Origin: a virus
Reading direction: 5' to 3' (one strand)
DNA: 64,000 bases
Virus record (IMG/VR): IMGVR_UViG_3300027763_002462
Span: 45,456 to 109,455 of that record
Shown here piece after piece: positions 1 to 64,000 of this stretch; within the stretch, counting starts at the first letter, position 1, and each line of letters begins with the position of its first letter. The notes beneath the pieces were generated by a model. That model was not told where the DNA came from, ran no database searches, and saw only the letters and a list, made by a program, of their open reading frames with translations. Both the position numbers and the translations under genes were made by a program.

Positions 1-395
1 AACTCAGCACTATCTAATTGTATTTGTCCACCGTTAGAGAATACGTTAAGTGGTTTCCACTTTTGTGATTCAGGTAATGATTGAGCAACAATGTTGGCAT
101 CTTGAAATCCATACTCACCGTCATTTGACTTAGTATTCATTAACCCGCCTGGGTCAGGAACTTGTTTGTATCCACCTTCATTACCCCATTGGTTAAGAGG
201 AAATAATTTGTTTGCAAAAGATGGCTCATCAATTAATTGGTCAGGACTATCTTGAACCGAAGTATCCGATTGAATGTATTCTGTATTAATAGGGAGCGTA
301 GGTCTGTTAGGGGACTTAGCATAAGGTGTTAAGTTCCTAGTTATAAGTTTCTTTCTAAAACCATCCGAATTTATAAAATCTAAAGGACTTCCCAT
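1..395 (-). CDS. Partial virion-like protein, N-terminal part
   Basis: An open minus-strand frame runs from ATG at 395 off the left edge, so only about 131 residues are visible, starting MGSPLDFINSDGFRKKL. The visible part is polar, rich in Pro, Asn and Gln, and has no signal peptide or membrane segment. I recognise no family. It lies just downstream of the tape measure gene and has its own TATTTAT late motif 15 nt before the ATG, so a tail or baseplate structural role is the best contextual guess. The C-terminus is outside the window. Confidence 0.6.
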   Translation of the reverse strand, partial: MGSPLDFINSDGFRKKLITRNLTPYAKSPNRPTLPINTEYIQSDTSVQDSPDQLIDEPSFANKLFPLNQWGNEGGYKQVPDPGGLMNTKSNDGEYGFQDANIVAQSLPESQKWKPLNVFSNGGQIQLDSAE

Positions 396-410
396 TAATA
401 TCTTTAATTA

Positions 411-417
411 ATAAATA
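411..417 (-). promoter_or_regulatory. Late-type TATTTAT motif for the left-edge gene
   Basis: Reads CCTATTTATTA in sense on the minus strand, with 15 nt between motif and the ATG at 395. It is one of 17 copies placed before structural genes. The promoter role is inferred from position. Confidence 0.5.
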
Positions 418-437
418 GGTTAAGGACTATTTTTTGT

Positions 438-2309
438 TTATTGATTTCCTACCCTTGGAATATAATTACTTTTAAATGGTCCGTTTGGTGTGCTAACATT
501 GATAATATATTCTTTTGTTTCCGTACTATTCCATTTTTCAACCAACATTTTTGTAATCTCTTCTTTTTGAGATGAACTTAAATTTTCAGCACCTCCTTTA
601 AAATCAACCGTTATGTTGAATGACCCTCCAACTTTAACCTCAGAAGAACTTTTACTTCCAAATGGCCCACCGTTACTACTAACAACATCTCTAACTTTAG
701 ATGAAGCGTTGGTTCCTTCAATTAAACTTGAAATTGGTCTGTTTCCATCACCAGTGTTTCTAGTTGTTTGAGTTTTAGTTTCACCTAACATTTGGTCGAT
801 AAAACTTCTGGCGTTTATATCAATTGCATTTTTATCACCTAACTGTGAACGTGTTTCTTGTAATGTTTTTATAATATTTGCTTGAGCATCCTTACTTAAA
901 CCCTGTAATTGAACTCCAGCTTTAGTTAAATAATTTGATAACGCGTCTGTTGTTGAAACGTCTTTATTTGCAATATCTTTAAATAATGATTTTACGTCGT
1001 CAAAAGAATCGGTAAGTGTATCTCTAACTTTTTGTGGAGAACTAAAGTTTTTAGATAATGCTCCCGTTAAACTTGAAGATAATTTTCTAATAGCTTCTGA
1101 ACCAGTTAAGACATCTTTTTGTGTTACCGCTCCCCCTAAAACTGCAGACTTAATTGCCGAAACATTACCAGCAATATCCGCGCTAATAGTCATTTGAGAT
1201 TTTGCAATCTCTTCCATTGTTTTAGGACCTTCTTTTTGTTCTTTAATTAACTTATCAAATTCGTCTTGAGTAAGTTCAGAAAGTTTTCTTGTTTCTAATT
1301 CTCCTTTTTCATTTGTAAGTTTAACTTCATACTGTCCACCTTCACCCATTTTAGCAATGTTTGCCAAATATTGTTTGTCTTCTTCACTTCCAAGTTTAAG
1401 TCCTGCAGCGTTAATAGATGAAAGTCTTTGGTCTAATTCAGCCGCGGCTAGTCCCATTTTACTCATCTCTTTAGCACTAACACCAGTTTGTTGCTCCATC
1501 TCTCTAAGAGTTAACACACCTTGTGGGTTAATCTTGAAAGTTTTTGTTTTTTCGTCAAAATAGGTAAATTGTTTTGCAACATCTGCCAAACTATTTTGAA
1601 GCCCTGATGGGTCATTGATAGATTGGTTCATTAATTGGAATGGGTCTGCAAGAGCTCCTGCACTAACGCCTAATCTTTGAAAAGCCGCGGCTACTTCAAT
1701 AGCACCTTCAGGATTTAATACTTTATCCGCAAGTCTAAACGTTTCCCCCATATCAAACCTCAACATTGAAGCTTGAGCCGCCATTTTGGTTAAACCTTGA
1801 ACCCCTCCCTCAAATTGGTAACGATTCATTTGTTCCATGTTACTTCTAACGTCCGCCATCACTTGTTTGGTGTTTCCACCTATACTACGAACATAGTTAA
1901 CTGAATCTTCTAATTGTTTACCAACTTGTTCAATTCCAACACCAACATTTAAAAATCCATCTGCAATTTCTTTAACACTTCCACCAATTACTTTAGTACT
2001 GGCATATAACTTCTGAACATCTTCAGTATTTGCAACAACGTTTCTTCTTGAGGCTTCTGCAATTTGACCAATAGTTTCACCAACAGCACCTAAATCTCCA
2101 CCTAATCTAACAACATTAGGAAGAGCATCTGTAAGAGCAACTTTAACTTCATTAATTCGTTCTCTACTCTGACCAAACGTATTATTAACTTCACGAGCAA
2201 CCGAACCAACTCTTTCAAACGCGTCAACAAAATCGGCAGCATTTAAAGTTGCCGCATTTTTTATTTCATCTGCAATTTGTCCTGGGGTCTTTTGGGTTTC
2301 GTCTGCCAT
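438..2309 (-). CDS. Tail tape measure-like protein
   Basis: A 623-residue, mostly helical, Ala/Gln/Lys-rich protein, close in length to T4 gp29 (about 590). The N-terminal half (about 1-200) has long heptad-like helices; the middle has Gly/Ala-rich stretches. The last about 60 residues look like a small beta domain (GGSFNITVDFKGG). Tape measure proteins set tail length and leave the tail during DNA injection. The assignment rests on composition, length and position: it follows the tail-chaperone-like gene and its overlapping extension, which is the universal place for a tape measure gene. There is no diagnostic motif, so another helical baseplate or tail protein is possible. Confidence 0.6.
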   Translation of the reverse strand: MADETQKTPGQIADEIKNAATLNAADFVDAFERVGSVAREVNNTFGQSRERINEVKVALTDALPNVVRLGGDLGAVGETIGQIAEASRRNVVANTEDVQKLYASTKVIGGSVKEIADGFLNVGVGIEQVGKQLEDSVNYVRSIGGNTKQVMADVRSNMEQMNRYQFEGGVQGLTKMAAQASMLRFDMGETFRLADKVLNPEGAIEVAAAFQRLGVSAGALADPFQLMNQSINDPSGLQNSLADVAKQFTYFDEKTKTFKINPQGVLTLREMEQQTGVSAKEMSKMGLAAAELDQRLSSINAAGLKLGSEEDKQYLANIAKMGEGGQYEVKLTNEKGELETRKLSELTQDEFDKLIKEQKEGPKTMEEIAKSQMTISADIAGNVSAIKSAVLGGAVTQKDVLTGSEAIRKLSSSLTGALSKNFSSPQKVRDTLTDSFDDVKSLFKDIANKDVSTTDALSNYLTKAGVQLQGLSKDAQANIIKTLQETRSQLGDKNAIDINARSFIDQMLGETKTQTTRNTGDGNRPISSLIEGTNASSKVRDVVSSNGGPFGSKSSSEVKVGGSFNITVDFKGGAENLSSSQKEEITKMLVEKWNSTETKEYIINVSTPNGPFKSNYIPRVGNQ

Positions 2310-2332
2310 AATTTTATTCTGTTAGATATTAT

Positions 2333-2339
2333 ATAAATA
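2333..2339 (-). promoter_or_regulatory. Late-type TATTTAT motif for the tape measure gene
   Basis: Sense reading TTTTGTATTTATATAA, 23 nt before the ATG at 2309. It directly follows the terminator hairpin 2341-2366, giving a terminator-promoter unit. Confidence 0.55.
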
Positions 2340-2340
2340 C

Positions 2341-2366
2341 AAAAGGACTGATTTTTCAGTCCTTTT
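2341..2366 (-). terminator. Rho-independent terminator after the tail-chaperone genes
   Basis: A perfect 10-bp stem (AAAAGGACTG / CAGTCCTTTT) with a 6-nt loop. The arm bases supply A/T runs on both sides. It overlaps the stop codon of the small extension ORF (2356-2358) and separates it from the tape measure transcript. Confidence 0.75.
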
Positions 2367-2535
2367 TATTGTCTTCAATCCATTTATCTAATAAATACTT
2401 TCTCATAAAGAGTGGCATAATTAGAAAATCTTGATACGATATGTTTAATAGTGTCGATAAATAGTAATACTCATCGAGCTGACTTTTCCTATAATCAGAA
2501 GAAAGGACGAAAAAAGTCCACCCCAAAACCGACAT
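2356..2535 (-). CDS. Tail-chaperone extension ORF, probably expressed by +1 frameshift
   Basis: A 59-codon frame (MSVLGWTFFV...KWIEDNKKD) overlapping the last 41 nt of the 247-aa gp26-like gene in the +1 frame and ending just before the tape measure gene. It is open from a TGA just upstream of an in-frame ATG at 2535, so it could have its own start. The arrangement copies the G/GT tail-assembly chaperone pairs of many tailed phages, where a frameshift appends a short T domain. The run GAC TTT TTT C lies in the overlap and lets a Phe tRNA slip +1 from TTT to TTT before TTC. The helical C-terminus (MPLFMRKYLLDKWIEDN) fits a T domain. The position and frame are seen; frameshifting is inferred. 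Confidence 0.6.
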   Translation of the reverse strand: MSVLGWTFFVLSSDYRKSQLDEYYYLSTLLNISYQDFLIMPLFMRKYLLDKWIEDNKKD

Positions 2536-3238
2536 TAACTGTCAATCTATCTCCTGATGGGGTCATTACTACTCTTGTCATATCCAATCTTGGCTCATTC
2601 TCACTCATAAAGTTTCTTATGAATTTTGAATCAGCAATTGGCATCTGCTCTATAAATTTGGCGATTTCGCCTTTATCGGTTGAACCGTTTGCTTCAACAA
2701 TTTCTTTTTGAAGTCTTAATGTAATCTTTGGGGCCACTCTACCTACAGGGTATGAATCAGCAATTCTTTGGTTTTCTAAAATTTCACCATAAGTCATTGG
2801 TTTTAACTTAACCGTTGTTTGTGATTTTGGTAAAGTTGTAATAAACGTACCATCTTCATTTGGTGTTTGTCCTTGTAAAATTGATAATTGTTCTAATGAT
2901 ACAGTTGTCTTAAATGATTTTCTTGTTGTTGGGTCAGTTAATGTAACTTCCATTTCAGGACCAAACGCCGTGTTTCTTAAAAAGATTAAGATAGCTTCAA
3001 CATCACCTTCTAACATCTCCTCAACTCGTAAGTCTGGTTCGTAAATTTTAGTTCTTAAAAGATTTGGTGTCATATCTTCACCACCAGCCATTAGTAAGTT
3101 TTCATCATTGGCAGTTAAATAACCGACTTTGACTGATTTCTTTTTGTTTTTGTAGAATATACCTTGAGATGGTAATGGCACCACGTCATGAGGAAGGGAG
3201 AAATTTGCCTGTCCGTATTCTTTTGATTGATTATCCAT
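2495..3238 (-). CDS. T4 gp26-like baseplate hub / tail-assembly chaperone protein
   Basis: A 247-residue protein with N-terminal DVVPLPSQGIFYKNKKKSVKVG, matching the 'LPSxGxxY' opening of the T4 gp26-type baseplate family (PF12322 as I recall it). Central segments AENLLM-like, EPDLRVEEMLEGDVEAILIFLRNTAFG and QTPNEDGT are typical of this family in T4-like phages of many hosts. It lies between the tube gene and the tape measure gene, where tail chaperones sit. A second ORF overlaps its 3' end in the +1 frame. Homology is called from memory of the motif; a role as G-like chaperone is inferred from the gene order. Confidence 0.55.
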   Translation of the reverse strand: MDNQSKEYGQANFSLPHDVVPLPSQGIFYKNKKKSVKVGYLTANDENLLMAGGEDMTPNLLRTKIYEPDLRVEEMLEGDVEAILIFLRNTAFGPEMEVTLTDPTTRKSFKTTVSLEQLSILQGQTPNEDGTFITTLPKSQTTVKLKPMTYGEILENQRIADSYPVGRVAPKITLRLQKEIVEANGSTDKGEIAKFIEQMPIADSKFIRNFMSENEPRLDMTRVVMTPSGDRLTVNVGFGVDFFRPFF

Positions 3239-3240
3239 AT

Positions 3241-3276
3241 AAAAAATTAACCGTAAAGTTTATGTGCTTTACGGTT
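3241..3276 (-). terminator. Terminator after the tail tube gene
   Basis: A perfect 10-bp stem (AACCGTAAAG / CTTTACGGTT) with an 8-nt loop, followed on the minus strand by AATTTTTT. It lies between the tube gene stop and the gp26-like start codon. Confidence 0.75.
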
Positions 3277-3300
3277 AAATATAATAGTTCTAAATTTTTT

Positions 3301-3307
3301 ATAAATA
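3301..3307 (-). promoter_or_regulatory. Late-type TATTTAT motif upstream of the gp26-like gene
   Basis: Sense reading ACTATTTATAAAA, 62 nt before the ATG at 3238. The terminator 3241-3276 lies between motif and gene, so this copy is less certain than the others. Confidence 0.35.
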
Positions 3308-3310
3308 GTA

Positions 3311-3799
3311 TTAGTAAACTAACACACATCTATCCATTCTTAAAGTTGCTGCGATTGTCGCTAAAGCATCTGTATTGTAGGCCAATGCGTTGAAGTTAAC
3401 ATCTGTCAAGAATGTTCCATAAAGAATCCATTTCTCAACAACAACTCCTGTTGGGTCCAACATCTCAAGGTCAATATCTTTCTTATAACCTGCAGCGTAT
3501 CCCATACGGCCTGTTACTGATTCCGCATGTAAACGTACCCACTCCATAAGAGCTTGTGACGCAGATGGGCCAATTGGGTCTCTAAAGACTACGTTAATTG
3601 TTTGCCAGTTGAATCTACCTGCAACATAAGTTGAGGTGTTCAAAAACGGAATTTCCGTTGCTGCGATTGTGATATGCGGTCTAGATGCAGATTCTACAAA
3701 CCACTCATTAATTCCTAAACTCGATGGAAACCTTAAAATGAATCGGTTTTGACGTTTCGGTTCATAAGGAATCGGCATTTTCATCAGTAAATCAGCCAT
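3311..3799 (-). CDS. Tail tube protein, T4 gp19-like
   Basis: A 162-residue protein, the same size as T4 gp19 (163). It opens MADLLMKMPIPYEPKRQNRFILRFP, the classic gp19 N-terminus in which the 'EPKRxNRF' segment starts the tube beta barrel. Later 'WVRLHAESVTGRMGYAAGYKKDIDLEMLDPTGVVVEKW' matches the family pattern of a polymerising tube subunit. Stacked hexamers form the inner tube of the contractile tail. It lies between the sheath side and the chaperone/tape measure genes as in many T4-like phages. It has its own late motif 32 nt upstream and its own terminator, consistent with high-level expression. Confidence 0.88.
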   Translation of the reverse strand: MADLLMKMPIPYEPKRQNRFILRFPSSLGINEWFVESASRPHITIAATEIPFLNTSTYVAGRFNWQTINVVFRDPIGPSASQALMEWVRLHAESVTGRMGYAAGYKKDIDLEMLDPTGVVVEKWILYGTFLTDVNFNALAYNTDALATIAATLRMDRCVLVY

Positions 3800-3831
3800 A
3801 TTATTTAAATTTTGTTTCTATGTTTATAACG

Positions 3832-3838
3832 ATAAATA
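3832..3838 (-). promoter_or_regulatory. Late-type TATTTAT motif for the tail tube gene
   Basis: Sense reading GGATATATTTATCG, 32 nt before the ATG at 3799. Confidence 0.5.
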
Positions 3839-3894
3839 TATCCTGTTTCAAAAATTTTTCTATTTACTTAAATTTTTAAAAATTGTATTCTTAA

Positions 3895-4722
3895 CTAGAC
3901 TTCTTTTTTAATGCCTCCAGTTGTAGAATATGTTCTTACTATATTATCTGGTTTATCTTTAAAATGTTTTTTCATTACTTCTATATTCTTTGGGTCATCG
4001 TCTGAAAAGCCTATAGATGGTTCTTTAGGAATAAAGTTATTATTAACATCATTCTTTAAAAAAGCCTTTTTGTTTAATACTGCAGCCATTCCTTTAATAT
4101 AACTTACAAAATCATCCATTGCACGGACCTTCGCCTCTTCAGGATTTTGGGCTCCTTTTTCATCACCAAAAGAAACGGGGTGGTACTTATTAAGTTCTAA
4201 ATATGACTTGATTAGTTCATCATCACTCATTTCATCCTCATCAGTAAACGACCTATATTTTTTAAGATTTTTAAGAAGTTCTTCTTTATTTATCCCATTA
4301 TAATCATTTATGATGTAGTTATAAACGGCTTGCTTTAAAGTATTTGGATTATGTCCTCTTGCAGTAATAATTGAAAATATTGAACCATTATTAATTGCTT
4401 CTCTAAAATCATCAAATGCTGGTCCTTCTTTGGCTCTCATTGAGTCGATTAAAAAATCTTTGTCTCCCTCAGTTCTAAAGTTTCTAAATGGGTCGTTAGC
4501 AAAACCAACAATTTTCTCACCTTTATATTCAAAAGGTTCCTTACCTAAATGGTGTCTATGTTCCGCAAAGTCATCAGTTGACATACCTACTTCATCACCG
4601 TCTTCTGTTTTAACAATGATTTTTGTTGGCATGTGTACAATATTATCGTCCCAATCAAATGCATAATATTTCATGTCTGGTGAACCCTTATCCTTAAACC
4701 CCTCTATTAATTTTTCTCTCAT
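3895..4722 (-). CDS. HAD-superfamily hydrolase
   Basis: A 275-residue protein. The HAD nucleophile motif is FDWDDNIVHMPT near residue 23, motif II is SIITARGHN, and an acidic motif IV GFSDDDPKNIEVMKK lies near the C-terminus, so all the acidic and Ser/Thr residues for phosphoryl transfer are visible. The cap region contains a long acidic helix (DEDEMSDDELIKSYLE). The substrate is unknown; phage HAD proteins include nucleotide and polynucleotide phosphatases. It lies between sheath and tube genes, an odd place for an enzyme, so a role in tail maturation cannot be excluded. It has no TATTTAT motif of its own; a GC-rich hairpin occupies its leader. Confidence 0.7.
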   Translation of the reverse strand: MREKLIEGFKDKGSPDMKYYAFDWDDNIVHMPTKIIVKTEDGDEVGMSTDDFAEHRHHLGKEPFEYKGEKIVGFANDPFRNFRTEGDKDFLIDSMRAKEGPAFDDFREAINNGSIFSIITARGHNPNTLKQAVYNYIINDYNGINKEELLKNLKKYRSFTDEDEMSDDELIKSYLELNKYHPVSFGDEKGAQNPEEAKVRAMDDFVSYIKGMAAVLNKKAFLKNDVNNNFIPKEPSIGFSDDDPKNIEVMKKHFKDKPDNIVRTYSTTGGIKKEV

Positions 4723-4731
4723 TTGGCTAAA

Positions 4732-4751
4732 GGGGGGATTTAACTCCCCCC
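4732..4751 (-). promoter_or_regulatory. GC-rich hairpin in the leader of the HAD gene
   Basis: Six G and six C residues form a 6-bp stem around an 8-nt loop in the 39-nt space between the sheath stop and the HAD start. On the minus strand the hairpin is followed by TTTAG, not a full T run. It may be an attenuator or a stabilising 3' end for the sheath mRNA. Confidence 0.5.
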
Positions 4752-4761
4752 ATAATTTTTA

Positions 4762-7700
4762 TTAGATATTTTCAAACGAAGCTCCTGTTGGAGTGATGAA
4801 GAATTCAATGTCGATGAATTCTAACGCCTTCGTAGGTTTTAAGTAGATTTTACCTGTTAAAGTGTTTCTATCTAAGTCTTCAGGTGTTGAAGAAACTGTT
4901 ACACGGAAATCGTATAAACCTCTGTCTCTTCTGATTGAATCTAAAATAGGGTTAACACTATCCAAGAATTGTTGTCTAACGATTTGGTCGTTTTGTTCGA
5001 ACAATAATCTTACCGCTACCGCTGAAATTAATTTACGAGCTTGTAATAACAATCTTCTTACGTTCAATCTGTTCAATGCTGAATCAGCTACTTGTAATGT
5101 TTTGTTACCCCAAATTACTGTACCAACGTCTGCGAATGTTGCGATTGGGTTGATTCTACCTTGATAAAGAGTATCTCTATCTTCTTGAGTCAACTTAACT
5201 CTCGCCTTGATTGAATTTACAAGACCTCTTGTGTAACCCGCTGATGCGAACCAAGGGAATGCAATGTTATCTGTCAATGCTAAGTTTCTTACAACCTCAC
5301 CTGTTGGAGGTAAGTAGATTTGTGTATTATTAACAGTATCTCTTACTAAAATCCATGGGTAGTAAGTTGCTGTATAGTTTGAGTCAATTCCTGTATTATC
5401 TAAGTTGTCAACTGCCTCTTGTGGATAAATAACATCTAAAGAGTTAGTTCCGTCTGGAGTGTACATTAAGTAGTCAGGAGTTGTTGCGATATAAACAGAG
5501 TCAGCTCTTGCGTATTGAACCATTTGAATTGCTTCCTCAACAAGATTTGAGTTATTAACATAATCAATACTTGAAGTTGCAAATATGTTAATGTTTGTAG
5601 CTTCAGGGTTAGCGAATGTTAATATACCAAGTAAGTAAGCGTAGTAGTCGGTGTTTGCAAAATCTTGAGTATTGTTTTGTATAACAATTCTCTTGAATAA
5701 ACCGTCACCTGTTGCTGTTGGGTATCTTGTAGAAGACGAAGCTCCTGCTAAGTAACCTGTCGCTCCTAATTGGAATCTATCTTGGTTAGTTCTATATTCT
5801 CTATAAACATCCCATCCGTCAAATCCACCCGCAAAACATATTGTATATTTTCTTGAGTATATAAAGTAGTAAGGGTTTTCTTGAGTTTCAGGGTCAAATC
5901 TGAAATCAGCGACTCCACACTCGAAAGCAGTTTCACCACTTGTTTGGAATGAGTTAGCTATTGTAACTACAGTCGCTCCTGAGTCCATGTGGAATCCTTT
6001 ACTTAAGTAGTTCCAAGGTTCACCTGCTACAGGTAACGCTGAACTAACCCAGTTAGGAGGATTTTGTCTACCTTTAAATTGTAAGAATGCATCGTCAATA
6101 CCAAATTGAGAAGAGAAACCTAAGTAAGCTCTTCTAACAATATCACCTGCAGATTCAGTTGCGTTTGTTGTTGAACCAAATGGAGGGTTGAATACAACCT
6201 CACCTGGATAATAATATTTAGTTTTGAATTTAGGTACTGGTGAAATGTTAGCCGTTGATTCATATTCTCTTTGAGTGTACCCGTAGAATCCACAAGGGAT
6301 TGCATCTATTGGAGCCTCATCAGCTAATTCAATCATTATATATCTTGAAATTAAAGCAAATTCACCGTTAGATGAACCAATTTTCTTAGCAACAAAGTTG
6401 TTTGAAGCTGGGTCCATATTACAATTTGTGAATTTCTCAATTACAACAGGATTAGCGTCTGTATCAAAGAAGTTTCTAACTAATACGTCAAATGTCATAT
6501 TGTTAAATGATAAGTTTGCAATTGAAACTTTAACTTCTGTGTTAGCTGCGTCACCATCAGAAATTGAAATGAATTTAAATAATCTATAAACTTTATTACC
6601 TCTTAACTCAGATACTAAGAACGGAGTTTCAGGTGATTGATATTTTTCAACTTTATAAGCGATTGATTGTGTATTTTCGCTTCTTGCATCTTCTAACGCA
6701 ACTAACTCAGGATTAATACCTTTAATATAACCTTGGTTATATGCATAGTTTAAAGAACCTGGATAAATTTCTTCAACATATAATGGAACCTCATTTCTTG
6801 ATTTTCCAAAATTATCAACACCTAACACTTTAGTTATAAACTTAGGAGACGCCGCAGATAATGAAGTTTCAAAAGAGAAAGTATCAGAATCTTTAGTAAT
6901 ACCTGAAAGTAAGAATCCTTCATATGGTGAATTTGTAATACCTGAATATTGTCCTGTTGCAACTAAATTAACATCAGTTAATCCACTTACTTCGTATATA
7001 GGACCGTGTTGACCAAGGTCTGCGTTGTTTGAATATAATGAAATACCTCTTGAACGTAAAGTTGCTACAACCATGTTGTTATATTCACTATAAGCAGTAC
7101 CTGAGAAGTTGAATACATCTCCTTCAATAGTTCCTGTATAAGTTGCTCCACCGTCAGTTGTTGTTAAAGACGTTACAGTATAATAGAATGAATAACCTGC
7201 GTAGTCGTTATTAATATTAGCGTCATTATCAAACGTTGCATAATACCAAGGGTCGTTTAAATCTGCACTTAAATCATTAGTATCAAGATTGTTTGAACTT
7301 GACCCAAACACATTTAATTGTTTTGAGTATTGACTAACTAATCCCCAATAAGTTGTTGATGGTACCGCTCCGTAGAATGCAACAGTTGTTGCGGAATACG
7401 ATGGGTTATCGATTATAAATCCTAAATTAGAATTAAAATCATCTTGATATGTAGATGTACTACCATCAGATAATCTATATTGTATATTTAGGTTATTTTG
7501 AATGTCTGTAGGTAATCCACTTAACATAGTAACAGTACTACCCGAACTAGCTCCTGTAAATACAGAAGTAAATGCGGTTCCTCCTGTTGGAGGTATTATA
7601 CCTATAGTTAATGGGTCGACATTGGCAGTAACTCTAATACTCCAAGAAGGACCCGCGTCGTATCCCGACAAACCTAATACTCTTGTAACAAACAATTGGT

Positions 7701-7974
7701 TAGACTGTTGTAAGTATGACTTGGCAATGTATGCCGCTTCATATTTTGGGATTTGTGTGTTTACAAATTTTACTGGTTCCGTTCCGCCAAAATAAGCTTG
7801 GAACTCGTCGTAGTTAGTTATAAAAACAGGTTCGAATGCAGGGCCCTTTATTGTTTCCCCTACTAAACCTAAGGTAGTAACACCGACACTCTGTGCTACG
7901 AACGAAAGGTCCGTTTCAGATGTGTATACTCCAGGTGATACAAAAACTTTTTGATTTGCTTGTGCTGTTGCCAT
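4762..7974 (-). CDS. Tail sheath protein, T4 gp18-like
   Basis: A 1070-residue sheath subunit; T4 gp18 has 659. The N-terminus (VFVSPGVYTSETDLS...TTLGLVGETIKGPAFEP) and the C-terminal about 220 residues (NRLNVRRLLLQARKLISAVAVRLLF..., RRDRGLYDFRVTV, GKIYLKPTKALEFIDIEFF) are the conserved sheath core (Phage_sheath family), carrying the extended strands that lock neighbouring subunits. The extra about 400 residues lie in the middle, in the region that is surface-exposed in T4 gp18, and are rich in Ser, Thr, Asn and Tyr. Its own late motif is 36 nt upstream. Contraction of sheath hexamers drives the tube into the host. Confidence 0.9.
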   Translation of the reverse strand: MATAQANQKVFVSPGVYTSETDLSFVAQSVGVTTLGLVGETIKGPAFEPVFITNYDEFQAYFGGTEPVKFVNTQIPKYEAAYIAKSYLQQSNQLFVTRVLGLSGYDAGPSWSIRVTANVDPLTIGIIPPTGGTAFTSVFTGASSGSTVTMLSGLPTDIQNNLNIQYRLSDGSTSTYQDDFNSNLGFIIDNPSYSATTVAFYGAVPSTTYWGLVSQYSKQLNVFGSSSNNLDTNDLSADLNDPWYYATFDNDANINNDYAGYSFYYTVTSLTTTDGGATYTGTIEGDVFNFSGTAYSEYNNMVVATLRSRGISLYSNNADLGQHGPIYEVSGLTDVNLVATGQYSGITNSPYEGFLLSGITKDSDTFSFETSLSAASPKFITKVLGVDNFGKSRNEVPLYVEEIYPGSLNYAYNQGYIKGINPELVALEDARSENTQSIAYKVEKYQSPETPFLVSELRGNKVYRLFKFISISDGDAANTEVKVSIANLSFNNMTFDVLVRNFFDTDANPVVIEKFTNCNMDPASNNFVAKKIGSSNGEFALISRYIMIELADEAPIDAIPCGFYGYTQREYESTANISPVPKFKTKYYYPGEVVFNPPFGSTTNATESAGDIVRRAYLGFSSQFGIDDAFLQFKGRQNPPNWVSSALPVAGEPWNYLSKGFHMDSGATVVTIANSFQTSGETAFECGVADFRFDPETQENPYYFIYSRKYTICFAGGFDGWDVYREYRTNQDRFQLGATGYLAGASSSTRYPTATGDGLFKRIVIQNNTQDFANTDYYAYLLGILTFANPEATNINIFATSSIDYVNNSNLVEEAIQMVQYARADSVYIATTPDYLMYTPDGTNSLDVIYPQEAVDNLDNTGIDSNYTATYYPWILVRDTVNNTQIYLPPTGEVVRNLALTDNIAFPWFASAGYTRGLVNSIKARVKLTQEDRDTLYQGRINPIATFADVGTVIWGNKTLQVADSALNRLNVRRLLLQARKLISAVAVRLLFEQNDQIVRQQFLDSVNPILDSIRRDRGLYDFRVTVSSTPEDLDRNTLTGKIYLKPTKALEFIDIEFFITPTGASFENI

Positions 7975-8010
7975 TATTTAATTTAATTCTATTGCAGATT
8001 TATTTTAATG

Positions 8011-8017
8011 ATAAATA
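8011..8017 (-). promoter_or_regulatory. Late-type TATTTAT motif for the sheath gene
   Basis: Sense reading CGAATATTTATCA, 36 nt before the ATG at 7974. Confidence 0.5.
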
Positions 8018-8096
8018 TTCGTTACTACTACAAAAAACTTGACTTTTGAATATGTATTTGTAAACGGTATGAATAAATTCTGCCTTTTTTCTGCCT

Positions 8097-8264
8097 ATGA
8101 AAACTAAGAAGGAAATAAAGAACATTAAAATAGACCCTGAAGTACACGAGATATTAAAAAAGTACTGTGAGAATCGTGGAATGAAGATTTATAAATTTTT
8201 AGAAAATTTGATACTTGAGAAGTGTAAAGAAAAAAAAGATATCTACGGAGAAAAATTAAACTAA
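8097..8264 (+). CDS. Small ribbon-helix-helix-like DNA-binding protein
   Basis: A 55-codon gene starting MKTKKEIKNIKIDPEVHEILKK. A basic N-terminal strand (KEIKNIKID) is followed by helix PEVHEILKKYCENRG and helix KIYKFLENLILEKCKE. This is the layout of Arc/MetJ/CopG-type ribbon-helix-helix repressors, which bind DNA as dimers through the paired strands. It is the only plus-strand gene in an otherwise minus block and overlaps the end of the gp15-like gene by 9 nt, tail to tail. A phage transcription regulator is likely. The target is unknown, and no clear host-type promoter was found. Confidence 0.65.
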   Translation: MKTKKEIKNIKIDPEVHEILKKYCENRGMKIYKFLENLILEKCKEKKDIYGEKLN

Positions 8265-9296
8265 GATATTATCAAACTTAATGTTTGCTTCTAAAGAGTC
8301 ATCTTGTTTAACAACTTGTATTCTTAAAACATCATTAGTTGTTATTTGAATCTTCTGAACATCGGTACCATAATAGTCTCCGTTAATATAAACATCATAT
8401 GATTCAACGTTGATTGAATTAGCCCAAGTTAAATTTGCAGTATAAGCAACCACATCACTTAATGTATTGTTACCAACAACATAATAAAAGTTAGATAAAA
8501 ATTCGTCAGGGTTTTTAGGACTTTTATTTCTTCTTTGTTTAAAACTTGAAGTATCAATCTCCATAATTTGAGAAACTCTTGCAATTGCAGGTTTAACTTC
8601 AAACTCATCTTCATCAATAAGATATCCTAACATTGTGAAGTCATATGATTGAACATAATATTTTCTTGAGTCCAAACTCATTTGAGACTCGTCAGAAATA
8701 TTGTTTAATATGATTGGAACATATTGCCCTTTGATAAAAGTGTACGCCTGTCTTGATGAGAATTTTTGCATAACAATTTTATTTAATTCGTTAAGCTCCC
8801 TCATTCTATTACAAATAATTTTTACACTGTAGTTAATATCTACAGGCACTGGCTGTGGTATTGTGTATATGTCCATACCTTGTTCGTTACCATTCCAAGT
8901 TGGAACAGATGCATAATAAAATTGTTTTCTATTAGGTATTGTATATTGAAGAGCAGGATTAGTTCCAAATTTAACTTCAGGACTTCTTACCACTGTAATG
9001 AATGGTGGTGAAGGGTTATAATCTAAATCAACAAATAAAGCAGTCTCAACATATTGTGTCCAGTTTTGAGTTGTAATAATAATATCAACCATAGGTACCA
9101 CTTTACCTGCGGTTACAACTTCTAAATCTCCTTTAACAAAATCAAGCATACCCCTATCCAAGTCGGCATGTAATACTGACTTAGGTAAATAAGTTCCATC
9201 TTTGTTGATATATTCCAACAACTGCTCCCTACGAGCAGACAAAGTTTTTTTAGGAACTAACGGCAATGTTGGTTTAACTTGTTTTGGTAATGGCAT
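8256..9296 (-). CDS. Tail connector / sheath-terminator protein, T4 gp15-like
   Basis: A 346-residue protein. The central part follows the plan of T4 gp15: YNPSPPF, then a 'PVPVDINYSVKIICNRM' strand-helix unit, 'QKFSSRQAYTFIKGQYVPI', the acidic 'DESQMSLDSRKYYVQSYDFTMLGYLIDEDEF'. In T4, gp15 caps the sheath and tube and joins the tail to the neck. The match is by residue pattern rather than high identity. The C-terminal about 75 residues (TLSDVVAYTANLTWANS...) look like an added immunoglobulin-like domain. It is co-transcribed with the upstream 9.3-9.8 kb gene (2-nt gap) and sits before the sheath, as gp15 does in T4. Confidence 0.5.
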   Translation of the reverse strand: MPLPKQVKPTLPLVPKKTLSARREQLLEYINKDGTYLPKSVLHADLDRGMLDFVKGDLEVVTAGKVVPMVDIIITTQNWTQYVETALFVDLDYNPSPPFITVVRSPEVKFGTNPALQYTIPNRKQFYYASVPTWNGNEQGMDIYTIPQPVPVDINYSVKIICNRMRELNELNKIVMQKFSSRQAYTFIKGQYVPIILNNISDESQMSLDSRKYYVQSYDFTMLGYLIDEDEFEVKPAIARVSQIMEIDTSSFKQRRNKSPKNPDEFLSNFYYVVGNNTLSDVVAYTANLTWANSINVESYDVYINGDYYGTDVQKIQITTNDVLRIQVVKQDDSLEANIKFDNILV

Positions 9297-9298
9297 TA

Positions 9299-9811
9299 TT
9301 AAATTCCTCTAAATTCATTTTCACTAACATAAGTGGCAACAACACTTCTATAAAAAGGTTTGTATCCACCGTAAGTGTGTTTATTGTCTGACCTAACATA
9401 TCCATCATCAGACACTACATAATATCTAACCCTATCTTCAGATTCATAATATCCAATATAATCACCTTGAAATATTTCAACTTCCAAATCATCAAGAGTC
9501 TTTTGGTAAATAGAGAACTTCATATTACCAGGCTCTTGTAGTTCAATTTTTGAATTACCATAGTTTTTACTTGCAGGAGTCATCACCTGAACCAAACCTT
9601 GCAATTCAACAGGAGCTAAAAATTGGATTCCATCTTCAAGTACCTCACCATAAACATCATCTACTTTTGTTTTTTGTCTATCTACTCGATAGAGAACAAT
9701 AGTAAAGTTCATATCACCAAGCAACCACTCCTCACCCATACCGATGTCGAGTGAATAGTCTTCAGCTCCAAAGAACTTACCTAATCTTGTAATTGGGACT
9801 AACTTTTGCAT
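9299..9811 (-). CDS. Neck / head-closure protein candidate (gp14-like)
   Basis: About 170 residues from the ATG at 9811. An upstream TTG at 9829 is also open, but it overlaps the late motif, so the ATG is preferred. The beta-rich sequence (GNMKFSIYQKTLDDLEVEIFQGDYIGYYESEDRVRYYVVSDDGYV) resembles head-completion or neck proteins that open with 'GD.I.Y' strands and end in a surface loop. Its place directly upstream of the gp15-like gene matches T4 gp14. No decisive motif is seen; the assignment is largely by synteny. Late motif is 6 nt before the chosen ATG. Confidence 0.45.
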   Translation of the reverse strand: MQKLVPITRLGKFFGAEDYSLDIGMGEEWLLGDMNFTIVLYRVDRQKTKVDDVYGEVLEDGIQFLAPVELQGLVQVMTPASKNYGNSKIELQEPGNMKFSIYQKTLDDLEVEIFQGDYIGYYESEDRVRYYVVSDDGYVRSDNKHTYGGYKPFYRSVVATYVSENEFRGI

Positions 9812-9814
9812 ATA

Positions 9815-9845
9815 TTGATAAATACTCAAAGATTAACTATATTTA
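9815..9845 (+). promoter_or_regulatory. Host-type promoter for the SNF2 helicase gene
   Basis: TTG at 9815-9817, 20 nt, then TATATTTA at 9838-9845, close to the Bacteroidetes consensus (TTTG ... TAnnTTTG). The start codon is 21 nt downstream at 9867. It overlaps the divergent late motif 9818-9824. Confidence 0.45.
9818..9824 (-). promoter_or_regulatory. Late-type TATTTAT motif for the neck gene
   Basis: Sense reading TTGAGTATTTATCA followed 6 nt later by ATG at 9811. The motif overlaps the alternative TTG start at 9829, which argues for the ATG. Confidence 0.6.
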
Positions 9846-9866
9846 AGCCAAATAATTTTCCAATTA

Positions 9867-11618
9867 ATGGACGCTAGTTTAGAATCAAAGGCATTGTCTC
9901 TCTTGGAGGTTTATGAAGGAGGAAATAACTACCTTATTGAACTTAAAAGAAAGTCTCAAATAAATAGGAGGTTTTACCCTACAAGGAGTCAGGCTGAGTA
10001 TATTATTAATAACCATAACAAACAACCAAAGGTTGCAAAAAAATGGGTAATACTTGACGCATATTTCGCACAGAAACTTGCTGACGATAAACTTATGACC
10101 GAAATACCTGAAAAAATTTGGGTAGAAAAGTTATTGGCAGATAAAGAAAAAGCGTTTCACATTTGGGGTAAGATAACCGAATCGGAACAACTACATGATT
10201 TTTGGTTGCCCAAAGCGGCAATCATAAAAGACAACACGGTTAAAAACGTTGTAATAAACTATGAAAAATATTCTCACCGTCCTCCTCTTGAACATCAAAA
10301 AGAATCTATTCAAAAATTGGTTGAAAATAAAAAATTCATACTTGCAGATGATATGGGTCTTGGAAAGACTACTTCTACTATTATAGCGGCATTAGAATCA
10401 GGGTCCAAGAAAGTATTAATTATTTGTCCAGCAACTTTAAAAATTAACTGGAAAAGAGAGATTGAAAACTATTCAGATAAGGCAGTTTATATTGCTGAAG
10501 GTAAAAACTTTAGTACGGATGCTGACTTTGTAATAATAAATTATGATATTATAAAAAATTTCCATGATACAAAAAAGAAAGGTGAATCGCAAATTCTTGA
10601 TGCCAATTTTGATTTGGTGGTCGTTGATGAAGCGCACTATATTAAAAACGCTACAGCCCAAAGAACAAAACTAATTAACGACCTTGTTAAGAAGGTGGAC
10701 CGACTTTGGTTATTGACGGGTACTCCGATGACCTCTCGACCAATTGATTACTTCAACTTATTAAGTTTGATTGAATCCCCTGTTGCGAAGAATTGGATGG
10801 CGTATGCTATCAGATACTGTCAGGGATACCAATTCAACGTCGGAGGCAGAAAGGTGTGGAATGTTATGGGGGCGTCTAATCTTGAGGAATTAAGAGACAG
10901 AACCGCAGGTCTTACATTAAGAAGACTTAAAGAAAACGTACTTGACCTTCCTGACAAAATAATCACACCAGTATATCTTAGATTAAAGTCTAAAATGTAT
11001 GAGGAGATTATGGGAGAATATTACGATTGGTATGACAAAAATCCAGAGGAATCAAAATCTCTTACAGTTCAATTCACCAAGTTAACAAAGATACGTCAGG
11101 TTATCGCAGATGAAAAAGTTTCACAGACAATAGAACTTGCAGAAAACATTGTTGAACAAGGGAAAAAAGTAATTATCTTCTGTAACTTTACAGATTCACT
11201 TAATAAAATTTGCGAACATTTTGGTAAATCCGCAGTTAAAATAAACGGCTCAATGTCTAAACCTGAAAGACAACACAGTGTAGACAGTTTCCAAGAAAAC
11301 GATAAAATAAAAATACTTGTCGGTAATATAAAAGCCGCTGGGGTTGGTATAACTTTAACGGCAGCTGAAGCGGTTATTATGAACGACCTATCATTTTTAC
11401 CATCCGACCACGCCCAAGCAGAAGACCGAGCTTATAGATACGGTCAAAAAAACAATGTATTAGTTTATTACCCCATATTCGAAAACACAATCGAAGGAAT
11501 TATCTACGACATATTAAACAATAAAAAACAAGTGATTGCCACAGTTATGGGGGACAATCAAAATACGGCCGATGCTGCCGAAGAAATTTTGAAGAGAATT
11601 AATGAAATGCGTCGTTAA
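9867..11618 (+). CDS. SNF2-family DNA helicase/translocase
   Basis: A 583-residue protein with two RecA-like domains. Motif I (DDMGLGKTTS, near residue 163), motif Ia (VLIICPATLKINW), motif II (VVVDEAHYIKN), motif III (LLTGTPMTSRP) and the C-terminal motifs (KVIIFCNF, ITLTAAEAV-like, QAEDRAYRYGQ) are all present. The family uses ATP to move on double-stranded DNA; SMARCAL1-type members anneal or remodel forks, a role comparable to T4 UvsW. An N-terminal about 140-residue region without a recognised fold may bind DNA. It is the first gene of a plus-strand run and has a host-type promoter, so it is probably early or middle. Confidence 0.88.
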   Translation: MDASLESKALSLLEVYEGGNNYLIELKRKSQINRRFYPTRSQAEYIINNHNKQPKVAKKWVILDAYFAQKLADDKLMTEIPEKIWVEKLLADKEKAFHIWGKITESEQLHDFWLPKAAIIKDNTVKNVVINYEKYSHRPPLEHQKESIQKLVENKKFILADDMGLGKTTSTIIAALESGSKKVLIICPATLKINWKREIENYSDKAVYIAEGKNFSTDADFVIINYDIIKNFHDTKKKGESQILDANFDLVVVDEAHYIKNATAQRTKLINDLVKKVDRLWLLTGTPMTSRPIDYFNLLSLIESPVAKNWMAYAIRYCQGYQFNVGGRKVWNVMGASNLEELRDRTAGLTLRRLKENVLDLPDKIITPVYLRLKSKMYEEIMGEYYDWYDKNPEESKSLTVQFTKLTKIRQVIADEKVSQTIELAENIVEQGKKVIIFCNFTDSLNKICEHFGKSAVKINGSMSKPERQHSVDSFQENDKIKILVGNIKAAGVGITLTAAEAVIMNDLSFLPSDHAQAEDRAYRYGQKNNVLVYYPIFENTIEGIIYDILNNKKQVIATVMGDNQNTADAAEEILKRINEMRR

Positions 11619-11631
11619 AGAAAATCTGGAT

Positions 11632-11638
11632 TATTTAT
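11632..11638 (+). promoter_or_regulatory. Late-type TATTTAT motif for the SOD-fusion gene
   Basis: Reads GGATTATTTATATG, 22 nt before the ATG at 11661. It suggests that the SOD fusion is made with structural proteins, unlike the helicase upstream. Confidence 0.5.
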
Positions 11639-11660
11639 ATGAAATGGATAATCCAAAAAT

Positions 11661-13199
11661 ATGAAAAAAATAGAAGAGAAAATCCAACAACTCGAAACAC
11701 AAATACTTGAAAACCACATCACAAAAGAAAAAGAGTTGTTGATTAACGAAATGAAAAAAATAGGAATAGAAAAATTACCCTATTCTTACTCAGCCCTGAA
11801 ACAGTTTATTGACCCCGAGACAATGAACTTTCACTATAACAAACATTATAAGGGATATGTGGATAAATTGAATGACGCTTTAAATAAAAAGAAATACGGG
11901 GATTTAGAGTTAGAACAAATAATCAAAACAATAAGTCGTTTTGATAAGACAATAAGAAACAACGCAGGAGGAGCATTTAACCACGCATTGTTTTGGAATA
12001 TGTTAACACCAACTCCAAAGAAATTAGAAGGAGAATTACTTAAAAAAATCACAAAACAATTCGGAAGTTTCACTGCGTTCAAGAAACAATTTGATACTGT
12101 TGCCAAAGATAGATTCGGTTCAGGGTGGGTATGGTTAGTCCTTACTGCCAAGAACACATTAAAGATTATGTCGACTCCAAATCAAGACAATCCTTTAATG
12201 AATGTGATTGAAGGTGGTGGGTTTCCAATATTAGGATTAGACTTATGGGAACACGCTTATTACTTAAAGTATAGAAACAAGAGAGACGAATATATTGTTA
12301 ACTTTTGGAAAGTTGTAAATTGGGAATTTGTTTCCAAGTTATACGAAATGAAAACGGAAACTAAATTAGTAGAATCCGTTAAGTTAGAGAAGTTGATTAC
12401 AGAATCTAAAGAGGCGAAGTTCTGTGACGCCAAGGAAGTTCAATTCTACAGAGAACTTATTAATAATTCAAACATTAAGAGAATATACCAAGACGGAGTA
12501 ACTAATGCTTTAAAAGAAGTGTTTAGTCAATTTTGGGTTGATAGTACAAATAAAGAAATGTCAGGGTTTTATGGATTAGAGTCTAAAGAAGGAAGGTCTA
12601 TTTTAAATAACCTAAACACAAACTTCAACACGTTTTGTTTATTAACCAAAGCAATTAATACTCAAATTGAAAAAATAGGTAGACCTGAAAAGAAATTTAA
12701 TTTTTCTAAAAAAGAAAATAGAACCATTAAAGAAATTAACAGATTAATGAATGCGTTGTATCATTTCAAAACAGAAATATTCACAAAAAACAACGAGGAG
12801 TTTATTAACATAATTAAAGTGTTAAAAAAATTGTGGGATAGAGGACAAAAATCTGAAGATGATGTTTTAATTAAAATTGAAAAATATTTTGGGGATTCCG
12901 CAAAACTTGAAAAGACTGGAGGACATGGTCAAAAAACCGATGCTCTCCTTGGTGTTGATTTAACAATTACTTTAAATGAAACAAAATATACCGCTCAGGT
13001 TAAACCATTTTCAAGAATAATAAAAGAAGATGGGAAAATTACTGTAAAAGATACAGGAAATGTTAAACCGTACGACGTTGATTGGTTGATATTTATTAAT
13101 ACAAAATCAAACGAAATTTTGATTTTTGAAAACAACCCGATTAAAAATCATAATCAATATGTGTTTAATGAGAGTTCATTAATTCATAAAATAGAATAG
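11661..13199 (+). CDS. Fe/Mn superoxide dismutase fused to a nuclease-like C-terminal domain
   Basis: A 512-residue fusion. Residues about 37-230 are a complete Fe/Mn SOD: metal ligands H58 (NFHYNKH), H108 (FNHALFW), D194 and H198 (DLWEHAYYLKYRN), plus gateway Tyr66. Gly104 and Gln175 (NQDNPLM) give the Mn-type arrangement of the second-shell glutamine. A helical leader (1-36) precedes it. Residues about 250-400 are helical with no known match. Residues 400-512 contain 'GVDLTI', ten residues, then 'QVK' (D433...Q446-K448) followed by DVDWLIFIN, resembling a PD-(D/E)XK nuclease core with Gln for Glu. SOD removes superoxide; the nuclease idea is inference. Its late motif and the adjacent neck gene suggest a virion or late role. 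Confidence 0.85.
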   Translation: MKKIEEKIQQLETQILENHITKEKELLINEMKKIGIEKLPYSYSALKQFIDPETMNFHYNKHYKGYVDKLNDALNKKKYGDLELEQIIKTISRFDKTIRNNAGGAFNHALFWNMLTPTPKKLEGELLKKITKQFGSFTAFKKQFDTVAKDRFGSGWVWLVLTAKNTLKIMSTPNQDNPLMNVIEGGGFPILGLDLWEHAYYLKYRNKRDEYIVNFWKVVNWEFVSKLYEMKTETKLVESVKLEKLITESKEAKFCDAKEVQFYRELINNSNIKRIYQDGVTNALKEVFSQFWVDSTNKEMSGFYGLESKEGRSILNNLNTNFNTFCLLTKAINTQIEKIGRPEKKFNFSKKENRTIKEINRLMNALYHFKTEIFTKNNEEFINIIKVLKKLWDRGQKSEDDVLIKIEKYFGDSAKLEKTGGHGQKTDALLGVDLTITLNETKYTAQVKPFSRIIKEDGKITVKDTGNVKPYDVDWLIFINTKSNEILIFENNPIKNHNQYVFNESSLIHKIE

Positions 13200-13205
13200 T
13201 TAAGA

Positions 13206-13212
13206 TATTTAT
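13206..13212 (+). promoter_or_regulatory. Late-type TATTTAT motif 4 nt before the gp13-like start
   Basis: Reads GATATTTATTGACATGG; the ATG at 13217 follows after 4 nt. It belongs to the group of five copies with identical spacing. Confidence 0.6.
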
Positions 13213-13216
13213 TGAC

Positions 13217-14341
13217 ATGGCAGTATTACCAGAACCAGAAAGAAGTAGGATATATACGAGAATCAAACATCAGTTAGGTGCACCACTAAGAAGTGTTGAA
13301 CTTGAAGATGAGATGATGGATTCGTTAATGGAATTAGCAATTGGGGATTACGAAGAGTATATCCTACAATGGTTAATTGATTCTCAATGGGTTAACTTAG
13401 TTAACTTGAATATGAATGAAAGGTCTGTTGCAAGAGCGTTAGTTACAAGAACTATGGATTTTGAACAACAGTTTAGTTACGCATATTCTAAAATTGTAGG
13501 TCTTCAAACTGAAGGTCCTTGGGTTTTAAAGAAAGATTATTTCGTTCTTGAGAAGAATGTTCAAACATATGAAATTCCTGCGGGTAGAGAAGTTAATGAA
13601 CTATTATGGTTTAGTGACCAACCTTGGACTGCGTTTGGAATTGGTGGAATGGCTGGTGGTTTTGGTGGTATCGGATTAGGTGCCGACCAAGCTGGATTTG
13701 CTCAAATGGGTAATCAAGGTTCTTATTTTATGATGTCAGGTTTTGATTATTTAATCAGAATGCAAGAAGCCAATATTCTTAATAGAATTTTAGGTGGTTC
13801 GATGACTTATAGAATTACAGGTTTACCTGATGGTAAAAAGTTAATTCACTTAATGAATACCCCTGGTGGTAAATTTAATTGGTCAAGTTATAGTCAATAC
13901 GTTGGTAAAGCCGTATGGTATTGGTATTATGATGTTGAACCCGATAGTAGAGCCGATTGTCTCAAAAACAATCCTGATATTATTAAATTACCGACAGATG
14001 TTCCAATCGAATCTCTTAGTTGGGAGGACTTAAACGTTCCTGGTCAACAATGGGTGAGAAGATGGTTTACTGCCTATTGTAAAGAAACTTTGGCAAGAGT
14101 TAGAGGTAAGTATAGTGGTAACTTAAAAACACCTGATTCTGAAATCGTAATGGATTATCAGAGTTTACTTACTGAGGCTAAAGACGAAAAGACCAAATTA
14201 ATAGATGAACTAACAGGAGCTGAAGGATGGTTGACAAGAATGAGACCCGATAAAGTAATGGAACGAGAAGCATTAATTGCAGAAAACTTGAACAAACAAA
14301 TGAAGTTCAGAGCAATGCCTCGTCAAATATATGTAATTTAA
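13217..14341 (+). CDS. Neck protein, T4 gp13-like
   Basis: A 374-residue protein; T4 gp13 has 309. The N-terminal helical part (RIYTRIKHQLGAPLRSVELEDEMMDSLMELAIGDYEEYI) matches the gp13 opening in which an acidic helix follows a 'LG.P...VEL' turn. The C-terminal part (WVRRWFTAYCKETLARVRGKYSGNLKTPDSEIVMDYQSLLTEAKDEKTKLIDEL) matches the 'W...Y...L...GK......P......Y..L..EA..E...L..EL' gp13 signature. In T4, gp13 and gp14 close the filled head and accept the tail. A glycine-rich stretch (about 139-160) looks like a disordered insertion. Its ATG lies 4 nt after a late motif. Confidence 0.65.
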   Translation: MAVLPEPERSRIYTRIKHQLGAPLRSVELEDEMMDSLMELAIGDYEEYILQWLIDSQWVNLVNLNMNERSVARALVTRTMDFEQQFSYAYSKIVGLQTEGPWVLKKDYFVLEKNVQTYEIPAGREVNELLWFSDQPWTAFGIGGMAGGFGGIGLGADQAGFAQMGNQGSYFMMSGFDYLIRMQEANILNRILGGSMTYRITGLPDGKKLIHLMNTPGGKFNWSSYSQYVGKAVWYWYYDVEPDSRADCLKNNPDIIKLPTDVPIESLSWEDLNVPGQQWVRRWFTAYCKETLARVRGKYSGNLKTPDSEIVMDYQSLLTEAKDEKTKLIDELTGAEGWLTRMRPDKVMEREALIAENLNKQMKFRAMPRQIYVI

Positions 14342-14345
14342 TTTT

Positions 14346-14681
14346 ATGGCAATACTAAAAACAATACCATCAAGAAAAGTAATCAATGGGTTTGTCGTAG
14401 ACACCTCAGAAATTTCTATAGTATCTGAAAAAGATTATACAACAAACGGAGAGTCTTGTATTGTAATTAAAGATGTTTCTGAATCTACAGTTATTTTAAA
14501 TTCTAAAACAACAGACCATATTGTGGTTAAATCAATGACAAGACTTACAATCAAACCAGACATCGGTAAAATCGATGAAGACTATGATGAAATAGTTGCT
14601 GATAAGTATGCTTGTATTGAATTTAGATTTATGAGTGGAAATTGGTATATCCTATCTTCAGACGGTTTGAAGCAATCCTAA
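14346..14681 (+). CDS. Small beta-rich late protein of unknown function
   Basis: A 111-residue protein with alternating strands and a closing 'FRFMSGNWYILSSDGLKQS', an ending often seen in small phage surface or fibre-tip domains. It starts 4 nt after the gp13-like stop, so it is co-transcribed with the neck gene and probably structural. It overlaps the end of the DNA polymerase gene by 24 nt, tail to tail. I recognise no family. Confidence 0.65.
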   Translation: MAILKTIPSRKVINGFVVDTSEISIVSEKDYTTNGESCIVIKDVSESTVILNSKTTDHIVVKSMTRLTIKPDIGKIDEDYDEIVADKYACIEFRFMSGNWYILSSDGLKQS

Positions 14682-17456
14682 TTTTTCTTCCCAACCTTCC
14701 TCGGCTAAATCATACATATAATCTGGCTTAAGACCTCGTCTTTCCCAATAGTTTAATTCTTGTTCAGTTATATCTAAGACATCTTCTTGTAACTTATCTT
14801 GAGAACCCTCATCCAATGGGTGTCCATTAATAAGTTCACACTGAGTTGTTGTAAAGATTCCTCTATCTTGAGGGTTATCAACAATTAAACCATTTCTAAC
14901 TTCGTCTTTAAATACAACCATCAAAGGTTCAATTCTTTTATTGAACGTTGCAATCGCTCTTGGTACATTATAATCACCAGTTAAGTCAGGGTCGTTATCC
15001 AATATATCTTTATCCAACATATAACAGTTTACCATAACACCATCAGTTATAGGTTTTGACTTAGGATTCATAAGGGAGTTATAAGCATTCGTATCTTTAA
15101 TTTGTTTTACGGTCATCTTTTGAACATCACCCTGAGATGATTTAGTTCCGTTGTTAACGTACAAAATAACATCACCTAAATTCACATTTAAATTATTTTT
15201 TAATGCCAATTCCATGTGAGCCATTCTACTCATACTGTTACCAGATTTAGTCTTTGTAGTTAACCTTTTATTATAATCATCAAGACTTAATTTAACTTTA
15301 GCTCTTTGGGCAATCTTACTCAATGGAATTTTTTTATCAAATATGATTTGAAGGTATTCATAATAATATTCAACGAAGGCCTTACCATTACCTTGTAATA
15401 ACATTTTAATACCCTTATCTAAAAACGCCTCAATATATAATGGAAGTTTTTTTGACTTAATACTATTACCCGTTAACTTAATTTTACCTTTGGAATCCAT
15501 AACAGCATAATTCTTACGAGCCAAGTTAATACAAGATGGCCATACCCCATCGGTGTCAAGAGCCATCTCACCTCTCATGAAGATATCATTGTATTCAGCA
15601 ACGTCAGCTTCAGGCCCGTAATATTCTTTACCCTCTTTAACCTTCCAATTCAATCCACGTCCAACATAAACTCTGTCGTTCGCCTCATCAGGAGTAGAAA
15701 AGTTCACACCATCCGTATCCATTACCAATGGAACATAACCTTTAGTCATAAAGAATCTAATCATTTGACGAAGGTATTGTCTACCTGTACAAGTGATTTG
15801 TTCCCCCATATACATGTCACCCCAAGCATAAACCTGAGGAGCTGATAAAGCACCGAACATCGAGTTAATGAAAATTTTAATTGGCAATTGTTTATTACCA
15901 TATGATTCAGACTTCTTACGGTCAACATTATAAAACTCTTCGGCAAGTTGTTTGTATTTGATACGAGTGTTACGGAAATAACTTAACATTCCTTTCATCG
16001 CACCTGTTACATCACAATCAGGAAATACATCATGTACTAATTGAATAGAGGGGTATAGAGACGAGAAATCGAGCTTAAGTACGTTCTTACTATAACCAAC
16101 TTTAAGTAGTCGAGAAAGACCTCCTACGAAGTCTGTCTTGGATTCTTTGGCAGGTATTGCAAGTCCGTGTTTATAAGACCATGCTAACATTAACATTTTC
16201 CATAATGTTGCAGTACCCATAGTAGATACTCTTTCATAAGTTGTTGGAATCATCGCAGCCAACAAGAACGAACCTTGGTTGAACTCTTGGTCTACCTTAA
16301 GGGTTTCATCTAAGTCATCGTCAAGATACATCTCAACTAACTTGTCACCCGCAATCTGATTATAAACATCTGAACGTTTAGAACAAGCGTCATCAATCTT
16401 AGAATCAACACCGACTTTCTTATACTTACCATTCTGAATGTTTAACCAATAATTTTCTTTCTTTGTATAGAATGGTCCAATATCTGAATGGTCAATATAT
16501 ACACGGTCAGGAGCTTCGGCATTAATGTATTGTGTAATGTATTTCAAACCCGCGGCTTTAATACTCGAGTTAATCGCCTGAGCTCTACGAACGGCATGAA
16601 TAATATCAATTACATTGTAACCCCAAATAGAAGTTTGAGTAAAATTCTCAACCTCATTGGCAAGTTTCAACATACTATCTTTTCTTGTGAAAGAATGTTC
16701 AGGGTGTAATGATTTACAAATCTTCTTTGGGTCGATACCTAAGATTCTACATCTTTCGAATATCCAATGCCAGTCGAAGTTCGCTGAATTATATCCACCA
16801 ATAATACTTGGCTTAAGTTCATTGATTACCTTGAAGAATTCTATGATGGCATTTCTCTCTTCAGATTCATCCATACATTCGATTACTCTGTGGTAACCTT
16901 TATTGGTTTTAATTCCAATCATGAAGATACGACCGTCCTTAGGTTCAAGTGCAGTCGTTTCTAAGTCAAATACAAGACGGGTAACCTCTTCATAGTTTTC
17001 AAAACCTTTGAATAGTCTTTTTTCTTTTGAAATTAAATATTGTTCTACAGGAGGTAGAACCATCACTTTATCTTTAGTCTTATCACCCCATGGGTCACAT
17101 CCACCTTCTCTAAAGAATTGGATTAGTTCTCTGTAACCTTTTAAGGATTTAACCATGAAAGTCATACCCTTTTGTAATCTTTCATTACTATGGGTTTCTA
17201 ACTTTTCAATCATGATACCATGTTTGGTCATGGCATCTTTCTGAGCTGCTTTTGAACCATTGTAAAAGTTAATCTCACGCAAGTCACCAACCCACGCAAA
17301 CGGTGTGAATGTGTCTTTTCGGATTTCCTTTCCTTTACCAGGGATTTCTTTGATTTTGTAAATGCAGTTCTCGCGATAGTCGTATTCGATAGCGACTATA
17401 AATTCTTCGGGGTCGTTTCCATGTAGGAACGATTCAATATCTTGGTCTGTAAACAT
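14658..17456 (-). CDS. Family B DNA polymerase, T4 gp43-like
   Basis: A 932-residue replicative polymerase (T4 gp43 has 898). Proofreading exonuclease motifs are present: ExoI VFDLETTALEP (near 166), ExoII IIGGYNSANFDWHWI, and an ExoIII-like segment. Polymerase motif A is LKLDFSSLYPS, motif B KIFINSMFGALSA, motif C LVMDTDGVNF with the two catalytic aspartates. The C-terminus (YMYDLAEEGWEEKLGLL) is a likely clamp-binding tail. It copies phage DNA from primer-template junctions. The leader has a host-type promoter and a 14-bp palindrome. No TATTTAT motif lies close to the ATG, consistent with non-late expression. Confidence 0.95.
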   Translation of the reverse strand: MFTDQDIESFLHGNDPEEFIVAIEYDYRENCIYKIKEIPGKGKEIRKDTFTPFAWVGDLREINFYNGSKAAQKDAMTKHGIMIEKLETHSNERLQKGMTFMVKSLKGYRELIQFFREGGCDPWGDKTKDKVMVLPPVEQYLISKEKRLFKGFENYEEVTRLVFDLETTALEPKDGRIFMIGIKTNKGYHRVIECMDESEERNAIIEFFKVINELKPSIIGGYNSANFDWHWIFERCRILGIDPKKICKSLHPEHSFTRKDSMLKLANEVENFTQTSIWGYNVIDIIHAVRRAQAINSSIKAAGLKYITQYINAEAPDRVYIDHSDIGPFYTKKENYWLNIQNGKYKKVGVDSKIDDACSKRSDVYNQIAGDKLVEMYLDDDLDETLKVDQEFNQGSFLLAAMIPTTYERVSTMGTATLWKMLMLAWSYKHGLAIPAKESKTDFVGGLSRLLKVGYSKNVLKLDFSSLYPSIQLVHDVFPDCDVTGAMKGMLSYFRNTRIKYKQLAEEFYNVDRKKSESYGNKQLPIKIFINSMFGALSAPQVYAWGDMYMGEQITCTGRQYLRQMIRFFMTKGYVPLVMDTDGVNFSTPDEANDRVYVGRGLNWKVKEGKEYYGPEADVAEYNDIFMRGEMALDTDGVWPSCINLARKNYAVMDSKGKIKLTGNSIKSKKLPLYIEAFLDKGIKMLLQGNGKAFVEYYYEYLQIIFDKKIPLSKIAQRAKVKLSLDDYNKRLTTKTKSGNSMSRMAHMELALKNNLNVNLGDVILYVNNGTKSSQGDVQKMTVKQIKDTNAYNSLMNPKSKPITDGVMVNCYMLDKDILDNDPDLTGDYNVPRAIATFNKRIEPLMVVFKDEVRNGLIVDNPQDRGIFTTTQCELINGHPLDEGSQDKLQEDVLDITEQELNYWERRGLKPDYMYDLAEEGWEEKLGLLQTV

Positions 17457-17484
17457 ATGTAATATACGAGTGGTTTATTGGCAA

Positions 17485-17498
17485 TCACAATATTGTGA
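17485..17498. promoter_or_regulatory. 14-bp palindrome in the DNA polymerase leader
   Basis: TCACAATATTGTGA is a perfect palindrome between the host-type promoter and the start codon (ATG at 17456). It could be an operator for a dimeric repressor or part of an RNA structure. T4 polymerase autoregulates through a leader hairpin, but here the analogy is only positional. Confidence 0.45.
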
Positions 17499-17520
17499 AG
17501 TTCACCTTACTCATCTTACA

Positions 17521-17551
17521 TAAATATAGAAAATTAAATTGGTTAATCAAA
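17521..17551 (-). promoter_or_regulatory. Host-type promoter for the DNA polymerase gene
   Basis: On the minus strand TTTG (17548-17551), 19 nt, then TATATTTA (17521-17528), near-perfect for the Bacteroidetes TTTG-N19-TAnnTTTG promoter. Confidence 0.55.
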
Positions 17552-17929
17552 TTAACAACAAGCAGTTTCTGAAATAAAACTATCTTGGATATTAATATAA
17601 AGTTCCTCTCTGATTGGTAGAATTAAATTCCCTTCGTCGTTTTTAATTAAAAATTGACCTTGGTATCTACCAGGAGTATTTGTATCTCTTGCAGTAAATT
17701 TAAAATAAATGTAATACTCGGGGTCAGCACCTTCAGGTAAAATTAAATTTACAATTTCAGCAGGAGCAGAAACAATTTTAGGAATTCCAGTTTCTACCTC
17801 AACCATAGTGAAAAATATAGTAGAAACCTCCAAGTCTTGCATAAGTTGCAAATAACCTGACCTTCCGTCTTTTACAACCTGCATTTTTAATACAGGTAAA
17901 GTTGCATTCTTTTTTATATAAAATTCCAT
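17552..17929 (-). CDS. Small virion-like protein (possible BppU-like N-terminal domain)
   Basis: A 125-residue beta-rich protein. The sequence FYIKKNATLPVLKMQVV...STIFFTMVEVETGIPKIVSAPAEIV...YYIYFKFTARDTNTPGRYQGQFLIK has the flow of the N-terminal beta-sandwich of phage baseplate upper proteins, in which polarised strands end with a 'GxYxGxF' turn. No firm family match. It has a late motif 4 nt before the ATG, separating it from the glycosyltransferase genes upstream, and so is most likely structural. It ends with CC. Confidence 0.5.
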   Translation of the reverse strand: MEFYIKKNATLPVLKMQVVKDGRSGYLQLMQDLEVSTIFFTMVEVETGIPKIVSAPAEIVNLILPEGADPEYYIYFKFTARDTNTPGRYQGQFLIKNDEGNLILPIREELYINIQDSFISETACC

Positions 17930-17933
17930 AACA

Positions 17934-17940
17934 ATAAATA
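17934..17940 (-). promoter_or_regulatory. Late-type TATTTAT motif 4 nt before the 17.9 kb gene
   Basis: Sense reading TATATTTATTGTTATGG, ATG at 17929 after 4 nt. Confidence 0.6.
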
Positions 17941-17945
17941 TACTG

Positions 17946-19619
17946 TTATGATTCTTTACGCAGCTCTCTGTTATAATGTTCGAATCTATCGTGTTCTGTT
18001 GGTGTCATAAGTAACAACCCAGGGTACAACTCATCTTTTTTAACTAACTGATACATATGACTCATCCATGTTTGTTCAAACGGATGTGCCCATGTTGTAT
18101 CTAAGAACATTTTTTTATTTCCTGGTCTACTAACAATCTGAGGCCAGTTACAATAATAAACGTCACCAACTGCATATGGAACACCCTTGTGGGATAACAC
18201 AGCATTGAATTCTGTTTTTGGAGCATTAGGGTCAAGTCCCATTTCTGGAAGTCTTGGTTTACCTGGCCAAAACTCATCTCTTACATGTTGAGGAACATTG
18301 TACCAAGCCCACTGAGTTCCATTGTCTCCATAAAACTCAGAATAATTCATCTTTAAAAAATCAAAATTTTCTTTCTTAATAATTTCTAAAGACTTTGTAT
18401 ATAAATTGGAAACATATCGATTGAATCCATTCCTACAAGATGTCCCTTCATTTGGAAAGAAGAACATATCGTCCTCAAAGAATAAATAATAATCTAAATC
18501 AGTTTTATCAAAATGTTCGGCAATCCATTGTCTACCACCACATATACCTAAATTATCTTTTTTAATATGTTCAAAATCAAATTCTTTACAAATTACCGAG
18601 TATTCCTCGGTAGTTGACAAATCACTTGAATTATCTAACAAAAACTTTTTAGTTTTTAGTATGTAGTCCTTATCATATGCCAACATAGAATCAATAAGAG
18701 TTCTAAATTGTTTTGGACTATTGAATGTAATAACATACAATCCAACTTTGTTTGGGTCCAAAGTATTGATAACTTTTTCTGTATTTTCACTTTTAACTTT
18801 GAGCTCATCGTTTTTTAAATTTTCAAAAAATGTTCCGATTAAACCATTTGATTCAATTTCAAAATAGTTAATCATATCCGAATGTTTATAAGCCATAATA
18901 CTGAAAATTGATTCTTCAGTACCCATGTATCCATCTTCTAATGTTGATTTAAGTAACCCGTAATAAATTCCGTTAATATCACTTATTGTATGTTTTGGTC
19001 CACCAAAAAATCCTCCTCTGGAAACTTTGGTAACCTTGGCACCAGCAAGAGCATTTAATTTACCATAATTAAATCCATGTATTTCAGTTTCAGCACCGTA
19101 TGGAAAACTAACAAATGAAAATTTTGAAATATATTTTGATAAATTATTTAATACTTTATCATGAGTAAAGTATCCTGGATGAACTGTATTCGTTAAACCA
19201 CCATCAATCCAAAACATATATTCCGAATCAAATTGGTCCATTATTTTGGCGTCATGTAATAAAAAAACTTTAGACATAACCAATGGATTATAATTGTCTA
19301 ATCTTGCTTGAGTAGATTCTTTTAACCAACCAACTTGATTATACCATTCTGGATTTGTTCTTATTTTTTGAATCATTGGGAAAAACTCTGAATTAGTAAA
19401 CCAACTTAATGGTCTTACAATAAACTGAGTGGTTTTAGAACTTCTTCTTTCAAAAACAAATTCTTTTAATTCTTCGTCTCCAAAGATTATTAAGTTTTCT
19501 TCAACCTCTAAAAGTTTTTCAAACTTATCTAAATAATGTTGATAAGGTCTTGACCATCCTTCGGTCAGTTCACCTCTTCCAATATCCCAAATACCTGTTA
19601 CTAATGTTATATTACTCAT
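17946..19619 (-). CDS. Two-domain glycosyltransferase: HtrL/YibB-like domain plus GT-A domain
   Basis: A 557-residue fusion. Residues 1-270 match the HtrL/YibB family (opening TLVTGIWDIGRGEL...W.RPYQHYLDKFEKLL, then PLSWF, YNPLVMSKVFLL, EYMFWIDGG), whose members sit in LPS loci and are thought to transfer sugars. Residues about 290-557 form a GT-A-like domain with YYLFFEDDMFFF as the metal-binding acidic motif. It is the last of four minus-strand sugar genes and overlaps its neighbour by 8 nt. The acceptor is unknown; fibre proteins transcribed upstream are plausible candidates. Confidence 0.7.
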   Translation of the reverse strand: MSNITLVTGIWDIGRGELTEGWSRPYQHYLDKFEKLLEVEENLIIFGDEELKEFVFERRSSKTTQFIVRPLSWFTNSEFFPMIQKIRTNPEWYNQVGWLKESTQARLDNYNPLVMSKVFLLHDAKIMDQFDSEYMFWIDGGLTNTVHPGYFTHDKVLNNLSKYISKFSFVSFPYGAETEIHGFNYGKLNALAGAKVTKVSRGGFFGGPKHTISDINGIYYGLLKSTLEDGYMGTEESIFSIMAYKHSDMINYFEIESNGLIGTFFENLKNDELKVKSENTEKVINTLDPNKVGLYVITFNSPKQFRTLIDSMLAYDKDYILKTKKFLLDNSSDLSTTEEYSVICKEFDFEHIKKDNLGICGGRQWIAEHFDKTDLDYYLFFEDDMFFFPNEGTSCRNGFNRYVSNLYTKSLEIIKKENFDFLKMNYSEFYGDNGTQWAWYNVPQHVRDEFWPGKPRLPEMGLDPNAPKTEFNAVLSHKGVPYAVGDVYYCNWPQIVSRPGNKKMFLDTTWAHPFEQTWMSHMYQLVKKDELYPGLLLMTPTEHDRFEHYNRELRKES

Positions 19620-20493
19620 AAATTCTATTAAATTCTTCTAATATTCTATAGAAGCTTTTATTGTTTAAGAAGAGTTCCTCATCAACTCCTCTAGGTGCGT
19701 TGTCTCTACACCACCAAATATCGAAATGTTTTCTAACAAATAAATCTAAATGGTTAAAATACATTAAAGTCATAACGTGTTCTTCATGTGGTATACCCTT
19801 ATCTTCAGTTATTATTTTTTGAACATAGTCTTCAAATAAATTAACAACCTCATCCCACTTATCTCTGTGTCCACCAAACATACCACCAATCACATGAATA
19901 CTTCTATCGTATTCAGTATACCATTTTCTATCAACAGTGCCCGACCAATAGTTTCTATCATTTTCTTTACCTAAAATTAAAAACTTATCACTTGTATCCT
20001 CAATAAGATTCTTTAAAAAATCATTATTAAACAAACTACTTTCATAATATCTTTGTTGAATATGTTCATTTGTTAGATACTTTAGGGGAATCAATCCACA
20101 ATGGGATAATCCAGCATCAATCCAATAATAATAATCATAAGATTTATCTTCGTTCCACCACCAATGAAACTTACTGTATTGAACCTCAACACATCTGTCT
20201 CCATTTTTAGTTTCCTCAATATTCTTATATTGATTAATCAAATCTTTAAATTTGGTATTTCCAATATCAAAAACCTGAAACTTAAGTTTGTCTTTTGGAA
20301 TTGAGTATTCGACATAAAAAAACTCTTCTAATGAAGGTAATTCTCTATCTGAAGTGTAACATAGGAAATCCGCGTCTGTCATCTTTAAAAGTGACAACAA
20401 ACTATACCTATAATGTCCTCCTCTATTTGGTCTACCTCCAAATTCAGTACCATATAGGTCACTGTAAATTGATGTTATAAATTTAACTGACAT
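19612..20493 (-). CDS. HtrL/YibB-like glycosyltransferase
   Basis: A 293-residue protein related in plan to the N-terminal half of the next gene: KFITSIYSDLYG start, a mid-protein YYYWIDAGLSHCG (acidic metal-binding-type motif), and HVIGGMFGGHRDKWDEVV followed by EEHVMTLMY. It lacks a second GT-A domain. Overlaps of 8 and 11 nt with neighbours show it belongs to the same operon. Function as a sugar transferase is inferred from family context. Confidence 0.6.
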   Translation of the reverse strand: MSVKFITSIYSDLYGTEFGGRPNRGGHYRYSLLSLLKMTDADFLCYTSDRELPSLEEFFYVEYSIPKDKLKFQVFDIGNTKFKDLINQYKNIEETKNGDRCVEVQYSKFHWWWNEDKSYDYYYWIDAGLSHCGLIPLKYLTNEHIQQRYYESSLFNNDFLKNLIEDTSDKFLILGKENDRNYWSGTVDRKWYTEYDRSIHVIGGMFGGHRDKWDEVVNLFEDYVQKIITEDKGIPHEEHVMTLMYFNHLDLFVRKHFDIWWCRDNAPRGVDEELFLNNKSFYRILEEFNRIYE

Positions 20494-21226
20494 AATAAAA
20501 TTCTTTATGTTCCCCGTTATCTTTCATTTCTTGAACTTTATATTGGTCCATAAATTCTCTAGGGATTTTAGTTGGACACCACCTATTCCAATTATAGGTT
20601 TGCATGTACCAATTACTATACATACCTTCAGATATGTTTGAATAACCAGCTTTCTGTGGTGCTATTGGTAAAATTGGACAGTAACTTTGATGTTTCTGAA
20701 CTATAAATTTAAAAGTATAATCATCTAAGGCGTGAAAATAATCTCCACTTGTAAATGCTGTTAACGCAATATCAAAAATAGAATCGTAGATAGATTCATC
20801 ATATATAACCATATTAGCTGCGTAGATACCACGAGCGTTTTCATCCGCTTCAGGTAAATTAGTCATATCTAATAATAAATTACATTTATCACTAACATTA
20901 ATATCTCTATTTTGAGTTGGCCCTAAATTAAACATTGCAAATTCTAAATCAGGACAAGTGTCTTCTATTTTTTGAAGTAGGTCTTTTGCGTAAGGCATAA
21001 CACCACAATCATCCTCAATAATCATTACACGAGGATAACTTCTTTCTTTTGCAATCTTAATAATTTCAAAAGTTGATTTGGTTATACCCATATAAGAATT
21101 AGTATCTATCGCAGGAAATCTTTCAAAATCCCATCCGAGATAATTCATTTCCTTTGTAATTTCTTCTAACCTATCAGGTCGTCTATCCAAATTTACAATA
21201 AACTTAGGGATTTCACTAAATTTCAT
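20483..21226 (-). CDS. GT25-family glycosyltransferase
   Basis: A 247-residue protein. The start IPKFIVNLDRRPDRLEEITKEM is the hallmark of family 25 ('NLDRRxDR'), and MIIEDDCGVMP is the metal-binding DxD-type motif. HALDDYTFKF fits the acceptor-side acidic residue. GT25 enzymes transfer galactose or glucose to LPS core sugars, or in eukaryotes to collagen hydroxylysine. It overlaps the next gene by 1 nt. A collagen-like fibre is encoded 4 kb upstream in the same direction, but that protein has no lysine in its repeat. Confidence 0.8.
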   Translation of the reverse strand: MKFSEIPKFIVNLDRRPDRLEEITKEMNYLGWDFERFPAIDTNSYMGITKSTFEIIKIAKERSYPRVMIIEDDCGVMPYAKDLLQKIEDTCPDLEFAMFNLGPTQNRDINVSDKCNLLLDMTNLPEADENARGIYAANMVIYDESIYDSIFDIALTAFTSGDYFHALDDYTFKFIVQKHQSYCPILPIAPQKAGYSNISEGMYSNWYMQTYNWNRWCPTKIPREFMDQYKVQEMKDNGEHKEFYYVS

Positions 21227-22491
21227 TAACTAACAACATTGTGATTTAATTGGCCAGTTATCCTATCACACCATCCTTTTGATTCTGAGTGAGGCCAAAC
21301 TACCCAGTAAGAAGGTAATTCTGTTGTTGGGAATTCTCTCCAAACTTTACAATACTTGTCAGGGTCTCTCATAAATCCTGCAATTTCATTCTTGTCGGCA
21401 TCTTTTCTATATAATGTTTCATCCGAACCATTATGGAATGCAACAACCCAAAAATCATAATCAGTTTCAGTAACTTGTGAGTATCCAATATCAATACAAT
21501 GTTTGAATATAGTTGAGAATGAATTTTTCCAATCCTCTTCAGTTTCAAAATTATAAGGACTTGGTGGATATTGTTTGTCCAAACAATGTTTGTCTACCGC
21601 TCTTTTTTCAAATAATAAACCTGAATACTTCTCGTATTCTCTTAGAGTTCTAACAGTACCAAATCCGTATTGCCCATCATGGCCTACTTGAGTTTCACCA
21701 TCCATACCAAATAATTTTCTATTTGTTAAGTGAGAGTGAGTATTTTTTTGACCCCAAGTTTTATCATCATCCCATTGTTTTGTTCTACCTTTACGAGTGT
21801 ACTCGTGATAAACTACAGGAATGTGTGGGTGGAATAAATCGTAACCCCATGTGTATGCTCTTGCTGCAATTGAAATCTCTTCACCATGAAAGTAGTATTC
21901 AGGGTTATGTTGAACTTCTTTTGAAAACTCTCCTAATGTAAAACAGAAGTGAGCTGAATAGAATCTTGACGTAACAGGTTTTTTCATTTCTCTCCAACCT
22001 GGAATTGTTTCAGGTAAGAAGAATACCGCACCTTCAGGAATGAATCTATCAAAGGCCATTCTCCAAGCATCTTGTGCTCTACCTGCTGGTTCGTTATCAG
22101 GGTCAAAGGAAGGTACATATCCCGTAAGTAGAGGTTTCTTGTACCCATCCTTTTGTAGACCCTTTATCATCTTGATTAGGATATCATCCCAATCTTTAAC
22201 AAATCTCATGTGAGAGTCAATTTGTAATGTATATGATTCTCCATCATAAAGTTGTTGTGTTAGGTTTCTTGCCCAACAAACTCCTTTTGCATCTTGATAT
22301 GGAATGTCTAAGATTTTAAATCTTTTGTCGTCTCTATATTCATCTAAGTTATCAAACCCGTCTTCCTCTGCGAATTGTCTTGCAATTGAGAATACTAAAT
22401 TTTTAGGTTTCTTGGCGTTTTCCAACATGTCTTTTATTGTTGGTATTAACTGTGGGTCTCTGTAAGACGCAATTTGAACGAATATTTTCAT
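21226..22491 (-). CDS. GlcNAc-transferase family (GT60-like) glycosyltransferase
   Basis: A 421-residue protein. Its N-terminus IFVQIASYRDPQLIPTIKDML and the motif LQIDSHMRFVKDWD (DxH in place of DxD), then EEISIAARAYTWGYDLFHPH and VVYHEY, match the Skp1 GlcNAc-transferase family (PF11397 as I recall). Those enzymes add GlcNAc to hydroxyproline or serine/threonine of proteins, a point in favour of protein glycosylation here. The C-terminal about 100 residues (YDFWVVAFHNGSDETLYRKDA...) are an extra domain. First gene of the minus-strand sugar operon; a terminator lies upstream. Confidence 0.75.
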   Translation of the reverse strand: MKIFVQIASYRDPQLIPTIKDMLENAKKPKNLVFSIARQFAEEDGFDNLDEYRDDKRFKILDIPYQDAKGVCWARNLTQQLYDGESYTLQIDSHMRFVKDWDDILIKMIKGLQKDGYKKPLLTGYVPSFDPDNEPAGRAQDAWRMAFDRFIPEGAVFFLPETIPGWREMKKPVTSRFYSAHFCFTLGEFSKEVQHNPEYYFHGEEISIAARAYTWGYDLFHPHIPVVYHEYTRKGRTKQWDDDKTWGQKNTHSHLTNRKLFGMDGETQVGHDGQYGFGTVRTLREYEKYSGLLFEKRAVDKHCLDKQYPPSPYNFETEEDWKNSFSTIFKHCIDIGYSQVTETDYDFWVVAFHNGSDETLYRKDADKNEIAGFMRDPDKYCKVWREFPTTELPSYWVVWPHSESKGWCDRITGQLNHNVVS

Positions 22492-22515
22492 TAATGTCTA
22501 TTTTGTATTAAAAAT

Positions 22516-22547
22516 AAAAAACCCTCCACAAAAGTAGAGGGTTTTTT
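22516..22547. terminator. Terminator between the fibre and glycosyltransferase genes
   Basis: An 11-bp stem of six A/T and five G/C pairs (AAAAAACCCTC / GAGGGTTTTTT) with a 10-nt loop. It is followed by T-rich sequence on both strands and ends the fibre transcript on the minus strand. Confidence 0.75.
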
Positions 22548-22571
22548 GAAATATATTATTTTTAATTATTT

Positions 22572-23618
22572 TTAACAACCTGATGGGTCGACACCTGTAA
22601 TCTCACCTGAACCACCTGTAACTAGATATACCGCAGTTCCATTTGAATAATAACCATTTATAACTGGTGTTGATAAACCTGAGTTGTAGTATAAGAATTC
22701 TCCAACATTTGGACCAATTCCTCCTGATACAGTTCCGTAGATTGTGTTAGGTGCTCCACTGAAATCAATACAAGCTAAGTTTGCTGTACTACCTGTACCT
22801 AAACTATATTGATAATAAGTTCTTGTTGGTGTGGGCGATGGTGTATGTGTTGGAGTTTGTGTATTTGTAGGTGTATTTGTTGGAGTAGGTGTTAAAGTAG
22901 GACAAAGAGTGTAAGAAAATGCAACTACATCACCATCAGATTGAATTTCAACTACGTAGTTGTTATATTCCAAATATCCTGCTCCTGCAGGAGATGACCC
23001 GTCGATATTAAGACTGAAATTGTTTACTAAATCAAAACTAGAATTATTACCATACACATTGATTAATGAACCTCCAATATTTCCACAAGCATTTAAACTA
23101 GTCGAACCAGAATAAACGCTACTAAATAATATACGAGACAATGTTGGTGTTGGAGTTGATGTTGATGATGGTGTATCTGTTGGTGTTTGACTTGGTGTAA
23201 TACTTGGAGTTGGAGTTGGAGTTACAGCGGCAGTGCCTGTATTAGTTGGAGTCGGAGTCACAGCAGCAGTTCCTGTTGGTGTATTTGTAGGAGTTGATGT
23301 ATTAGTTGGTGTTTGAGTATTAGTTGGAGTCGGAGTCACAGCAGCAGTTCCTGTTGGAGTATTACTTGGAGTAACACTTGGAGTTGGTGTTGGAGTCGCG
23401 GTTTCACTAATTGGCGGGAAAGCTCCTTGATTAATCAAAGAAACTGAACTAGTATAAACAGGAGAAATTGTATATGTCCCGTTAATTACCCAAATATTCT
23501 TTGTTTGATTTGGATTTAATTCAACTTGATACTCCCAAAGAGAGTCATCACATCTTCTATAATTAAAGTTCACAATTGTGGAACCTGTATTTGTTAAGGT
23601 ATATTTGCTACATGCCAT
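22572..23618 (-). CDS. Fibre protein with mucin-like Thr/Pro linkers and repeated Cys-ended modules
   Basis: A 348-residue protein: an N-terminal domain (1-75), a Thr/Pro-rich linker (about 75-160; PTPTNT/GTAAVTPTPTN repeats), a globular module (about 160-240, ending FSYTLC), a second short PT linker, and a closing module ending VDPSGC. The modules share a plan with those in the next two genes: an aromatic start, a Cys after about 15 residues, an IYG/VYG turn and a final Cys. Such modules on stalks suggest receptor-binding or decorating fibres. Function is inferred. Terminator downstream, late motif 19 nt upstream. Confidence 0.7.
   Translation of the reverse strand: MACSKYTLTNTGSTIVNFNYRRCDDSLWEYQVELNPNQTKNIWVINGTYTISPVYTSSVSLINQGAFPPISETATPTPTPSVTPSNTPTGTAAVTPTPTNTQTPTNTSTPTNTPTGTAAVTPTPTNTGTAAVTPTPTPSITPSQTPTDTPSSTSTPTPTLSRILFSSVYSGSTSLNACGNIGGSLINVYGNNSSFDLVNNFSLNIDGSSPAGAGYLEYNNYVVEIQSDGDVVAFSYTLCPTLTPTPTNTPTNTQTPTHTPSPTPTRTYYQYSLGTGSTANLACIDFSGAPNTIYGTVSGGIGPNVGEFLYYNSGLSTPVINGYYSNGTAVYLVTGGSGEITGVDPSGC
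22802..23402 (-). repeat. Thr/Pro-coding tandem repeat DNA
   Basis: Imperfect 6- to 12-nt units coding for PTNT, PTPT and TGTAAV-type motifs in two blocks flanking a globular module. They share near-identical units with 23.9-24.6 kb, 25.1-25.2 kb and 26.2-26.6 kb, so recombination between genes is possible. Confidence 0.8.
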
Positions 23619-23637
23619 CTTAAATGTTATTTATCTA

Positions 23638-23644
23638 ATAAATA
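23638..23644 (-). promoter_or_regulatory. Late-type TATTTAT motif for the 348-aa fibre gene
   Basis: Sense reading GTAGTATTTATTAG, 19 nt before the ATG at 23618. Confidence 0.55.
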
Positions 23645-23687
23645 CTACGATTTTCTCTAATTTTATAAAGTAATCTTATTTTATTTC

Positions 23688-24797
23688 TTAACAAGGATTT
23701 ATGTATGTCACAAATCCATCTCCACTTACAATTATATAAGTACTAACACAAGTAACATCTGTGTCGCCACCAAGAACTGTGAAGCTATAATCAAACCCAC
23801 TACAATCTTTACCAACAAAAAGAGTGTCAGTAGTTCCGCCATAAAATGCATATCTTTTACATAAAGGACCTGACGGTGTTTGTGTTTGAGTTGGAGTGTT
23901 AGTTGAAGTTTGAGTGTTGGTTGGAGTTTGAGTATTGGTTGGAGTTTGAGTATTTGTTGAAGTTTGTGTGTTGGTTGGAGTTTGAGTATTAGTCGGAGTG
24001 TTAGTTGGCGTTTCAGTATTGGTTGGAGTGTTAGTTGGCGTTGATGTATTAGTTGGAGTTGGAGTACTTGTTGGTAATAAAGAACAAAGGGTGAAATATC
24101 CAACTGTATTACCAGACAAATCAAGTTCAACCAAAACTCCTAAATAATTATAATATCCTGCAATATTTCCAATGATTCCGCCATTTGACGTATTAAAGAA
24201 ATAACTATTTTGGTCAAAAATTTGTTCTACACCATATATAGAGGTGCTATCTGAACCGTTACACGCATCGTATGGACTTGTTCCTCCACTTAAACAACTA
24301 AATTCATATAATATAACTCCTGAAGGAGTTACTGTTGGAGTTGCGGTTTGAGTTGGAGTCTGTGTTTGATTTGGAGTATTAGTTGGCGTTTCTGTATTAG
24401 TAGGAGTTAAGGTATTAGTAGGTGTTACTGTTGGTGTTTGTGTACTAGTTGTGGTGTTTGTAGGAGTTGTACTTGGAGTATTAGTTGGAGTTCCTGTATT
24501 AGTTGGAGTATTAGTTGGAGTCACCGTTGGAGTTGATGTTACCGTTGGTGTTGGAGAAGTTTCAGTTGGTGTTGGTGTTGGTGTTGGTGTTGGTCCTAAT
24601 ATCGATATACTATATGTGTAAGCATATAATGGAACGTAACAATTATATGTTCCGTAATAATAATCTGCAACATAACTAAATGGAAAAACTTGATTACCTA
24701 AGTCAACGGAAGTCCCTCCTGTTTGAGGAAGAAACGTAACTTCGGTTGTTAATCCGCTTAAACTTACACTTGAAATTAATACACCACAATCTGCCAT
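23688..24797 (-). CDS. Fibre protein with two mucin-like linkers
   Basis: A 369-residue paralogue-like neighbour of the 348-aa fibre. Order: N-terminal beta domain (1-75), PT linker (about 75-165), a module (about 167-240, CNGSDSTSIYG ... VGYFTLC), a second PT linker (about 245-310, many PTNTQ units) and a terminal module ending VTYINPC. Two Cys-ended modules per chain repeat the design seen in the flanking genes. Thr is the most common residue in the linkers, giving dozens of potential O-glycosylation sites. An unusual out-of-frame ORF over the repeats is an artefact. Confidence 0.7.
   Translation of the reverse strand: MADCGVLISSVSLSGLTTEVTFLPQTGGTSVDLGNQVFPFSYVADYYYGTYNCYVPLYAYTYSISILGPTPTPTPTPTETSPTPTVTSTPTVTPTNTPTNTGTPTNTPSTTPTNTTTSTQTPTVTPTNTLTPTNTETPTNTPNQTQTPTQTATPTVTPSGVILYEFSCLSGGTSPYDACNGSDSTSIYGVEQIFDQNSYFFNTSNGGIIGNIAGYYNYLGVLVELDLSGNTVGYFTLCSLLPTSTPTPTNTSTPTNTPTNTETPTNTPTNTQTPTNTQTSTNTQTPTNTQTPTNTQTSTNTPTQTQTPSGPLCKRYAFYGGTTDTLFVGKDCSGFDYSFTVLGGDTDVTCVSTYIIVSGDGFVTYINPC
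23878..24593 (-). repeat. Thr/Pro-coding tandem repeat DNA (two blocks)
   Basis: Blocks at about 23878-24075 and 24335-24593 of GGAGTT/GTATTGGTT-type units coding for PTNTPTNTQ-like sequence, interrupted by a globular module. Confidence 0.8.
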
Positions 24798-24801
24798 GTT
24801 A

Positions 24802-24808
24802 ATAAATA
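24802..24808 (-). promoter_or_regulatory. Late-type TATTTAT motif 4 nt before the 369-aa fibre start
   Basis: Sense reading GAGTATTTATTAACATGG, ATG at 24797 after 4 nt. Confidence 0.6.
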
Positions 24809-24830
24809 CTCAAAAATTTTATTTTATCTT

Positions 24831-25400
24831 TTAACATACCCCAACATTAATAATTTGATTACCGCTAAGTTGAATAAACTTAGCTCCGTTTGAGATTGTA
24901 AAATTGGCATTAATTGGAGGGATTGTTAAAGATTGGTTACCATATACATAATCACCCACTTCTAAATTTTCAAAAAGTTTTGGAATGTAGATTGTTACGT
25001 TTGCTGGATTTGCAATCATATTAACAGATTGACAGACATTTTGATACCAACCACCTGTTCTTAAATTATACATATAAACTGTTGTTGGTGTAACCGTTGG
25101 TGTTGTTGTAGGTGTTGGAGTTGGAGAAGTTGAGGTTGGAGTCGGTGTTACAGAACTTTGAGTTGGTGTTGACGTAATGGTTGGAGTCGGTGTTGTTGAA
25201 GGACATAAGCCCACTAAAGATATTGTAAGAGGAGCTCCATAACTTTCAACAATTAAATCCTTAGCACAAACATATTGTACTTCTAACGGGTTAATTGGTG
25301 AAACACTAATTATATCCGTACAACCAGTCCATCTATAATATCCTTCTTCGACATTATTGTAGTTGGTTATAATAAAATAGTTACAGTCGGTTGTATACAT
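24831..25400 (-). CDS. Short fibre protein with one mucin-like linker
   Basis: A 189-residue protein. N-terminal domain (1-70), a single PT linker (about 70-108; STPTQSSVTPTPTSTSPTP-type), and a C-terminal module (MYNLRTGGWYQNVCQSVNM...IINVGVC) of the same Cys-ended plan as its neighbours. It starts 1 nt before the end of the upstream collagen-like gene, so it is co-transcribed with it. Probably a fibre or decoration; the precise role is unknown. Confidence 0.65.
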   Translation of the reverse strand: MYTTDCNYFIITNYNNVEEGYYRWTGCTDIISVSPINPLEVQYVCAKDLIVESYGAPLTISLVGLCPSTTPTPTITSTPTQSSVTPTPTSTSPTPTPTTTPTVTPTTVYMYNLRTGGWYQNVCQSVNMIANPANVTIYIPKLFENLEVGDYVYGNQSLTIPPINANFTISNGAKFIQLSGNQIINVGVC

Positions 25401-25401
25401 T

Positions 25402-26145
25402 TTAACTTATTTTCAAATATCCATAATTAACCGTAACACCTGATACTGTATTGTTTTGAATACCGAATACAAATGTATTTGTTGATGTAACAACTGTTGA
25501 AGCGGTGGATATTGCACCTGCAGTTCCTATAATCTGTGCAGGTATACTTGTAAACAATATTGGACTACCCCCACCAGTATAATTCCATGCATACTGAACA
25601 CCAATTACTGGTACATTAGTATTACTAACACTTACTGTGGCATTATAAACTATTATACCATTTGGTATATTTCCAAGAACCCATAAGTTATACGTATCAT
25701 TAATATCAACTGTAAAACTGTAGTTATTAGTTCCTGGAGTCACCGTCCAACTACCTGTAAAACCAGATAAACCTGAAATTCCACTTGTACCAGAACTACC
25801 TGAAGAGCCTGATGTTCCTGAAGTTCCACTTGAACCGCTTGTTCCTGAAGTTCCACTTGAGCCAGATGTTCCTGAAGAACCTGAGATTCCGCTAGTTCCT
25901 GATGAACCGCTTGTACCAGAACTACCATTAATTCCGCTAGTTCCTGATGTTCCGCTTGAACCCGATGAACCACTTGTTCCTGAGCTACCGTCTGTTCCGC
26001 TAGTTCCTGATGTTCCTGAAGAACCTATTAATGTTTCTTTTAAAACTTTAAAAGTTTCAGTTAAACCGCTATTATCCATAACAAGATAAGCACCCGTGGT
26101 GTCTCCTGTGTATAGTGGTAATGCACTGATTTTTGTATTTGCCAT
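25402..26145 (-). CDS. Collagen-like fibre protein with proline-free Gly-X-Y repeats
   Basis: A 247-residue protein. After an N-terminal attachment-like segment (MANTKISALPLYTGDTTGAYLVMDNSG), residues 41-130 are about 30 strict Gly-X-Y triplets, mostly GSS and GTS, with GTD, GIN, GIS and GLS breaks and no proline. A C-terminal globular domain (SWTVTPGTNNYSFTV...GVTVNYGYLKIS) follows, as in phage collagen-like fibres whose head domain sets the trimer register. X and Y are nearly all Ser or Thr, so glycosylation might replace hydroxyproline in stabilising the triple helix. Start codon chosen at 26145. Neighbour fibre genes are in the same operon. Confidence 0.75.
   Translation of the reverse strand: MANTKISALPLYTGDTTGAYLVMDNSGLTETFKVLKETLIGSSGTSGTSGTDGSSGTSGSSGSSGTSGTSGINGSSGTSGSSGTSGISGSSGTSGSSGTSGTSGSSGTSGTSGSSGSSGTSGISGLSGFTGSWTVTPGTNNYSFTVDINDTYNLWVLGNIPNGIIVYNATVSVSNTNVPVIGVQYAWNYTGGGSPILFTSIPAQIIGTAGAISTASTVVTSTNTFVFGIQNNTVSGVTVNYGYLKIS
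25757..26026 (-). repeat. GSS/GTS-coding tandem triplet repeat
   Basis: About 30 nine-nt units, imperfect, coding for Gly-Ser/Thr-Ser triplets. Codon usage for Gly, Ser and Thr is varied between units, which limits DNA-level slippage. Confidence 0.75.
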
Positions 26146-26158
26146 TTTAATCTATTTT

Positions 26159-28582
26159 TTATGTTATATCTATTTCAATATTATCGTTATTTTCTGCGGT
26201 AGCAACTGAATCATCTTCAAATAATAAGAAGTATGGTTCAGTGGGTGTTACTGTTGGAGTAGGCGTTGAAGTTGTTGTTGGAGTTAAGGTTTCAGTTGGA
26301 GTATTAGTTGGTGTTTCTGTAATTGTAGGAGTTGGAGTAGGTGTTTCTGTTTCAGTAGTAGTAGGAGTTGGAGTTTCTGTATTAGTTGGAGTATTAGTAG
26401 GCGTTTCTGTATTAGTTGGAGTTTGAGTTGGTGTATTAGTAGGAGTTTCCGTATTAGTAGGTGTGTTGGTAGGTGTTTCAGTTGGAGTTGGTGTTTGAGT
26501 TTCTGTTGCAGTTGGTGTTAATCCAACAGTAGCCGTAGAAGTTGGAGTTTCAGTGTTAGTAGGGGTTGATGTATTTGTTGGTGTTGATGTGGTAGTTGGA
26601 GTGTTAGTAGGGGTTGATGTTGGACATGGGTATAAAGAAGAAAACAAATCATTACATGGTACCATCAAATATCCTAAATCATTACACGGTACTGAGATAT
26701 ACAACAAGTCGTTGTTTGGAATAAAAATTCTACAATTAAGACAATTAGGGTCTAATAAATTATATCTATTCTTTAATAATTTAAAGTTATGTCTAATTTG
26801 AGAAGCGTTTAATGGTTCTGTATACATTCTAAATGCACTAACATCACCAATCATACTACCACCAAAAATTTCTTCTAACCTTATTTGAGTTGTAAGACCT
26901 GAGTATTCAGTATGTTCTAAGTCATAATCTGTTAAACATTCAGGGTCTTGTTGATATGTAATACCACTTAACTCTGCGGGACACCCTGCAGAGAATGTTA
27001 AGTTGTCGTGAAGACCTTGAGTACCACCACCAACTGAAATATTATATCCAACTCCAATTTGTTTTTCTTTTTCAACATTAAGAAGTCTTGGAATTATTTC
27101 CTCGAAATTTTCAGCCACCAAAAATAATTTACCATTAACATAAAACTTAAGAGTACCTAATCTATATTTTTGTTCTTCGGTCCAAATATCAGTAAACGTA
27201 ACAACCTCTGTTGAAGGTGGAATATATCCTGGGTCATGTGTTATTGGAGGTTCAACTAATGTTACACTTCTATTCTCTAATGTTGCAAAATATACATCAT
27301 CAACTAACAAACCAAGTCCTCCTTTTTCATATAGGTCACAGGTATCAAACCATTCCTTTCTTTGAAATACGGCATCTATTTGAACCCAATGTTCAACGTT
27401 AGGATAAGTAGTCCCACTACAATCATCAAATATTCCTCTCGTAGAACACCATTCGGTTACAGATGTTCCAGTGTGGTAAGTCAATCCTGTAAGACAAGTT
27501 CCACTATGTTCACACCCTCCTGTTATTCTATATGTCTTAACACATAGTCTTGGACTACCTGTATCTCCACTTAATCTTAAAGACAACGCATTTGACACAC
27601 CATCATATAACGGGTCCTTTTCAGGATATTTGGCATGTGACTCACAATCACAAGGGCAACCACAAGTACAATGAGTTATCGTACCTCCCGATGGTTGATA
27701 CACCTGTAGACATTCAGATGAAGTATTCGCAGTACTTGCACATCCACAAGTATGCATACAAGTTAACCCTGAGGTCACTCTTGTATACCCTGTATCTTGT
27801 TTTGGTTCACCATCAGCATAGTGATAGAATTTGTTTTCGGCTCTCGCTCCCATGTAGAAAAAGGTTCCCTTATTATCAGGATACCTTGAATTAAGTCCGA
27901 CAGAAGTATCTCCTGTCCATCTGTATCTTAACATAAATTCAGCTGTCCACCCTAACGATACTCTTTGAGGGAACACCTGATAGTCGTATCCTGGTAACTT
28001 ATAAAAACCTTGAAAAAACCCTCCGTTTAATCTGGCAAAATAACCCACAGGATTACCATCTGTGGCGTAATACATATCATAGGTATAAGAGTTGTCGTTC
28101 CACAATCTATTTTCTGAAGTTGTGAAACCAGTGATAGGGTGCATTTTCATTCTCCTATCATATTTATATCTACTAAATCTGTCTGACTCTGTTTCGTAAA
28201 GACCAGTTGTGATTTCAATAGTCTCACCTGACATGTTTTTAACAAGTCCATTGTCAATACCTGTCAAACCAACATCACATAACTCAGTAACAATGAGACA
28301 AAAATTAGGGTCTGTATCAGTCGGATTCCAATAGTTTTCAGATACAATAGTATCATCATCAAATGTACACGAATTTGTTTGACATTTTGTAGTCCCTGAA
28401 CTATTAAAGTCAAATTTAAAAGGCATTCTATTACCATTATCCTCACCAATTAACAATGGTGAAAAAATAACTTCTTGGTCGTAGTCTTTCTCATCTGACG
28501 CGAGACAAATGTCCGTGACTTCGTTGACAGGTTTAATACCCCATCGTCTAAAATTATATTGATTTATATTTTGATATGCCAT
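26159..28582 (-). CDS. Large fibre/adhesin protein, lectin-like domain with mucin-like tail
   Basis: An 807-residue protein. The first about 200 residues include an attachment-type opening ([14 protein letters not shown]). Residues about 200-640 read like a concanavalin/LamG-type beta sandwich ([78 protein letters not shown]). A Cys-rich insert lies near 275-330 ([16 protein letters not shown]). Then about 665-780 is PT-rich mucin-like sequence and a short acidic end. Probably the main receptor- or surface-binding fibre. First gene of the fibre operon, late motif 9 nt before the ATG. Confidence 0.7.
26244..26617 (-). repeat. Thr/Pro-coding tandem repeat DNA in the adhesin gene
   Basis: Repeated GTTGGAGTTT/GTATTAGTTGG-type units coding for [12 protein letters not shown]. 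Similar DNA occurs in the three downstream fibre genes. Confidence 0.8.
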
Positions 28583-28591
28583 AAACTAATG

Positions 28592-28598
28592 ATAAATA
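28592..28598 (-). promoter_or_regulatory. Late-type TATTTAT motif for the adhesin gene (divergent pair)
   Basis: Sense reading ATGTATTTATCATT, 9 nt before the ATG at 28582. With the plus-strand copy 28612-28618 it forms an inverted repeat driving divergent genes. Confidence 0.6.
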
Positions 28599-28611
28599 CA
28601 TTGTGTCGTGG

Positions 28612-28618
28612 TATTTAT
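28612..28618 (+). promoter_or_regulatory. Late-type TATTTAT motif for the 28.6-31.3 kb operon
   Basis: Reads GTGGTATTTATATGA, 16 nt before the ATG at 28635. Confidence 0.55.
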
Positions 28619-28634
28619 ATGATAAAAAGAACAG

Positions 28635-29450
28635 ATGATTGCAACAGATACCGAATTTTATTCATCGCCATATTATTTTCTCTTAAGAGACAAGGGGAGT
28701 AAATATTCCTTATATTTCTCTGTGGAAGGAAATTTAACTGAAGCTCGCAAAAAAGACGAGGTAATTCACTTCGAAAAAAGTAAGGGTGAGAAAGTAAAAA
28801 AACATTTAAAAAAAGTTGCCAAAGAGAAAAAAATTAAGGATACCAAAACTTTAAAAAAAGATTTGGAAGAACTGGTTAATGCTGACGGAGCAATGTCAAA
28901 CTCTGCAATTCCTATTTTAGACCCTAGGCTTCACCCAAGAAAAACTATGGACCAAACTGTGGCGGCATCAAGAATTACAAACGACCCAATCTCTCGTGGA
29001 TATAGAACTTACTATGGTGAAAGTGAAATGAAAGAAATTGACATGTCAGGAGCGTTTGGATATGAGGAAACTGAAGACATGGATGGTGAAGACACTTACA
29101 AATATTTGGTTAAAGATATGGGAATGGAACCTGATGATGCTAAAGAAAGAACAAAGCAACAAGGTAAAGACCCATCAGGTAAGAAAGATAAAAAATCAAA
29201 ATACTATAAAGATAAAAACTTTATCACAAGAGCAACATTATCTGAGATTCAAAAACAAAAGGCAATCAAAATGGTTGAGGACCTTTTGGCAAATAAGAAA
29301 TCTTCAGAAGATGGTGACGTGAATGAAAAGAATGTTGACGATTTTAAAATTCTAAAAAGAAATATTGCTAACTTAAAAAAACAAGCAGAACGTCAAGGTC
29401 TTCAAATTGATGACTTGATTAAATTTCTAAGAACAGAATTAAAAAAATAA
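28635..29450 (+). CDS. Unknown late protein, Lys-rich
   Basis: A 271-residue highly charged protein. Residues about 45-85 are a Lys-rich helix (KGEKVKKHLKKVAKEKKIKDTK), 125-165 an acidic segment, and the C-terminus a helical stretch ending FLRTELKK. No signal peptide or catalytic motif was seen. First gene of a five-gene operon driven by a late motif. The Lys-rich, low-complexity character suits a scaffold, DNA-associated or internal virion protein, but this is a guess. Confidence 0.6.
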   Translation: MIATDTEFYSSPYYFLLRDKGSKYSLYFSVEGNLTEARKKDEVIHFEKSKGEKVKKHLKKVAKEKKIKDTKTLKKDLEELVNADGAMSNSAIPILDPRLHPRKTMDQTVAASRITNDPISRGYRTYYGESEMKEIDMSGAFGYEETEDMDGEDTYKYLVKDMGMEPDDAKERTKQQGKDPSGKKDKKSKYYKDKNFITRATLSEIQKQKAIKMVEDLLANKKSSEDGDVNEKNVDDFKILKRNIANLKKQAERQGLQIDDLIKFLRTELKK

Positions 29451-29451
29451 T

Positions 29452-29928
29452 ATGAATAAGGACCTATATAATTCGGCCAAAGGAGAAATTGAATTTCCTA
29501 AAGACAAACAGGAACACATGAAAAAATGTTTCCGTATGGTTAAAGGTGCCAATGAAAATATTGAAGGGTTTAATAGAAATCAAGAACTACAAGGTCAAAA
29601 TTTTATTGAATACAAACAATTAAAAAGGATTAAAAACTTTTTTGATAATTTTAGTGGTAATCATAATGAAGCTCCGTTTATTTTAAATGGGGGTGTTGTA
29701 ATGAAAAATTGGGTGGAAAATGAATTGAGGAAAATGAGAGATTACGAAAAAATGACCAAAACAAATAAAATGAATGCAGGAATGCAAAATCAGTTTTTAA
29801 AACCTCACGAAAAGAAAAACTTTAATAATGTAAGGCCTTCACAAGAACATACCAGTACCGTTTATAGATATAATACTGCGGTAACTGAAAGCCTAAAAAG
29901 AATAAACGAACTAATTTCAAAATTATAA
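29452..29928 (+). CDS. Unknown late protein
   Basis: A 158-residue helical, basic protein (KDLYNSAKGEIEFPKDKQEHMKKCFRMV; C-terminal SLKRINELISKL). It starts 1 nt after the previous stop, so it is translated from the same mRNA. No family recognised. Confidence 0.6.
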   Translation: MNKDLYNSAKGEIEFPKDKQEHMKKCFRMVKGANENIEGFNRNQELQGQNFIEYKQLKRIKNFFDNFSGNHNEAPFILNGGVVMKNWVENELRKMRDYEKMTKTNKMNAGMQNQFLKPHEKKNFNNVRPSQEHTSTVYRYNTAVTESLKRINELISKL

Positions 29929-29930
29929 TC

Positions 29931-30224
29931 ATGGCAAATGAACTAATTGTTGATTTATCTCAAAACGAACCAAACGCACTTACAGCCTATGCTGAAGCGG
30001 AAAGAGCTAAATTAATACCAAAAAACGACTATAACGCTGTAGGTAATGAATATTCATCAGTAAACAGAGATGCTGTTGCCGACGGAGATTCTATGGGTAG
30101 AGGTACAGGTACCTTCTTAGATGTCTACAACGTAAACGCTGGAACTATTGACGACGTTATGGAAAGAAAAAACGAAATCAAAATTAACAAATTTAATTCA
30201 TCAAAAACTTATCCTAATTTTTAA
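29931..30224 (+). CDS. Unknown small late protein
   Basis: A 97-residue acidic protein (MANELIVDLSQNEPNALTAYAEAERAKLIPKNDY...). The Gly-rich centre GDSMGRGTGTFLDVYN and the basic tail KINKFNSSKTYPNF are its main traits. It shares a 1-nt overlap (TAATG) with the next gene. Unknown function. Confidence 0.55.
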   Translation: MANELIVDLSQNEPNALTAYAEAERAKLIPKNDYNAVGNEYSSVNRDAVADGDSMGRGTGTFLDVYNVNAGTIDDVMERKNEIKINKFNSSKTYPNF

Positions 30225-30697
30225 TGAAATTAAATCAAGCACTTAAAGGTCTAATATGTGAAATCGCTTCTATCGATGGTGTTGTTGACGCCATTAAAAA
30301 AAGACAGATAGTGATTATCTATTATGATGGTGATGAACCAGGTGGTAGAGGTATTAGACAAATTGAACCTGTTTGCTTAGGAACAAGTAAAGCGGGCAAC
30401 AAGATTTTAAGAGCTTGGGATGATGAAGGTGCTTCTCACACAGCATATAAGGGAGAACAACCATTACCAGGATGGAGAATTTTTAGGTTAGACAAGATAT
30501 TGTCAATTAAACCAACAGGTGAAGTTTACAATACTCCAAAGCCTAATTATAATTTTAACGGAGATAAAAGTATGGTCAGTGTAATTATCAATGCAAAATT
30601 TGATAATCAACAACCTCAAGAAACACAACAACCACAACCAACACAAGAAATACCAACACAAGAAACACCAACGCCTACTCCAACTCCACAAACTTAA
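30224..30697 (+). CDS. WYL-domain protein without a DNA-binding domain
   Basis: A 157-residue protein. Residues about 22-105 follow the WYL ligand-binding fold: IVIIYYDG, RGIRQIEPVCLG, NKILRAWDDEGASH, WRIFRLDKILSIKPTGE. WYL domains usually sit beside helix-turn-helix motifs in bacterial regulators or defence systems and sense nucleic-acid-like ligands. Here no HTH is present. N-terminal 20 residues form a helix (LNQALKGLICEIASIDG), and the end is a PT/Q-rich tail (QPQPTQEIPTQETPTPTP). Late expression suggests a structural or accessory rather than host-repressor role. Confidence 0.65.
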   Translation: MKLNQALKGLICEIASIDGVVDAIKKRQIVIIYYDGDEPGGRGIRQIEPVCLGTSKAGNKILRAWDDEGASHTAYKGEQPLPGWRIFRLDKILSIKPTGEVYNTPKPNYNFNGDKSMVSVIINAKFDNQQPQETQQPQPTQEIPTQETPTPTPTPQT

Positions 30698-30703
30698 TAT
30701 ATT

Positions 30704-31333
30704 ATGAACGAAAATGATTTAATGAGCAGATTAGCGGCATCTAAAGCTATTATGGATAGTCCAAAATTTGGTAAAAGTAATAATACAATGAGTGGAGGAT
30801 TACCTCCAACATCTTTGCAAGATTTTGATATGCCACAAGCAAAGTATAATATTCCTCAAGAATATCTACAAGAACAACCACAAGTTCAACAACCTTATTT
30901 ATCAGAGCTCCCTAGAGTGAATACAAAACCAGTTGGTAATCCAACCGTTGATGCAATTAAAAATTCAAAACTTCCTGATGATATTAAGAGGTTAATGATG
31001 GAACATCCAATTGCGCAACAACAACAACCTGAAGCGACTTTATCAAATGACTTAATTGAAAGAGCTTCAAGATTAATGAAAGGTAATGATGGCGGATATG
31101 TTCCTGAATCGGCAAAACCAAAAACTCAATCGGAATCTCCACAACAAACTTCTAGTGTTAGTGGTATTAATTACAAATTAATTCAAAAAATGATTAATGA
31201 AGCCGTAAGTAATGCACTTAGAGAAAACGGATTACTTATGGAAAGTTCTGAAAAATCTAATGAAATTTTTAGCTTTAAAGTAGGTAAGCACGTGTTTGAA
31301 GGTAAAGTTACCAAAATTAAAAAGTTGGCCTAA
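30704..31333 (+). CDS. Unknown late protein, Gln/Pro-rich
   Basis: A 209-residue protein with a long disordered Q/P-rich middle (about 45-145), a helical stretch YKLIQKMINEAVSNALRENGLLME, and a small C-terminal beta unit (FSFKVGKHVFEGKVTKIKKLA). Last gene of the late operon. No family match; disordered plus helix composition resembles scaffolding or head-vertex proteins. Confidence 0.55.
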   Translation: MNENDLMSRLAASKAIMDSPKFGKSNNTMSGGLPPTSLQDFDMPQAKYNIPQEYLQEQPQVQQPYLSELPRVNTKPVGNPTVDAIKNSKLPDDIKRLMMEHPIAQQQQPEATLSNDLIERASRLMKGNDGGYVPESAKPKTQSESPQQTSSVSGINYKLIQKMINEAVSNALRENGLLMESSEKSNEIFSFKVGKHVFEGKVTKIKKLA

Positions 31334-31362
31334 CACCTTTTCTTATTTGACATATTTTGTTA

Positions 31363-31370
31363 TACTTTTG
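31363..31370 (+). promoter_or_regulatory. Possible host-type -7 box before the sugar-gene run
   Basis: TACTTTTG fits TAnnTTTG, 17 nt before the ATG at 31388. No TTG box is seen at the usual distance; TTGACA at 31347 is too close. A weak candidate for the promoter of the whole 31.4-51 kb run. Confidence 0.3.
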
Positions 31371-31387
31371 AGTATATATTAAAATTT

Positions 31388-32599
31388 ATGTCAAAAATCA
31401 AAGTACTCGTTGTACCATCCGATAGAACAGGAGTTGGTAAGTTTAGGTCAGTAGACCCGCACATCTTTTTACAAAATCTCTATCCTGATGATTTTCACGT
31501 CGATATCGTTTATGAACCACCATATGATGATGTTAACTATTGGACCCAATATCAAATAGTTTCATTCCATAGAAGTATTGGGCCCGATTTTGAAAAGGCC
31601 CATCGTCTTATTCAAATGTTAAACTCATTAGGAGTTATAACTGTTTGTGATATTGACGATTATTGGATGCCAGGTAAAGAACACCCAATCCACGATATTA
31701 TTAAAGTTCACAAGATTAATGAAAAAATTACTGCAAACTTAAAAGTTGCAAAGTATGTTACAACCACAACATCTTTATTTGCTGATGAAATTAGGAAATT
31801 AAACAAGAATGTTGTTGTATTTCCTAACGCAATTAATCCAAACGAATCTCAATTTAAAGAACCAACATTAGAGTCTGATAGACTTAGAATTGGTTGGTTA
31901 GGAGGTTCTTCCCACTTACATGATATTCAATTATTAGACCAAGGGTTTGGTAAGATTTTTTCTTTAAAAGATAAACTTCAATATGTGTTATGTGGATTTG
32001 ACACTAGAGGTAGTGTAACTGAAATTAACGCACAAACAGGAGAACAAACTAAACGTAATATTCTTCCTCACGAAACTGTTTGGGCTCAGTATGAAAAAAT
32101 ATTTACACAGAACTATTCAATTGTGTCTGATGAATATAAAAAACATTTGATTAACTATAATCAAGAAAGTTATACTGGTAATCCTGACGAACCATATTTG
32201 AGAGTTTGGACTAAACCTGTAACATCATACGCAAAAAATTATGCTAAATTTGACGTATCCTTATCACCAATTAAAAACACAATGTTTAATAGAATGAAGT
32301 CTCAGTTGAAAGTTATTGAAGCTGGATTTTATAAGAAAGCATTAATAGCATCTGACTTAGGTCCTTATACTATCGATTTAAAACATTGTATGAAAAATGG
32401 TGAGTTTGTTGACGGTAATGCTATGTTAGTAAATGAAAATAGAAATCACGCTGATTGGCCAAAATTTATTGAGAAGTTGGTAAAAAATCCTAACTTAGCA
32501 AAAGATATGGGAGAAAGGTTATACGAAACCGTAAAGGACAAGTACGACCTTAATGTTGTAACAAAAACAAGAGCAGAATTTTATAAATCAATCATATAA
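31388..32599 (+). CDS. GT4-type (GT-B) glycosyltransferase
   Basis: A 403-residue protein. N-terminal Rossmann-like half (IKVLVVPSDRTGVGKFRSVDP, VCDIDDYW) and C-terminal half (LRIGWLGGSSHLHDIQLLDQGF, SLSPIKNTMFNRMKSQLKVIEAGFYKKALIASDLGPY) with the E-x7-type nucleotide-binding region 'KVIEAGFYKKALIAS'. It transfers a sugar from an NDP-sugar; substrate unknown. First gene of the plus-strand sugar run. Confidence 0.75.
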   Translation: MSKIKVLVVPSDRTGVGKFRSVDPHIFLQNLYPDDFHVDIVYEPPYDDVNYWTQYQIVSFHRSIGPDFEKAHRLIQMLNSLGVITVCDIDDYWMPGKEHPIHDIIKVHKINEKITANLKVAKYVTTTTSLFADEIRKLNKNVVVFPNAINPNESQFKEPTLESDRLRIGWLGGSSHLHDIQLLDQGFGKIFSLKDKLQYVLCGFDTRGSVTEINAQTGEQTKRNILPHETVWAQYEKIFTQNYSIVSDEYKKHLINYNQESYTGNPDEPYLRVWTKPVTSYAKNYAKFDVSLSPIKNTMFNRMKSQLKVIEAGFYKKALIASDLGPYTIDLKHCMKNGEFVDGNAMLVNENRNHADWPKFIEKLVKNPNLAKDMGERLYETVKDKYDLNVVTKTRAEFYKSII

Positions 32600-33300
32600 T
32601 GATAAACATACCTTTAACCAAGATTTTATTTTTAGATATCGAAACTGTCGGTATTCAACCAGATTGGGCATCTCTTGAGTCTAATAGACCTGAGCTGGCA
32701 TACCAATTTAAAAATTACCATGATTGGTTTCAAAAAAGATTTCCTGAAGATGCGGACAAACCTGTTGGAGATATGTTTGTAAACAGAGCGGCATTAGTTC
32801 CTGAGTTTGCAAGAATTGCTTGTGTTAGTGTTGCTTTTGTTACAGACAAAGGTGAAACTAAAATGCAATCATTCAGTGACCCTGACGAAAAAAAACTATT
32901 GGAGGAGGTTCAAAAACTGCTTAAACGAGTTGGAGAATTAAACTTTTTTTTATGTGGTCACAATGTTAAAGGATTTGATATTCCAATGTTGGCAAAAAGA
33001 ATGATGATGAATGGTATTCTTCCTCCAAAAATATTACCAGGTCATGACACTAAACCATGGGAAATTAAAGCTCTTGATACTAAAGAACTTTGGCAATACG
33101 GTGGATATGGTTCTATAGCATCATTAGAACTAATGTGTGTTTGTTTAGGTGTTGAGTCTTCTAAAAACATGGAGGTTACAGGTAATAAAGTTCACGAAGC
33201 GTTTTGGGTTAAAAAAGATATCTCAGGTATTGTTGAATATTGTGAGAAGGACGTATCGGTTTTAATCGACGTAATTAACAAACTATTAAAATTAAAATAA
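32599..33300 (+). CDS. DEDDy 3'-5' exonuclease (PolB-exonuclease-like)
   Basis: A 233-residue protein with the four acidic motifs of DnaQ-like exonucleases: LFLDIETVG, GHNVKGFDIPML, and YCEKDVSVL (DEDDy class). It resembles the stand-alone exonuclease family related to the PolB proofreading domain (PF10108 as I recall). It degrades single-stranded 3' ends, perhaps in replication or host-DNA scavenging. It overlaps the preceding gene by 1 nt and is an odd neighbour for sugar genes. Confidence 0.8.
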   Translation: MINIPLTKILFLDIETVGIQPDWASLESNRPELAYQFKNYHDWFQKRFPEDADKPVGDMFVNRAALVPEFARIACVSVAFVTDKGETKMQSFSDPDEKKLLEEVQKLLKRVGELNFFLCGHNVKGFDIPMLAKRMMMNGILPPKILPGHDTKPWEIKALDTKELWQYGGYGSIASLELMCVCLGVESSKNMEVTGNKVHEAFWVKKDISGIVEYCEKDVSVLIDVINKLLKLK

Positions 33301-33917
33301 TGCAACAAGGTAACGAAATAAAACCAGAGGTTTGGGCACAAGTTTTAGAACAATTTGAAAAGATAAAATCAGATTCAGGAATAGAACCTGAGTTAGATTA
33401 TATAAAACAATTAGAAGATATGTTGGGAATGTCAGTTGAAGAAATGAATAGAGAGACTGAAATAACCCTTAGAACTAAACGTCTTGGTGTTGAATTAATA
33501 CACGAAGATGCGAAATTTCCGTCTTACGCTTACCCATCTGATTCAGGTTTTGATTTATATTCAACAATAGATTATAAACTCTCCGCGTTTGGAAGAGCAT
33601 TAATTCCAACAGGTCTTAAGTTATCTATTCCTGATGAATATGAAATACAAGTTAGACCTAAAAGTGGTTTAGCTATAAACCAAGGATTAACAGTACTAAA
33701 TACACCAGGAACTGTGGATTCAGGTTATAACGGAGAAATTAAAGTGATTATGTTTAACACAAATAATCATGAAGTGATTGTAACCAAAGGAATGAAAATT
33801 GCTCAAGCTGTCTTATGTCCTGTTGTTAATGGTACTTTTGTACAATTAGAACAGATTGATAAAATTGAAGATAAAGACAGAGGAGATAAAGGATTTGGAA
33901 GTACGGGAATAATTTAA
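33300..33917 (+). CDS. dut: dUTPase with an N-terminal extension
   Basis: A 205-residue protein. The C-terminal about 145 residues carry the five trimeric dUTPase motifs: SDSGFDLYS, VRPKSGLAINQGLTVLN, GTVDSGYNGEIKV, KIAQAVLCPV and RGDKGFGSTG. The enzyme hydrolyses dUTP to dUMP and keeps uracil out of DNA. The first about 55 residues are an acidic helical extension not found in the usual about 150-residue enzyme. 1-nt overlap with the exonuclease gene. Confidence 0.92.
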   Translation: MQQGNEIKPEVWAQVLEQFEKIKSDSGIEPELDYIKQLEDMLGMSVEEMNRETEITLRTKRLGVELIHEDAKFPSYAYPSDSGFDLYSTIDYKLSAFGRALIPTGLKLSIPDEYEIQVRPKSGLAINQGLTVLNTPGTVDSGYNGEIKVIMFNTNNHEVIVTKGMKIAQAVLCPVVNGTFVQLEQIDKIEDKDRGDKGFGSTGII

Positions 33918-33921
33918 TTAT

Positions 33922-35550
33922 ATGATTACAATAGCATACTCAACAAGAGAGAGTAAACCAGAGTTTACAGAATATCTAAAAAAGAGTTCAGGTTTTAAAA
34001 AACTTGAGGTCATTGAAAAAGTTAACAACGGTGAGAAGTCTCTTGCCCAAGTTTATAATGAAGTCTTGTCAGAATCAAAGACTGACATTGTTGTGTTTTG
34101 TCATGATGATATATATTTTGATACAAATTCTTGGTATAACAAATTATTAAAACATTTTGAAAAAAGTGATTTTGGTATTCTTGGTATGGCAGGAACAACT
34201 CAAATGCCAAGTAGTGGAATGTGGTGGGAAGACAGAAGAAAGATGGTTGGCATTGTTAACCATGAAAGTGATGGAAAGAAATGGGAATCAAAATACTCAG
34301 AGTCCTTAGGTAACTCAATTATAGAAACAGTTGTTGTTGACGGTCTATTCATTGCAATTGACAAAAGAAAAATTAAAAAGAATTTTAACGAAGACTTTAA
34401 AGGGTTTCACTTTTATGATATTCCTTTTTGTTTTGAAAACCATATTGAAGGAGTTAAAGTTGGTGTTATTACTAATATTAGAATTACTCACAGGTCAATC
34501 GGTCAAACTAATGAACAATGGGAAGAGAACAGAAAATTGTTTGAATCAAAATACGCAAAAAATTTACCTGTTAAACTTAGCTACGACTCTCAAAGAAGAA
34601 TTAAAGTTTTAATATCATCTTTGTTTTTTAGAACTTTTACTGGTTCAGAATTATATATTTTTGAACTTGCAAAGAATTTAATTAAACAAAACTGTGATGT
34701 TACTGTTATGTCCCAAATAGGTGGGCCATTAACTGATATGGCAAAAAGATTAGGTATTAAATGTATATCATTTGAAGAAGCTCCTGGTTTTAAACTTGGT
34801 GATGGTAAATGGGGATTTAATACACCTGAAGGATTTAAAGTATCAACTGAAAATGTAATGTATCGTGTTTCTGAAGTTAACTTTGATATTATTCATATGC
34901 AACATAAACCTGTTGCCGAAAGAATGATTCAGTTTTATCCTGAGATAGATAAAATCTATTCTATTCATTCTGAAGTTATAGAATTAGAAGACCCTATCAA
35001 ACACGAATCAATTAAAAAGTATATTGCAATTAGACCTGAAATTAAGGACCACATTGTAGATAAATTTGAGATACCCGAAGAACAAATTGATATTATTTAT
35101 AATCCAATTGATAACGATAAATTCAAGCCAAAACCTTTAGTTAAAACAGAAAACTCTGTGTTATTTGTTGGTACCATAGATTACCTAAGAAAAGAGACCA
35201 TCTTAGATTTAATGGAAAGAACAAAAGAAGAAGGTAAAGAACTTTGGTTAGTAGGAGAAGATAAAGGAAATTATCTACAACAAGTTTTATTTGAACCTCA
35301 TGTAAAATATTTCCCTCCTACTTGGTCTGTAGAAAATTTCATATATAGATGTGAAGAAACTGCAGGAATTCAATTAGGAAGAACAACTATCGAAGGATGG
35401 ATGTGCGGAAAACCGAGTTGGATTTATAAAGTAGATTCAGGTGGATTTATTTTATCAAAAGAAAAATTCGAACCTCCTGTAGACGTAGAGAAATACTTTT
35501 CCTCTAACGTCGCAAAACAAATAAAAGAAGAGTATCAAAAAATCCTTTAA
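33922..35550 (+). CDS. Two-domain glycosyltransferase (GT-A plus GT-B)
   Basis: A 542-residue fusion. Residues 1-215 are a GT2-like domain (ITIAYSTRES, LAQVYNEVLSESKTDIVVFCHDDIYFDTNSW with the acidic HDD motif). Residues 225-542 are a GT4-like domain (LISSLFFRTFTGSELYIFELAKNL, VLFVGTIDYLRKETILDL, LGRTTIEGWMCGKPSWIYKV). Such two-headed enzymes add two sugars in turn, or one domain is regulatory. Acceptor unknown. Confidence 0.75.
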   Translation: MITIAYSTRESKPEFTEYLKKSSGFKKLEVIEKVNNGEKSLAQVYNEVLSESKTDIVVFCHDDIYFDTNSWYNKLLKHFEKSDFGILGMAGTTQMPSSGMWWEDRRKMVGIVNHESDGKKWESKYSESLGNSIIETVVVDGLFIAIDKRKIKKNFNEDFKGFHFYDIPFCFENHIEGVKVGVITNIRITHRSIGQTNEQWEENRKLFESKYAKNLPVKLSYDSQRRIKVLISSLFFRTFTGSELYIFELAKNLIKQNCDVTVMSQIGGPLTDMAKRLGIKCISFEEAPGFKLGDGKWGFNTPEGFKVSTENVMYRVSEVNFDIIHMQHKPVAERMIQFYPEIDKIYSIHSEVIELEDPIKHESIKKYIAIRPEIKDHIVDKFEIPEEQIDIIYNPIDNDKFKPKPLVKTENSVLFVGTIDYLRKETILDLMERTKEEGKELWLVGEDKGNYLQQVLFEPHVKYFPPTWSVENFIYRCEETAGIQLGRTTIEGWMCGKPSWIYKVDSGGFILSKEKFEPPVDVEKYFSSNVAKQIKEEYQKIL

Positions 35551-36353
35551 TGAATAGAATTATTGACTATGAAAACTTATCCATAAAAATACAAGATTGG
35601 ATTAAGTCTTACGTAAATGAAAATGGAATATCTACCTTAGTAGTAGGTGTTTCAGGTGGAATAGATTCAGCAGTAGTATCAACATTATGTGCTGAAACAG
35701 GAATACCAACTATTGTTGTTGGAATGCCAATAAACTCAAGTCCTGAAAATACAAAGTTATCTGACTTACAAATTTCACTTTTAAGCGCAAAATATGATAA
35801 CGTTGAGGGATACTATATAGATTTATCTCCTGTATTCGAATCATTTAAATCTCACAAAGCATTTGATAAAAGGTTTAACTCTGAACTTGGATTTGCAAAT
35901 ACAAAATCAAGATTACGGATGGTGTCTCTTTATCAAATAGCGGCTTCATCTGGTGGTATTGTAATCGGTACAGGAAATAAAGTTGAAGACTTCGGTGTTG
36001 GATTTTATACTAAGTACGGTGATGGAGGAGTAGATATTTCCCCAATCGCAGATTTATATAAATCAGAAGTTAGAGAGTTAGGTAAGTTATTAGGAGTACC
36101 TCAAGATATAATTAACGCTGAACCTACAGATGGTTTATGGGAAGACAATAGAGTTGACGAAACGCAAATAGGTTCAACTTATGATGAGCTTGAGTGGGCT
36201 ATGGAATATGGTATGAATAAGTGGTCAGAACAACTAGAGTTAACAGAAAAAGAAAAAACAATACTTACAACTTACGCAAACTTCAACACAAAAAATAAAC
36301 ATAAAATGGTTTCAATACCAATTTTTGATTTAAAAGAAAATAATGTCATATGA
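35550..36353 (+). CDS. nadE: NH3-dependent NAD+ synthetase
   Basis: A 267-residue protein. The PP-loop SGGIDSAVVSTL, GTGNKVEDFGVGFYTKYGDGGVDISPIADLYKSEVRELGKLLG and EPTDGLW are NadE signatures, and no glutaminase domain is present, so ammonia is the nitrogen donor. It turns deamido-NAD into NAD+. Nearby NAD-using enzymes (UDP-glucose dehydrogenase, epimerase, MDR dehydrogenase) may create demand; countering NAD-depleting defences is another possibility. 1-nt overlap with the previous gene and 4-nt with the next. Confidence 0.92.
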   Translation: MNRIIDYENLSIKIQDWIKSYVNENGISTLVVGVSGGIDSAVVSTLCAETGIPTIVVGMPINSSPENTKLSDLQISLLSAKYDNVEGYYIDLSPVFESFKSHKAFDKRFNSELGFANTKSRLRMVSLYQIAASSGGIVIGTGNKVEDFGVGFYTKYGDGGVDISPIADLYKSEVRELGKLLGVPQDIINAEPTDGLWEDNRVDETQIGSTYDELEWAMEYGMNKWSEQLELTEKEKTILTTYANFNTKNKHKMVSIPIFDLKENNVI

Positions 36354-37510
36354 AAATAGGGATTATTGGAGCTGGAAGATTAGGATTAACTTTCGCTTTA
36401 TTATGTGAGAAGGCAGGATACAATGTACTCGTGTCTGATAAAAGAGAAGATTATGTACAAAATTTAAATCAAGGTGTTTGTTTAACAAATGAACCTCATA
36501 TTCAAAAAATGTTATTTGAGGTACATGATTTTAGCGCTACTACAGACAATGTTGAAGTAATTAAACAATGTGATGTAATATTCACATTTGTTGCCACCCC
36601 ATCAACTATGGATGGTAATTATGATACATCCAAAGTTTTTGAGGTTGCTAATGATTTTTTCACGGTTTCTCAATTGAATTTACCTATTCACGATAAAAAA
36701 TTTATAATTGGATGTACGACTAATCCTGGTGACACTGAACAAATTCAAAAGAAACTTGCGGTCTTCAATACTCAAGTCGCATACAATCCAGAGTTTATTG
36801 CCCAAGGAGAAATTGTAAAAGGACTTGAACAATCTGATATTGTTTTGATTGGAACTGATTATCCTGAATTAGGAAATTTTTTAGTTAAAATTTACGAAAG
36901 AATACAAACCACTTCTGTCAATGCTCATATTATGAGCCCAAAGGCTGCAGAAATTACAAAAATAGGAATTAATTGTTTTTTAACTACTAAAATTAGTTAC
37001 GCCAATATGATGGGTGATATCCTAATGAAATCAGGATTAAACTTAGAAATTGACACAGTATTAAGTGCGATAGGTGGAGATACAAGAGTTGGTAAAAAAT
37101 ATATGAAATATGGGTTTGGATTTGGTGGACCTTGTCTTCCAAGAGATAATCGAGCATTAGGATATTATGCTAAGAACTTAGGTATGGAATTAAATTTACC
37201 ATTAACTGTAGATGACTTTAATACAGAACATGCTGCGTTCCTAAAAACCCATTACATATCATTAAACCCTAATAAAGAAGTTCCATTTGTTATGAATTAC
37301 ATAACATATAAAAGAGGTACGGATATTTTAGAAGAATCCCAACAATTCAAATTATGTGTAGATTTATTAGAAGAAGGTTATTCGGTTAATGTTATTGAAA
37401 TTGATGAGGTTGTTAAAAATTTACAATCATTAAGTGAATCTTATAATGGTAGACTTAAATTTTATAAACAAGGTACAACACCTGAAGGATACGTTATTAA
37501 TTTACAATGA
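36350..37510 (+). CDS. UDP-glucose/GDP-mannose 6-dehydrogenase family
   Basis: A 386-residue protein. The NAD-binding start MKIGIIGAGRLGLTFALL, the VATPS segment, and YNPEFIAQGEIV are conserved, and the catalytic cysteine lies in FGFGGPCLPRDNRAL. The enzyme oxidises C6 of a nucleotide hexose in two steps, yielding a uronic acid such as UDP-glucuronate. Length is typical (about 390-430). Which sugar is used cannot be read from the sequence. Confidence 0.88.
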   Translation: MKIGIIGAGRLGLTFALLCEKAGYNVLVSDKREDYVQNLNQGVCLTNEPHIQKMLFEVHDFSATTDNVEVIKQCDVIFTFVATPSTMDGNYDTSKVFEVANDFFTVSQLNLPIHDKKFIIGCTTNPGDTEQIQKKLAVFNTQVAYNPEFIAQGEIVKGLEQSDIVLIGTDYPELGNFLVKIYERIQTTSVNAHIMSPKAAEITKIGINCFLTTKISYANMMGDILMKSGLNLEIDTVLSAIGGDTRVGKKYMKYGFGFGGPCLPRDNRALGYYAKNLGMELNLPLTVDDFNTEHAAFLKTHYISLNPNKEVPFVMNYITYKRGTDILEESQQFKLCVDLLEEGYSVNVIEIDEVVKNLQSLSESYNGRLKFYKQGTTPEGYVINLQ

Positions 37511-38235
37511 TAAAATTTGTTTGTTGTTTTTGGAACGCAGAAAATTACATTAAAAATTGCATTAGAACTTTAAAATCCCAAAAAGATATAGAGTTTGAAG
37601 TTTATTTAATTGATGATATATCAACAGATAATACGGTTGAATTGGTTAAAAATTTAATAGAAGGAGACAATAGGTTTAAACTTATAGTTAATACAGAAAA
37701 AAAATTTAAACTAAAAAATTTAGATGAATTAATATCAACTTTTGATGATGAAGATATTGTAATTGAAATTGATGGTGATGATTTTTTACTTAACAGTGAT
37801 GTTGTTGGAGATATAAGAAAAGTTTATTCTAATAATAAAGTTTGGTTAACTAACGGTTCATTTATGTACTCCGATGGAAATCCAGGGTTTTCATCGGAAT
37901 GTAATCCAGATACTGTAAGAAAAGATACATTTAGATTCTCACATTTAAGAACATGGAAAACATTTTTATGGAAATCAATTCCTCAAGATTATTTACGGGA
38001 CGATGATGGAAGTTATTTCAAATCAGCGGCAGATGTTGCATACACATTTTCATTATTAGAATTGGCAGGCAAAGAGAATTATAGATTTTTACCAAACCTA
38101 TATTATGTTTATAACGCGGGTTCCCCGTACAATGACCATAAGGTCGGAAGTGCAACAGGTGGAGGTCACCAAGAACAAGAAAGATGTTCAAACATAATAA
38201 GAAATAAAACCAAATTAAAAAAATTAATTAGATGA
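37507..38235 (+). CDS. GT2-family glycosyltransferase
   Basis: A 242-residue protein with IKFVCCFWNAENYIKNCIRTLKSQ, a DDISTDNTV nucleotide-sugar motif and EIDGDDFLL as the metal-binding DxD. Single GT-A domain without membrane segments, so it acts in the cytosol. Overlaps of 4 nt with both neighbours. Confidence 0.82.
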   Translation: MIKFVCCFWNAENYIKNCIRTLKSQKDIEFEVYLIDDISTDNTVELVKNLIEGDNRFKLIVNTEKKFKLKNLDELISTFDDEDIVIEIDGDDFLLNSDVVGDIRKVYSNNKVWLTNGSFMYSDGNPGFSSECNPDTVRKDTFRFSHLRTWKTFLWKSIPQDYLRDDDGSYFKSAADVAYTFSLLELAGKENYRFLPNLYYVYNAGSPYNDHKVGSATGGGHQEQERCSNIIRNKTKLKKLIR

Positions 38236-39041
38236 GTAATTTAATATCATGTAATTTAATGGGTGGACTGGGAAATCAAATGTTCCAAGCAGCGCACGCA
38301 TTATCACACGCAATGAAATTGAACAGAGAGGCTGTTTTTGTACCACGTTCTTGGACACCAATGCAAGGAAGACAAACAGAAAACTACCTTAATAATATCT
38401 TTAGAAACATGAAATTCATTGACAGTATTGACGGATTTGAAAAAGTTAGTGAAGGCCCATGGGAATATATTGATGTTTACGCTAAAGACCACGACACTGT
38501 CTTTGACGGGTACTTTCAAAGTAGCAAAAACTTCTTTGGTTATAATGACGAGATTAGAAAAATCTTTGCTCCAACAGAAGAATTTATTCAAGAGATGTAT
38601 GAAAAACATCCTGAACTAAAACAAGAGAATACTTTATCAGTTCACATTCGTAGAGGTGATTGTTTTATGAATCCTGACATTCATCCAATTGCAAATGAAG
38701 TATACATTGAAAGAGCACTTAAAGAAATTGGGGAATATTCTCACGTATTTGTTTTTAGTGATGACAAAGATTGGGTTAAAGAAAATCTTAAATTTGATAA
38801 TGTAACTTACGTTGAAGATGATGATTATAGAGAGATGTGGCTAATGTCATTATGTAAAAACCATATCATGGTTAACTCTACATTCTCATGGTGGGGTACA
38901 TTTTTGAATCCTAACCCTAATAAGAAAATCGTGGCTCCTTCAATTTGGTTTGGACCAAGAGGACCAAGAAACTATAAAGACATATACGAACCTAATTGGA
39001 TTGTATTAGAAGTAAAATACGAAGACGGATGGTTAAGTTAA
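38232..39041 (+). CDS. Alpha-1,2-fucosyltransferase-type (GT11)
   Basis: A 269-residue protein. It opens with the GT11 pattern MGGLGNQMFQAAHALSHA and has the nucleotide-binding motif SVHIRRGDCF, then MVNSTFSWWGTFLN and IVAPSIWFGP, all typical of family 11. The donor is normally GDP-L-fucose. No GDP-fucose synthesis genes are in the window, but a GDP-mannose 3,5-epimerase-like gene is, so GDP-L-galactose is a possible donor (inference). Confidence 0.88.
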   Translation: MSNLISCNLMGGLGNQMFQAAHALSHAMKLNREAVFVPRSWTPMQGRQTENYLNNIFRNMKFIDSIDGFEKVSEGPWEYIDVYAKDHDTVFDGYFQSSKNFFGYNDEIRKIFAPTEEFIQEMYEKHPELKQENTLSVHIRRGDCFMNPDIHPIANEVYIERALKEIGEYSHVFVFSDDKDWVKENLKFDNVTYVEDDDYREMWLMSLCKNHIMVNSTFSWWGTFLNPNPNKKIVAPSIWFGPRGPRNYKDIYEPNWIVLEVKYEDGWLS

Positions 39042-39847
39042 ACATGCTCTCAAGAAACTTTTCTCATGACAAAGGTTCAACCGCAAATAAACCACCAGTT
39101 CTTGTTGAATGGTGTTTTAATAGTTATGACAACGATATTTCAGTTTATTTAGATAATGATTTATTTAAAGGAATTGAAGACCACAAAGTTGATGGTGGTA
39201 ACAAAAAAAAGTTTCTTTGGGTTATTGAATCCAGAAAATTTGATGGGGGAGCTGTAGATAACATTAAAAAACATTTAGATGAAGTTCTTGAAACTTTTGA
39301 ACAAATTTGGACACACAATGATGAATTGTTACAGTTAAGCCCAAAGTTTAAATGGACTCCCGCATATGGTAGTTATATTAAAAATTTTGGTATACATTCA
39401 AAAACTAAGATGGCATCTATGATTACATCAAATAAAAGATGGACACACCAACATGAAATCAGACATGATTTTGCAATGGCAAACCAAGATAAGATTGATG
39501 TTTTTGGCAGGGGTATTCAAGAAATACCGAATAAAGAAATTGGATTAGTTGATTACCGTTTTTCATTTTGTGTTGAGAACGATACATACGATACGTATTT
39601 TACTGAAAAAATATTAGATTGTTTTGCAACAGGAACAATTCCAATTTATATGGGTACACCAAAAGTTACAGAATATTTTAATTCAGATGGGATTATATTT
39701 TTTGATGGAACCTTTGATATTACAACACTAACTGAAGAGCTTTATAATTCAAAAATAGAAGCTATTAAAGATAATTATGATAGAGTACAAAAATACAGTG
39801 TTCTTGATGATTGGATTTTTGAAAATCACTTAAAAGATTATGTCTAA
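39029..39847 (+). CDS. Alpha-1,3-fucosyltransferase-type (GT10)
   Basis: About 272 residues from ATG 39029; alternative starts at 38996 and 39044 exist, and 39029 was chosen for a modest 13-nt overlap. The diagnostic C-terminal motif is FSFCVENDTYDTYFTEKILDCFATGTIPIYMG, the GT10 donor-binding segment. FLWVIESRKF earlier fits the acceptor half. It probably attaches fucose or a fucose-like sugar in alpha-1,3 linkage. It follows the GT11 gene directly, so the two may act on the same glycan. Confidence 0.82.
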   Translation: MVKLNMLSRNFSHDKGSTANKPPVLVEWCFNSYDNDISVYLDNDLFKGIEDHKVDGGNKKKFLWVIESRKFDGGAVDNIKKHLDEVLETFEQIWTHNDELLQLSPKFKWTPAYGSYIKNFGIHSKTKMASMITSNKRWTHQHEIRHDFAMANQDKIDVFGRGIQEIPNKEIGLVDYRFSFCVENDTYDTYFTEKILDCFATGTIPIYMGTPKVTEYFNSDGIIFFDGTFDITTLTEELYNSKIEAIKDNYDRVQKYSVLDDWIFENHLKDYV

Positions 39848-40547
39848 AATTTGTTTAATAAGACAACCCGCAGGAATTGGAGATATTTTCTTCACTCAAA
39901 AAATTGCCAAAGATTTAATATCTAAAGGATATGAAGTTTGGTGGCCAGTAATTCAACAGTTTGAATTTATCAAAAACTATATTAAAGTTGATGGACTGAA
40001 ATTTGTAACTGAAAATGAAAATTTCCCTCACAAGAACATATATTTGGAAGGATATAGTAAACCAGTACAAATTTCCGATGATTCAATTTACCTACCAATA
40101 CAACATTTTGATAGACATTTCCCCGATATTTCTGTTATGCAGGCGAAATATAAGATGGTGAGTATGGACTCATCTGATTGGTTAGATTATTTCGAATTTG
40201 AAAGAAATTTAGAAAGAGAACAAAAACTTATTGACCACTATGGTGTTCAAGATAAAGAATTTGTTTTTGTTAACAGAATGTTTGGTTCTCCTCCACATTC
40301 AAAACCATGTCCACATATGGGAGAATATGAAAACTCAGTCGAGATGGAATATCTTGGTTGGGATAATTTATTTGATTGGATTGGACTTTTATTAAAGGCT
40401 AAACACATTTATACCGTAGAGACATCAATTCTCTACATAATCTCAAAACTTGGTTTAAAAAATGTTACGGTTTATTCAAGGCATAATCCACCAAGTTTTC
40501 ATCAAGTCGAACATATTTTCGACAAAGATTTAACATACATATTATGA
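39840..40547 (+). CDS. Heptosyltransferase-like (GT9-type) protein
   Basis: A 235-residue protein. KICLIRQPAGIGDIFFTQKIAKDL is like the N-terminal loop of GT9 heptosyltransferases ('GxGDxx'), and VETSILYIISKLGLKNVTVYSRHNP like their C-terminal donor-side segment. It is shorter than typical GT9 (about 320), so it may be reduced or diverged. Overlaps of 8 and 4 nt with neighbours. Confidence 0.5.
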   Translation: MSKICLIRQPAGIGDIFFTQKIAKDLISKGYEVWWPVIQQFEFIKNYIKVDGLKFVTENENFPHKNIYLEGYSKPVQISDDSIYLPIQHFDRHFPDISVMQAKYKMVSMDSSDWLDYFEFERNLEREQKLIDHYGVQDKEFVFVNRMFGSPPHSKPCPHMGEYENSVEMEYLGWDNLFDWIGLLLKAKHIYTVETSILYIISKLGLKNVTVYSRHNPPSFHQVEHIFDKDLTYIL

Positions 40548-40927
40548 TTCAAGCACCAGTAAGTGTTGGTGAGTTAATTGACAAATTATCTATCTTACAC
40601 GTAAAACAAACAAAAATAACTAATGAAGAAAAGTTAGAATACATAAATAAGGAATTTGAACTCCTTTACAATTTATCATCAGGTTATTTAAACGAACCTG
40701 AAATTGAATCTTTATATCATCAATTAGTTGACATCAACACAAAACTTTGGGATATTGAAGATAGGCTAAGAGTATTAGAAACCGAAAAAAGATTTGAGGG
40801 TGAGTTCATCGATTTTGCAAGAAAAGTTTATTTCACAAACGATGAAAGGTTTAGATTAAAAAACGAAATTAATAAATTCACTGATTCTGAAATCAGAGAA
40901 GTAAAAGAATATGTAAAATATAAATAA
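40544..40927 (+). CDS. DUF6165-like small protein of LPS loci
   Basis: A 127-residue helical protein (APVSVGELIDKLSILHVKQTKI, LWDIEDRLRVLE, FARKVYFTNDERFRLKNEIN). This pattern is found as small proteins beside heptosyltransferase-like genes in bacterial surface-sugar loci (DUF6165 as I recall). Function unknown; pairing with the GT9-like gene upstream is conserved here. Confidence 0.6.
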   Translation: MIQAPVSVGELIDKLSILHVKQTKITNEEKLEYINKEFELLYNLSSGYLNEPEIESLYHQLVDINTKLWDIEDRLRVLETEKRFEGEFIDFARKVYFTNDERFRLKNEINKFTDSEIREVKEYVKYK

Positions 40928-40928
40928 T

Positions 40929-41600
40929 ATGATAGATAATATAAAAGAAGCATTAAAAAACTATTTTGAAGACGAAAGTTTAATTAACCCAGAAGGAACT
41001 CCTAGTTCTGAAACAGGGTATCCTGAAAGAGACGTTAATTGGATGAAAGAAAATTTAATTCCAAAAATTGAAAATTTAATTGATAAAAATATCAATAAAA
41101 ATTGTTTGGATGTTGGTTGTGCTCAAGGGTATTTTACCAGAGTTTTAAGTGAAACTTTTGAAAAAACTTATGGAATTGATTTATCCAATAATAGAATCAA
41201 TTACGCTAAACAATATGAAAAAGAAAATTTAAAATTTGTCCAATCCGATTTAACGGAAAGTTTTGCAGATAAGTTTCCAGTTAAATTTGATTTCATGTTT
41301 ACCAATGCAGTTCTTCCTCACATTCCTTTAGAATTTAAATCAGATGTTTTTAAAAATTTAGCTGAGGTTGCAAATACAGGTTGTATTTTTGTTATGTATG
41401 ATGGGATGTTAAATGACGATGGTACTCATAAACACGATAAAAATAAACAAGCAAATTTTGAAAATTGGCATAGTAAAGAAATAATTAGAGTTGTTTTTAT
41501 AAGTGAAAAATGGATTCGTGAAAACGCAACAGATTGGGAAATTGTTCAAATTAATAACATTGGTCTTGGTACAGAAGAAATAATATTAAAAAGAAAGTAA
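40929..41600 (+). CDS. SAM-dependent methyltransferase
   Basis: A 223-residue class I methyltransferase: NCLDVGCAQGYFTRVL (motif I), YGIDLSNNRINYAK (post I) and FMFTNAVLPHI. It may methylate a sugar or amino sugar as in other surface-glycan loci. Single domain, no membrane segment. Confidence 0.78.
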   Translation: MIDNIKEALKNYFEDESLINPEGTPSSETGYPERDVNWMKENLIPKIENLIDKNINKNCLDVGCAQGYFTRVLSETFEKTYGIDLSNNRINYAKQYEKENLKFVQSDLTESFADKFPVKFDFMFTNAVLPHIPLEFKSDVFKNLAEVANTGCIFVMYDGMLNDDGTHKHDKNKQANFENWHSKEIIRVVFISEKWIRENATDWEIVQINNIGLGTEEIILKRK

Positions 41601-41604
41601 TATT

Positions 41605-42435
41605 GTGAAAAAATCAGTAATACTAACTTCAAGAAACGATAACTATGGTGGAAACTTACACAAAAGAACTACTATGGCGTTATTATCTTTAATTGAAAAT
41701 CATGATGAAGTTATCTTTGTAGATTGGAAAACTAAGAATGGAGAAGGAGTTATTTCTAACATTAAACATAATTTACCTCAAACAGGAAAATTAAAATATA
41801 TTCAAGTTCCTAAAGAATTTTTAAAAGAAAAATACCCTCACATTGCCGACTACACAATTATTGAATCTATTGGTAGAAATATAGGGTTAAGGAGAGCGTC
41901 TAACGATTATATTATTTCAACTAACATCGATATTGTTACAACTCCACTTGACGATTCTATATTAAAAGAAGACGTATTTTATACAGTACCAAGAAGAGAT
42001 GTTGACGAGTCTTTTCATCTATCATTTAATGACTACGAAAGTTTATATAAATCTTTGTGGAATAATCGTGATGGTTACAGAACTAAAGAAAGATTTGAAA
42101 CTGATAACGACAAATGGTCATTAATTAATTGTTGTGGTGATTATCAAATTGGGCACAAAAACATTTGGAACCAAATGAAAGGATTTGAAGAATCTGTTTT
42201 ATTTGGTTGTGGTATTGATACAAATGTTATGAAGAAAGCCTCTTTCTATTCTAACATCCAAGTGTTAGACCATTATATATTTCATTTAAATCATGGTAAG
42301 AGTGGAGATAGAGATGAAGACGAATCAGTACCTCCAATGTCTGACCAAAATGAAATTATTAAAGATTTTACAAATACATCTAACCCTGATGATTGGGGTA
42401 TGTATAATGAAAATTTGCCAATTGAATTAATATGA
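41605..42435 (+). CDS. GT-A-type glycosyltransferase-like protein
   Basis: A 276-residue protein starting with GTG. SVILTSRNDNYGGNLHKRTTMALLSL, IGRNIGLRRASNDYIISTNIDI and CGDYQIGHKNIWNQMKGFEES fit a nucleotide-sugar GT-A fold with 'TNIDI' in the DxD place. HGKSGDRDEDE closes the domain. No precise family. Confidence 0.6.
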   Translation: MKKSVILTSRNDNYGGNLHKRTTMALLSLIENHDEVIFVDWKTKNGEGVISNIKHNLPQTGKLKYIQVPKEFLKEKYPHIADYTIIESIGRNIGLRRASNDYIISTNIDIVTTPLDDSILKEDVFYTVPRRDVDESFHLSFNDYESLYKSLWNNRDGYRTKERFETDNDKWSLINCCGDYQIGHKNIWNQMKGFEESVLFGCGIDTNVMKKASFYSNIQVLDHYIFHLNHGKSGDRDEDESVPPMSDQNEIIKDFTNTSNPDDWGMYNENLPIELI

Positions 42436-43070
42436 GTGAACCAAAATCAATCCTAATTGTCGGAGGCTCAGCAGGAGCTAAGATAGCGACAAACATTTTT
42501 AAAATGACTCACCCTCATCACGTACTTTATTATGTAGAATGTTTTGCGGATGAAATACAAATTAATAGATTATACTCCACAGTTGAAAAATCTTTAGAAC
42601 ATCTTAAGTCACCTAACATTGATTATTTTATTGCAACAGGTGACAATATTTTAAGAAAAAAACATTATGAATTAATTAAAGAACATACCAAAAAAGAACC
42701 AATAAATTGTATCCACCCGACCGCAGTTGTTGAATCTAAAAGACTTGGTCATGGTAATTTAATTTGCCCAAACGCTGTAGTACATGTAGATTCCTTTATT
42801 GGTAATTGTACAATAATTAACACTGGGTCAATAGTTGAACATGATTGTTTAATTGGAGACTTCTCTCAAATATCACCTAACGCAACTTTATGTGGTTATG
42901 TTGAAGTTGGTGAAAATTGTTTTATAAGTGCTGCGAGCACACTAATACCTAAAGTTAAAGTTGGTGACAATTCAATTGTTGCTGCGGGTTCTGTTGTTAT
43001 TGACGACGTTCCACCAAATGTTATGGTTGCAGGAATACCATCAAAAGTTAAAAAAGTTTATAAGTTATGA
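42432..43070 (+). CDS. PglD/NeuD-like sugar N- or O-acetyltransferase
   Basis: A 212-residue protein. An N-terminal Rossmann-like part (ILIVGGSAGAKIATN) is followed by hexapeptide repeats forming a left-handed beta-helix (LGHGNLICPNAVVHVDSFIGNCTIINTGSIVEHDC...). NSIVAAGSVVIDDVPPNVMVAGIP is the family's closing segment. With the DegT aminotransferase next door it would acetylate an amino sugar, as PglD does in UDP-bacillosamine synthesis. Confidence 0.82.
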   Translation: MSEPKSILIVGGSAGAKIATNIFKMTHPHHVLYYVECFADEIQINRLYSTVEKSLEHLKSPNIDYFIATGDNILRKKHYELIKEHTKKEPINCIHPTAVVESKRLGHGNLICPNAVVHVDSFIGNCTIINTGSIVEHDCLIGDFSQISPNATLCGYVEVGENCFISAASTLIPKVKVGDNSIVAAGSVVIDDVPPNVMVAGIPSKVKKVYKL

Positions 43071-44230
43071 AAAAATTAAACATTCCAATTTTTAGATTGA
43101 AATTTGATTTTAAATCTAAGTTTAAGTTTTTAAAGGGTTCATGGGATATCTTGTCTTCTGATAGACCATTAGGAGAATCAAAATATGTAAAGGAGTTTGA
43201 AGATAAATTTGCTGAAATGAGTGACGCAAAATATGCATTAGCATGTTCAAATGGCACAACAGCAATTGAGTTAGCATTAAAGTCTCTTGATGTGAAAGGT
43301 AAAAAAGTTTTAATGCCGTCAAACACATTTTTTGCAACAAGTGTTGCAATCACAAATGCTGGAGGTATTATTGAATTATTAGATATGGAGCCAGAATCGT
43401 TTTCAATATCATTAAAAGATTTGATAACTAAGATTACACCTGAAGTTGGAGCTGTAGTCATTGTTCACATTGGTGGTATTATTTCACACGACATTTCTAA
43501 AATTGTTGATGTGTGTAAAAAAAATAATGTCCCATTGGTCGAAGACGCCGCTCACGCTCATTTTTCATTAAAAGGAACTTACAGGGCTGGTGTTATTGGT
43601 GATGTAGGAACTTTTTCATTCTTCCCAACTAAAGTTATGACAACAGGTGAAGGTGGGATGATTACAACAAATAACAAAGAACTTTATGAAAAAATGAAAT
43701 CATTAAAGAACTTTGGGAGACACATTTATGATAGCGGGATTATTGTTAACTCTGAAGGAAACAACTTTAAGATTAACGAATTCACTGGATTGTTAGGTAG
43801 TATTGAATGTGATAGAGTTTACTCAAGGATTGAAAAAAGAACTGACCTCTTAGAAAGATATCGAAAAAACTTATCCAAAACCAAATACAAAGTTATTAAA
43901 CAAAAAGGGAATGGTACATGTGCAAACTACAAAGCCATTGTAATCACTCCTATGGACGGAGCGTGGTTAAAAAAATATTGTAAAGAAAAAGGTATCTCGT
44001 TGACAGGTGAAGTCTATAGAATACCTGTTCATGAACAACCTTTATATAAAGAACAATTTTCCTCTGTAAATTTACCAAATACTGATTATTATTCTAAACA
44101 TCACGTATGCCCTCCTCTATACCCTGAATTATCAATAAAAGAGGTCGATTACATCTGTGATGTTTTAAAACAAGCTTTAATCGATTATGAAGAACAGAGT
44201 AGCAAAACTAACTCAGATAAGAAAGATTGA
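43067..44230 (+). CDS. DegT/DnrJ/EryC1-type sugar aminotransferase
   Basis: A 387-residue PLP enzyme. ALACSNGTTAIELALKSL, DAAHAHFS and the PLP-lysine segment FSFFPTKVMTTGEGGM mark the family. It transfers an amino group to a keto sugar nucleotide. The 4-keto-sugar-making dehydratase is not in the window. It overlaps the acetyltransferase by 4 nt and the dehydrogenase by 44 nt. Confidence 0.88.
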   Translation: MKKLNIPIFRLKFDFKSKFKFLKGSWDILSSDRPLGESKYVKEFEDKFAEMSDAKYALACSNGTTAIELALKSLDVKGKKVLMPSNTFFATSVAITNAGGIIELLDMEPESFSISLKDLITKITPEVGAVVIVHIGGIISHDISKIVDVCKKNNVPLVEDAAHAHFSLKGTYRAGVIGDVGTFSFFPTKVMTTGEGGMITTNNKELYEKMKSLKNFGRHIYDSGIIVNSEGNNFKINEFTGLLGSIECDRVYSRIEKRTDLLERYRKNLSKTKYKVIKQKGNGTCANYKAIVITPMDGAWLKKYCKEKGISLTGEVYRIPVHEQPLYKEQFSSVNLPNTDYYSKHHVCPPLYPELSIKEVDYICDVLKQALIDYEEQSSKTNSDKKD

Positions 44231-45215
44231 TATTTTTGAGGAAGAAATTCCAAAATTAAAAGAAGGTCAATTACTTGTCTCAATGAAATCTGTTGGAATA
44301 TGTGGTTCCGACATGCATTACTTTAAAGAAGGAGGACTAGGTTCCTTCAAAAATCCTCTACCAATGTACATGGGTCACGAGCCTTCAGGGGTTATAGTTG
44401 ACTCTAACGGGTCTAAATTATTCAAAGATGGTGATAGAGTCGCAGTTGAACCTGGGATGCCGTGTGTCACCTCTTATTGGTCTTTAAAGGGTAAACATAA
44501 CTTATGTGATAAAGGAACTTTTATGGGAGCTAATGCACAAGGTGCGTTTGCCGACTATGTTATAGTTGAAGAATTACAATTAGTTAAAATTCCAGATTCA
44601 ATGTCCTTTAACTTGGCAAGTTTACTTGAACCTCTTGGGGTTTGTCTACACACTGCAAATTTACTCGAACCAAAATTTACTGAATCAGCAACTATATTTG
44701 GAGCGGGTCCTATTGGTTTGTGTATGTTTTCTATATTAAAGAAGGCTGGTGTTAAAGATATTTTTATGATAGACAAATTACCATATAGAGTTAAGTTTGC
44801 AAAAGACTTCGGAGCAACAGAATCATTCTTACTTGCCGATGACTACACAAAAAAAATCAAAGAATTAACAGGAGGTATGGGAACTACAATGTCTATTGAC
44901 ACAGGAGGTACAACAGAATCTATTGATGGATGTATTAATGTTGCGGCGGTTAATGGTAAAGTTGCATTAATTGGAATCCCTGAATCAGATTTTGTAACAT
45001 ACAATCCTCATAGAATGAGGACTAAAGAACTGACAATTAAAAATGTTAGAAGGTCAAATCAAACTTTGGAAGACTGTGTTAAAAACTATACAGGAGACAA
45101 TGAGATTGAAAAAATTATTTCACATGAATTTGAATTTAACGACATTCAAAAAGCGTTTGATACCGTTGCTGATTATAAAGACCAAATCTTAAAATGCATA
45201 ATAAAAAATAACTAA
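44187..45215 (+). CDS. Zinc-type medium-chain dehydrogenase, sorbitol-dehydrogenase-like
   Basis: A 342-residue MDR protein. SVGICGSDMHYF holds the catalytic zinc Cys, GHEPSGVI the His-Glu, and ATIFGAGPIGLCM the NAD(P)-binding loop. The structural-zinc lobe (PGMPCVTSYWSLKGKHNLC) keeps only two of the usual four cysteines, so that zinc is probably lost. It oxidises or reduces a polyol or keto sugar. The 44-nt overlap with the aminotransferase is the longest in the run, and a later start cannot be excluded. Confidence 0.85.
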   Translation: MKNRVAKLTQIRKIDIFEEEIPKLKEGQLLVSMKSVGICGSDMHYFKEGGLGSFKNPLPMYMGHEPSGVIVDSNGSKLFKDGDRVAVEPGMPCVTSYWSLKGKHNLCDKGTFMGANAQGAFADYVIVEELQLVKIPDSMSFNLASLLEPLGVCLHTANLLEPKFTESATIFGAGPIGLCMFSILKKAGVKDIFMIDKLPYRVKFAKDFGATESFLLADDYTKKIKELTGGMGTTMSIDTGGTTESIDGCINVAAVNGKVALIGIPESDFVTYNPHRMRTKELTIKNVRRSNQTLEDCVKNYTGDNEIEKIISHEFEFNDIQKAFDTVADYKDQILKCIIKNN

Positions 45216-45216
45216 T

Positions 45217-45825
45217 ATGAAATTAAATTTAGATTATACAGGTGATAGTAGATGGGAACAAATGTCTGACATACATAAGACATCGTTACCAATACCTAAC
45301 TTATTTGTTAGTTTACTTTACCAGTACCAAGACAAAATCCCAAACTTAAACGAAATAAACTTCGCAATTGAAACTGGAACTCACGACGCAAGAACTTCAA
45401 TATTCTTGGCTGAACATTTTGATGTTGCATTTACAGTAGAATTATTTCCTGACCGTAATCCTTATGATGGAAGAAGTTATAGAGAAACATATCAAAAACT
45501 TTCTGAACAATACGGTAACCTTACTTTCTTAGAAGGTAATTCAGGCGATGTATTAAAATCTGTATTAGAAGAATTACCTGATGAAAGATTCTTTATCTTA
45601 TTGGACGCTCACAGTATGCTAGATGGTCCATTAAAAGAAGAATTAGGGGCTATTAAATCGGCAAGTAACCGTAATGACCATGTAATGTTAATTGACGACT
45701 GTAGAGACTTAGGACAAGGTAATTTCCCAACACTACAAGAATTTAAAGATGCGTTATATAACATTAACCCTGATTATACAATCATAAACACAATGGAAGG
45801 TAACCACGTTTACTTAATATATTAA
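45217..45825 (+). CDS. Methyltransferase-like protein
   Basis: A 202-residue protein with INFAIETGTHDARTSIFLAEHF (motif-I-like acidic-glycine segment), FTVELFPD, LEGNSGDVLKSVL and ILLDAHSMLDGPLKEEL. The pattern resembles FkbM-type or class I methyltransferases without a perfect GxGxG. Possibly a sugar O-methyltransferase. Confidence 0.55.
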   Translation: MKLNLDYTGDSRWEQMSDIHKTSLPIPNLFVSLLYQYQDKIPNLNEINFAIETGTHDARTSIFLAEHFDVAFTVELFPDRNPYDGRSYRETYQKLSEQYGNLTFLEGNSGDVLKSVLEELPDERFFILLDAHSMLDGPLKEELGAIKSASNRNDHVMLIDDCRDLGQGNFPTLQEFKDALYNINPDYTIINTMEGNHVYLIY

Positions 45826-45826
45826 T

Positions 45827-46762
45827 ATGAAAAAATATATAATAACAACAACAATTAATGAGCCAACAGAGGCAACCATTAAGTTTTGTGAAATTGCAGA
45901 TAAAAAAGATTTTACATTTGTAATTGTTGGAGATACAAAAACTCCACATGAATCATATGAAAAACTTGTTAAGAACTACCTTAATGTAGTTTATCTAACA
46001 CCAGTTAAACAAGAACATTTATATCCTGAATTATCTGAGATTATTGGTTGGAAAACAATTCAAAGAAGAAATATCGGATTAGTTTACGCATATCAAAGTG
46101 GAGCAGAAATTATTGCAACAGTTGATGATGATAATATACCATATGAATTCTGGGGTGACAACATATTACTGGGTCAAGAAATTGAGGTAGATGAATATGA
46201 AAACTTGTCATGTCCTTACTTCGACGCAATTTCAACCACAGAACATAATGACTTGTGGCATAGAGGATTTCCAATCGAATATCTACAAGTAAAAAATAAC
46301 ATTGAATACAAAGGGAAAACAAAAATTACCCCGATGGTTCAAGCAGAATTTTGGGACGGTGACCCAGATATTGACGCAATTTGTCGATTAAGTAAAAAAC
46401 CAATCGTAAAATTTAATTCATTTGAACCATTCACAACAAAACAACTTACACCATTTAACTCACAAAATACATTCATACATAGAGATGTCCTTAAACATTA
46501 CTCTGTCTTTCCTTATGCAGGTAGAATGGATGACATTTGGGGGTCCTATGTCTTACAACATCATTTTCCAAACTCTGTCATATTTGCAAAAGCGTCAGTC
46601 TATCAGGCGAGAAACCCGCAAGACCTTGTCAAAAATTTAGAGAACGAAGTGATTGGTTACAGAGGAACACTTAACCTTTTAGATAATCTAAAAGACTATA
46701 GGGATTTACTTCCCACTAAAACTGTCGAATATTTCGATATATACCAAAAGTATTTTAACTAA
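45827..46762 (+). CDS. STELLO-type glycosyltransferase-like protein
   Basis: A 311-residue protein. IITTTINEPTEATIKFCEIADKKDFTFVIVGDTKTPH, WKTIQRRNIGLVYAYQSGAEIIATVDDDNIPY and RMDDIWGSYVLQ match the STELLO/DUF288 pattern, known in plants for Golgi cellulose-synthase assembly and found in scattered bacterial and viral sugar loci. The DDDN motif should bind metal and nucleotide sugar. Confidence 0.65.
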   Translation: MKKYIITTTINEPTEATIKFCEIADKKDFTFVIVGDTKTPHESYEKLVKNYLNVVYLTPVKQEHLYPELSEIIGWKTIQRRNIGLVYAYQSGAEIIATVDDDNIPYEFWGDNILLGQEIEVDEYENLSCPYFDAISTTEHNDLWHRGFPIEYLQVKNNIEYKGKTKITPMVQAEFWDGDPDIDAICRLSKKPIVKFNSFEPFTTKQLTPFNSQNTFIHRDVLKHYSVFPYAGRMDDIWGSYVLQHHFPNSVIFAKASVYQARNPQDLVKNLENEVIGYRGTLNLLDNLKDYRDLLPTKTVEYFDIYQKYFN

Positions 46763-47856
46763 TGAAAAAAATAGTAGTATTAGGAGGCGGAGGGTTCATA
46801 GGTGGACATCTTGCCAAAAGATTAAAAGAAGAAGGAAATCACGTACGAGTATGTGATATTAAAAAACACGAATACTTCTTTCAAGACGAGTTCTGTCATG
46901 AATTTATATTAGGGGACTTAACAGACCCTAAAGTTGTTGAGCTTGTTATTGAAGAAGGAGTCGATGAAGTTTATCAACTTGCTGCCGACATGGGAGGAGC
47001 ATTATACATCTTTACAGGTGAGAATGACGCTAATGTTATGTATAACTCAGCAACAATTAACCTAAATGTTGCACACGAATGTGTTAAGAAAAAAGTTAAA
47101 AAAGTATTCTATTCATCATCAGCATGTATGTATCCTGAACACAATCAGTTGGACCCATTAAATCCAAACTGTGAAGAATCTTCAGCATACCCTGCAAATC
47201 CTGATTCAGAATATGGATGGGAAAAATTATTCTCCGAAAGATTATATTTGGCTTTCCATAGAAACTATGGTTTAGATGTTAGAGTTGCAAGATTCCATAA
47301 CATCTTTGGGCCACAAGGTACATGGACAGGTGGTAGAGAAAAATCACCAGCAGCAATGTGTAGAAAAGTTGTGGAGGCTAAAGACGGAGATGTAGTCGAA
47401 GTTTGGGGTAATGGAATGCAAACTCGTTCATTCTTATACGTAGATGAATGTGTTGAGGCAGTATTAAGATTAATGGAAAGTGACTTTACAGGTCCTGTTA
47501 ATATTGGTAGTGAAGAAATGGTTACAATTAATCAACTTGCAGGAATGGCAATAGCAATATCGGATAAAAATATTGAAATCAAAAATATTGATGGTCAAGA
47601 ATTTATTGACAAGTACGGATTTAAATGTCCTTTAGGTGTTAAGGGAAGAAATTCTGACAATAAACTTTATAGAGAAAAAGTTGGTTGGGAAGTTAGTGAA
47701 CCCTTATCTATTGGTTTGAAAAAAACTTACCAATGGATTAAGTCACAAGTTGACAAAAAAGAAATTGAAACTCCATGGATTTATGAAAGTCCTGACGGTG
47801 GAAAAACAGTCTATAGACGAGAACCTCAAAGTTCCGATAGACATAAAATCAAATAA
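46762..47856 (+). CDS. GDP-mannose 3,5-epimerase-like SDR enzyme
   Basis: A 364-residue extended SDR. VVLGGGGFIGGHLAKRL (NAD loop), SSSACMYPEH with serine, YGWEKLFSE with the catalytic Tyr-Lys, and RFHNIFGPQGTWTGGREKSPAAMCRKV follow plant GDP-mannose 3,5-epimerase almost step by step. That enzyme makes GDP-L-galactose and GDP-L-gulose. The signature 'FHNIxGPxGTWxGGREKxPAA' is distinctive. It could supply an L-galactose donor for the GT10 and GT11 enzymes upstream. Confidence 0.88.
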   Translation: MKKIVVLGGGGFIGGHLAKRLKEEGNHVRVCDIKKHEYFFQDEFCHEFILGDLTDPKVVELVIEEGVDEVYQLAADMGGALYIFTGENDANVMYNSATINLNVAHECVKKKVKKVFYSSSACMYPEHNQLDPLNPNCEESSAYPANPDSEYGWEKLFSERLYLAFHRNYGLDVRVARFHNIFGPQGTWTGGREKSPAAMCRKVVEAKDGDVVEVWGNGMQTRSFLYVDECVEAVLRLMESDFTGPVNIGSEEMVTINQLAGMAIAISDKNIEIKNIDGQEFIDKYGFKCPLGVKGRNSDNKLYREKVGWEVSEPLSIGLKKTYQWIKSQVDKKEIETPWIYESPDGGKTVYRREPQSSDRHKIK

Positions 47857-47862
47857 CATATA

Positions 47863-48603
47863 ATGGCAAGAGGCACCAAAAGAACTCCATCAACAACACC
47901 AACAACAACAAGTGAAGTTATGGTAACAAGAACGAAAAAAGAATTAATTTGTTCAATTGTTAAAAGAAAGACTAAAGAAAAATTTTTATCTGAAAGTCAA
48001 AAAGAGTATTACAATAAACTAGAAACAAACCAAATTACAATATGTTCGGGGCCTGCTGGAGTTGGTAAGAGTTACATCGCAATGAAGGCGGCTGTAGACT
48101 TATTAGTTGACCCAAAAACTCCTTATGAAAAAATTATTATTGTAAGACCCGCAGTTGAGGCAGAAGAAAAATTAGGGAGTTTACCAGGAGGTGTTGAAGA
48201 AAAATTAGACCCTTACATATTCCCATCTTATTATTTATTAAATAAAATTATTGGTAAAGAATCAAGAGAAAAATTAAAAGATGTTGAAGCGATTGAAGTT
48301 TTTGCATTAGCTTATATGAGAGGGATGAATATTGATAATTCAATATTAATTTTTGAAGAAGCTCAAAATTCAACTCCAAGTCAAATGAAACTTTTGTTAA
48401 CAAGAATTGGATTTAATTCTAAATTTTTTATTTCAGGTGACTTAGAACAATTTGATAGACATAAAGATAAAACTCAAACTGGATTATGGGACGCTCTTCA
48501 AAAATTTCAAGGTATGAATGATATTGGAGTATTTGAATTTAGTTCTGATGATATTGTAAGAAATCCATTGATTACAAAAATATTAAAAAGATACGAAGAA
48601 TGA
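47863..48603 (+). CDS. phoH: PhoH-like ATPase
   Basis: A 246-residue protein. Walker A is CSGPAGVGKSYIAM, followed by IIVRPAVEAEEKLGSLPG, Walker B-like ILIFEEAQNSTPSQMK, and KFFISGDLEQFD. PhoH proteins are nucleic-acid-linked ATPases common in marine phages. A low-complexity N-terminus (about 1-25) is rich in Thr and Ser. Starts after a 6-nt gap. Confidence 0.88.
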   Translation: MARGTKRTPSTTPTTTSEVMVTRTKKELICSIVKRKTKEKFLSESQKEYYNKLETNQITICSGPAGVGKSYIAMKAAVDLLVDPKTPYEKIIIVRPAVEAEEKLGSLPGGVEEKLDPYIFPSYYLLNKIIGKESREKLKDVEAIEVFALAYMRGMNIDNSILIFEEAQNSTPSQMKLLLTRIGFNSKFFISGDLEQFDRHKDKTQTGLWDALQKFQGMNDIGVFEFSSDDIVRNPLITKILKRYEE

Positions 48604-49190
48604 GAATAGGAATAGAATTAAACGGAGTTCTTCGAGATACGCTCAGAAAAATTCAACAAGAATATGAGAAATGGTATATTGAAAATTCTTTTAATGAAGA
48701 TGAAGAATTTAAATATGAAGTTATAACAAAATTAACAAGTTTAGAAATATCCAAACATCTTAAATTTAAAAATGAAGATGAGTTATATGATTTTTTATAT
48801 AAAGAACATACGATGGAAATTTTTGGACATGCTGGTTCTGTAGAAACTTCAGGAATGATGGACTTTAATGATTTTTATTTAGATGTTAGGGATAACCACG
48901 ATATTACAATAGTTTCTGATGAAATTGGTAAATCAAAACCAGCGTCATTATTCTTTATTTCTAAATTTGGGTGTTTAGTAGAATCTATTAAGTTCTATAG
49001 TGAAAGTACAATTAATTCACTTTGGGAGTCTATAGACATTTTACTTACCGCAAATCCTAAACTATTATTAAATCATCCTGAAAATAAAACAGTTATTAAG
49101 TATAATACCGCTTATAATTCAGATATAAAAACCGAGTATGAGATTTCAACAATCAAAGAACTCAAATCAAAAATAGACGAAATAGTATGA
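48600..49190 (+). CDS. Degenerate HAD-like protein
   Basis: A 196-residue protein with a HAD-like opening MRIGIELNGVLRDT in which the nucleophile Asp of DxDGV is replaced (ELNGV), then ITIVSDEIGKSKPASLFFISKFG resembling motifs II-III. The missing catalytic Asp suggests a non-catalytic or altered function. 4-nt overlap with phoH and the next gene, so it may act with PhoH. Confidence 0.55.
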   Translation: MRIGIELNGVLRDTLRKIQQEYEKWYIENSFNEDEEFKYEVITKLTSLEISKHLKFKNEDELYDFLYKEHTMEIFGHAGSVETSGMMDFNDFYLDVRDNHDITIVSDEIGKSKPASLFFISKFGCLVESIKFYSESTINSLWESIDILLTANPKLLLNHPENKTVIKYNTAYNSDIKTEYEISTIKELKSKIDEIV

Positions 49191-49468
49191 TAAATGTATT
49201 AGGTGAAAATTATTACATTGATTTAGATGTAATTGAACAGTACCTTGATATGTCTAATGACGCATCACCTGAGGATTTATCAGGAACAACAGAAATGAAA
49301 ATTAACATTATCAAATTTGAGATGGTAAAAATGTTATTAGACACTGTATTAACAGAACAAGATATTGTTGACGAAAAATTAGGAATGAAAAGTAGTTTAA
49401 ACACAAGTATTCCTTTTAGAATCGCATTTAACAGTCTTTTAAATAAAAAACTAATCAATCATTATTAA
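49187..49468 (+). CDS. Small unknown protein
   Basis: A 93-residue helical acidic protein (LGENYYIDLDVIEQYLDM, TEMKINIIKFEMVKMLLD, PFRIAFNSLLNKKLINHY). Translation is coupled by a 4-nt overlap to the HAD-like gene. No family recognised. Confidence 0.55.
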   Translation: MINVLGENYYIDLDVIEQYLDMSNDASPEDLSGTTEMKINIIKFEMVKMLLDTVLTEQDIVDEKLGMKSSLNTSIPFRIAFNSLLNKKLINHY

Positions 49469-49469
49469 T

Positions 49470-50522
49470 ATGGAAAACACAATAGAAGAAAAAGTAAAAC
49501 AGTCCATTCAGGTTTTGAGAGACAAAAAAGCAAGAATTTATTTTTTAGTACAAGATACTAAAGGTAATGCAAAAGCTTCTGTCAGATACATTTACCAAAT
49601 GGCAAAAACATTAAAAGACAACGGGTTTAATCCAATCATTTTACATGAGAAAGCGGATTATTCAGGAGTTGTTGCGTGGTTGAATGAAGAATACATGTCT
49701 ATACCACATAAAGCAATTGAAGGTCAAAATTTAGAGATTTCTCCTGAAGATTTCTTAGTAATTCCTGAATTATTTGGTTACGTTATGGACCAAGTAAAAC
49801 AATTACCTTGTGCTAAAATTGTTCTAACACAACAATATTCACACATGTTAGAAACATTACAGCCAGGTCAATCATGGAATCAATTTGGATTTATGAAATG
49901 TCTTACAACATCTAACAAACAAAAAGAATACATTGAAAGAGTAATGAGACAATCATCTTTTGATGTTATTGAACCGTACATTACGGATTCATTTAAACCT
50001 AAATCAACACCAGCAATGCCAATTATTGGTATTCACACAAAAGAGCAAACTGACGCAATTAATATTATTAAAACTTTCTATTTAAAATTCCCTCAATACA
50101 GATGGTTTACATTTAGAGACTTAAGAGGGTTGTCTGAAAAAGAATTTGCAAACTCATTAAGTGATTGTTTTTTAAGTGTATGGATTGACGATGATAGCGC
50201 CTTTGGTACTTTCCCATTAGAATCTATGAAATCAGGTGTTCCTGTTATTGGAAAAGTTCCTAATATACCTCCAGATTGGATGACTGAACAAAATGGTATT
50301 TGGATTACCGACAAAACATTATTTGTTGATGTTATCGCTGATTATATACAAAATTGGCTTGAGGATAATATTAATCCTGAAATACAAGATGAAATGAAAA
50401 AAACAATAGAACAATTTTCAGATAAACAAAAATTTGACTCAAGTGTTGTAACATTATTTAGTACTTACTTAAACACAAGAGCAGATTCATTCGAACAACA
50501 AATTTCAAAAACAGAAGAATAA
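49470..50522 (+). CDS. GT-B-type glycosyltransferase-like protein
   Basis: A 350-residue protein. ARIYFLVQDTKGNAKASVRYIYQMAKTLKDNGFNPIIL reads as the acceptor-side domain of a GT-B enzyme; SDCFLSVWIDDDSAFGTFPLESMKSGVPVIGKVP reads as the donor-side 'E-x-x-K-x-G-x-P' segment. Substrate unknown. It is separated from the main sugar genes by phoH and two small genes. Confidence 0.65.
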   Translation: MENTIEEKVKQSIQVLRDKKARIYFLVQDTKGNAKASVRYIYQMAKTLKDNGFNPIILHEKADYSGVVAWLNEEYMSIPHKAIEGQNLEISPEDFLVIPELFGYVMDQVKQLPCAKIVLTQQYSHMLETLQPGQSWNQFGFMKCLTTSNKQKEYIERVMRQSSFDVIEPYITDSFKPKSTPAMPIIGIHTKEQTDAINIIKTFYLKFPQYRWFTFRDLRGLSEKEFANSLSDCFLSVWIDDDSAFGTFPLESMKSGVPVIGKVPNIPPDWMTEQNGIWITDKTLFVDVIADYIQNWLEDNINPEIQDEMKKTIEQFSDKQKFDSSVVTLFSTYLNTRADSFEQQISKTEE

Positions 50523-50523
50523 T

Positions 50524-51330
50524 ATGAGCAATAAATTATCACTTTCAGTTATACTACCAATCAAATCATCAAAGGCTAAAAATTTTGATGAATATTTTGA
50601 AAAAGCAATTACATCACTTAAAAATCAACAAATTGAGTTTGAGGAGGTTGTAATTATACACACTAGCGAAGAACAATTAGTTACATTACTTAATGGATAT
50701 GACTTTGGAAATCTTACTGTAAATAAATTACTTTGGGATAAAGAAGCAAACTATTGTGACCAAGTAAATTATGGTATTAAAAACGCAAAAGGAACATGGG
50801 TTTCTCTTTTTGAATTTGATGACGAGTACTCGTCTATTTGGTTTAAAAATGTTGACAAATACATTACATCATATCCTGAAGTTCAAATGTTTTTACCTGT
50901 AGTCGTTGAGACGGATGAAAAAGGTCTTTTTGCAGGATTTACAAATGAGGCTACTTTTGCTGCAAACTTTACTCAAGAAATGGGATTCTTAACAAATGAA
51001 ACATTACAAGAGTATCAAAATTTTCAAACAGCAGGTTCTGTATTTAAAAAAGAAATTGTTGAGGATTTTGGAGGGTTTAAATCTTCAATTAAATTAACAT
51101 TTATATATGAATTCTTATTAAGACTTACATATAATTCAGTTCAAATTATGACTATACCAAAACTTGGTTACAAACATGTTAACCTTAGAGAAGGTTCAAT
51201 TTTTTGGAACTATAAAAATGGTGACGAAAAAATGATTGAGGATGAAGTTAAGTTTTGGATACAAACAGCGAAAAAAGAATATTTCTTCCCTGACGACAGA
51301 GTCATAAAATATCAATCTGAAAATGTATAA
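50524..51330 (+). CDS. GT2-type glycosyltransferase-like protein
   Basis: A 268-residue protein with LSLSVILPIKSSKAKNFDEYFEKAITSLKNQ, VNYGIKNAKGTWVSLFEFDDEYSS (acidic DD motif) and QTAGSVFKKEIVEDFGGF, as in GT2 enzymes. It ends with TAATG overlapping the sigma gene start, so the sigma is translated from this mRNA. Confidence 0.68.
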   Translation: MSNKLSLSVILPIKSSKAKNFDEYFEKAITSLKNQQIEFEEVVIIHTSEEQLVTLLNGYDFGNLTVNKLLWDKEANYCDQVNYGIKNAKGTWVSLFEFDDEYSSIWFKNVDKYITSYPEVQMFLPVVVETDEKGLFAGFTNEATFAANFTQEMGFLTNETLQEYQNFQTAGSVFKKEIVEDFGGFKSSIKLTFIYEFLLRLTYNSVQIMTIPKLGYKHVNLREGSIFWNYKNGDEKMIEDEVKFWIQTAKKEYFFPDDRVIKYQSENV

Positions 51331-52076
51331 TGCAAGAAACTCTATCTGCAACAACAGAAGATGTTTTATCTAAAAAGAGAGGAAGAAAAGCTGTTAATTT
51401 AAATTATTTTGATGTAAGAGAAGAAGATGCGGTTAGAAAGTTTTTAATCACAGAGGACTCACACGAAAAAAATAAAATATATAATGAATTTTTAAGAGGA
51501 CCTCTTGATAAGATGATTTCATCTATCATACGACGATATAAACTATATCGTAAGGACATGGATTTTAACGAAATTCATACAGACACTCATTCGTTTTTAA
51601 TGACTAAAGTTGACAAGTTTAAACCAGATAAGAATAAGAAAGCTTATTCTTATTTTGGTACAATTTGTAAAAATTACTTAATGGGTCAAATAATTAAAGA
51701 CCAAAAAGAAACGAATAGAAAAATATCATATGAAGACATATCTTCAAGTTTAGAAGAAAGAGTGGATATGAGTTATAGAATTGATGATGATATCGTTGAA
51801 ACCGATATCATTATTGTTGAATATTTAAAAGAATTAAAAGAATTTATCGATAATGAAAATTTAAACGATAATGAAAAAAAATTAGGGTATGCCCTTATTG
51901 ATTTGTTTGATAACTATGAAAGCATCTTCTCAGGAGCAGATAATAACAAATTCAACAAAAATGTAATCCTACTTTCACTAAGAGAAATGACTAACTTAAG
52001 TACTAAAGAGATTAGAAGTTCAATTAAAAGGTTTAAAAAATTATATACAGTTATTCAGATTAAAATGAAAAACTAA
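51330..52076 (+). CDS. Late sigma factor, T4 gp55-like
   Basis: A 248-residue protein. Residues about 55-130 resemble sigma region 2 as kept in T4 gp55: RGPLDKMISSIIRRYKLYRKDMDFNEIHTDTHSFLMTKVDKFKPDKNKKAYSYFGTICKNYLMGQIIKDQ. The 'AYSYFGTICKNYLMGQI' helix is the characteristic gp55 segment for -10 recognition. No region 4 is visible, as in gp55. It would direct host RNA polymerase to late promoters, here proposed to be TATTTAT. A sliding-clamp link as in T4 is unknown. The next gene begins with such a motif. Confidence 0.75.
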   Translation: MQETLSATTEDVLSKKRGRKAVNLNYFDVREEDAVRKFLITEDSHEKNKIYNEFLRGPLDKMISSIIRRYKLYRKDMDFNEIHTDTHSFLMTKVDKFKPDKNKKAYSYFGTICKNYLMGQIIKDQKETNRKISYEDISSSLEERVDMSYRIDDDIVETDIIIVEYLKELKEFIDNENLNDNEKKLGYALIDLFDNYESIFSGADNNKFNKNVILLSLREMTNLSTKEIRSSIKRFKKLYTVIQIKMKN

Positions 52077-52085
52077 TTAAAAAAG

Positions 52086-52092
52086 TATTTAT
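52086..52092 (+). promoter_or_regulatory. Late-type TATTTAT motif 4 nt before the 52.1 kb start
   Basis: Reads AAGTATTTATAGGTATGC, ATG at 52097 after 4 nt. Starts the baseplate/virion gene run just after the sigma gene. Confidence 0.6.
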
Positions 52093-52096
52093 AGGT

Positions 52097-52462
52097 ATGC
52101 CAAGACCACAAAGAAAAGAAATTAATTTCACGAAAGATTCAATCTTGTCTTTAATGCAAGAAATTTACAACGAACTTGTAGAACAAAGACAAACTGCAAT
52201 CAGAATACAAAATAAAATGTTAGCAATGTTAAAAGACCCTGCTGATATGACAACTATTGGGCCTGTAATTGAAAAACAACAAAAAATAGTCAACGATTGT
52301 GTTGAAAAGAAAATTAGTTTATCAAAATTACAATCTGGTATTTGGGAAAAATCTAACAACAATACAGAATCATTTTCTCTTGCAGATTTAGATGACGATT
52401 TAATACAAAATCTTATAGAAAAAGATGTTTCTAATGATGAAGAAACGTATAAAATGAAATAA
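52097..52462 (+). CDS. Unknown virion-operon protein
   Basis: A 121-residue helical protein (SILSLMQEIYNELVEQRQTAIRIQNKMLAML, EKQQKIVNDCVEKKISLSKLQ) with coiled-coil character and an acidic C-terminus. First gene of the virion run, 3 nt before the next. No family. Confidence 0.6.
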   Translation: MPRPQRKEINFTKDSILSLMQEIYNELVEQRQTAIRIQNKMLAMLKDPADMTTIGPVIEKQQKIVNDCVEKKISLSKLQSGIWEKSNNNTESFSLADLDDDLIQNLIEKDVSNDEETYKMK

Positions 52463-52465
52463 GAG

Positions 52466-54562
52466 ATGCAAGCATTAGATATAACTTCAGCACAAGATTC
52501 GATACAAGGTAAGATAAAATCATTTAAAACTTATATTGATGTTTCTGGTGCTGCCAAAAGTTTAAAAAATGCGGGGGATTCGGCTACTAAAGCATCATCA
52601 CAAATTACATCTCAGTTAGACAAAATTAAAAATCTACAAAAAAGATTTTTTAGAGAACCACCTAATTCAATGGACCAATTGTTAGGGTTCTTAGGTCAAA
52701 CTCAAGGAACTGGTTCAGGTACTTCAACATATATTAGAAAAAAAATGTTAGAAGCTGCTGCGTTAATTGAACCAAAGTTATCAGTTATTATTAAAGAGGA
52801 AACAATCAAAGCCTTAGGTTGTTCAATTGAACAAACGTATAACGGTATATCCCCTTCAGTTCTTGAATCACAACCTTTACCGTTACTACCTCAACAAGAA
52901 GGGATTTACATACCAGTTAGTTCTATTGATTTATTTTCTAATTTAAAACAATCACCTGAAACAAATTTTGGAAAAATTTTCTATGAAGCTCAATCACCTT
53001 CTGGAGACCAAAAATTTAGACCTTATGGTGGAGATGTTCCATTTCCAATGAACAAACAACTTTATCAGTTAATGGAATCTAACAACACTGGTAGGTCGTT
53101 TAATCAAATTAATGGTAAAAATTATTTAGGTAAATCGGGTCAGGATTTATTTGATGTTCAATATTCAAACGTAAATAGTTTTGGGGTTACAGGAGACTAT
53201 TATCGTATTGTATTAATAAATAGAGAAGATGGTTCAGGTAATATTAGCAATAATGTTGGAGAATTTATTTCAGATTATTATAGTACAATTAAGTTAGTTG
53301 ATACGGTAGATATTGGAGCTCAAATAGTTAACATCATTTCTGGAGCTGTAAGTATGAATCTGCAAGTTGGTTATGGACAACTTGATGAACAATCAAAATT
53401 TGACTTATTAATACAAAGAATTTTAGGGTTATGTTTTGATTCAAGAAGAGAAATTGATGTAAGTGGTGTCTCCAAAGTAGCAGAACTTGACGGTGTTGAT
53501 GATAGTTTTTATGAATTAACTGAAATAGATTTAAGAAATATTGAAGTTAAGATTAATAACATCCAAAACGGTGTTATGGAATTTATAGACTGTGACAATG
53601 TTAAAGTTCCTGTAGATACTGAAGTTCTTATAAGTCAATTAATTGATTTTAGAGATACTCTAACAGGTCAAACCGTAGAACAACAAGTTGCCACTTTAGA
53701 AACTATTGTTGATTCAATATCACAAAATCCAGATTGGAGAGCCACAATACCAACCAATTTTAACTCTAGTGTTTCAATCAACACAAATGTCATTAAAAAA
53801 ATACCTTTGGCGGTTGCTGCAAGTGTATTAAGTCCAAAAGTTTTATTACCTCTTTACACTTTATTATCGGTAGTTCAATCAGGTGCAACATATACTTACA
53901 ATCAAGCAGTAACAAGTGCAAATACAGCCACAAATAGTGTAAATACGACAATAACTAACGCTGGAAACGCGGGTGCAAATATTGGACAAGCTGGAAGTAA
54001 TATAGTTACTAACGGAGCGGATTTTTTAAAGGTATATAAAACATTTTCAATACAAGTCATTTCTAAAGTTAATGCTGAATTTCTTAGAGTTTTATTTGAG
54101 ATATTAAAAAAAGATATAGTTAATTTAGTTGGTAGTATTATTGCAGACGTTTCTAAATCTTACTTAACCAAAAAATATGCAATGATTTTAAGGTTGATTC
54201 AAATTGCATTAATAATAGCACAATTAATAGATGATTATAGAAAATGTAAAAATTTATTAGATAATATTTTATTATTACTTAATTTAATTGGTCAATCTGT
54301 AGGTGGAGGTCAAACAATACCATTACCATTATTAGCTTTATCAAGTGCATTACCAGGTATTTCGGCAGAGCAGATGACCATAAACACAATTCAAATCCTT
54401 CAATCTATAGGAGTTCCGACAGGACCTCTTCCTGATGGTTCTCCTAATCTTATGTTACAATTTAATTTAGCGGCTAATAAAGGAATTGTATCGAATATTA
54501 CTGAAGAAGGTAAAGTTGAAACGATTGGTATGGCGGGTCCATCAATAGGTAAATTAATATAA
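52466..54562 (+). CDS. Large virion/baseplate-like protein
   Basis: A 698-residue protein. The N-terminus is helical; a central beta part (about 200-400) contains FGVTGDYYRIVLINREDG; residues about 440-480 and 520-600 are hydrophobic helices (KIPLAVAASVLSPKVLLPLYTLLSVV; YAMILRLIQIALIIAQLIDDY), which could be membrane-active segments used in DNA entry. Between them is an Asn/Ala/Thr-rich linker. No family recognised; context says tail or baseplate. Confidence 0.6.
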   Translation: MQALDITSAQDSIQGKIKSFKTYIDVSGAAKSLKNAGDSATKASSQITSQLDKIKNLQKRFFREPPNSMDQLLGFLGQTQGTGSGTSTYIRKKMLEAAALIEPKLSVIIKEETIKALGCSIEQTYNGISPSVLESQPLPLLPQQEGIYIPVSSIDLFSNLKQSPETNFGKIFYEAQSPSGDQKFRPYGGDVPFPMNKQLYQLMESNNTGRSFNQINGKNYLGKSGQDLFDVQYSNVNSFGVTGDYYRIVLINREDGSGNISNNVGEFISDYYSTIKLVDTVDIGAQIVNIISGAVSMNLQVGYGQLDEQSKFDLLIQRILGLCFDSRREIDVSGVSKVAELDGVDDSFYELTEIDLRNIEVKINNIQNGVMEFIDCDNVKVPVDTEVLISQLIDFRDTLTGQTVEQQVATLETIVDSISQNPDWRATIPTNFNSSVSINTNVIKKIPLAVAASVLSPKVLLPLYTLLSVVQSGATYTYNQAVTSANTATNSVNTTITNAGNAGANIGQAGSNIVTNGADFLKVYKTFSIQVISKVNAEFLRVLFEILKKDIVNLVGSIIADVSKSYLTKKYAMILRLIQIALIIAQLIDDYRKCKNLLDNILLLLNLIGQSVGGGQTIPLPLLALSSALPGISAEQMTINTIQILQSIGVPTGPLPDGSPNLMLQFNLAANKGIVSNITEEGKVETIGMAGPSIGKLI

Positions 54563-54563
54563 A

Positions 54564-54776
54564 ATGAAAAACGAAGAATATCAAAATATTTTAGAAGAAC
54601 AAAAAAATTTAAAAGACTTACCTAACACTAAGTTAGTTGAGTTTATGGATTTGTTATCTTCTGATTTTGAATTAACAAAACAGTCAATTATTACCTCAAC
54701 AATTTATTTAGATAAAGTTGAAGAGTTGTATAATAATGTCCTAAACGTGTATCAAGACAGAAATAATGGAAGATAA
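54564..54776 (+). CDS. Small coiled-coil protein of the virion operon
   Basis: A 70-residue protein, wholly helical (EEYQNILEEQKNLKDLPNTK, LDKVEELYNNVLNVYQDR). It overlaps the spike-like gene by 11 nt and probably assists or joins that protein. Confidence 0.6.
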   Translation: MKNEEYQNILEEQKNLKDLPNTKLVEFMDLLSSDFELTKQSIITSTIYLDKVEELYNNVLNVYQDRNNGR

Positions 54777-56301
54777 TTCAATATTTTTTCAGTGTAGAGT
54801 TTTAAATATAGAAGACCCAATGATGTTGGGTAGAATCAGAGGAGTTAGACTAATCGATAACTACGAAGATATATTAAAAAGTATTTCTGACCCACCATGG
54901 AATGAAGAGAAAGATATTTGGACTTCAAGAGACCCTCTTATTTTTAATCCATTATTACCTTATTTTATTTATTCAACACCTAAGGTGGATGAACTTATTC
55001 AAGTTATTTACATGAATAAGGATTTCAAATACCAAAACCAATATTATGTTCAAAATACATTTTCAAGTCCAACAACGACTTTTAAAGAGTATTATTATGG
55101 AGGTAATAAGTTTACGGGTACAGGTATGCAAATTAAAAATCCAAAACCTTTAAAGAATCAAGATGGTACATATACAGACCAATCAATTCATAAAGGTGTT
55201 TTCCCTCAACCTGGCGATAATGCAATTATGGGTAGAGGTAGTGCGGATATGATTGTCAAAGAAGATGAGATACTAATTCGTGCTGGTAAATTTAAAGGAC
55301 AATACTTAAAGCCAAATGTAATCCCTGTTGCAAATCAACAAAGAGGATTCTTACAACTTAGTAAATTTCAACAAACCAAACAAAGTTTAGAACCTAAAGT
55401 ATATTATGAACTTAAAGAAGACGTACTTTTAACTAAGTATTTAATTGAATGGGTTGTCACAAATCCTGAGAACACCCAAGACAAATTCTCAGGAGCGGTA
55501 TACCTTTATCAACTTAAACCAGATGTATCAACCAATTCAAAAAACTTAACATTAACAAGTGAAGTTTCTGAAAATCTTAAAAAATTAGTTGCAAGCGAAC
55601 CATTTACGTTATTATCAAAAACAGAAGTAATTAAGTTTATAAATGATTTTATTAAAACTTGTAACACAACTAATGTAACCGCAAGTGGCGTTAAATTATT
55701 TCCCGATAATAATGCGAGTACCAAATTTCCAATTTTTTATAGGCCAAATTCATTGATGTATTCAAAACTTAATCCATCAACTAATTCAGGGGCAGGTGCG
55801 GGTAATATTGAAGTTAAAAATATTACCGATATATACAGAGCAATTAAATTAACACCAGCAATTAAAGGTGGATACGGATTAATATATGCCAAGGGTAAGG
55901 TAGGTATCCCTAAAACCCCTATTAAAAAAGTGGTTCCTCAGTCTAAATATGTTACTTCAGAGTCAACATATGGAGCATTAGGTAGTGATAAATTATTTTT
56001 ATTGTCCCATAATTCTCAAATTCCTGGCAAATCCAAAATTAATTTTGACGATACTTTATATGGTATCAGTCCTGAAAAATTTGCCGACGATATTATGCCA
56101 AATACATCAAGTATGGTTAGAGGAGAAGAGTTATTAGAATTAATAGATATGATTGTTAGATTCTTAATTACCCATACTCACGCATTTCCTGGACTACCTC
56201 CAGTACCCGTAACACAAGACGGCTCAAGTACAGCAAAGATGCTTACAGAGTTAAATAATGCAGTTGAAAAAATACTTAGTAGTAATATTCGACTTAATTG
56301 A
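54766..56301 (+). CDS. Baseplate spike/hub-like protein with N-terminal OB fold
   Basis: A 511-residue protein. The start FFQCRVLNIEDPMMLGRIRGVRLID, then DPPWNEEKDIWTSRDP, LPYFIYSTPKVDELIQVIYMNKDFKYQNQYY, follows the OB-fold plan of gp5/VgrG-type hubs ('V..I.DP...GRVRV', 'P..GE.V.v.f'). A late GDNAIMGRGSADMIVKEDEILIRAG part could begin the repeating spike strand. The C-terminus has HTHAFPG, a possible metal site. No lysozyme domain is seen. Confidence 0.55.
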   Translation: MEDNSIFFQCRVLNIEDPMMLGRIRGVRLIDNYEDILKSISDPPWNEEKDIWTSRDPLIFNPLLPYFIYSTPKVDELIQVIYMNKDFKYQNQYYVQNTFSSPTTTFKEYYYGGNKFTGTGMQIKNPKPLKNQDGTYTDQSIHKGVFPQPGDNAIMGRGSADMIVKEDEILIRAGKFKGQYLKPNVIPVANQQRGFLQLSKFQQTKQSLEPKVYYELKEDVLLTKYLIEWVVTNPENTQDKFSGAVYLYQLKPDVSTNSKNLTLTSEVSENLKKLVASEPFTLLSKTEVIKFINDFIKTCNTTNVTASGVKLFPDNNASTKFPIFYRPNSLMYSKLNPSTNSGAGAGNIEVKNITDIYRAIKLTPAIKGGYGLIYAKGKVGIPKTPIKKVVPQSKYVTSESTYGALGSDKLFLLSHNSQIPGKSKINFDDTLYGISPEKFADDIMPNTSSMVRGEELLELIDMIVRFLITHTHAFPGLPPVPVTQDGSSTAKMLTELNNAVEKILSSNIRLN

Positions 56302-56308
56302 TATTTAT
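56302..56308 (+). promoter_or_regulatory. Late-type TATTTAT motif for the 502-aa virion gene
   Basis: Reads TTGATATTTATAGTA, 13 nt before the ATG at 56322. It overlaps the previous stop region. Confidence 0.55.
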
Positions 56309-56321
56309 AGTAAAAAGATAA

Positions 56322-57830
56322 ATGTCAATTCTAAGGTCTTACATAGATAAAAATAATACCATCGTATCAAACTCATATGTTAATACAGGAAGAAACCCTG
56401 TTATTGAATTAAATTTTGGTGCTTCGGATTACATAGTTCCTAATTACGGTTACTCAAGATTACTTTTCAACTTAGATTTATCTTTGTTAGAAGAAAACAT
56501 TGCAACAGGTGTTATATCAACAGGATGTACATCAGCAATGACTCACACACTAAAGATGACCAATACTTCATCATTTGATAATGAATTACTTAATACGTTC
56601 ATGTCAAATGAAAGAAGACGTGCAACATCATTTGATTTAATATTATTTAGAATACCTAACGTATCAGGTAATACAGGAAATCCACAATATTGGGATGAAG
56701 GTGTTGGATACGATTATACTGATTTTAATATTGCCCAAGGAAGCTCACAAGGTGGAATTTCTCCATTAACTTACGTCGATAGTAGAGCATTCTCAACAAG
56801 ACCATCTAATTGGTACCAAACAACAACAATAGATGATTGGTCTCAACCAGGAGTATACAGTAATACTAATAGTGGCACAGTTAACTATTCAGGTCTTACA
56901 ATCGTTGCAAGACAACATTTTGAGTTAGGTAATGAAGACCTTAACATGAATATGACTGACGAGATAAATGGTATCTTAAACGGTTCTATCACAGGTGTTA
57001 CAGGTTGGGGAGTTGCGTATCTTCCTCAAATTGAAAACATCACTGGGTTAACCGATAGTTACAGTGTTGCATTCTTTTCAAGACATACTCAAACTTTTTA
57101 CCAACCATACCTTTTAACTAATTATGACGACTTAATTCAAGACGACAGGAATCTATTTTTGAAAAGCCAAGAGAACAAATTGTTTTTATACATTTATCAG
57201 AATGGTGATTTAGTTAATTTAGACGCAGACCCGTTCGTTAGAATTGAAGACCGAAATGGTGACGCGGTAACAGGAATGGCATCATTAACAACTTGTTTAA
57301 GAACTAAAGGTGTTTATGAAGTTGTTGTTCCTAATGGATTTACATCATACCCTACACCTTGTCAATTTTACGATGTATGGTCAGGTTTAACTATTAATGG
57401 TCAAGGTATTCCAAATGTAACAAATCAATTTACATTACAACAATATAATGCGGGAATTCAGATTGGGCCTCTTTCTAAAGAACCATCTAAATTTGGATTT
57501 AGTTTTTATGGTATATTACAAAATGAACAAATATTAAATACTGATATTAGAAAAGTTGGTGTGACAATTAAAAAGGCTTACACTGGTCAACAATTATTAG
57601 AGAATGTTTCTTCGTTTTATAGAGTATATGTAAAAGAAGGAACTACTGAAGTTCAAGTCCAAGATTGGACTCCTATCAATAGAACTCCAAACGAATTTTA
57701 TTTTATATTTGATATGAGAGATAAAATACCTAATCAATATTATGTAGACATTCAAGTGAATACTTCAGGAGAAAAAGATACTTATAAGAAACAATTAACC
57801 TTTAATATTGTAAATACAAAACAATCATGA
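56322..57830 (+). CDS. Virion structural protein of unknown role
   Basis: A 502-residue beta-rich protein (VIELNFGASDYIVPNYGYSRLLFNLDLSLL, FELGNEDLNMNMTDEINGILNG, VAFFSRHTQTFYQPYLLTNYDDLIQDDR). The C-terminal half has immunoglobulin-like strands (VGVTIKKAYTGQQLLENVSSFYRVYV, EFYFIFDMRDKIPNQYYVDIQV). No enzymatic motif. Own late motif, directly downstream of the spike-like gene, so probably baseplate wedge or peripheral fibre attachment. I do not recognise a T4 counterpart. Confidence 0.6.
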   Translation: MSILRSYIDKNNTIVSNSYVNTGRNPVIELNFGASDYIVPNYGYSRLLFNLDLSLLEENIATGVISTGCTSAMTHTLKMTNTSSFDNELLNTFMSNERRRATSFDLILFRIPNVSGNTGNPQYWDEGVGYDYTDFNIAQGSSQGGISPLTYVDSRAFSTRPSNWYQTTTIDDWSQPGVYSNTNSGTVNYSGLTIVARQHFELGNEDLNMNMTDEINGILNGSITGVTGWGVAYLPQIENITGLTDSYSVAFFSRHTQTFYQPYLLTNYDDLIQDDRNLFLKSQENKLFLYIYQNGDLVNLDADPFVRIEDRNGDAVTGMASLTTCLRTKGVYEVVVPNGFTSYPTPCQFYDVWSGLTINGQGIPNVTNQFTLQQYNAGIQIGPLSKEPSKFGFSFYGILQNEQILNTDIRKVGVTIKKAYTGQQLLENVSSFYRVYVKEGTTEVQVQDWTPINRTPNEFYFIFDMRDKIPNQYYVDIQVNTSGEKDTYKKQLTFNIVNTKQS

Positions 57831-58297
57831 GTAAGATAATAAAATTAACAGAATTAGATTTGAACCGTTTGGTAATAAAAGTTCTTAAAGAGCAAGAACA
57901 AGAACAATCTAACTATATGTTCTTTAGCAATTTAGAACAAATAAAAAGACAATGTAATATGATGTTGGATATGGACCCAAATAAAATCGATGACATAATC
58001 CAAAATGGTCATGATTGGGCAGATGACCATATATCTGAAGCTAAGACTAATATTGACCAAGTATTTGATTTTTTCAAAAATGAAATGTCAAAAGAATCTG
58101 AATATGTTGATTATGAAGATATTCAGGAAGGTAGAAAAAAAACGGGTACCCCACTTTGTTCAAGAGGTAAATCCGCAGCAAAATCAAAATTTAAAGTATA
58201 TCCAAGCGCTTATGCAAACGGATATGCGGTTCAAGTATGCAAAGGTAAAATAAAAGGACTAGATGGGAAAAAACATTGTTCAGGTTCCTATTGTTAG
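57827..58297 (+). CDS. Small Cys-containing virion-like protein with YPSAYAN motif
   Basis: A 156-residue protein. N-terminal helix IKLTELDLNRLVIKVLKEQ, then an acidic helical middle, and a C-terminal domain PLCSRGKSAAKSKF-KVYPSAYANGYAVQVCKG that recurs in marine phages and giant viruses by my recollection. Three to four cysteines at the end (KKHCSGSYC) may form a zinc or disulphide site. 4-nt overlap with the preceding gene. Confidence 0.6.
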   Translation: MSKIIKLTELDLNRLVIKVLKEQEQEQSNYMFFSNLEQIKRQCNMMLDMDPNKIDDIIQNGHDWADDHISEAKTNIDQVFDFFKNEMSKESEYVDYEDIQEGRKKTGTPLCSRGKSAAKSKFKVYPSAYANGYAVQVCKGKIKGLDGKKHCSGSYC

Positions 58298-58321
58298 TTT
58301 GAAAAATTTTTTCTATATTTG
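58291..58321 (+). promoter_or_regulatory. Host-type promoter before the 58.3 kb gene
   Basis: TTG (58291-58293), 20 nt, then TATATTTG (58314-58321), which matches TAnnTTTG. The ATG at 58326 is only 5 nt downstream, so the transcript would be nearly leaderless. Confidence 0.5.
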
Positions 58322-58325
58322 TTAA

Positions 58326-58736
58326 ATGGAAAATAAAGTTGTGGGGTATGTCCCTCGTTTATTATTTAAAATATATCTGAATCTTAAAGATAAGTTTGAC
58401 CCAAGACCTAAAGTTACGGACGAAGAAATATTTGCTTCAGAAATCTGCAAAAAGTTAATCACTAATCCAACATCAGAGTTAACTATTTCCCCAATCTCAC
58501 ACAAGAGAATTATTAAAAACGAAGAAAAAAATATGTATGTTGTAATGGAAGGTTATACTATCCATTTAATTAATCATGTGTACAGTTATAGTGTCTATCT
58601 ACAAGAAACATCTAAGTTTATAGAATTAACTCAAATATTTGATAAAGTTTTAGAAGACAGAAGAGAGGTACTTGAATCTGAAATTAGAAAAAACATCAAG
58701 CATTCATTGAGTAATATTTTGGATAAATTAAATTAA
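58326..58736 (+). CDS. Unknown protein under a host-type promoter
   Basis: A 136-residue basic protein (YVPRLLFKIYLNLKDKFDPRPKVTDEEIFASEI; VVMEGYTIHLINHVYSYSVYL; SEIRKNIKHSLSNILDKLN). Mixed alpha/beta. It is convergent with the next gene, overlapping it by 4 nt. No family recognised; early or middle expression is inferred from its promoter. Confidence 0.6.
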   Translation: MENKVVGYVPRLLFKIYLNLKDKFDPRPKVTDEEIFASEICKKLITNPTSELTISPISHKRIIKNEEKNMYVVMEGYTIHLINHVYSYSVYLQETSKFIELTQIFDKVLEDRREVLESEIRKNIKHSLSNILDKLN

Positions 58737-59422
58737 AAACTTTCTCTAAGAACTTTTCGGATAAGTTCGGTTAATCCTTCATTTTTTGGTTTGTAAGAAA
58801 CCATCTTTGGTTTGTTACCAGTACCGACTTTTGAATGCGATTTTTCTGCGGTTCTTTTTTGTTGACATGCGGATTTTTTTTCTGAATCACTCATTTTACT
58901 TGCAACACCCGCAGCTCGACATTTTGGATATCCTTTGTCACTTGCCTCAGGTCTACCACATGGTGGATGTCCACCACCTTCTTTTTTACGACAAATATTT
59001 ACCCAAGGACCTTTAGGTTGTGAACTTCCTTTTGGTTTTTTTTTTGTACCAAACCATACTGCCAAGTCTTCTTTAAGTGGACCTACGGCTTGTTTAATAA
59101 TTTTTTCAGGGGGTTCAACATCAGCAATATTACTACCATCTTCGTCATTTTGACCTGTATAGAAACTTTTAAGATAATCATCAATACGTGATAACTTATC
59201 AGTTCTTTTTTCAATCTTGGCTCTTTCTTCAGGTGTTTCTTTAAAATCACCATCAGCTTCTTCATACGCCAATTCAGCATTATTATAATGATAAACAGGA
59301 ATATTAAATGGACCTAATTGGTCTTCTTTCCAATTCTGTGGAGCTAATACTATTGGAATTTTAAAATGTCCTGCACTTCCTGAACCTGTTGCTTCTTTAA
59401 TATGTTTCTTATTTAATCCCAT
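58733..59422 (-). CDS. Virion-like protein with Cys-rich ICRKK/PCGR/YPKCR domain
   Basis: About 229 residues from ATG 59422; an upstream TTG at 59446 overlaps the late motif and is not preferred. The C-terminal half DLAVWFGTKKK...WVNICRKK..GGHPPCGR...GYPKCRAAGVASKMS carries four cysteines in a layout shared with proteins of giant viruses and phages (DUF5872 as I recall, not certain). The last residues LTELIRKVLRESF repeat the helical tag seen at the N-terminus of the 57.8 kb protein. Probably a virion or packaged protein. Confidence 0.6.
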   Translation of the reverse strand: MGLNKKHIKEATGSGSAGHFKIPIVLAPQNWKEDQLGPFNIPVYHYNNAELAYEEADGDFKETPEERAKIEKRTDKLSRIDDYLKSFYTGQNDEDGSNIADVEPPEKIIKQAVGPLKEDLAVWFGTKKKPKGSSQPKGPWVNICRKKEGGGHPPCGRPEASDKGYPKCRAAGVASKMSDSEKKSACQQKRTAEKSHSKVGTGNKPKMVSYKPKNEGLTELIRKVLRESF

Positions 59423-59430
59423 GTGTATAT

Positions 59431-59437
59431 ATAAATA
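59431..59437 (-). promoter_or_regulatory. Late-type TATTTAT motif for the 58.7-59.4 kb gene
   Basis: Sense reading AACTATTTATATATACACATGG, 8 nt before the ATG at 59422. Confidence 0.55.
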
Positions 59438-59452
59438 GTTTAACAAACAAAA

Positions 59453-59478
59453 AAAAAGGGTCTCACGGGACCCTTTTT
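59453..59478 (-). terminator. Terminator after the zinc-ribbon protein gene
   Basis: A 10-bp stem (AAAAAGGGTC / GACCCTTTTT) with a 6-nt loop, located between the stop at 59482 and the next late promoter. Confidence 0.75.
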
Positions 59479-59481
59479 CAT

Positions 59482-60303
59482 TTATAACTTATTTCCACAA
59501 GACGGACAGAACTTAAAGTTTGTTTTTGTCTTGGTTCCACACTCAGTACAATATTGTCTAATGTCTTCTGTGGTTTTGTTTTTTGTGCTTGATGGTTGAA
59601 TCTTAAAATTAACTTCATGCGATGTATAATAATTAAATTCTTGATATGAATTGGTAAATGACTGATTTGATTCATTTCCTTTTTCGACTATACCCGTTTC
59701 AATTGACTTACTTTTCTTACTTCGGGGTTTACCGTTCAACAACGTTTTTGACGTATCAAATTTGCTTCTCAAATCAGAACTTGTAAAAGTTGCATTTGAT
59801 ATATTATAAGTTGACGTAGTTGTTGAATACCCTACTCCTCCTGTAGTACTAATTGTAGTACCAAAATGTGGAATATAATCATTACTACGACTTCCATATA
59901 CTAAACCATTTCCATAGATAGTTCCTGATGATATTGCAAAATTATTCCTTGATGTTTGTTCATCATAGAACTCAATTCTAACATCTCCGTTTAAATCGAT
60001 TGCAGACCTGTTTTCTGACGTATCTTTAACTTCATAGGTACTGAACTCAAACTTGTTATTAGAGTCAAGGAAACGTTCTAAAAAGACCCTCTGACCTGGT
60101 TTCAATACAATACCACTTGTGGAAATGTATTCACCATTCAATTTGACCTTTACAAGGACTGATTTTTGTTTTGGATTATGAAGTTCGAATTCGAAATTGT
60201 CTTTATCTTTTAAAAAGACTATATGGCCGTTATAGACCTTTAGACGTGACTTTTTATTTGTGATGTGCGCAGTCGGTTTGCCCACTTGTGTTGCGTAATT
60301 CAT
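59482..60303 (-). CDS. Virion-like protein with C-terminal zinc ribbon
   Basis: A 273-residue protein. N-terminal about 125 residues look like a beta sandwich (GHIVFLKDKDNFEFELHNPKQKSVLVKVKLNGEYISTSGIVLKPGQRVFLERF). A Ser/Thr-rich middle follows. The last 25 residues YCTECGTKTKTNFKFCPSCGNK form a zinc ribbon with two CxxC pairs. Such small ribbons occur in T4-like phages on structural proteins; it may bind DNA or protein. Terminator downstream. No late motif lies close upstream. Confidence 0.65.
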   Translation of the reverse strand: MNYATQVGKPTAHITNKKSRLKVYNGHIVFLKDKDNFEFELHNPKQKSVLVKVKLNGEYISTSGIVLKPGQRVFLERFLDSNNKFEFSTYEVKDTSENRSAIDLNGDVRIEFYDEQTSRNNFAISSGTIYGNGLVYGSRSNDYIPHFGTTISTTGGVGYSTTTSTYNISNATFTSSDLRSKFDTSKTLLNGKPRSKKSKSIETGIVEKGNESNQSFTNSYQEFNYYTSHEVNFKIQPSSTKNKTTEDIRQYCTECGTKTKTNFKFCPSCGNKL

Positions 60304-60428
60304 GTTTTTAAATTTTACAATAGTTTAATGACTACGTTACCAATACCTTTGTGTCCGTGAATACTCAACAGCCATTACGACTGGGGACTGATAACTTAAA
60401 ATCTATTAATAAATATAGTAAAAATTTT

Positions 60429-60459
60429 TTTGATGAAAATAAAAAATGTCTTATCTTTG
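60429..60459 (+). promoter_or_regulatory. Host-type promoter for the lipoprotein gene
   Basis: TTTG (60429-60432), 19 nt, TATCTTTG (60452-60459), a perfect Bacteroidetes TTTG-N19-TAnnTTTG promoter, 17 nt before the ATG at 60477. It is the clearest evidence for host identity in the window. Confidence 0.65.
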
Positions 60460-60476
60460 TACAAAATACAAATAAT

Positions 60477-60701
60477 ATGACCAAAACAATTTATTTTATA
60501 GGAGTAATATTTTTAATATGTTCTTGTTCGACAACAAAAGAATTTCAAATCCCTATGACAGAAAAAATGTATCAATCGACAAAAAAAAATTATTTAAAAA
60601 ATTATACAAAAAACTTTGTTAATTCAATATCAAAAAATGACATTGAATTAATGACTAAGGACAGTATTGTCATACTTTACGATACAACTACTGTTCGTTA
60701 G
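60477..60701 (+). CDS. Small phage lipoprotein
   Basis: A 74-residue protein from ATG 60477; an upstream in-frame ATG at 60351 is rejected because the promoter lies between and the signal peptide begins at 60477. MTKTIYFIGVIFLICSC is a signal peptide with a lipobox-like ICSC, so Cys17 would be lipidated. The rest is a short basic helix. Candidates are superinfection exclusion or lysis (Rz1-like) roles; neither is proved. It overlaps the end of the next gene by 14 nt. Confidence 0.65.
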   Translation: MTKTIYFIGVIFLICSCSTTKEFQIPMTEKMYQSTKKNYLKNYTKNFVNSISKNDIELMTKDSIVILYDTTTVR

Positions 60702-62211
60702 TAGAAACTATTATAACATTTGATGGGTATTCTACTCCTTTCTCATTAAATGCTAAATCAACGTTATAACCATTAAAATTAGGTACTTCGCTTATCATAC
60801 CTCTTTCTTCATATTTTTTTAATCTTCTTTCTGGAATATCCGAAGGTTGTATTTGAAAATTTATTTTGACGGTTTCGTTCCCTTTAAAACTATGTTTATA
60901 AGGTTTGCTACCTCCAAAAGGATTGATGAAATACCCTAACACCATAGGAGATTTAATATTATAAGTTATAGTTAAAAATTGTTTATTTGATTGTATGTTT
61001 GAAATTATAAGTTTACTATTTTTTGGAAAGAAGGTAGTACCACCATTTGTGTTTGGTACAACTGTAAGTCCTTGGGTGTTAATTATTTCAGTTAATTTTT
61101 CATTATTTTGAGTATTAACTTGGTCCGATAATGATTGTATTTCTTCCGCACTAACATTATCATCTGTAGTTCCTTTTATTGGCATACCACACTTATCTAA
61201 AACTGCTAATATTTTTTGAGAAGTATTTCCTCTTGCAGATTGTGGGTTAACGCAATCGTGATATATTTCAGTACCAGTACCATTAACAATTCTAACCTCT
61301 TGAACTGACGTATGACAATTTGCACTTGAAATACATCTTGTTGAAAGTATTAGTGTTTTTTTGTTCCATTTTGGATTAGAAACAATTTTCTGAACCATTT
61401 CATTTGTAACGGTAAATTGGGCAGTCCTATCACAATCATTAGGGTTATTGTCTTGCCCACATCCATAATTATTTAAATTTGCAATACCTAATAAAACATT
61501 ATCAATATAAAGTTCAAATTCGGCGTTATTACAGTTGTGTCCACCTCTGCATCGAAATTTTGCATCAGGTTTATTATAGTAACTCACATCTATTACTAAA
61601 TTAACTAAGCAATCATAGATATCTTCTGTTTTAGTTGCAGATAAACTAATTTTAAATTTAACATATTGGTCTTCCAAATATTTCACATCTTTAGGGTCAT
61701 CTTTAAGTTTAACATAATCATATTTTTGAGTACCAAGCTCTACATTTGTTTGGGCTTTTGGTATATTTGGCATTGTAGTCAAATACCCTGATTCTACTAA
61801 TCCTTGAAAATAATTGGTTAAATATTGTTGTAATTTTTCTCCTCTTAATTTTGCTAATTCTCCTTGTCCTAATGGTTTCTTTAATTCATTATCAAAATTA
61901 GTTACCTTGGATTCTCCAACTTCAATTTGAATGTTAAGTTGGGTACCGTTATTTGCTTTTGCAAATTGTGCAATTTCTTGTAATTTTAAATCCAAATCTT
62001 TTTTACCCTCACCTAATTTTTCAATAGAATACAATCCAGATGGGTAAGACTTTTTATCCAACGAAATTTCCTTCCCTGTTGTAGTTGTCTTTTCACCAAC
62101 TTTAATTTTTTGTTGTTCGTTGATTAAATATAAATTTTTAGTTGCACTCTCATGCATCATTAATATTCTTTTAACTTCTTCTGTGTCAATATTCCAACTT
62201 TGCTTAATCAT
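60688..62211 (-). CDS. OmpA-like domain virion protein
   Basis: A 507-residue protein. N-terminal helix DTEEVKRILMMHESATKNLYLI resembles targeting tags of phage head proteins. Residues about 50-180 contain LNIQIEVGESKV...LAKLRGEKLQQYL, the plan of OmpA C-terminal domains, which bind peptidoglycan. A Cys-rich region (C202 to C303, several CxxC-like pairs) precedes a C-terminal beta domain. Adjacent to the capsid gene with its own late motif 4 nt before ATG, so virion location is likely. Confidence 0.6.
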   Translation of the reverse strand: MIKQSWNIDTEEVKRILMMHESATKNLYLINEQQKIKVGEKTTTTGKEISLDKKSYPSGLYSIEKLGEGKKDLDLKLQEIAQFAKANNGTQLNIQIEVGESKVTNFDNELKKPLGQGELAKLRGEKLQQYLTNYFQGLVESGYLTTMPNIPKAQTNVELGTQKYDYVKLKDDPKDVKYLEDQYVKFKISLSATKTEDIYDCLVNLVIDVSYYNKPDAKFRCRGGHNCNNAEFELYIDNVLLGIANLNNYGCGQDNNPNDCDRTAQFTVTNEMVQKIVSNPKWNKKTLILSTRCISSANCHTSVQEVRIVNGTGTEIYHDCVNPQSARGNTSQKILAVLDKCGMPIKGTTDDNVSAEEIQSLSDQVNTQNNEKLTEIINTQGLTVVPNTNGGTTFFPKNSKLIISNIQSNKQFLTITYNIKSPMVLGYFINPFGGSKPYKHSFKGNETVKINFQIQPSDIPERRLKKYEERGMISEVPNFNGYNVDLAFNEKGVEYPSNVIIVSTNEQ

Positions 62212-62215
62212 ATTA

Positions 62216-62222
62216 ATAAATA
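62216..62222 (-). promoter_or_regulatory. Late-type TATTTAT motif 4 nt before the OmpA-like gene
   Basis: Sense reading CGATATTTATTAATATG, ATG at 62211 after 4 nt; it directly follows the capsid terminator. Confidence 0.6.
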
Positions 62223-62233
62223 TCGTAAAATAA

Positions 62234-62262
62234 AAAAAGGGTCCCCATTGGGAACCCTTTTT
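62234..62262 (-). terminator. Terminator after the major capsid gene
   Basis: Stem of AAAAAGGGT and ACCCTTTTT with an inner CCC/GGG pair and one mismatch, 3-nt loop, U-rich on the minus strand. It lies between the capsid stop at 62283 and the next late motif. Confidence 0.75.
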
Positions 62263-62282
62263 AGTATAATATAAGATAATGA

Positions 62283-64000
62283 TTATCTTAATTCTCTCAA
62301 GTCAAATGTTCTTACACCATCAACTGTGATTCTACCGTAGAAACGGTTGTTCACCATTTTCTTAGCGTATCTAGTCATGATACCTTTGATTGGAGTGAAG
62401 TTGAATGGATTGTACATTGTTGGAGTTAATTGTAGAGGTACGTACGGTGCGTAGATGTAACCTGTATCTAACAAAGAAGTTCCTTTGTGACCCATTAACA
62501 CTTGGTTAGGTGGGAAGTAAGGGTCTCTGTAAACTTGGTAACGACCAGCTAAAGTACCAACTCTTTCAATACCCATGTTGTATTGGTCTTGCTCAGGAGC
62601 TGCGTTTGAAACGTGGAAATACTCCAAGTCATCAAAGATTGCACTGATTTCAGAAGAAACAACAATCCAGTTTGCTCCACCTCTTAATGTAGATTTGTGG
62701 ATTTGAGCTGAAATTTGGTTGATTGCTGTGATTAAAGTTTGGTTCCAATCTTTTTGAGTGTATGGAACTGCACTTGAACCCAGTCTCTTCCAACCATTGT
62801 AATCCCATCTTAAGTTCCAAGCTGCACCTTTTCTCAAATCTCTTAAGATTTCTCTATCGATTTCCGCTGCAACTTGCTCAGATAATAATGCTGTTAATTC
62901 AGCTTCAGCGTCAATGTTGTGGAATGCCGCAACGTCTTGAGCCATTTCAGGAGACCATTGTGCTCTTAATTTTCTTTCAGTTACAGAAACTGTTACTGAC
63001 ATTAAGTCAAATGAAACCTCACCAATTCTATCTTCGAATTCCAAGTTCTTATAGATTCTATATGTTGCAGAGAATGCTTGAGAGTTAGTTGCGATTGTAG
63101 ACGCAAATGTAGAACCTGTGTAACCGTCCATTGAACCACCACAAGTGATACATACTGGTACCTGTAAATCAACTTCTAAATAGATTTTTCCTTCAGCATC
63201 ACATAAGTTGTCATATTGACCACCATCAGTTTTACTGTTAGGGAATACTAACGTAGCGTTGTTGTTACCGTACTGTACAATACCTTTACCATATCTTTGA
63301 GTTACAACTCTGAATAAATAAGGGTTAGTTGTGTTAGCAGAAGTTGTTGCGTTTCCAGCAACACCATAGATAGTCAAATCAGATAAGAAAGCTTCATTAT
63401 CCATTGGTTGACCATCAGGACCGATTAATTTACCAGCTCCATCAGATGCGAAACCTGACATAACTATTAATACTTTTCTATAATCAGAAAGAGTATATGC
63501 AGAAGGAACTAATTGGTCAGCTAACCATGAAACTGTTGTTACGTTTGCAGTGATTGCAGAATATTGTCCTTTAGAATAGTCAAATAAACCTGGTGGGTCT
63601 AATGCTGGTTCGTTACCTTCGTAGAATCTATCGTAAAGGTCTTTAGTGTTGTTATAGTCATAACCACTGTTTGGAGTTTGGTCCGCAGCTGCGTTTGGTG
63701 AACCATAAGGAGGGTAGTGAATACCTGTGTTCGCCAAGTTTGCAGGGTCAGTGTACGCCTGAATGTTAGGTACGAAGTAGAATAATTTACCAATTGGTAA
63801 GTTCATTGCTTGTACTGAAACGATGTCGTTTGCTAATAATTTAGAGAATACACGTCTAACAATTGGGAAAACCACAGTTTCAAATGCACCTGTATCAGAT
63901 GTAGATGATGCTTCATTAATTAAAAATGATGCTTGGTTTTCGTATAATTGAGCTACGTTTTCTCTCATGTGACCTTTAAGACCTTCTAAAAAGCCTAATT
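62283..64000 (-). CDS. Major capsid protein, T4 gp23-like (partial at right edge)
   Basis: At least 572 residues, with the frame open beyond the right edge. MRENVAQLYENQ at 63968 is an internal methionine: the frame continues upstream through LGFLEGLKGH, so the true start and propeptide lie outside. ENQASFLINEA, FPIVRRVFSKLLANDIVSVQAMNLPIGKLFYF corresponds to the T4 gp23 'GMVRRAIPNLIAFDICGVQPMNSPTGQVF' block, and the C-terminal APYVPLQLTPTMYNPFNFTPIKGIMTRYAKKMVNNRFYGRITV to the gp23 end. It forms the hexameric head shell. Terminator follows. Confidence 0.88.
   Translation of the reverse strand, partial: LGFLEGLKGHMRENVAQLYENQASFLINEASSTSDTGAFETVVFPIVRRVFSKLLANDIVSVQAMNLPIGKLFYFVPNIQAYTDPANLANTGIHYPPYGSPNAAADQTPNSGYDYNNTKDLYDRFYEGNEPALDPPGLFDYSKGQYSAITANVTTVSWLADQLVPSAYTLSDYRKVLIVMSGFASDGAGKLIGPDGQPMDNEAFLSDLTIYGVAGNATTSANTTNPYLFRVVTQRYGKGIVQYGNNNATLVFPNSKTDGGQYDNLCDAEGKIYLEVDLQVPVCITCGGSMDGYTGSTFASTIATNSQAFSATYRIYKNLEFEDRIGEVSFDLMSVTVSVTERKLRAQWSPEMAQDVAAFHNIDAEAELTALLSEQVAAEIDREILRDLRKGAAWNLRWDYNGWKRLGSSAVPYTQKDWNQTLITAINQISAQIHKSTLRGGANWIVVSSEISAIFDDLEYFHVSNAAPEQDQYNMGIERVGTLAGRYQVYRDPYFPPNQVLMGHKGTSLLDTGYIYAPYVPLQLTPTMYNPFNFTPIKGIMTRYAKKMVNNRFYGRITVDGVRTFDLRELR

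Follow-up and report, generated by a model that had tools for sequence, protein, structure and literature searches.

A superoxide dismutase fused to an exchangeable predicted nuclease in a jumbo-phage lineage

Results and Discussion

The Fusion Gene and Its Neighbourhood

The window analysed here is a 64,000-nucleotide stretch of viral DNA, corresponding to positions 45,456 to 109,455 of the 109,455-base virus record IMGVR_UViG_3300027763_002462. Its plus strand contains, at 11661..13199, an open reading frame (ORF) of 512 codons, with an ATG start and a TAG stop, that encodes an Fe/Mn superoxide dismutase (SOD) fused to a predicted nuclease; 132 distinct full-length relatives of the gene were collected. 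An initial annotation, made from the letters of the DNA alone, had placed this gene between a helicase and a neck gene, and family matches bear this out: an SNF2-type helicase gene lies upstream (9867..11618, plus strand), and 17 bases separate the stop codon of the fusion from the start of a neck, or head-tail adaptor, gene (13217..14341, plus strand; phrog_211, E 1e-9).

The tail sheath and major head proteins of the window also match PHROGs families. The sheath gene (4762-7974) encodes a long protein of 1070 amino acids whose sheath match is confined to the C-terminal end. The major head protein gene (62283..63968, minus strand; phrog_138, E 2e-63) may extend beyond the end of the window. 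A long block of sugar and nucleotide-sugar genes occupies 31388-51330 on the plus strand, in which glycosyltransferase-, epimerase-, dehydrogenase-, and NadE-like genes can be recognized by eye. Because its relatives reach 317-326 kb, the window is assigned to a jumbo-phage lineage. Searches of named phages with the neck protein and PolB as queries returned distant relatives only, and no isolate of the lineage.

A Conserved Superoxide Dismutase

Residues 31-235 (11751..12365, plus strand) form an Fe/Mn SOD of the SodFM1 type, the ordinary SOD sequence beginning at residue 31. The Pfam domains Sod_Fe_N (PF00081; residues 36-115, E 6.5e-22) and Sod_Fe_C (PF02777; residues 123-226, E 4.5e-40) are both present, and matches to SODs in the PDB reach E 6.7e-59. 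The metal ligands H58, H108, D194, and H198 occur without exception in the 132 distinct full-length proteins, as do the C-terminal Gln175 and Gly192, the Gly lying two residues before the Asp ligand; the SOD is thus intact, with a second-shell Gln of the Mn type, as had been proposed. By the rules given in the available text of PMC10172142, the enzyme qualifies as a SodFM1 whose residue pattern leans towards Mn; the same text states that metal use is not readable from the SOD subfamily alone, that it is mainly the dimeric SodFM1s that have the C-terminal Gln, and that SodFM1s prevail in Bacteroidota.

A Bacteroidota host is our guess from the SOD type. A search with the SOD gave a match at E 1e-20 or better in 283 of 296 Bacteroidota genomes, and the best of the matches listed were 43-52% identical to the SOD of the fusion. 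No such fusion was found among the SOD matches listed for these 296 genomes, in which the longest open frame was 362 amino acids. A search of genome contigs gave four SOD relatives among the 593 candidates listed, a result probably dominated by the short pattern used and uninformative on bacterial fusions.

The SOD is the most constrained of the parts compared. Its median dN/dS was 0.038, as compared with 0.047 for snf2, 0.066 for polB, and 0.072 for the neck gene, and the PD-(D/E)XK part of the fusion gave 0.219, nearly six times the SOD value and far below 1 (45 dereplicated loci of 165 having all four genes, with medians taken only from pairs with dS of 0.1-1.5).

A Predicted PD-(D/E)XK Nuclease

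About 275 residues follow the SOD within the one continuous 512-residue frame, close to the roughly 280 of the initial annotation. Curated families in Pfam and PHROGs gave no match for this part of the window protein, and comparison of the C-terminal part with Pfam, PHROGs, PADLOC, and PDB sequences produced weak and inconsistent matches only. Among these, a PADLOC match to PD_DExK (E 0.01) for the version at locus L364, which belongs to the second of the three nuclease classes described below, is consistent with the fold proposed here, and a PADLOC match to Cas6_IIIa (E 0.0042) for the class 3 version at L332 was taken as chance. A Pfam scan of 15 members gave unrelated families, the best at E 0.0084.

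The initial annotation had suggested a possible PD-(D/E)XK core around D433 and Q446-K448, and the predicted structure now gives this suggestion substance. An AlphaFold2 model of the C-terminal part, built from a 29-sequence alignment, has a mean pLDDT of 83.6, and its residues 156-277, equivalent to residues 391-512 of the window protein (12831..13196, plus strand), align with PD-(D/E)XK nucleases. The best matches in the PDB include Hjc (Z 7.8, rmsd 2.9, 100 residues aligned), NhoI (Z 7.7, rmsd 2.7, 96 aligned), a chain of the SPARDA complex (Z 7.7, rmsd 4.0, 114 aligned), and I-Ssp6803I (Z 7.3, rmsd 4.2, 109 aligned); RecU, like Hjc a Holliday junction enzyme, is also among the closest folds. 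A search with a model of the full-length protein, in which the SOD half was poorly modelled, returned the same nuclease set. Judging by their titles, we take the first 28 matches to the C-terminal model and the first 32 to the full-length model to be members of the PD-(D/E)XK superfamily. All Z scores are below 8, a range that the search tool calls common, and Foldseek against the PDB gave nothing at E 0.001 or better, with I-Ssp6803I ranked first at E 1.8e-3.

E399, D427, D433, Q446, and K448, the first two of which extend the set originally noted, are invariant in 132 of 132 proteins, even though identity in the C-terminal part falls to 22.5%. A Gln in this place of the (D/E/Q)-x-K motif occurs in some PD-(D/E)XK members. 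Because the list of matches is consistent and the catalytic residues are invariant (Z scores below 8 alone being no proof), we regard the prediction of a PD-(D/E)XK fold for residues 391-512 as firm. The preceding residues 249-390 (12405..12830, plus strand) are predicted to be mostly helical and belong to the same exchangeable cassette; no family was found for them, and as the fold searches barely probed this part we claim no novelty for it.

The nuclease part has two homologues encoded as stand-alone genes. One, in the 735-kb phage LR756501, matches most of the C-terminal part with an hhalign probability of 97.1 and 28% identity; the other, on the IMG/VR contig 3300042261_000981 (locus L237), is 66% identical to it. 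Both keep the catalytic residues, those of the L237 protein having been read by eye. A search of IMG/VR with the LR756501 nuclease as the sole query gave no relatives; a query in which it was aligned with the fusion domain gave one, L237. On the L237 contig, which is megaphage-like, several unrelated proteins encoded at 1719-10047 share a repeated DPYGEE(D/E)W-like motif, and the N-termini of several resemble T4-type targeting peptides. The domain also occurs in two BFVD structures: A0A6J5L953, a 501-residue protein named "superoxide dismutase [uncultured Caudovirales phage]" (E 5.3e-16, 29% identity), and a 1113-residue marine phage protein (20% identity). A divergent form of the fusion is thus probably already in a public database as A0A6J5L953, judging from its modelled structure. 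A profile of the C-terminal part matched 0 of 395 Bacteroidota genomes in a search that had no positive control and so shows little.

The Fusion Recurs at a Fixed Position

The initial annotation had called for a search for the same fusion in related phages and had named a frameshift or an assembly error joining two genes as an alternative. In a search of IMG/VR with the neck gene alone, a query chosen to avoid circularity, the fusion lay upstream of the neck gene in 79 of the best 80 loci; the sole exception, L363, has an SOD only, without the nuclease. The best 80 of more than 592 IMG/VR candidates for the fusion itself all match residues 1-512, at 71-100% identity. Queries with two divergent versions of the nuclease returned at least 67 and at least 18 loci, of which 84 were new, and each of the 84 had an ORF with the SOD motif. 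Altogether, such an ORF was present at 410 of the 411 loci examined, L237 being the exception; many of these loci are the same contig fetched repeatedly, so that loci are not to be equated with contigs. They yielded 137 distinct ORFs, 132 of them full length. The remaining five, excluded as shorter than 480 residues, comprise three that run into contig ends (L149, L426, and L465), the SOD-only allele L363, and L278. With the fusion at 79 of 80 neck-anchored loci and in 132 distinct full-length sequences, a frameshift, or a sequencing or assembly error joining two genes, is ruled out for practical purposes. A homing endonuclease, borne on an intron or intein or encoded by a mobile gene, was likewise considered and rejected, because the fusion occupies one constant place, before the neck gene, in 79 of 80 loci.

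A collection of deposited phages gave 29 records matching the fusion, 0 of them past residue 246; matches that may be bacterial DNA, such as MW462191 as judged by its neighbours, were left out. MW462191 and several short OR84/OR85 records, all deposited as phages, may represent ordinary bacterial SOD regions.

The Nuclease Half Varies as a Cassette

Seven pairs picked for discordance between SOD and C-terminus were compared at the nucleotide level in steps of 120 nucleotides. Identity was 75-98% through the SOD, 46-62% from about residue 240 (about nucleotide 720) to the stop codon, and 68-98% in the neck gene, where it recovered in seven of seven pairs. The low upstream identity in the two pairs that involve L364 arises because a gene for a 530-residue protein, with MHES and IISEQ motifs, is inserted there between the helicase and the fusion (787-2376). 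At the protein level, the SODs of L009 and L359 are 98.5% identical and their C-termini 35%; for L167 and L364 the values are 99% and 37%. An SOD identity of at least 95% coincides with a C-terminal identity below 45% in 47 of 8646 pairs.

Single linkage at 45% identity divides the C-terminal parts into three classes of 72, 47, and 13 sequences, the window protein belonging to the first; the number of classes depends on the cut-off, with three groups at 45%, four at 50%, and seven at 55%. The best SOD identity across classes is 99.0% between classes 1 and 2, 95.4% between classes 2 and 3 (C-terminus 26.5%), and 91.3% between classes 1 and 3 (C-terminus 26.6%). Mapped by parsimony, the class changes 13 times on an SOD tree built from nucleotides (132 tips) and 12 times on a tree of the neck gene (121 tips), where two changes would suffice without exchange; the exact count depends on the tree, in which support for the small mixed groups is 0.94 or higher in several cases and 0.0-0.34 in others. 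Shuffling the class labels gave at least 41 changes on the SOD tree and at least 38 on the neck tree. Because the 13 and 12 changes exceed two and stay below the 41 and 38 of shuffled labels, the sequences point to an inheritance of the nuclease that is partly vertical with repeated replacement. We consider it well supported by computation that the SOD is nearly constant and that the nuclease is swapped as a cassette.

By sequence, the gene has the layout of a polymorphic toxin, with a constant N-terminal part and an exchangeable C-terminal domain that is a predicted nuclease. No cognate immunity gene was found directly downstream, where the neck gene follows and is alike between classes. Nor did we notice a variable partner gene beside the fusion; this counts against the packaged cargo proposed below, which would call for self-protection. 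Downstream of the SOD-only gene at L363, a 97-residue ORF (3678-3968) appears by eye to be a heptose adenylyltransferase fragment.

A Late-Promoter-Like Motif

A late motif had been noted upstream of the fusion, and it recurs. TATTTAT lies at 11632..11638 on the plus strand, and of 132 relatives 129 have it within the 80 nucleotides preceding the fusion, as against about 0.02 expected. The neck gene has its own copy (13206..13212, plus strand), present in 131 of 131 relatives. In the window the motif occurs 36 times on both strands and is found within 45 nucleotides upstream of 14 of the 41 gene starts picked; in gene orientation it precedes tail, neck, and other genes. The T4 late motif TATAAATA reads TATTTATA on its complementary strand. 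By its promoter-like motif the fusion would be a late gene, its transcription being deduced from the motif.

Candidate Processing Sites

The SOD is preceded by an N-terminal extension of residues 1-30 (11661..11750, plus strand), 19 to 66 residues long among relatives, which we propose to be a propeptide: a conserved [I/L]-x-E30 stands directly before M31, with Ile in 116 and Leu in 16 proteins at position 28, a variable position 29, and Glu30 in 132 of 132. Two further candidate protease sites lie in the junction between the domains (residues 236-248; 12366..12404, plus strand). L236-x-E238 is conserved in 132 of 132 full-length proteins. At [I/L/M]246-x-E248, Glu248 is present in 128 of 132 and absent in four, and the first position is Met in 12 of 132. 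With thresholds of 95% for Glu and 90% for Ile plus Leu, the 512 alignment columns contain only four conserved [IL]xE triplets, at 28-30, 236-238, 246-248, and the LWE of the SOD active site; in the three at the domain borders the middle residue varies. L363, the allele with an SOD only, retains the first of these sites and stops at the residue corresponding to L236.

The motif is short, and [IL]xE occurs in 426 of 1583 34-residue segments of a relative's proteins. Conserved triplets with a free middle residue numbered two in snf2, one in polB, and none in the neck protein (of nine, six, and four conserved triplets, respectively) in controls of 1,889 residues. In the same comparison, on 70 sequences, the fusion has six conserved triplets; those ending in E17, E238, and E248 pass the free-middle cut-off, and that ending in E30 misses it, its middle residue being T in 54, N in 15, and Q in one.

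A gp21-type protease is encoded in four larger relatives. Each of these genomes, the four of 317-326 kb that were searched, gave a Peptidase_S77 match (E about 1e-22); the record of the window itself, a 109-kb piece, gave no match, so that the protease was found in four of the five records searched. In one relative (G001) the Peptidase_S77 gene lies near the major head gene and its product begins MKNLRILE/A, and the head protein has LINE/A ending at residue 60, the slash marking the candidate cut; we take the start and position of this protease and the LINE/A of the head protein to resemble T4. The corresponding comparison site in the head protein of the window is its N-terminal FLINE/A. The T4 prohead protease gp21 cuts after L/I-X-E, according to the available text of PMC9026906.

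In the 317-kb relative G001 (L306-L321), the first 25 residues of 296 proteins contain 24 occurrences of [IL][IL][NTS]E, a density of 3.69 per 1000 sites as compared with 0.35 beyond residue 100. Short tags of this kind, such as MKYIITExQ, stand at the start of many G001 proteins and may be head-targeting or protease-processed N-termini. The N-terminal extension of the fusion is, by eye, unlike the short MKYIITE-type tags of other G001 proteins.

The earlier suggestion that the protein may be packaged or act at infection gains indirect support from the conserved (L/I)-x-E triplets at the domain borders and from the gp21-type protease in four larger relatives. Taken together, these sequence features leave processing and packaging of the fusion evenly poised.

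A Proposed Mechanism and Its Alternatives

The likeliest reading, to which we give about an even chance of being right, is that the fusion is a late, head-packaged, and cleaved cargo composed of a propeptide, a constant SOD, and an exchangeable nuclease. The gene would be transcribed late, from the motif observed upstream of it, and its product would be taken into the prohead, where the gp21-type protease would cut after E30 and after E238 and/or E248 and so free SOD and nuclease within the head. Both would then be injected with the phage DNA; the SOD would remove superoxide in early infection, and the nuclease would cut the DNA of host, resident elements, or rival phages. An arms race or competition among phages would be expected to leave the pattern seen here, a nuclease that is replaced again and again while its catalytic residues are strictly kept.

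It is unlikely, in our view, that the protein instead works uncut as a bifunctional enzyme late in the infected cell, with the nuclease handling branched or damaged phage DNA, whether as a resolvase or in genome trimming near packaging, and the SOD shielding that DNA. The Holliday junction enzymes Hjc and RecU among the closest folds would fit such a role, as would the SNF2 helicase and neck gene as neighbours, the late motif, and the mainly dimeric SOD type (available text of PMC10172142), which would suit a dimeric nuclease; yet there is no evident reason why a housekeeping enzyme should be swapped repeatedly to below 45% identity beside neighbours that are alike, and one allele, L363, lacks the nuclease. 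That this allele carries an SOD alone speaks for a different and quite unlikely alternative, namely that the function resides chiefly in the SOD, as an auxiliary gene for oxidative-stress tolerance of host or virion, and that the C-terminal domain serves mainly to anchor it on DNA or the virion, any nuclease activity being secondary. The strong constraint on the SOD (dN/dS 0.038) and the lone SOD genes of other large phages, for example at loci L235 and L236, are in keeping with this, but the five residues E, D, D, Q, and K are kept in 132 of 132 proteins across classes with as little as 22.5% identity, and binding alone would need none of them. The converse, that the SOD does no more than provide a stable, constant carrier or dimeriser for a variable nuclease in which, as with colicins or polymorphic toxins, the biology lies, strikes us as very unlikely: a nearly constant N-terminal part with an exchangeable C-terminal nuclease is what it describes, but none of the 132 proteins departs from the metal ligands or from the second-shell Gln175 and Gly192.

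The reading as a packaged and cleaved cargo can be taken further, tentatively and with the balance tilted against it. The fusion may be the phage equivalent of a polymorphic toxin, in the form of a polyprotein packaged in the head: a constant, active SOD and an interchangeable nuclease "warhead" would be made behind a common propeptide, separated by the prohead protease, and injected together. The SOD would then cover an oxidative burst at infection, and related jumbo phages would be engaged in a frequency-dependent contest in which their nuclease classes destroy plasmids, defence-linked DNA, or the phages that compete with them.

Novelty and Significance

The available text of the open-access literature on SOD in phages yielded no description of an SOD-nuclease pairing, nor of any phage gene in which a constant antioxidant part is joined to a nuclease part that is exchanged. 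The sources, as far as their text was available, treat a lone Fe/Mn SOD in a phage as an auxiliary gene (PMC12542629) and describe lambdoid sodC genes (PMC7599459) and SOD in particles of giant eukaryotic viruses (PMC9405923). Homing endonucleases that block rival phages are covered in a jumbo-phage review (PMC13282480), and multidomain "polyvalent" proteins injected with phage DNA in another review (PMC7824862); the word "superoxide" is absent from the main texts of both. What appears from the sequences to be new is the pairing of the domains and their mode of variation, both enzyme families being known.

If the nuclease classes are weapons or anti-defence tools, they offer a natural set of three classes on close SOD backgrounds (best cross-class identity 91-99%) in which the drivers of replacement could be tested. 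If the SOD is injected, the question of whether phages entering a cell face an oxidative challenge, and respond to it, becomes testable. The example of A0A6J5L953 suggests that some phage sequences filed merely as "superoxide dismutase" may carry an unnamed nuclease.

Comparison with Known Systems

The lone SODs of large phages, such as Vibrio phage 2.275.O and Pseudomonas phage Callisto, are phage-encoded Fe/Mn SODs like that of the fusion, but they are short single-domain genes with about 30% identity to it. The SodFM1 SODs of Bacteroidota share with the fusion both Pfam domains, the three His and one Asp ligands, and the C-terminal Gln and Gly, whereas the N-terminal extension and the C-terminal nuclease are features of the fusion. 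Hjc, I-Ssp6803I, NhoI, and the SPARDA nuclease subunit share with it the predicted core fold and the ordered E, D, and Q-x-K; unlike these PD-(D/E)XK enzymes, the fusion has a helical N-terminal part of its own preceding the core, a Gln where the last motif usually has Asp/Glu, and a C-terminal part without a convincing sequence-family match. The LR756501 and L237 nucleases have no SOD attached, the L237 copy overlapping the end of a gene for an 814-residue protein. A0A6J5L953 has the same C-terminal domain in a comparison made by structure rather than from its sequence, and is named there only as an SOD.

The closest functional parallel in our proposal would be with the T4 internal proteins and gp21-processed head proteins, with which the fusion has in common a late gene, candidate L/I-X-E sites, and, in relatives, a gp21-type protease. 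The T4 internal proteins are poorly conserved among relatives and have been tied to an arms race with restriction systems (available text of PMC9026906), and their variability would be a fitting precedent for the replacement of the nuclease. The fusion differs from them in combining two enzyme domains in each chain.

What the first reader, a model, noticed from the sequence alone, without database searches (positions are those of the whole stretch)
25402..26145. Collagen-like fibre with no proline in its Gly-X-Y repeat
About 30 consecutive triplets are almost only GSS or GTS. Collagen helices usually need Pro or charged pairs for stability; a Ser/Thr-only repeat should be weak unless modified. 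A GT-rich genome context suggests O-glycosylation as stabiliser, as known for threonine-glycosylated collagen in deep-sea worms.
Basis: partly seen in the sequence, partly recalled or inferred. Interest (0 to 1): 0.6.

Follow-up and report, generated by a model that had tools for sequence, protein, structure and literature searches.

The report
Proline-free collagen-like phage fibre stalk
A virus of aquatic bacteria carries a surface protein whose stalk repeats like collagen but contains no proline, it belongs to a large family of such virus stalks, and it lies beside a sugar-attaching enzyme set that probably decorates these surface proteins.

Summary
The 247-aa minus-strand gene at 25402-26145 has 31 in-register Gly-X-Y triplets (13 GTS, 11 GSS), no proline and one charged residue. 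It is not an oddity of one gene. In 198 non-redundant runs from environmental virus contigs (11,579 triplets), 179 lack proline, runs reach 549 triplets, and X and Y are segregated: X = Thr/Ser/Ile/Val/Leu, Y = Ser/Asn/Asp. A collagen-type stalk is the best reading. GTS blocks share one unbroken register with classical GPQ or GPP triplets, and the same C-terminal domain sits on GTS stalks, other collagen stalks, or none. So the array is a swappable, length-variable stalk. The glycosylation idea is partly supported. A GT60-type glycosyltransferase lies four genes downstream. Its relatives neighbour Pro-Thr repeat proteins in 76/80 close and 66/80 diverged loci, against 0/160 controls, but neighbour Ser/Thr collagen arrays in only 11/80 and 12/80. 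Of 40 GTS records sampled, 12 hold GT60. Thr is in X, whereas the known Thr-rich bacterial collagens carry it in Y. No triple helix or glycan has been shown. New variant of a known kind.

The parts
25402..26145 (-). collagen-like fibre protein, 247 aa (N-domain + GTS/GSS array + C-domain)
   Evidence: ORF; PF01391 52.5 bits; PHROG tail-fibre matches such as phrog_5073 over residues 41-228
26026..26145 (-). N-terminal domain, residues 1-40 (MANTKISALPLYTGDTTGAYLVMDNSGLTETFKVLKETLI), probable virion anchor
   Evidence: conserved with and without the array; anchoring role inferred
25747..26025 (-). 31 Gly-X-Y triplets, residues 41-133, no proline; the stalk
25402..25746 (-). C-terminal domain, residues 134-247 plus stop; predicted beta-sandwich tip
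   Evidence: 300 viral loci confirmed in one scan; no Pfam or PHROG family; AF2 pLDDT 66.8, pTM 0.62; weak tail-fibre fold matches only
26159..28582 (-). 807-aa protein with a Pro-Thr (PTNTPT) repeat, upstream in the cluster
24831..25400 (-). Pro-Thr repeat protein, 189 aa
23688..24797 (-). Pro-Thr repeat protein, 369 aa
22572..23618 (-). Pro-Thr repeat protein, 348 aa
21226..22491 (-). GT60-type glycosyltransferase (PF11397; phrog_24687), conserved DSH motif; candidate polypeptide O-GlcNAc transferase
20483..21226 (-). GT25-like glycosyltransferase (PF01755)
   Evidence: found beside GT60 in 68 of 80 loci
19612..20493 (-). unassigned protein inside the GT cluster (called HtrLa in scripts), possible glycosyltransferase
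   Evidence: found in 72 of 80 loci; no Pfam match; role inferred from position
17946..19619 (-). HtrL/YibB (PF09612) protein with a C-terminal glucosyltransferase-like stretch
   Evidence: found in 79 of 80 loci

Best explanation
A phage fibre protein in three parts: a small N-terminal domain that attaches it to the virion, a proline-free Gly-Thr/Ser-Ser stalk, and a C-terminal beta-sandwich tip. Three copies assemble through the tip and the stalk zips into a collagen-type triple helix that holds the tip away from the particle. The stalk is a cassette: in close relatives it is absent, 14, 19, 31, 37 or 42 triplets long, and in distant relatives it is another collagen repeat. It is encoded within a cluster of Pro-Thr (mucin-like) surface proteins followed by a GT60-type polypeptide glycosyltransferase and further sugar enzymes, which most likely O-glycosylate the Pro-Thr repeats on Thr and may also decorate the Ser/Thr-covered stalk. 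Shown: sequence anatomy, family-wide composition rule, register continuity with classical collagen triplets, modularity, gene linkage. Inferred: trimer and triple helix, virion location, glycosylation.
For: Unbroken Gly-every-third across the family. GTS/GSS/GTT blocks run in one register with GPQ/GAQ collagen triplets in a single 353-triplet run of a GT60-bearing relative (L154), and with GPP clamps in Microcystis phage Mel-JY01. The same C-domain sits on GTS, GATG, GYSG, GPTG or no stalk, with at least 3 (parsimony 8) GTS gains or losses on its tree. PF01391 and PHROG tail-fibre matches. GT60 linked to Pro-Thr proteins in 76/80 and 66/80 loci, to Ser/Thr collagen in 11/80 and 12/80, against 0/160 controls for both. 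GT60 biochemistry: PMC8724618, PMC6939170. Virion glycoproteins in XacN1, which has a GT60 relative (PMC5852040).
Against: No structure, trimer or glycan is demonstrated. The composition is poor for an unmodified triple helix: no Pro, no Lys-Glu/Asp pairs, and Thr in X with Ser/Asn/Asp in Y, which rank low in host-guest data as I remember them. Most GTS arrays have no relative of this window's glycosyltransferases within 5 kb. GT60 of XacN1 and RAS14 has neither repeat type beside it. The C-domain fold is only moderately confident and matches nothing at E<=1e-3.
Confidence: 0.6

Rival explanations
1. The Ser/Thr array is a triple helix that is stable only when O-glycosylated by the phage's own GT60 pathway.
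For: GT60, GT25 and an HtrL-type protein in the same gene cluster; Ser/Thr collagen arrays beside GT60 in 11/80 close and 12/80 diverged loci, none beside the MCP or PhoH controls; in L039 and L060 GT60 stands near a GTS gene in other lineages.
Against: Only 12 of 40 GTS records contain GT60 and long records lack it; GT60 is linked far more strongly to Pro-Thr proteins; Thr is in X, not Y.
Confidence: 0.2
2. The array folds as polyglycine-II-type helices (as in phage S16 and PP01 gp38 tips) rather than a collagen triple helix.
For: Strict segregation of X (Thr/Ile/Val/Leu) and Y (Ser/Asn/Asp) would suit a bundle with two different faces; PGII domains occur in phage tips (PMC12892980).
Against: PGII bundles need short helices joined by turns, whereas these runs are uninterrupted for up to 549 triplets and continue in register into GPQ/GPP collagen triplets.
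Confidence: 0.1
3. The array is an unstructured Gly/Ser/Thr spacer that merely separates two folded domains.
For: Composition resembles flexible GS linkers; in close relatives the array is wholly absent.
Against: Gly at every third place is kept without a slip over hundreds of triplets, X and Y obey different rules, and the codons have diverged, so the pattern is under selection.
Confidence: 0.15
4. The clustered glycosyltransferases act on DNA or on host lipopolysaccharide, not on phage proteins.
For: One cluster protein matches T4 glucosyl-HMC glucosyltransferase weakly (E 4e-4) and the cluster precedes polB; GTs of marine T4-like phages have been read as LPS modifiers (PMC7029224).
Against: No thymidylate synthase / dCMP hydroxymethylase homologue in the record (the record may be incomplete); near-constant placement of GT60 beside Pro-Thr proteins; characterised GT60 enzymes act on polypeptides (PMC8724618).
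Confidence: 0.25

Closest known systems
Phage and prophage collagen-like tail fibres (e.g. EPclA of E. coli O157 prophages; PF01391, phrog_1806, phrog_5073)
   Same: Gly-X-Y stalk between an N-terminal virion domain and a C-terminal domain, stalk lengths changing in whole triplets, modular flanks
   Different: EPcl has Pro in about half of X positions and charged X/Y residues (PMC3368898); here Pro is absent, X is Thr/Ser/Ile and Y is Ser/Asn/Asp; the C-domain is an unrelated, unnamed family
BclA of Bacillus and Clostridium spores
   Same: Thr-rich bacterial collagen, glycosylated (PMC8968730), C-terminal beta-sandwich trimer domain (from memory)
   Different: BclA is a GPT repeat with Pro in X and Thr in Y (from memory); only a marginal sequence match to 1wck (E 0.035)
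Mimivirus collagen with L230 hydroxylase/glucosyltransferase
   Same: a virus encoding both a collagen-like protein and collagen-active sugar enzymes
   Different: L230 modifies hydroxylysine (PMC4691112); this array has no Lys, and the local enzymes are GT60/GT25/HtrL types
GT60 polypeptide alpha-GlcNAc transferases (Trypanosoma cruzi mucins, Dictyostelium Skp1)
   Same: PF11397 family above cut-off, DSH motif, Thr-rich Pro-containing repeat proteins next door
   Different: phage-encoded, expected to act in a bacterial cytosol; activity untested
Gp38 polyglycine-II tips of T-even phages (S16, PP01)
   Same: Gly-rich phage fibre element
   Different: short PGII helices with loops, not a long uninterrupted triplet array

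Membership tests
Collagen-like (Gly-X-Y) proteins, PF01391 | uninterrupted Gly at every third residue, PF01391 over its cut-off | tested here: met
   31 triplets; 52.5 bits against 27.2
Collagen-like (Gly-X-Y) proteins, PF01391 | right-handed triple helix of three chains | not testable with these tools
   only single-chain prediction is available; indirect support from register continuity with GPQ/GPP triplets
Collagen-like (Gly-X-Y) proteins, PF01391 | imino-acid richness (typical of known members, not strictly defining) | tested here: not met
   0 Pro in 31 triplets; Pro 0.1% of X and 0.3% of Y over 11,579 triplets
Thr-glycosylated collagens (vent-worm cuticle collagen, BclA) | Thr in the Y position, usually after Pro | tested here: not met
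   Thr is 59% of X and 2.9% of Y
Thr-glycosylated collagens (vent-worm cuticle collagen, BclA) | sugar on the repeat | not testable with these tools
   candidate enzymes present
GT60 / PF11397 polypeptide alpha-GlcNAc transferases (the gene at 21226-22491) | family profile over cut-off and conserved DxH-type metal motif | tested here: met
   224.9 bits against 21; D92-S93-H94 invariant in five aligned phage sequences
GT60 / PF11397 polypeptide alpha-GlcNAc transferases (the gene at 21226-22491) | transfer of GlcNAc to Thr/Ser or hydroxyproline of a polypeptide | not testable with these tools
   linkage to Pro-Thr proteins only
Polyglycine-II bundle (gp38-type) | short Gly-rich helices separated by turns | tested here: not met
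   runs uninterrupted to 549 triplets

The most novel reading that the evidence does not exclude
Aquatic phages have a distinct class of proline-free collagen with its own X/Y code (Thr/Ile in X, Ser/Asn/Asp in Y), used as interchangeable virion stalks, and in one T4-like group these stalks and mucin-like Pro-Thr virion proteins are O-glycosylated by a phage-encoded GT60 pathway in the bacterial cytosol.
Probability: 0.3. Interest if true: 0.75.

Novelty: new variant of a known kind. Interest (0 to 1): 0.52.

Why it matters
Collagen stability is normally explained by Pro/Hyp in X and Y or by Lys-Glu/Asp pairs. Hundreds of consecutive triplets with neither, under a strict X/Y code and joined in register to ordinary collagen triplets, form a natural data set for asking what a triple helix really needs. 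Nature also supplies near-isogenic controls: almost the same N and C domains with no array, 14, 19 or 31 triplets. The constant pairing of a GT60 enzyme with Pro-Thr virion-type proteins makes phage protein O-glycosylation, rarely shown in phages, directly testable.

Tried and rejected
tblastn of the whole protein, its C-domain and its N-domain against 50,697 phage records found nothing, in part because low-complexity filtering hides the array; a DNA search of the array found the 735-kb LR756501/LR756503 and Microcystis phage Mel-JY01. The Flavobacterium 'immuto' phage, a relative by capsid protein, has no GTS array. No PDB sequence relative of GT60 or of the C-domain profile. The many PDB collagen matches reflect the Gly pattern and are not evidence of homology. 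Recent slippage of one DNA unit was rejected by codon diversity. GT25 as a collagen (hydroxylysine) galactosyltransferase was rejected for this array because it has no Lys. The idea that GT60 is tied to the GTS array itself was rejected in favour of the Pro-Thr proteins. No GT2-family match was found in 17 of 28 records that were searched (27 GTS-type records plus this one), but fragments cannot prove absence.

Full report
What is there. The window is part of a 109,455-base virus record (G000) of a T4-like myovirus: Gp23 capsid protein at 62283-63968, a tail-sheath protein at 4762-7974 and a B-family DNA polymerase at 14658-17456. The gene of the finding, 25402-26145 on the minus strand, encodes 247 aa: a 40-aa N-terminal domain, residues 41-133 as 31 uninterrupted Gly-X-Y triplets, and a 114-aa C-terminal domain. 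The array has 13 GTS, 11 GSS, no proline and one charged residue. Shuffling the protein 20,000 times never gave more than 8 triplets in a row. The Pfam collagen model matches at 52.5 bits.

It is a family trait. The first scan of IMG/VR found at least 199 confirmed relatives among its candidates. Over 198 non-redundant runs of at least 12 triplets (11,579 triplets; selected as Ser-rich in Y and Ser/Thr-rich in X), 179 have no proline and the longest has 549 triplets. X is Thr 59, Ser 16, Ile 10, Val 5, Leu 3 percent; Y is Ser 69, Asn 12, Asp 10, Thr 3 percent; Pro is 0.1 and 0.3 percent. The Ser and Thr figures are partly built into the selection, but the segregation of Ile/Val/Leu (X) from Asn/Asp (Y) and the absence of Pro are not. 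Other bacterial collagens have 19-31 percent Pro in X and 32-48 percent Thr in Y (PMC8968730), so Thr is on the other side of the triplet here. The same record carries a second array of 289 triplets at its far end. A scan of cellular genomes, limited by row number, confirmed only three weak relatives. DNA search of cultured or named phages found such arrays in the 735-kb LR756501 and in Microcystis phage Mel-JY01.

Why a collagen stalk. (i) Register: in L154, a close relative by its GT60 gene, one uninterrupted 353-triplet run alternates GTS/GSS/GTT blocks with GPQ-GAQ-GAT blocks of ordinary phage collagen; in Mel-JY01, GAP-GPP-GRP precedes and GPA-GPP-GPP-GPP closes GTS runs. (ii) Interchangeability: the C-domain, confirmed in 300 viral loci, sits on GTS arrays, on GATG, GYSG or GPTG arrays, on other repeats, or directly on the N-domain. 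Close relatives with nearly the same N and C domains have no array or 14, 19 or 31 triplets; with another N-domain, 19, 37 or 42. On the C-domain tree the GTS label changes 8 times by parsimony, at least 3 forced by well-supported branches. (iii) PHROG matches are mostly tail-fibre families. The C-domain is predicted as a beta-sandwich with moderate confidence and has no significant fold match; the best viral matches include phage tail fibres and a Pithovirus collagen-repeat protein. Trimerisation, triple helix and virion location remain inferred.

Sugar enzymes. On the same strand the gene order is: 807-aa Pro-Thr protein, collagen-like gene, three more Pro-Thr proteins, GT60 (PF11397, 2.7e-66), GT25, an unassigned protein, an HtrL/YibB-type protein, a small ORF, polB. 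GT60 enzymes are polypeptide alpha-GlcNAc transferases of mucin-type O-glycosylation in trypanosomes, and of Skp1 in Dictyostelium and Toxoplasma (PMC8724618, PMC6939170). The DSH motif is invariant among five phage sequences aligned. In 80 viral loci with close GT60 relatives, 76 have Pro-Thr repeat frames beside the enzyme, and the four exceptions have under 750 bases upstream on the contig; 80 capsid-gene loci and 80 PhoH loci have none. In a second set of 80, of which 78 are below 80 percent identity to the window's GT60, 66 have Thr-Pro repeats and 12 have Ser/Thr collagen arrays, again 0 of 160 controls. These loci are related by descent, so the counts are not independent events, and the capsid-gene loci are on average shorter. 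XacN1, whose ORF334 is this enzyme's relative, was reported to have at least two glycoproteins (PMC5852040), although neither repeat type lies beside its GT60.

Does sugar stabilise the GTS stalk? Not shown. In favour: co-residence in the cluster, and Ser/Thr collagen beside GT60 in about 14 percent of loci. Against: only 12 of 40 GTS records contain GT60; in most GTS loci no relative of this window's glycosyltransferases lies within 5 kb; the Thr are in X; Mimivirus-type collagen glycosylation needs Lys, which is absent. From host-guest work as I remember it, Thr in X and Ser, Asn or Asp in Y are poor for an unmodified helix, so either long length and low temperature suffice, or the helix is modified, or the fold departs from classical collagen. 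This is the open question. The rival targets of the enzymes, DNA or LPS, are less likely given the near-constant Pro-Thr neighbours and the absence of a thymidylate-synthase-type hydroxymethylase in this record, but the record may be incomplete.

Verdict. The protein is best filed as collagen-like by sequence pattern, a proline-free variant used as a swappable phage stalk. The glycosylation reading is plausible for the cluster, best supported for the Pro-Thr proteins, and unproven for the stalk.

Noticed in passing
window 21226-28582 and its relatives: GT60 is almost always beside Pro-Thr (mucin-like) repeat genes in T4-like aquatic phages (76/80 close and 66/80 diverged loci against 0/160 controls); this looks like a phage mucin-type protein glycosylation cluster in its own right.
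   Followed up: partly
window 31388-50522, plus strand: A second sugar island: GT4-, GT2-, GT10- and GT11-like (fucosyltransferase) genes, UDP-sugar dehydrogenase, NAD synthase, DegT aminotransferase, hexapeptide transferase and epimerase.
   Followed up: no
window 11661-13199, plus strand: A 512-aa ORF carries a full Fe/Mn superoxide dismutase (PF00081 and PF02777) plus about 280 further residues, unusual for a phage.
   Followed up: no
L087 3..3449 (other end of the same record): A second collagen-like gene with 289 proline-free triplets in a 4- and 7-triplet superperiod (built of GTS, GSS, GTD, GSN, GID), lags 4, 7 and 11.
   Followed up: partly
L510 739-2298 (Microcystis phage Mel-JY01 PP395634), L087 1-2859, L039 4928-5335: GTS arrays leave an antisense frame open that reads VPEVPELPSVP...; in Mel-JY01 the deposited CDS is this antisense shadow, and the sense collagen frame (at least 1016 aa) is mostly unannotated.
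   Followed up: yes
window 25402-25746: The C-terminal domain is an unnamed family (NIPNGI...NAT...NVPVIG motif) confirmed in 300 viral loci, absent from Pfam and PHROGs, attached to many kinds of stalk.
   Followed up: partly
LR756501 (735-kb phage), locus L511: Two ORFs of over 2,000 aa with proline-free GTS arrays of up to 424 triplets.
   Followed up: no
window 17946-19619: The C-terminal part matches the T4 beta-glucosyl-HMC-alpha-glucosyltransferase family weakly (phrog_842, E 4e-4).
   Followed up: partly
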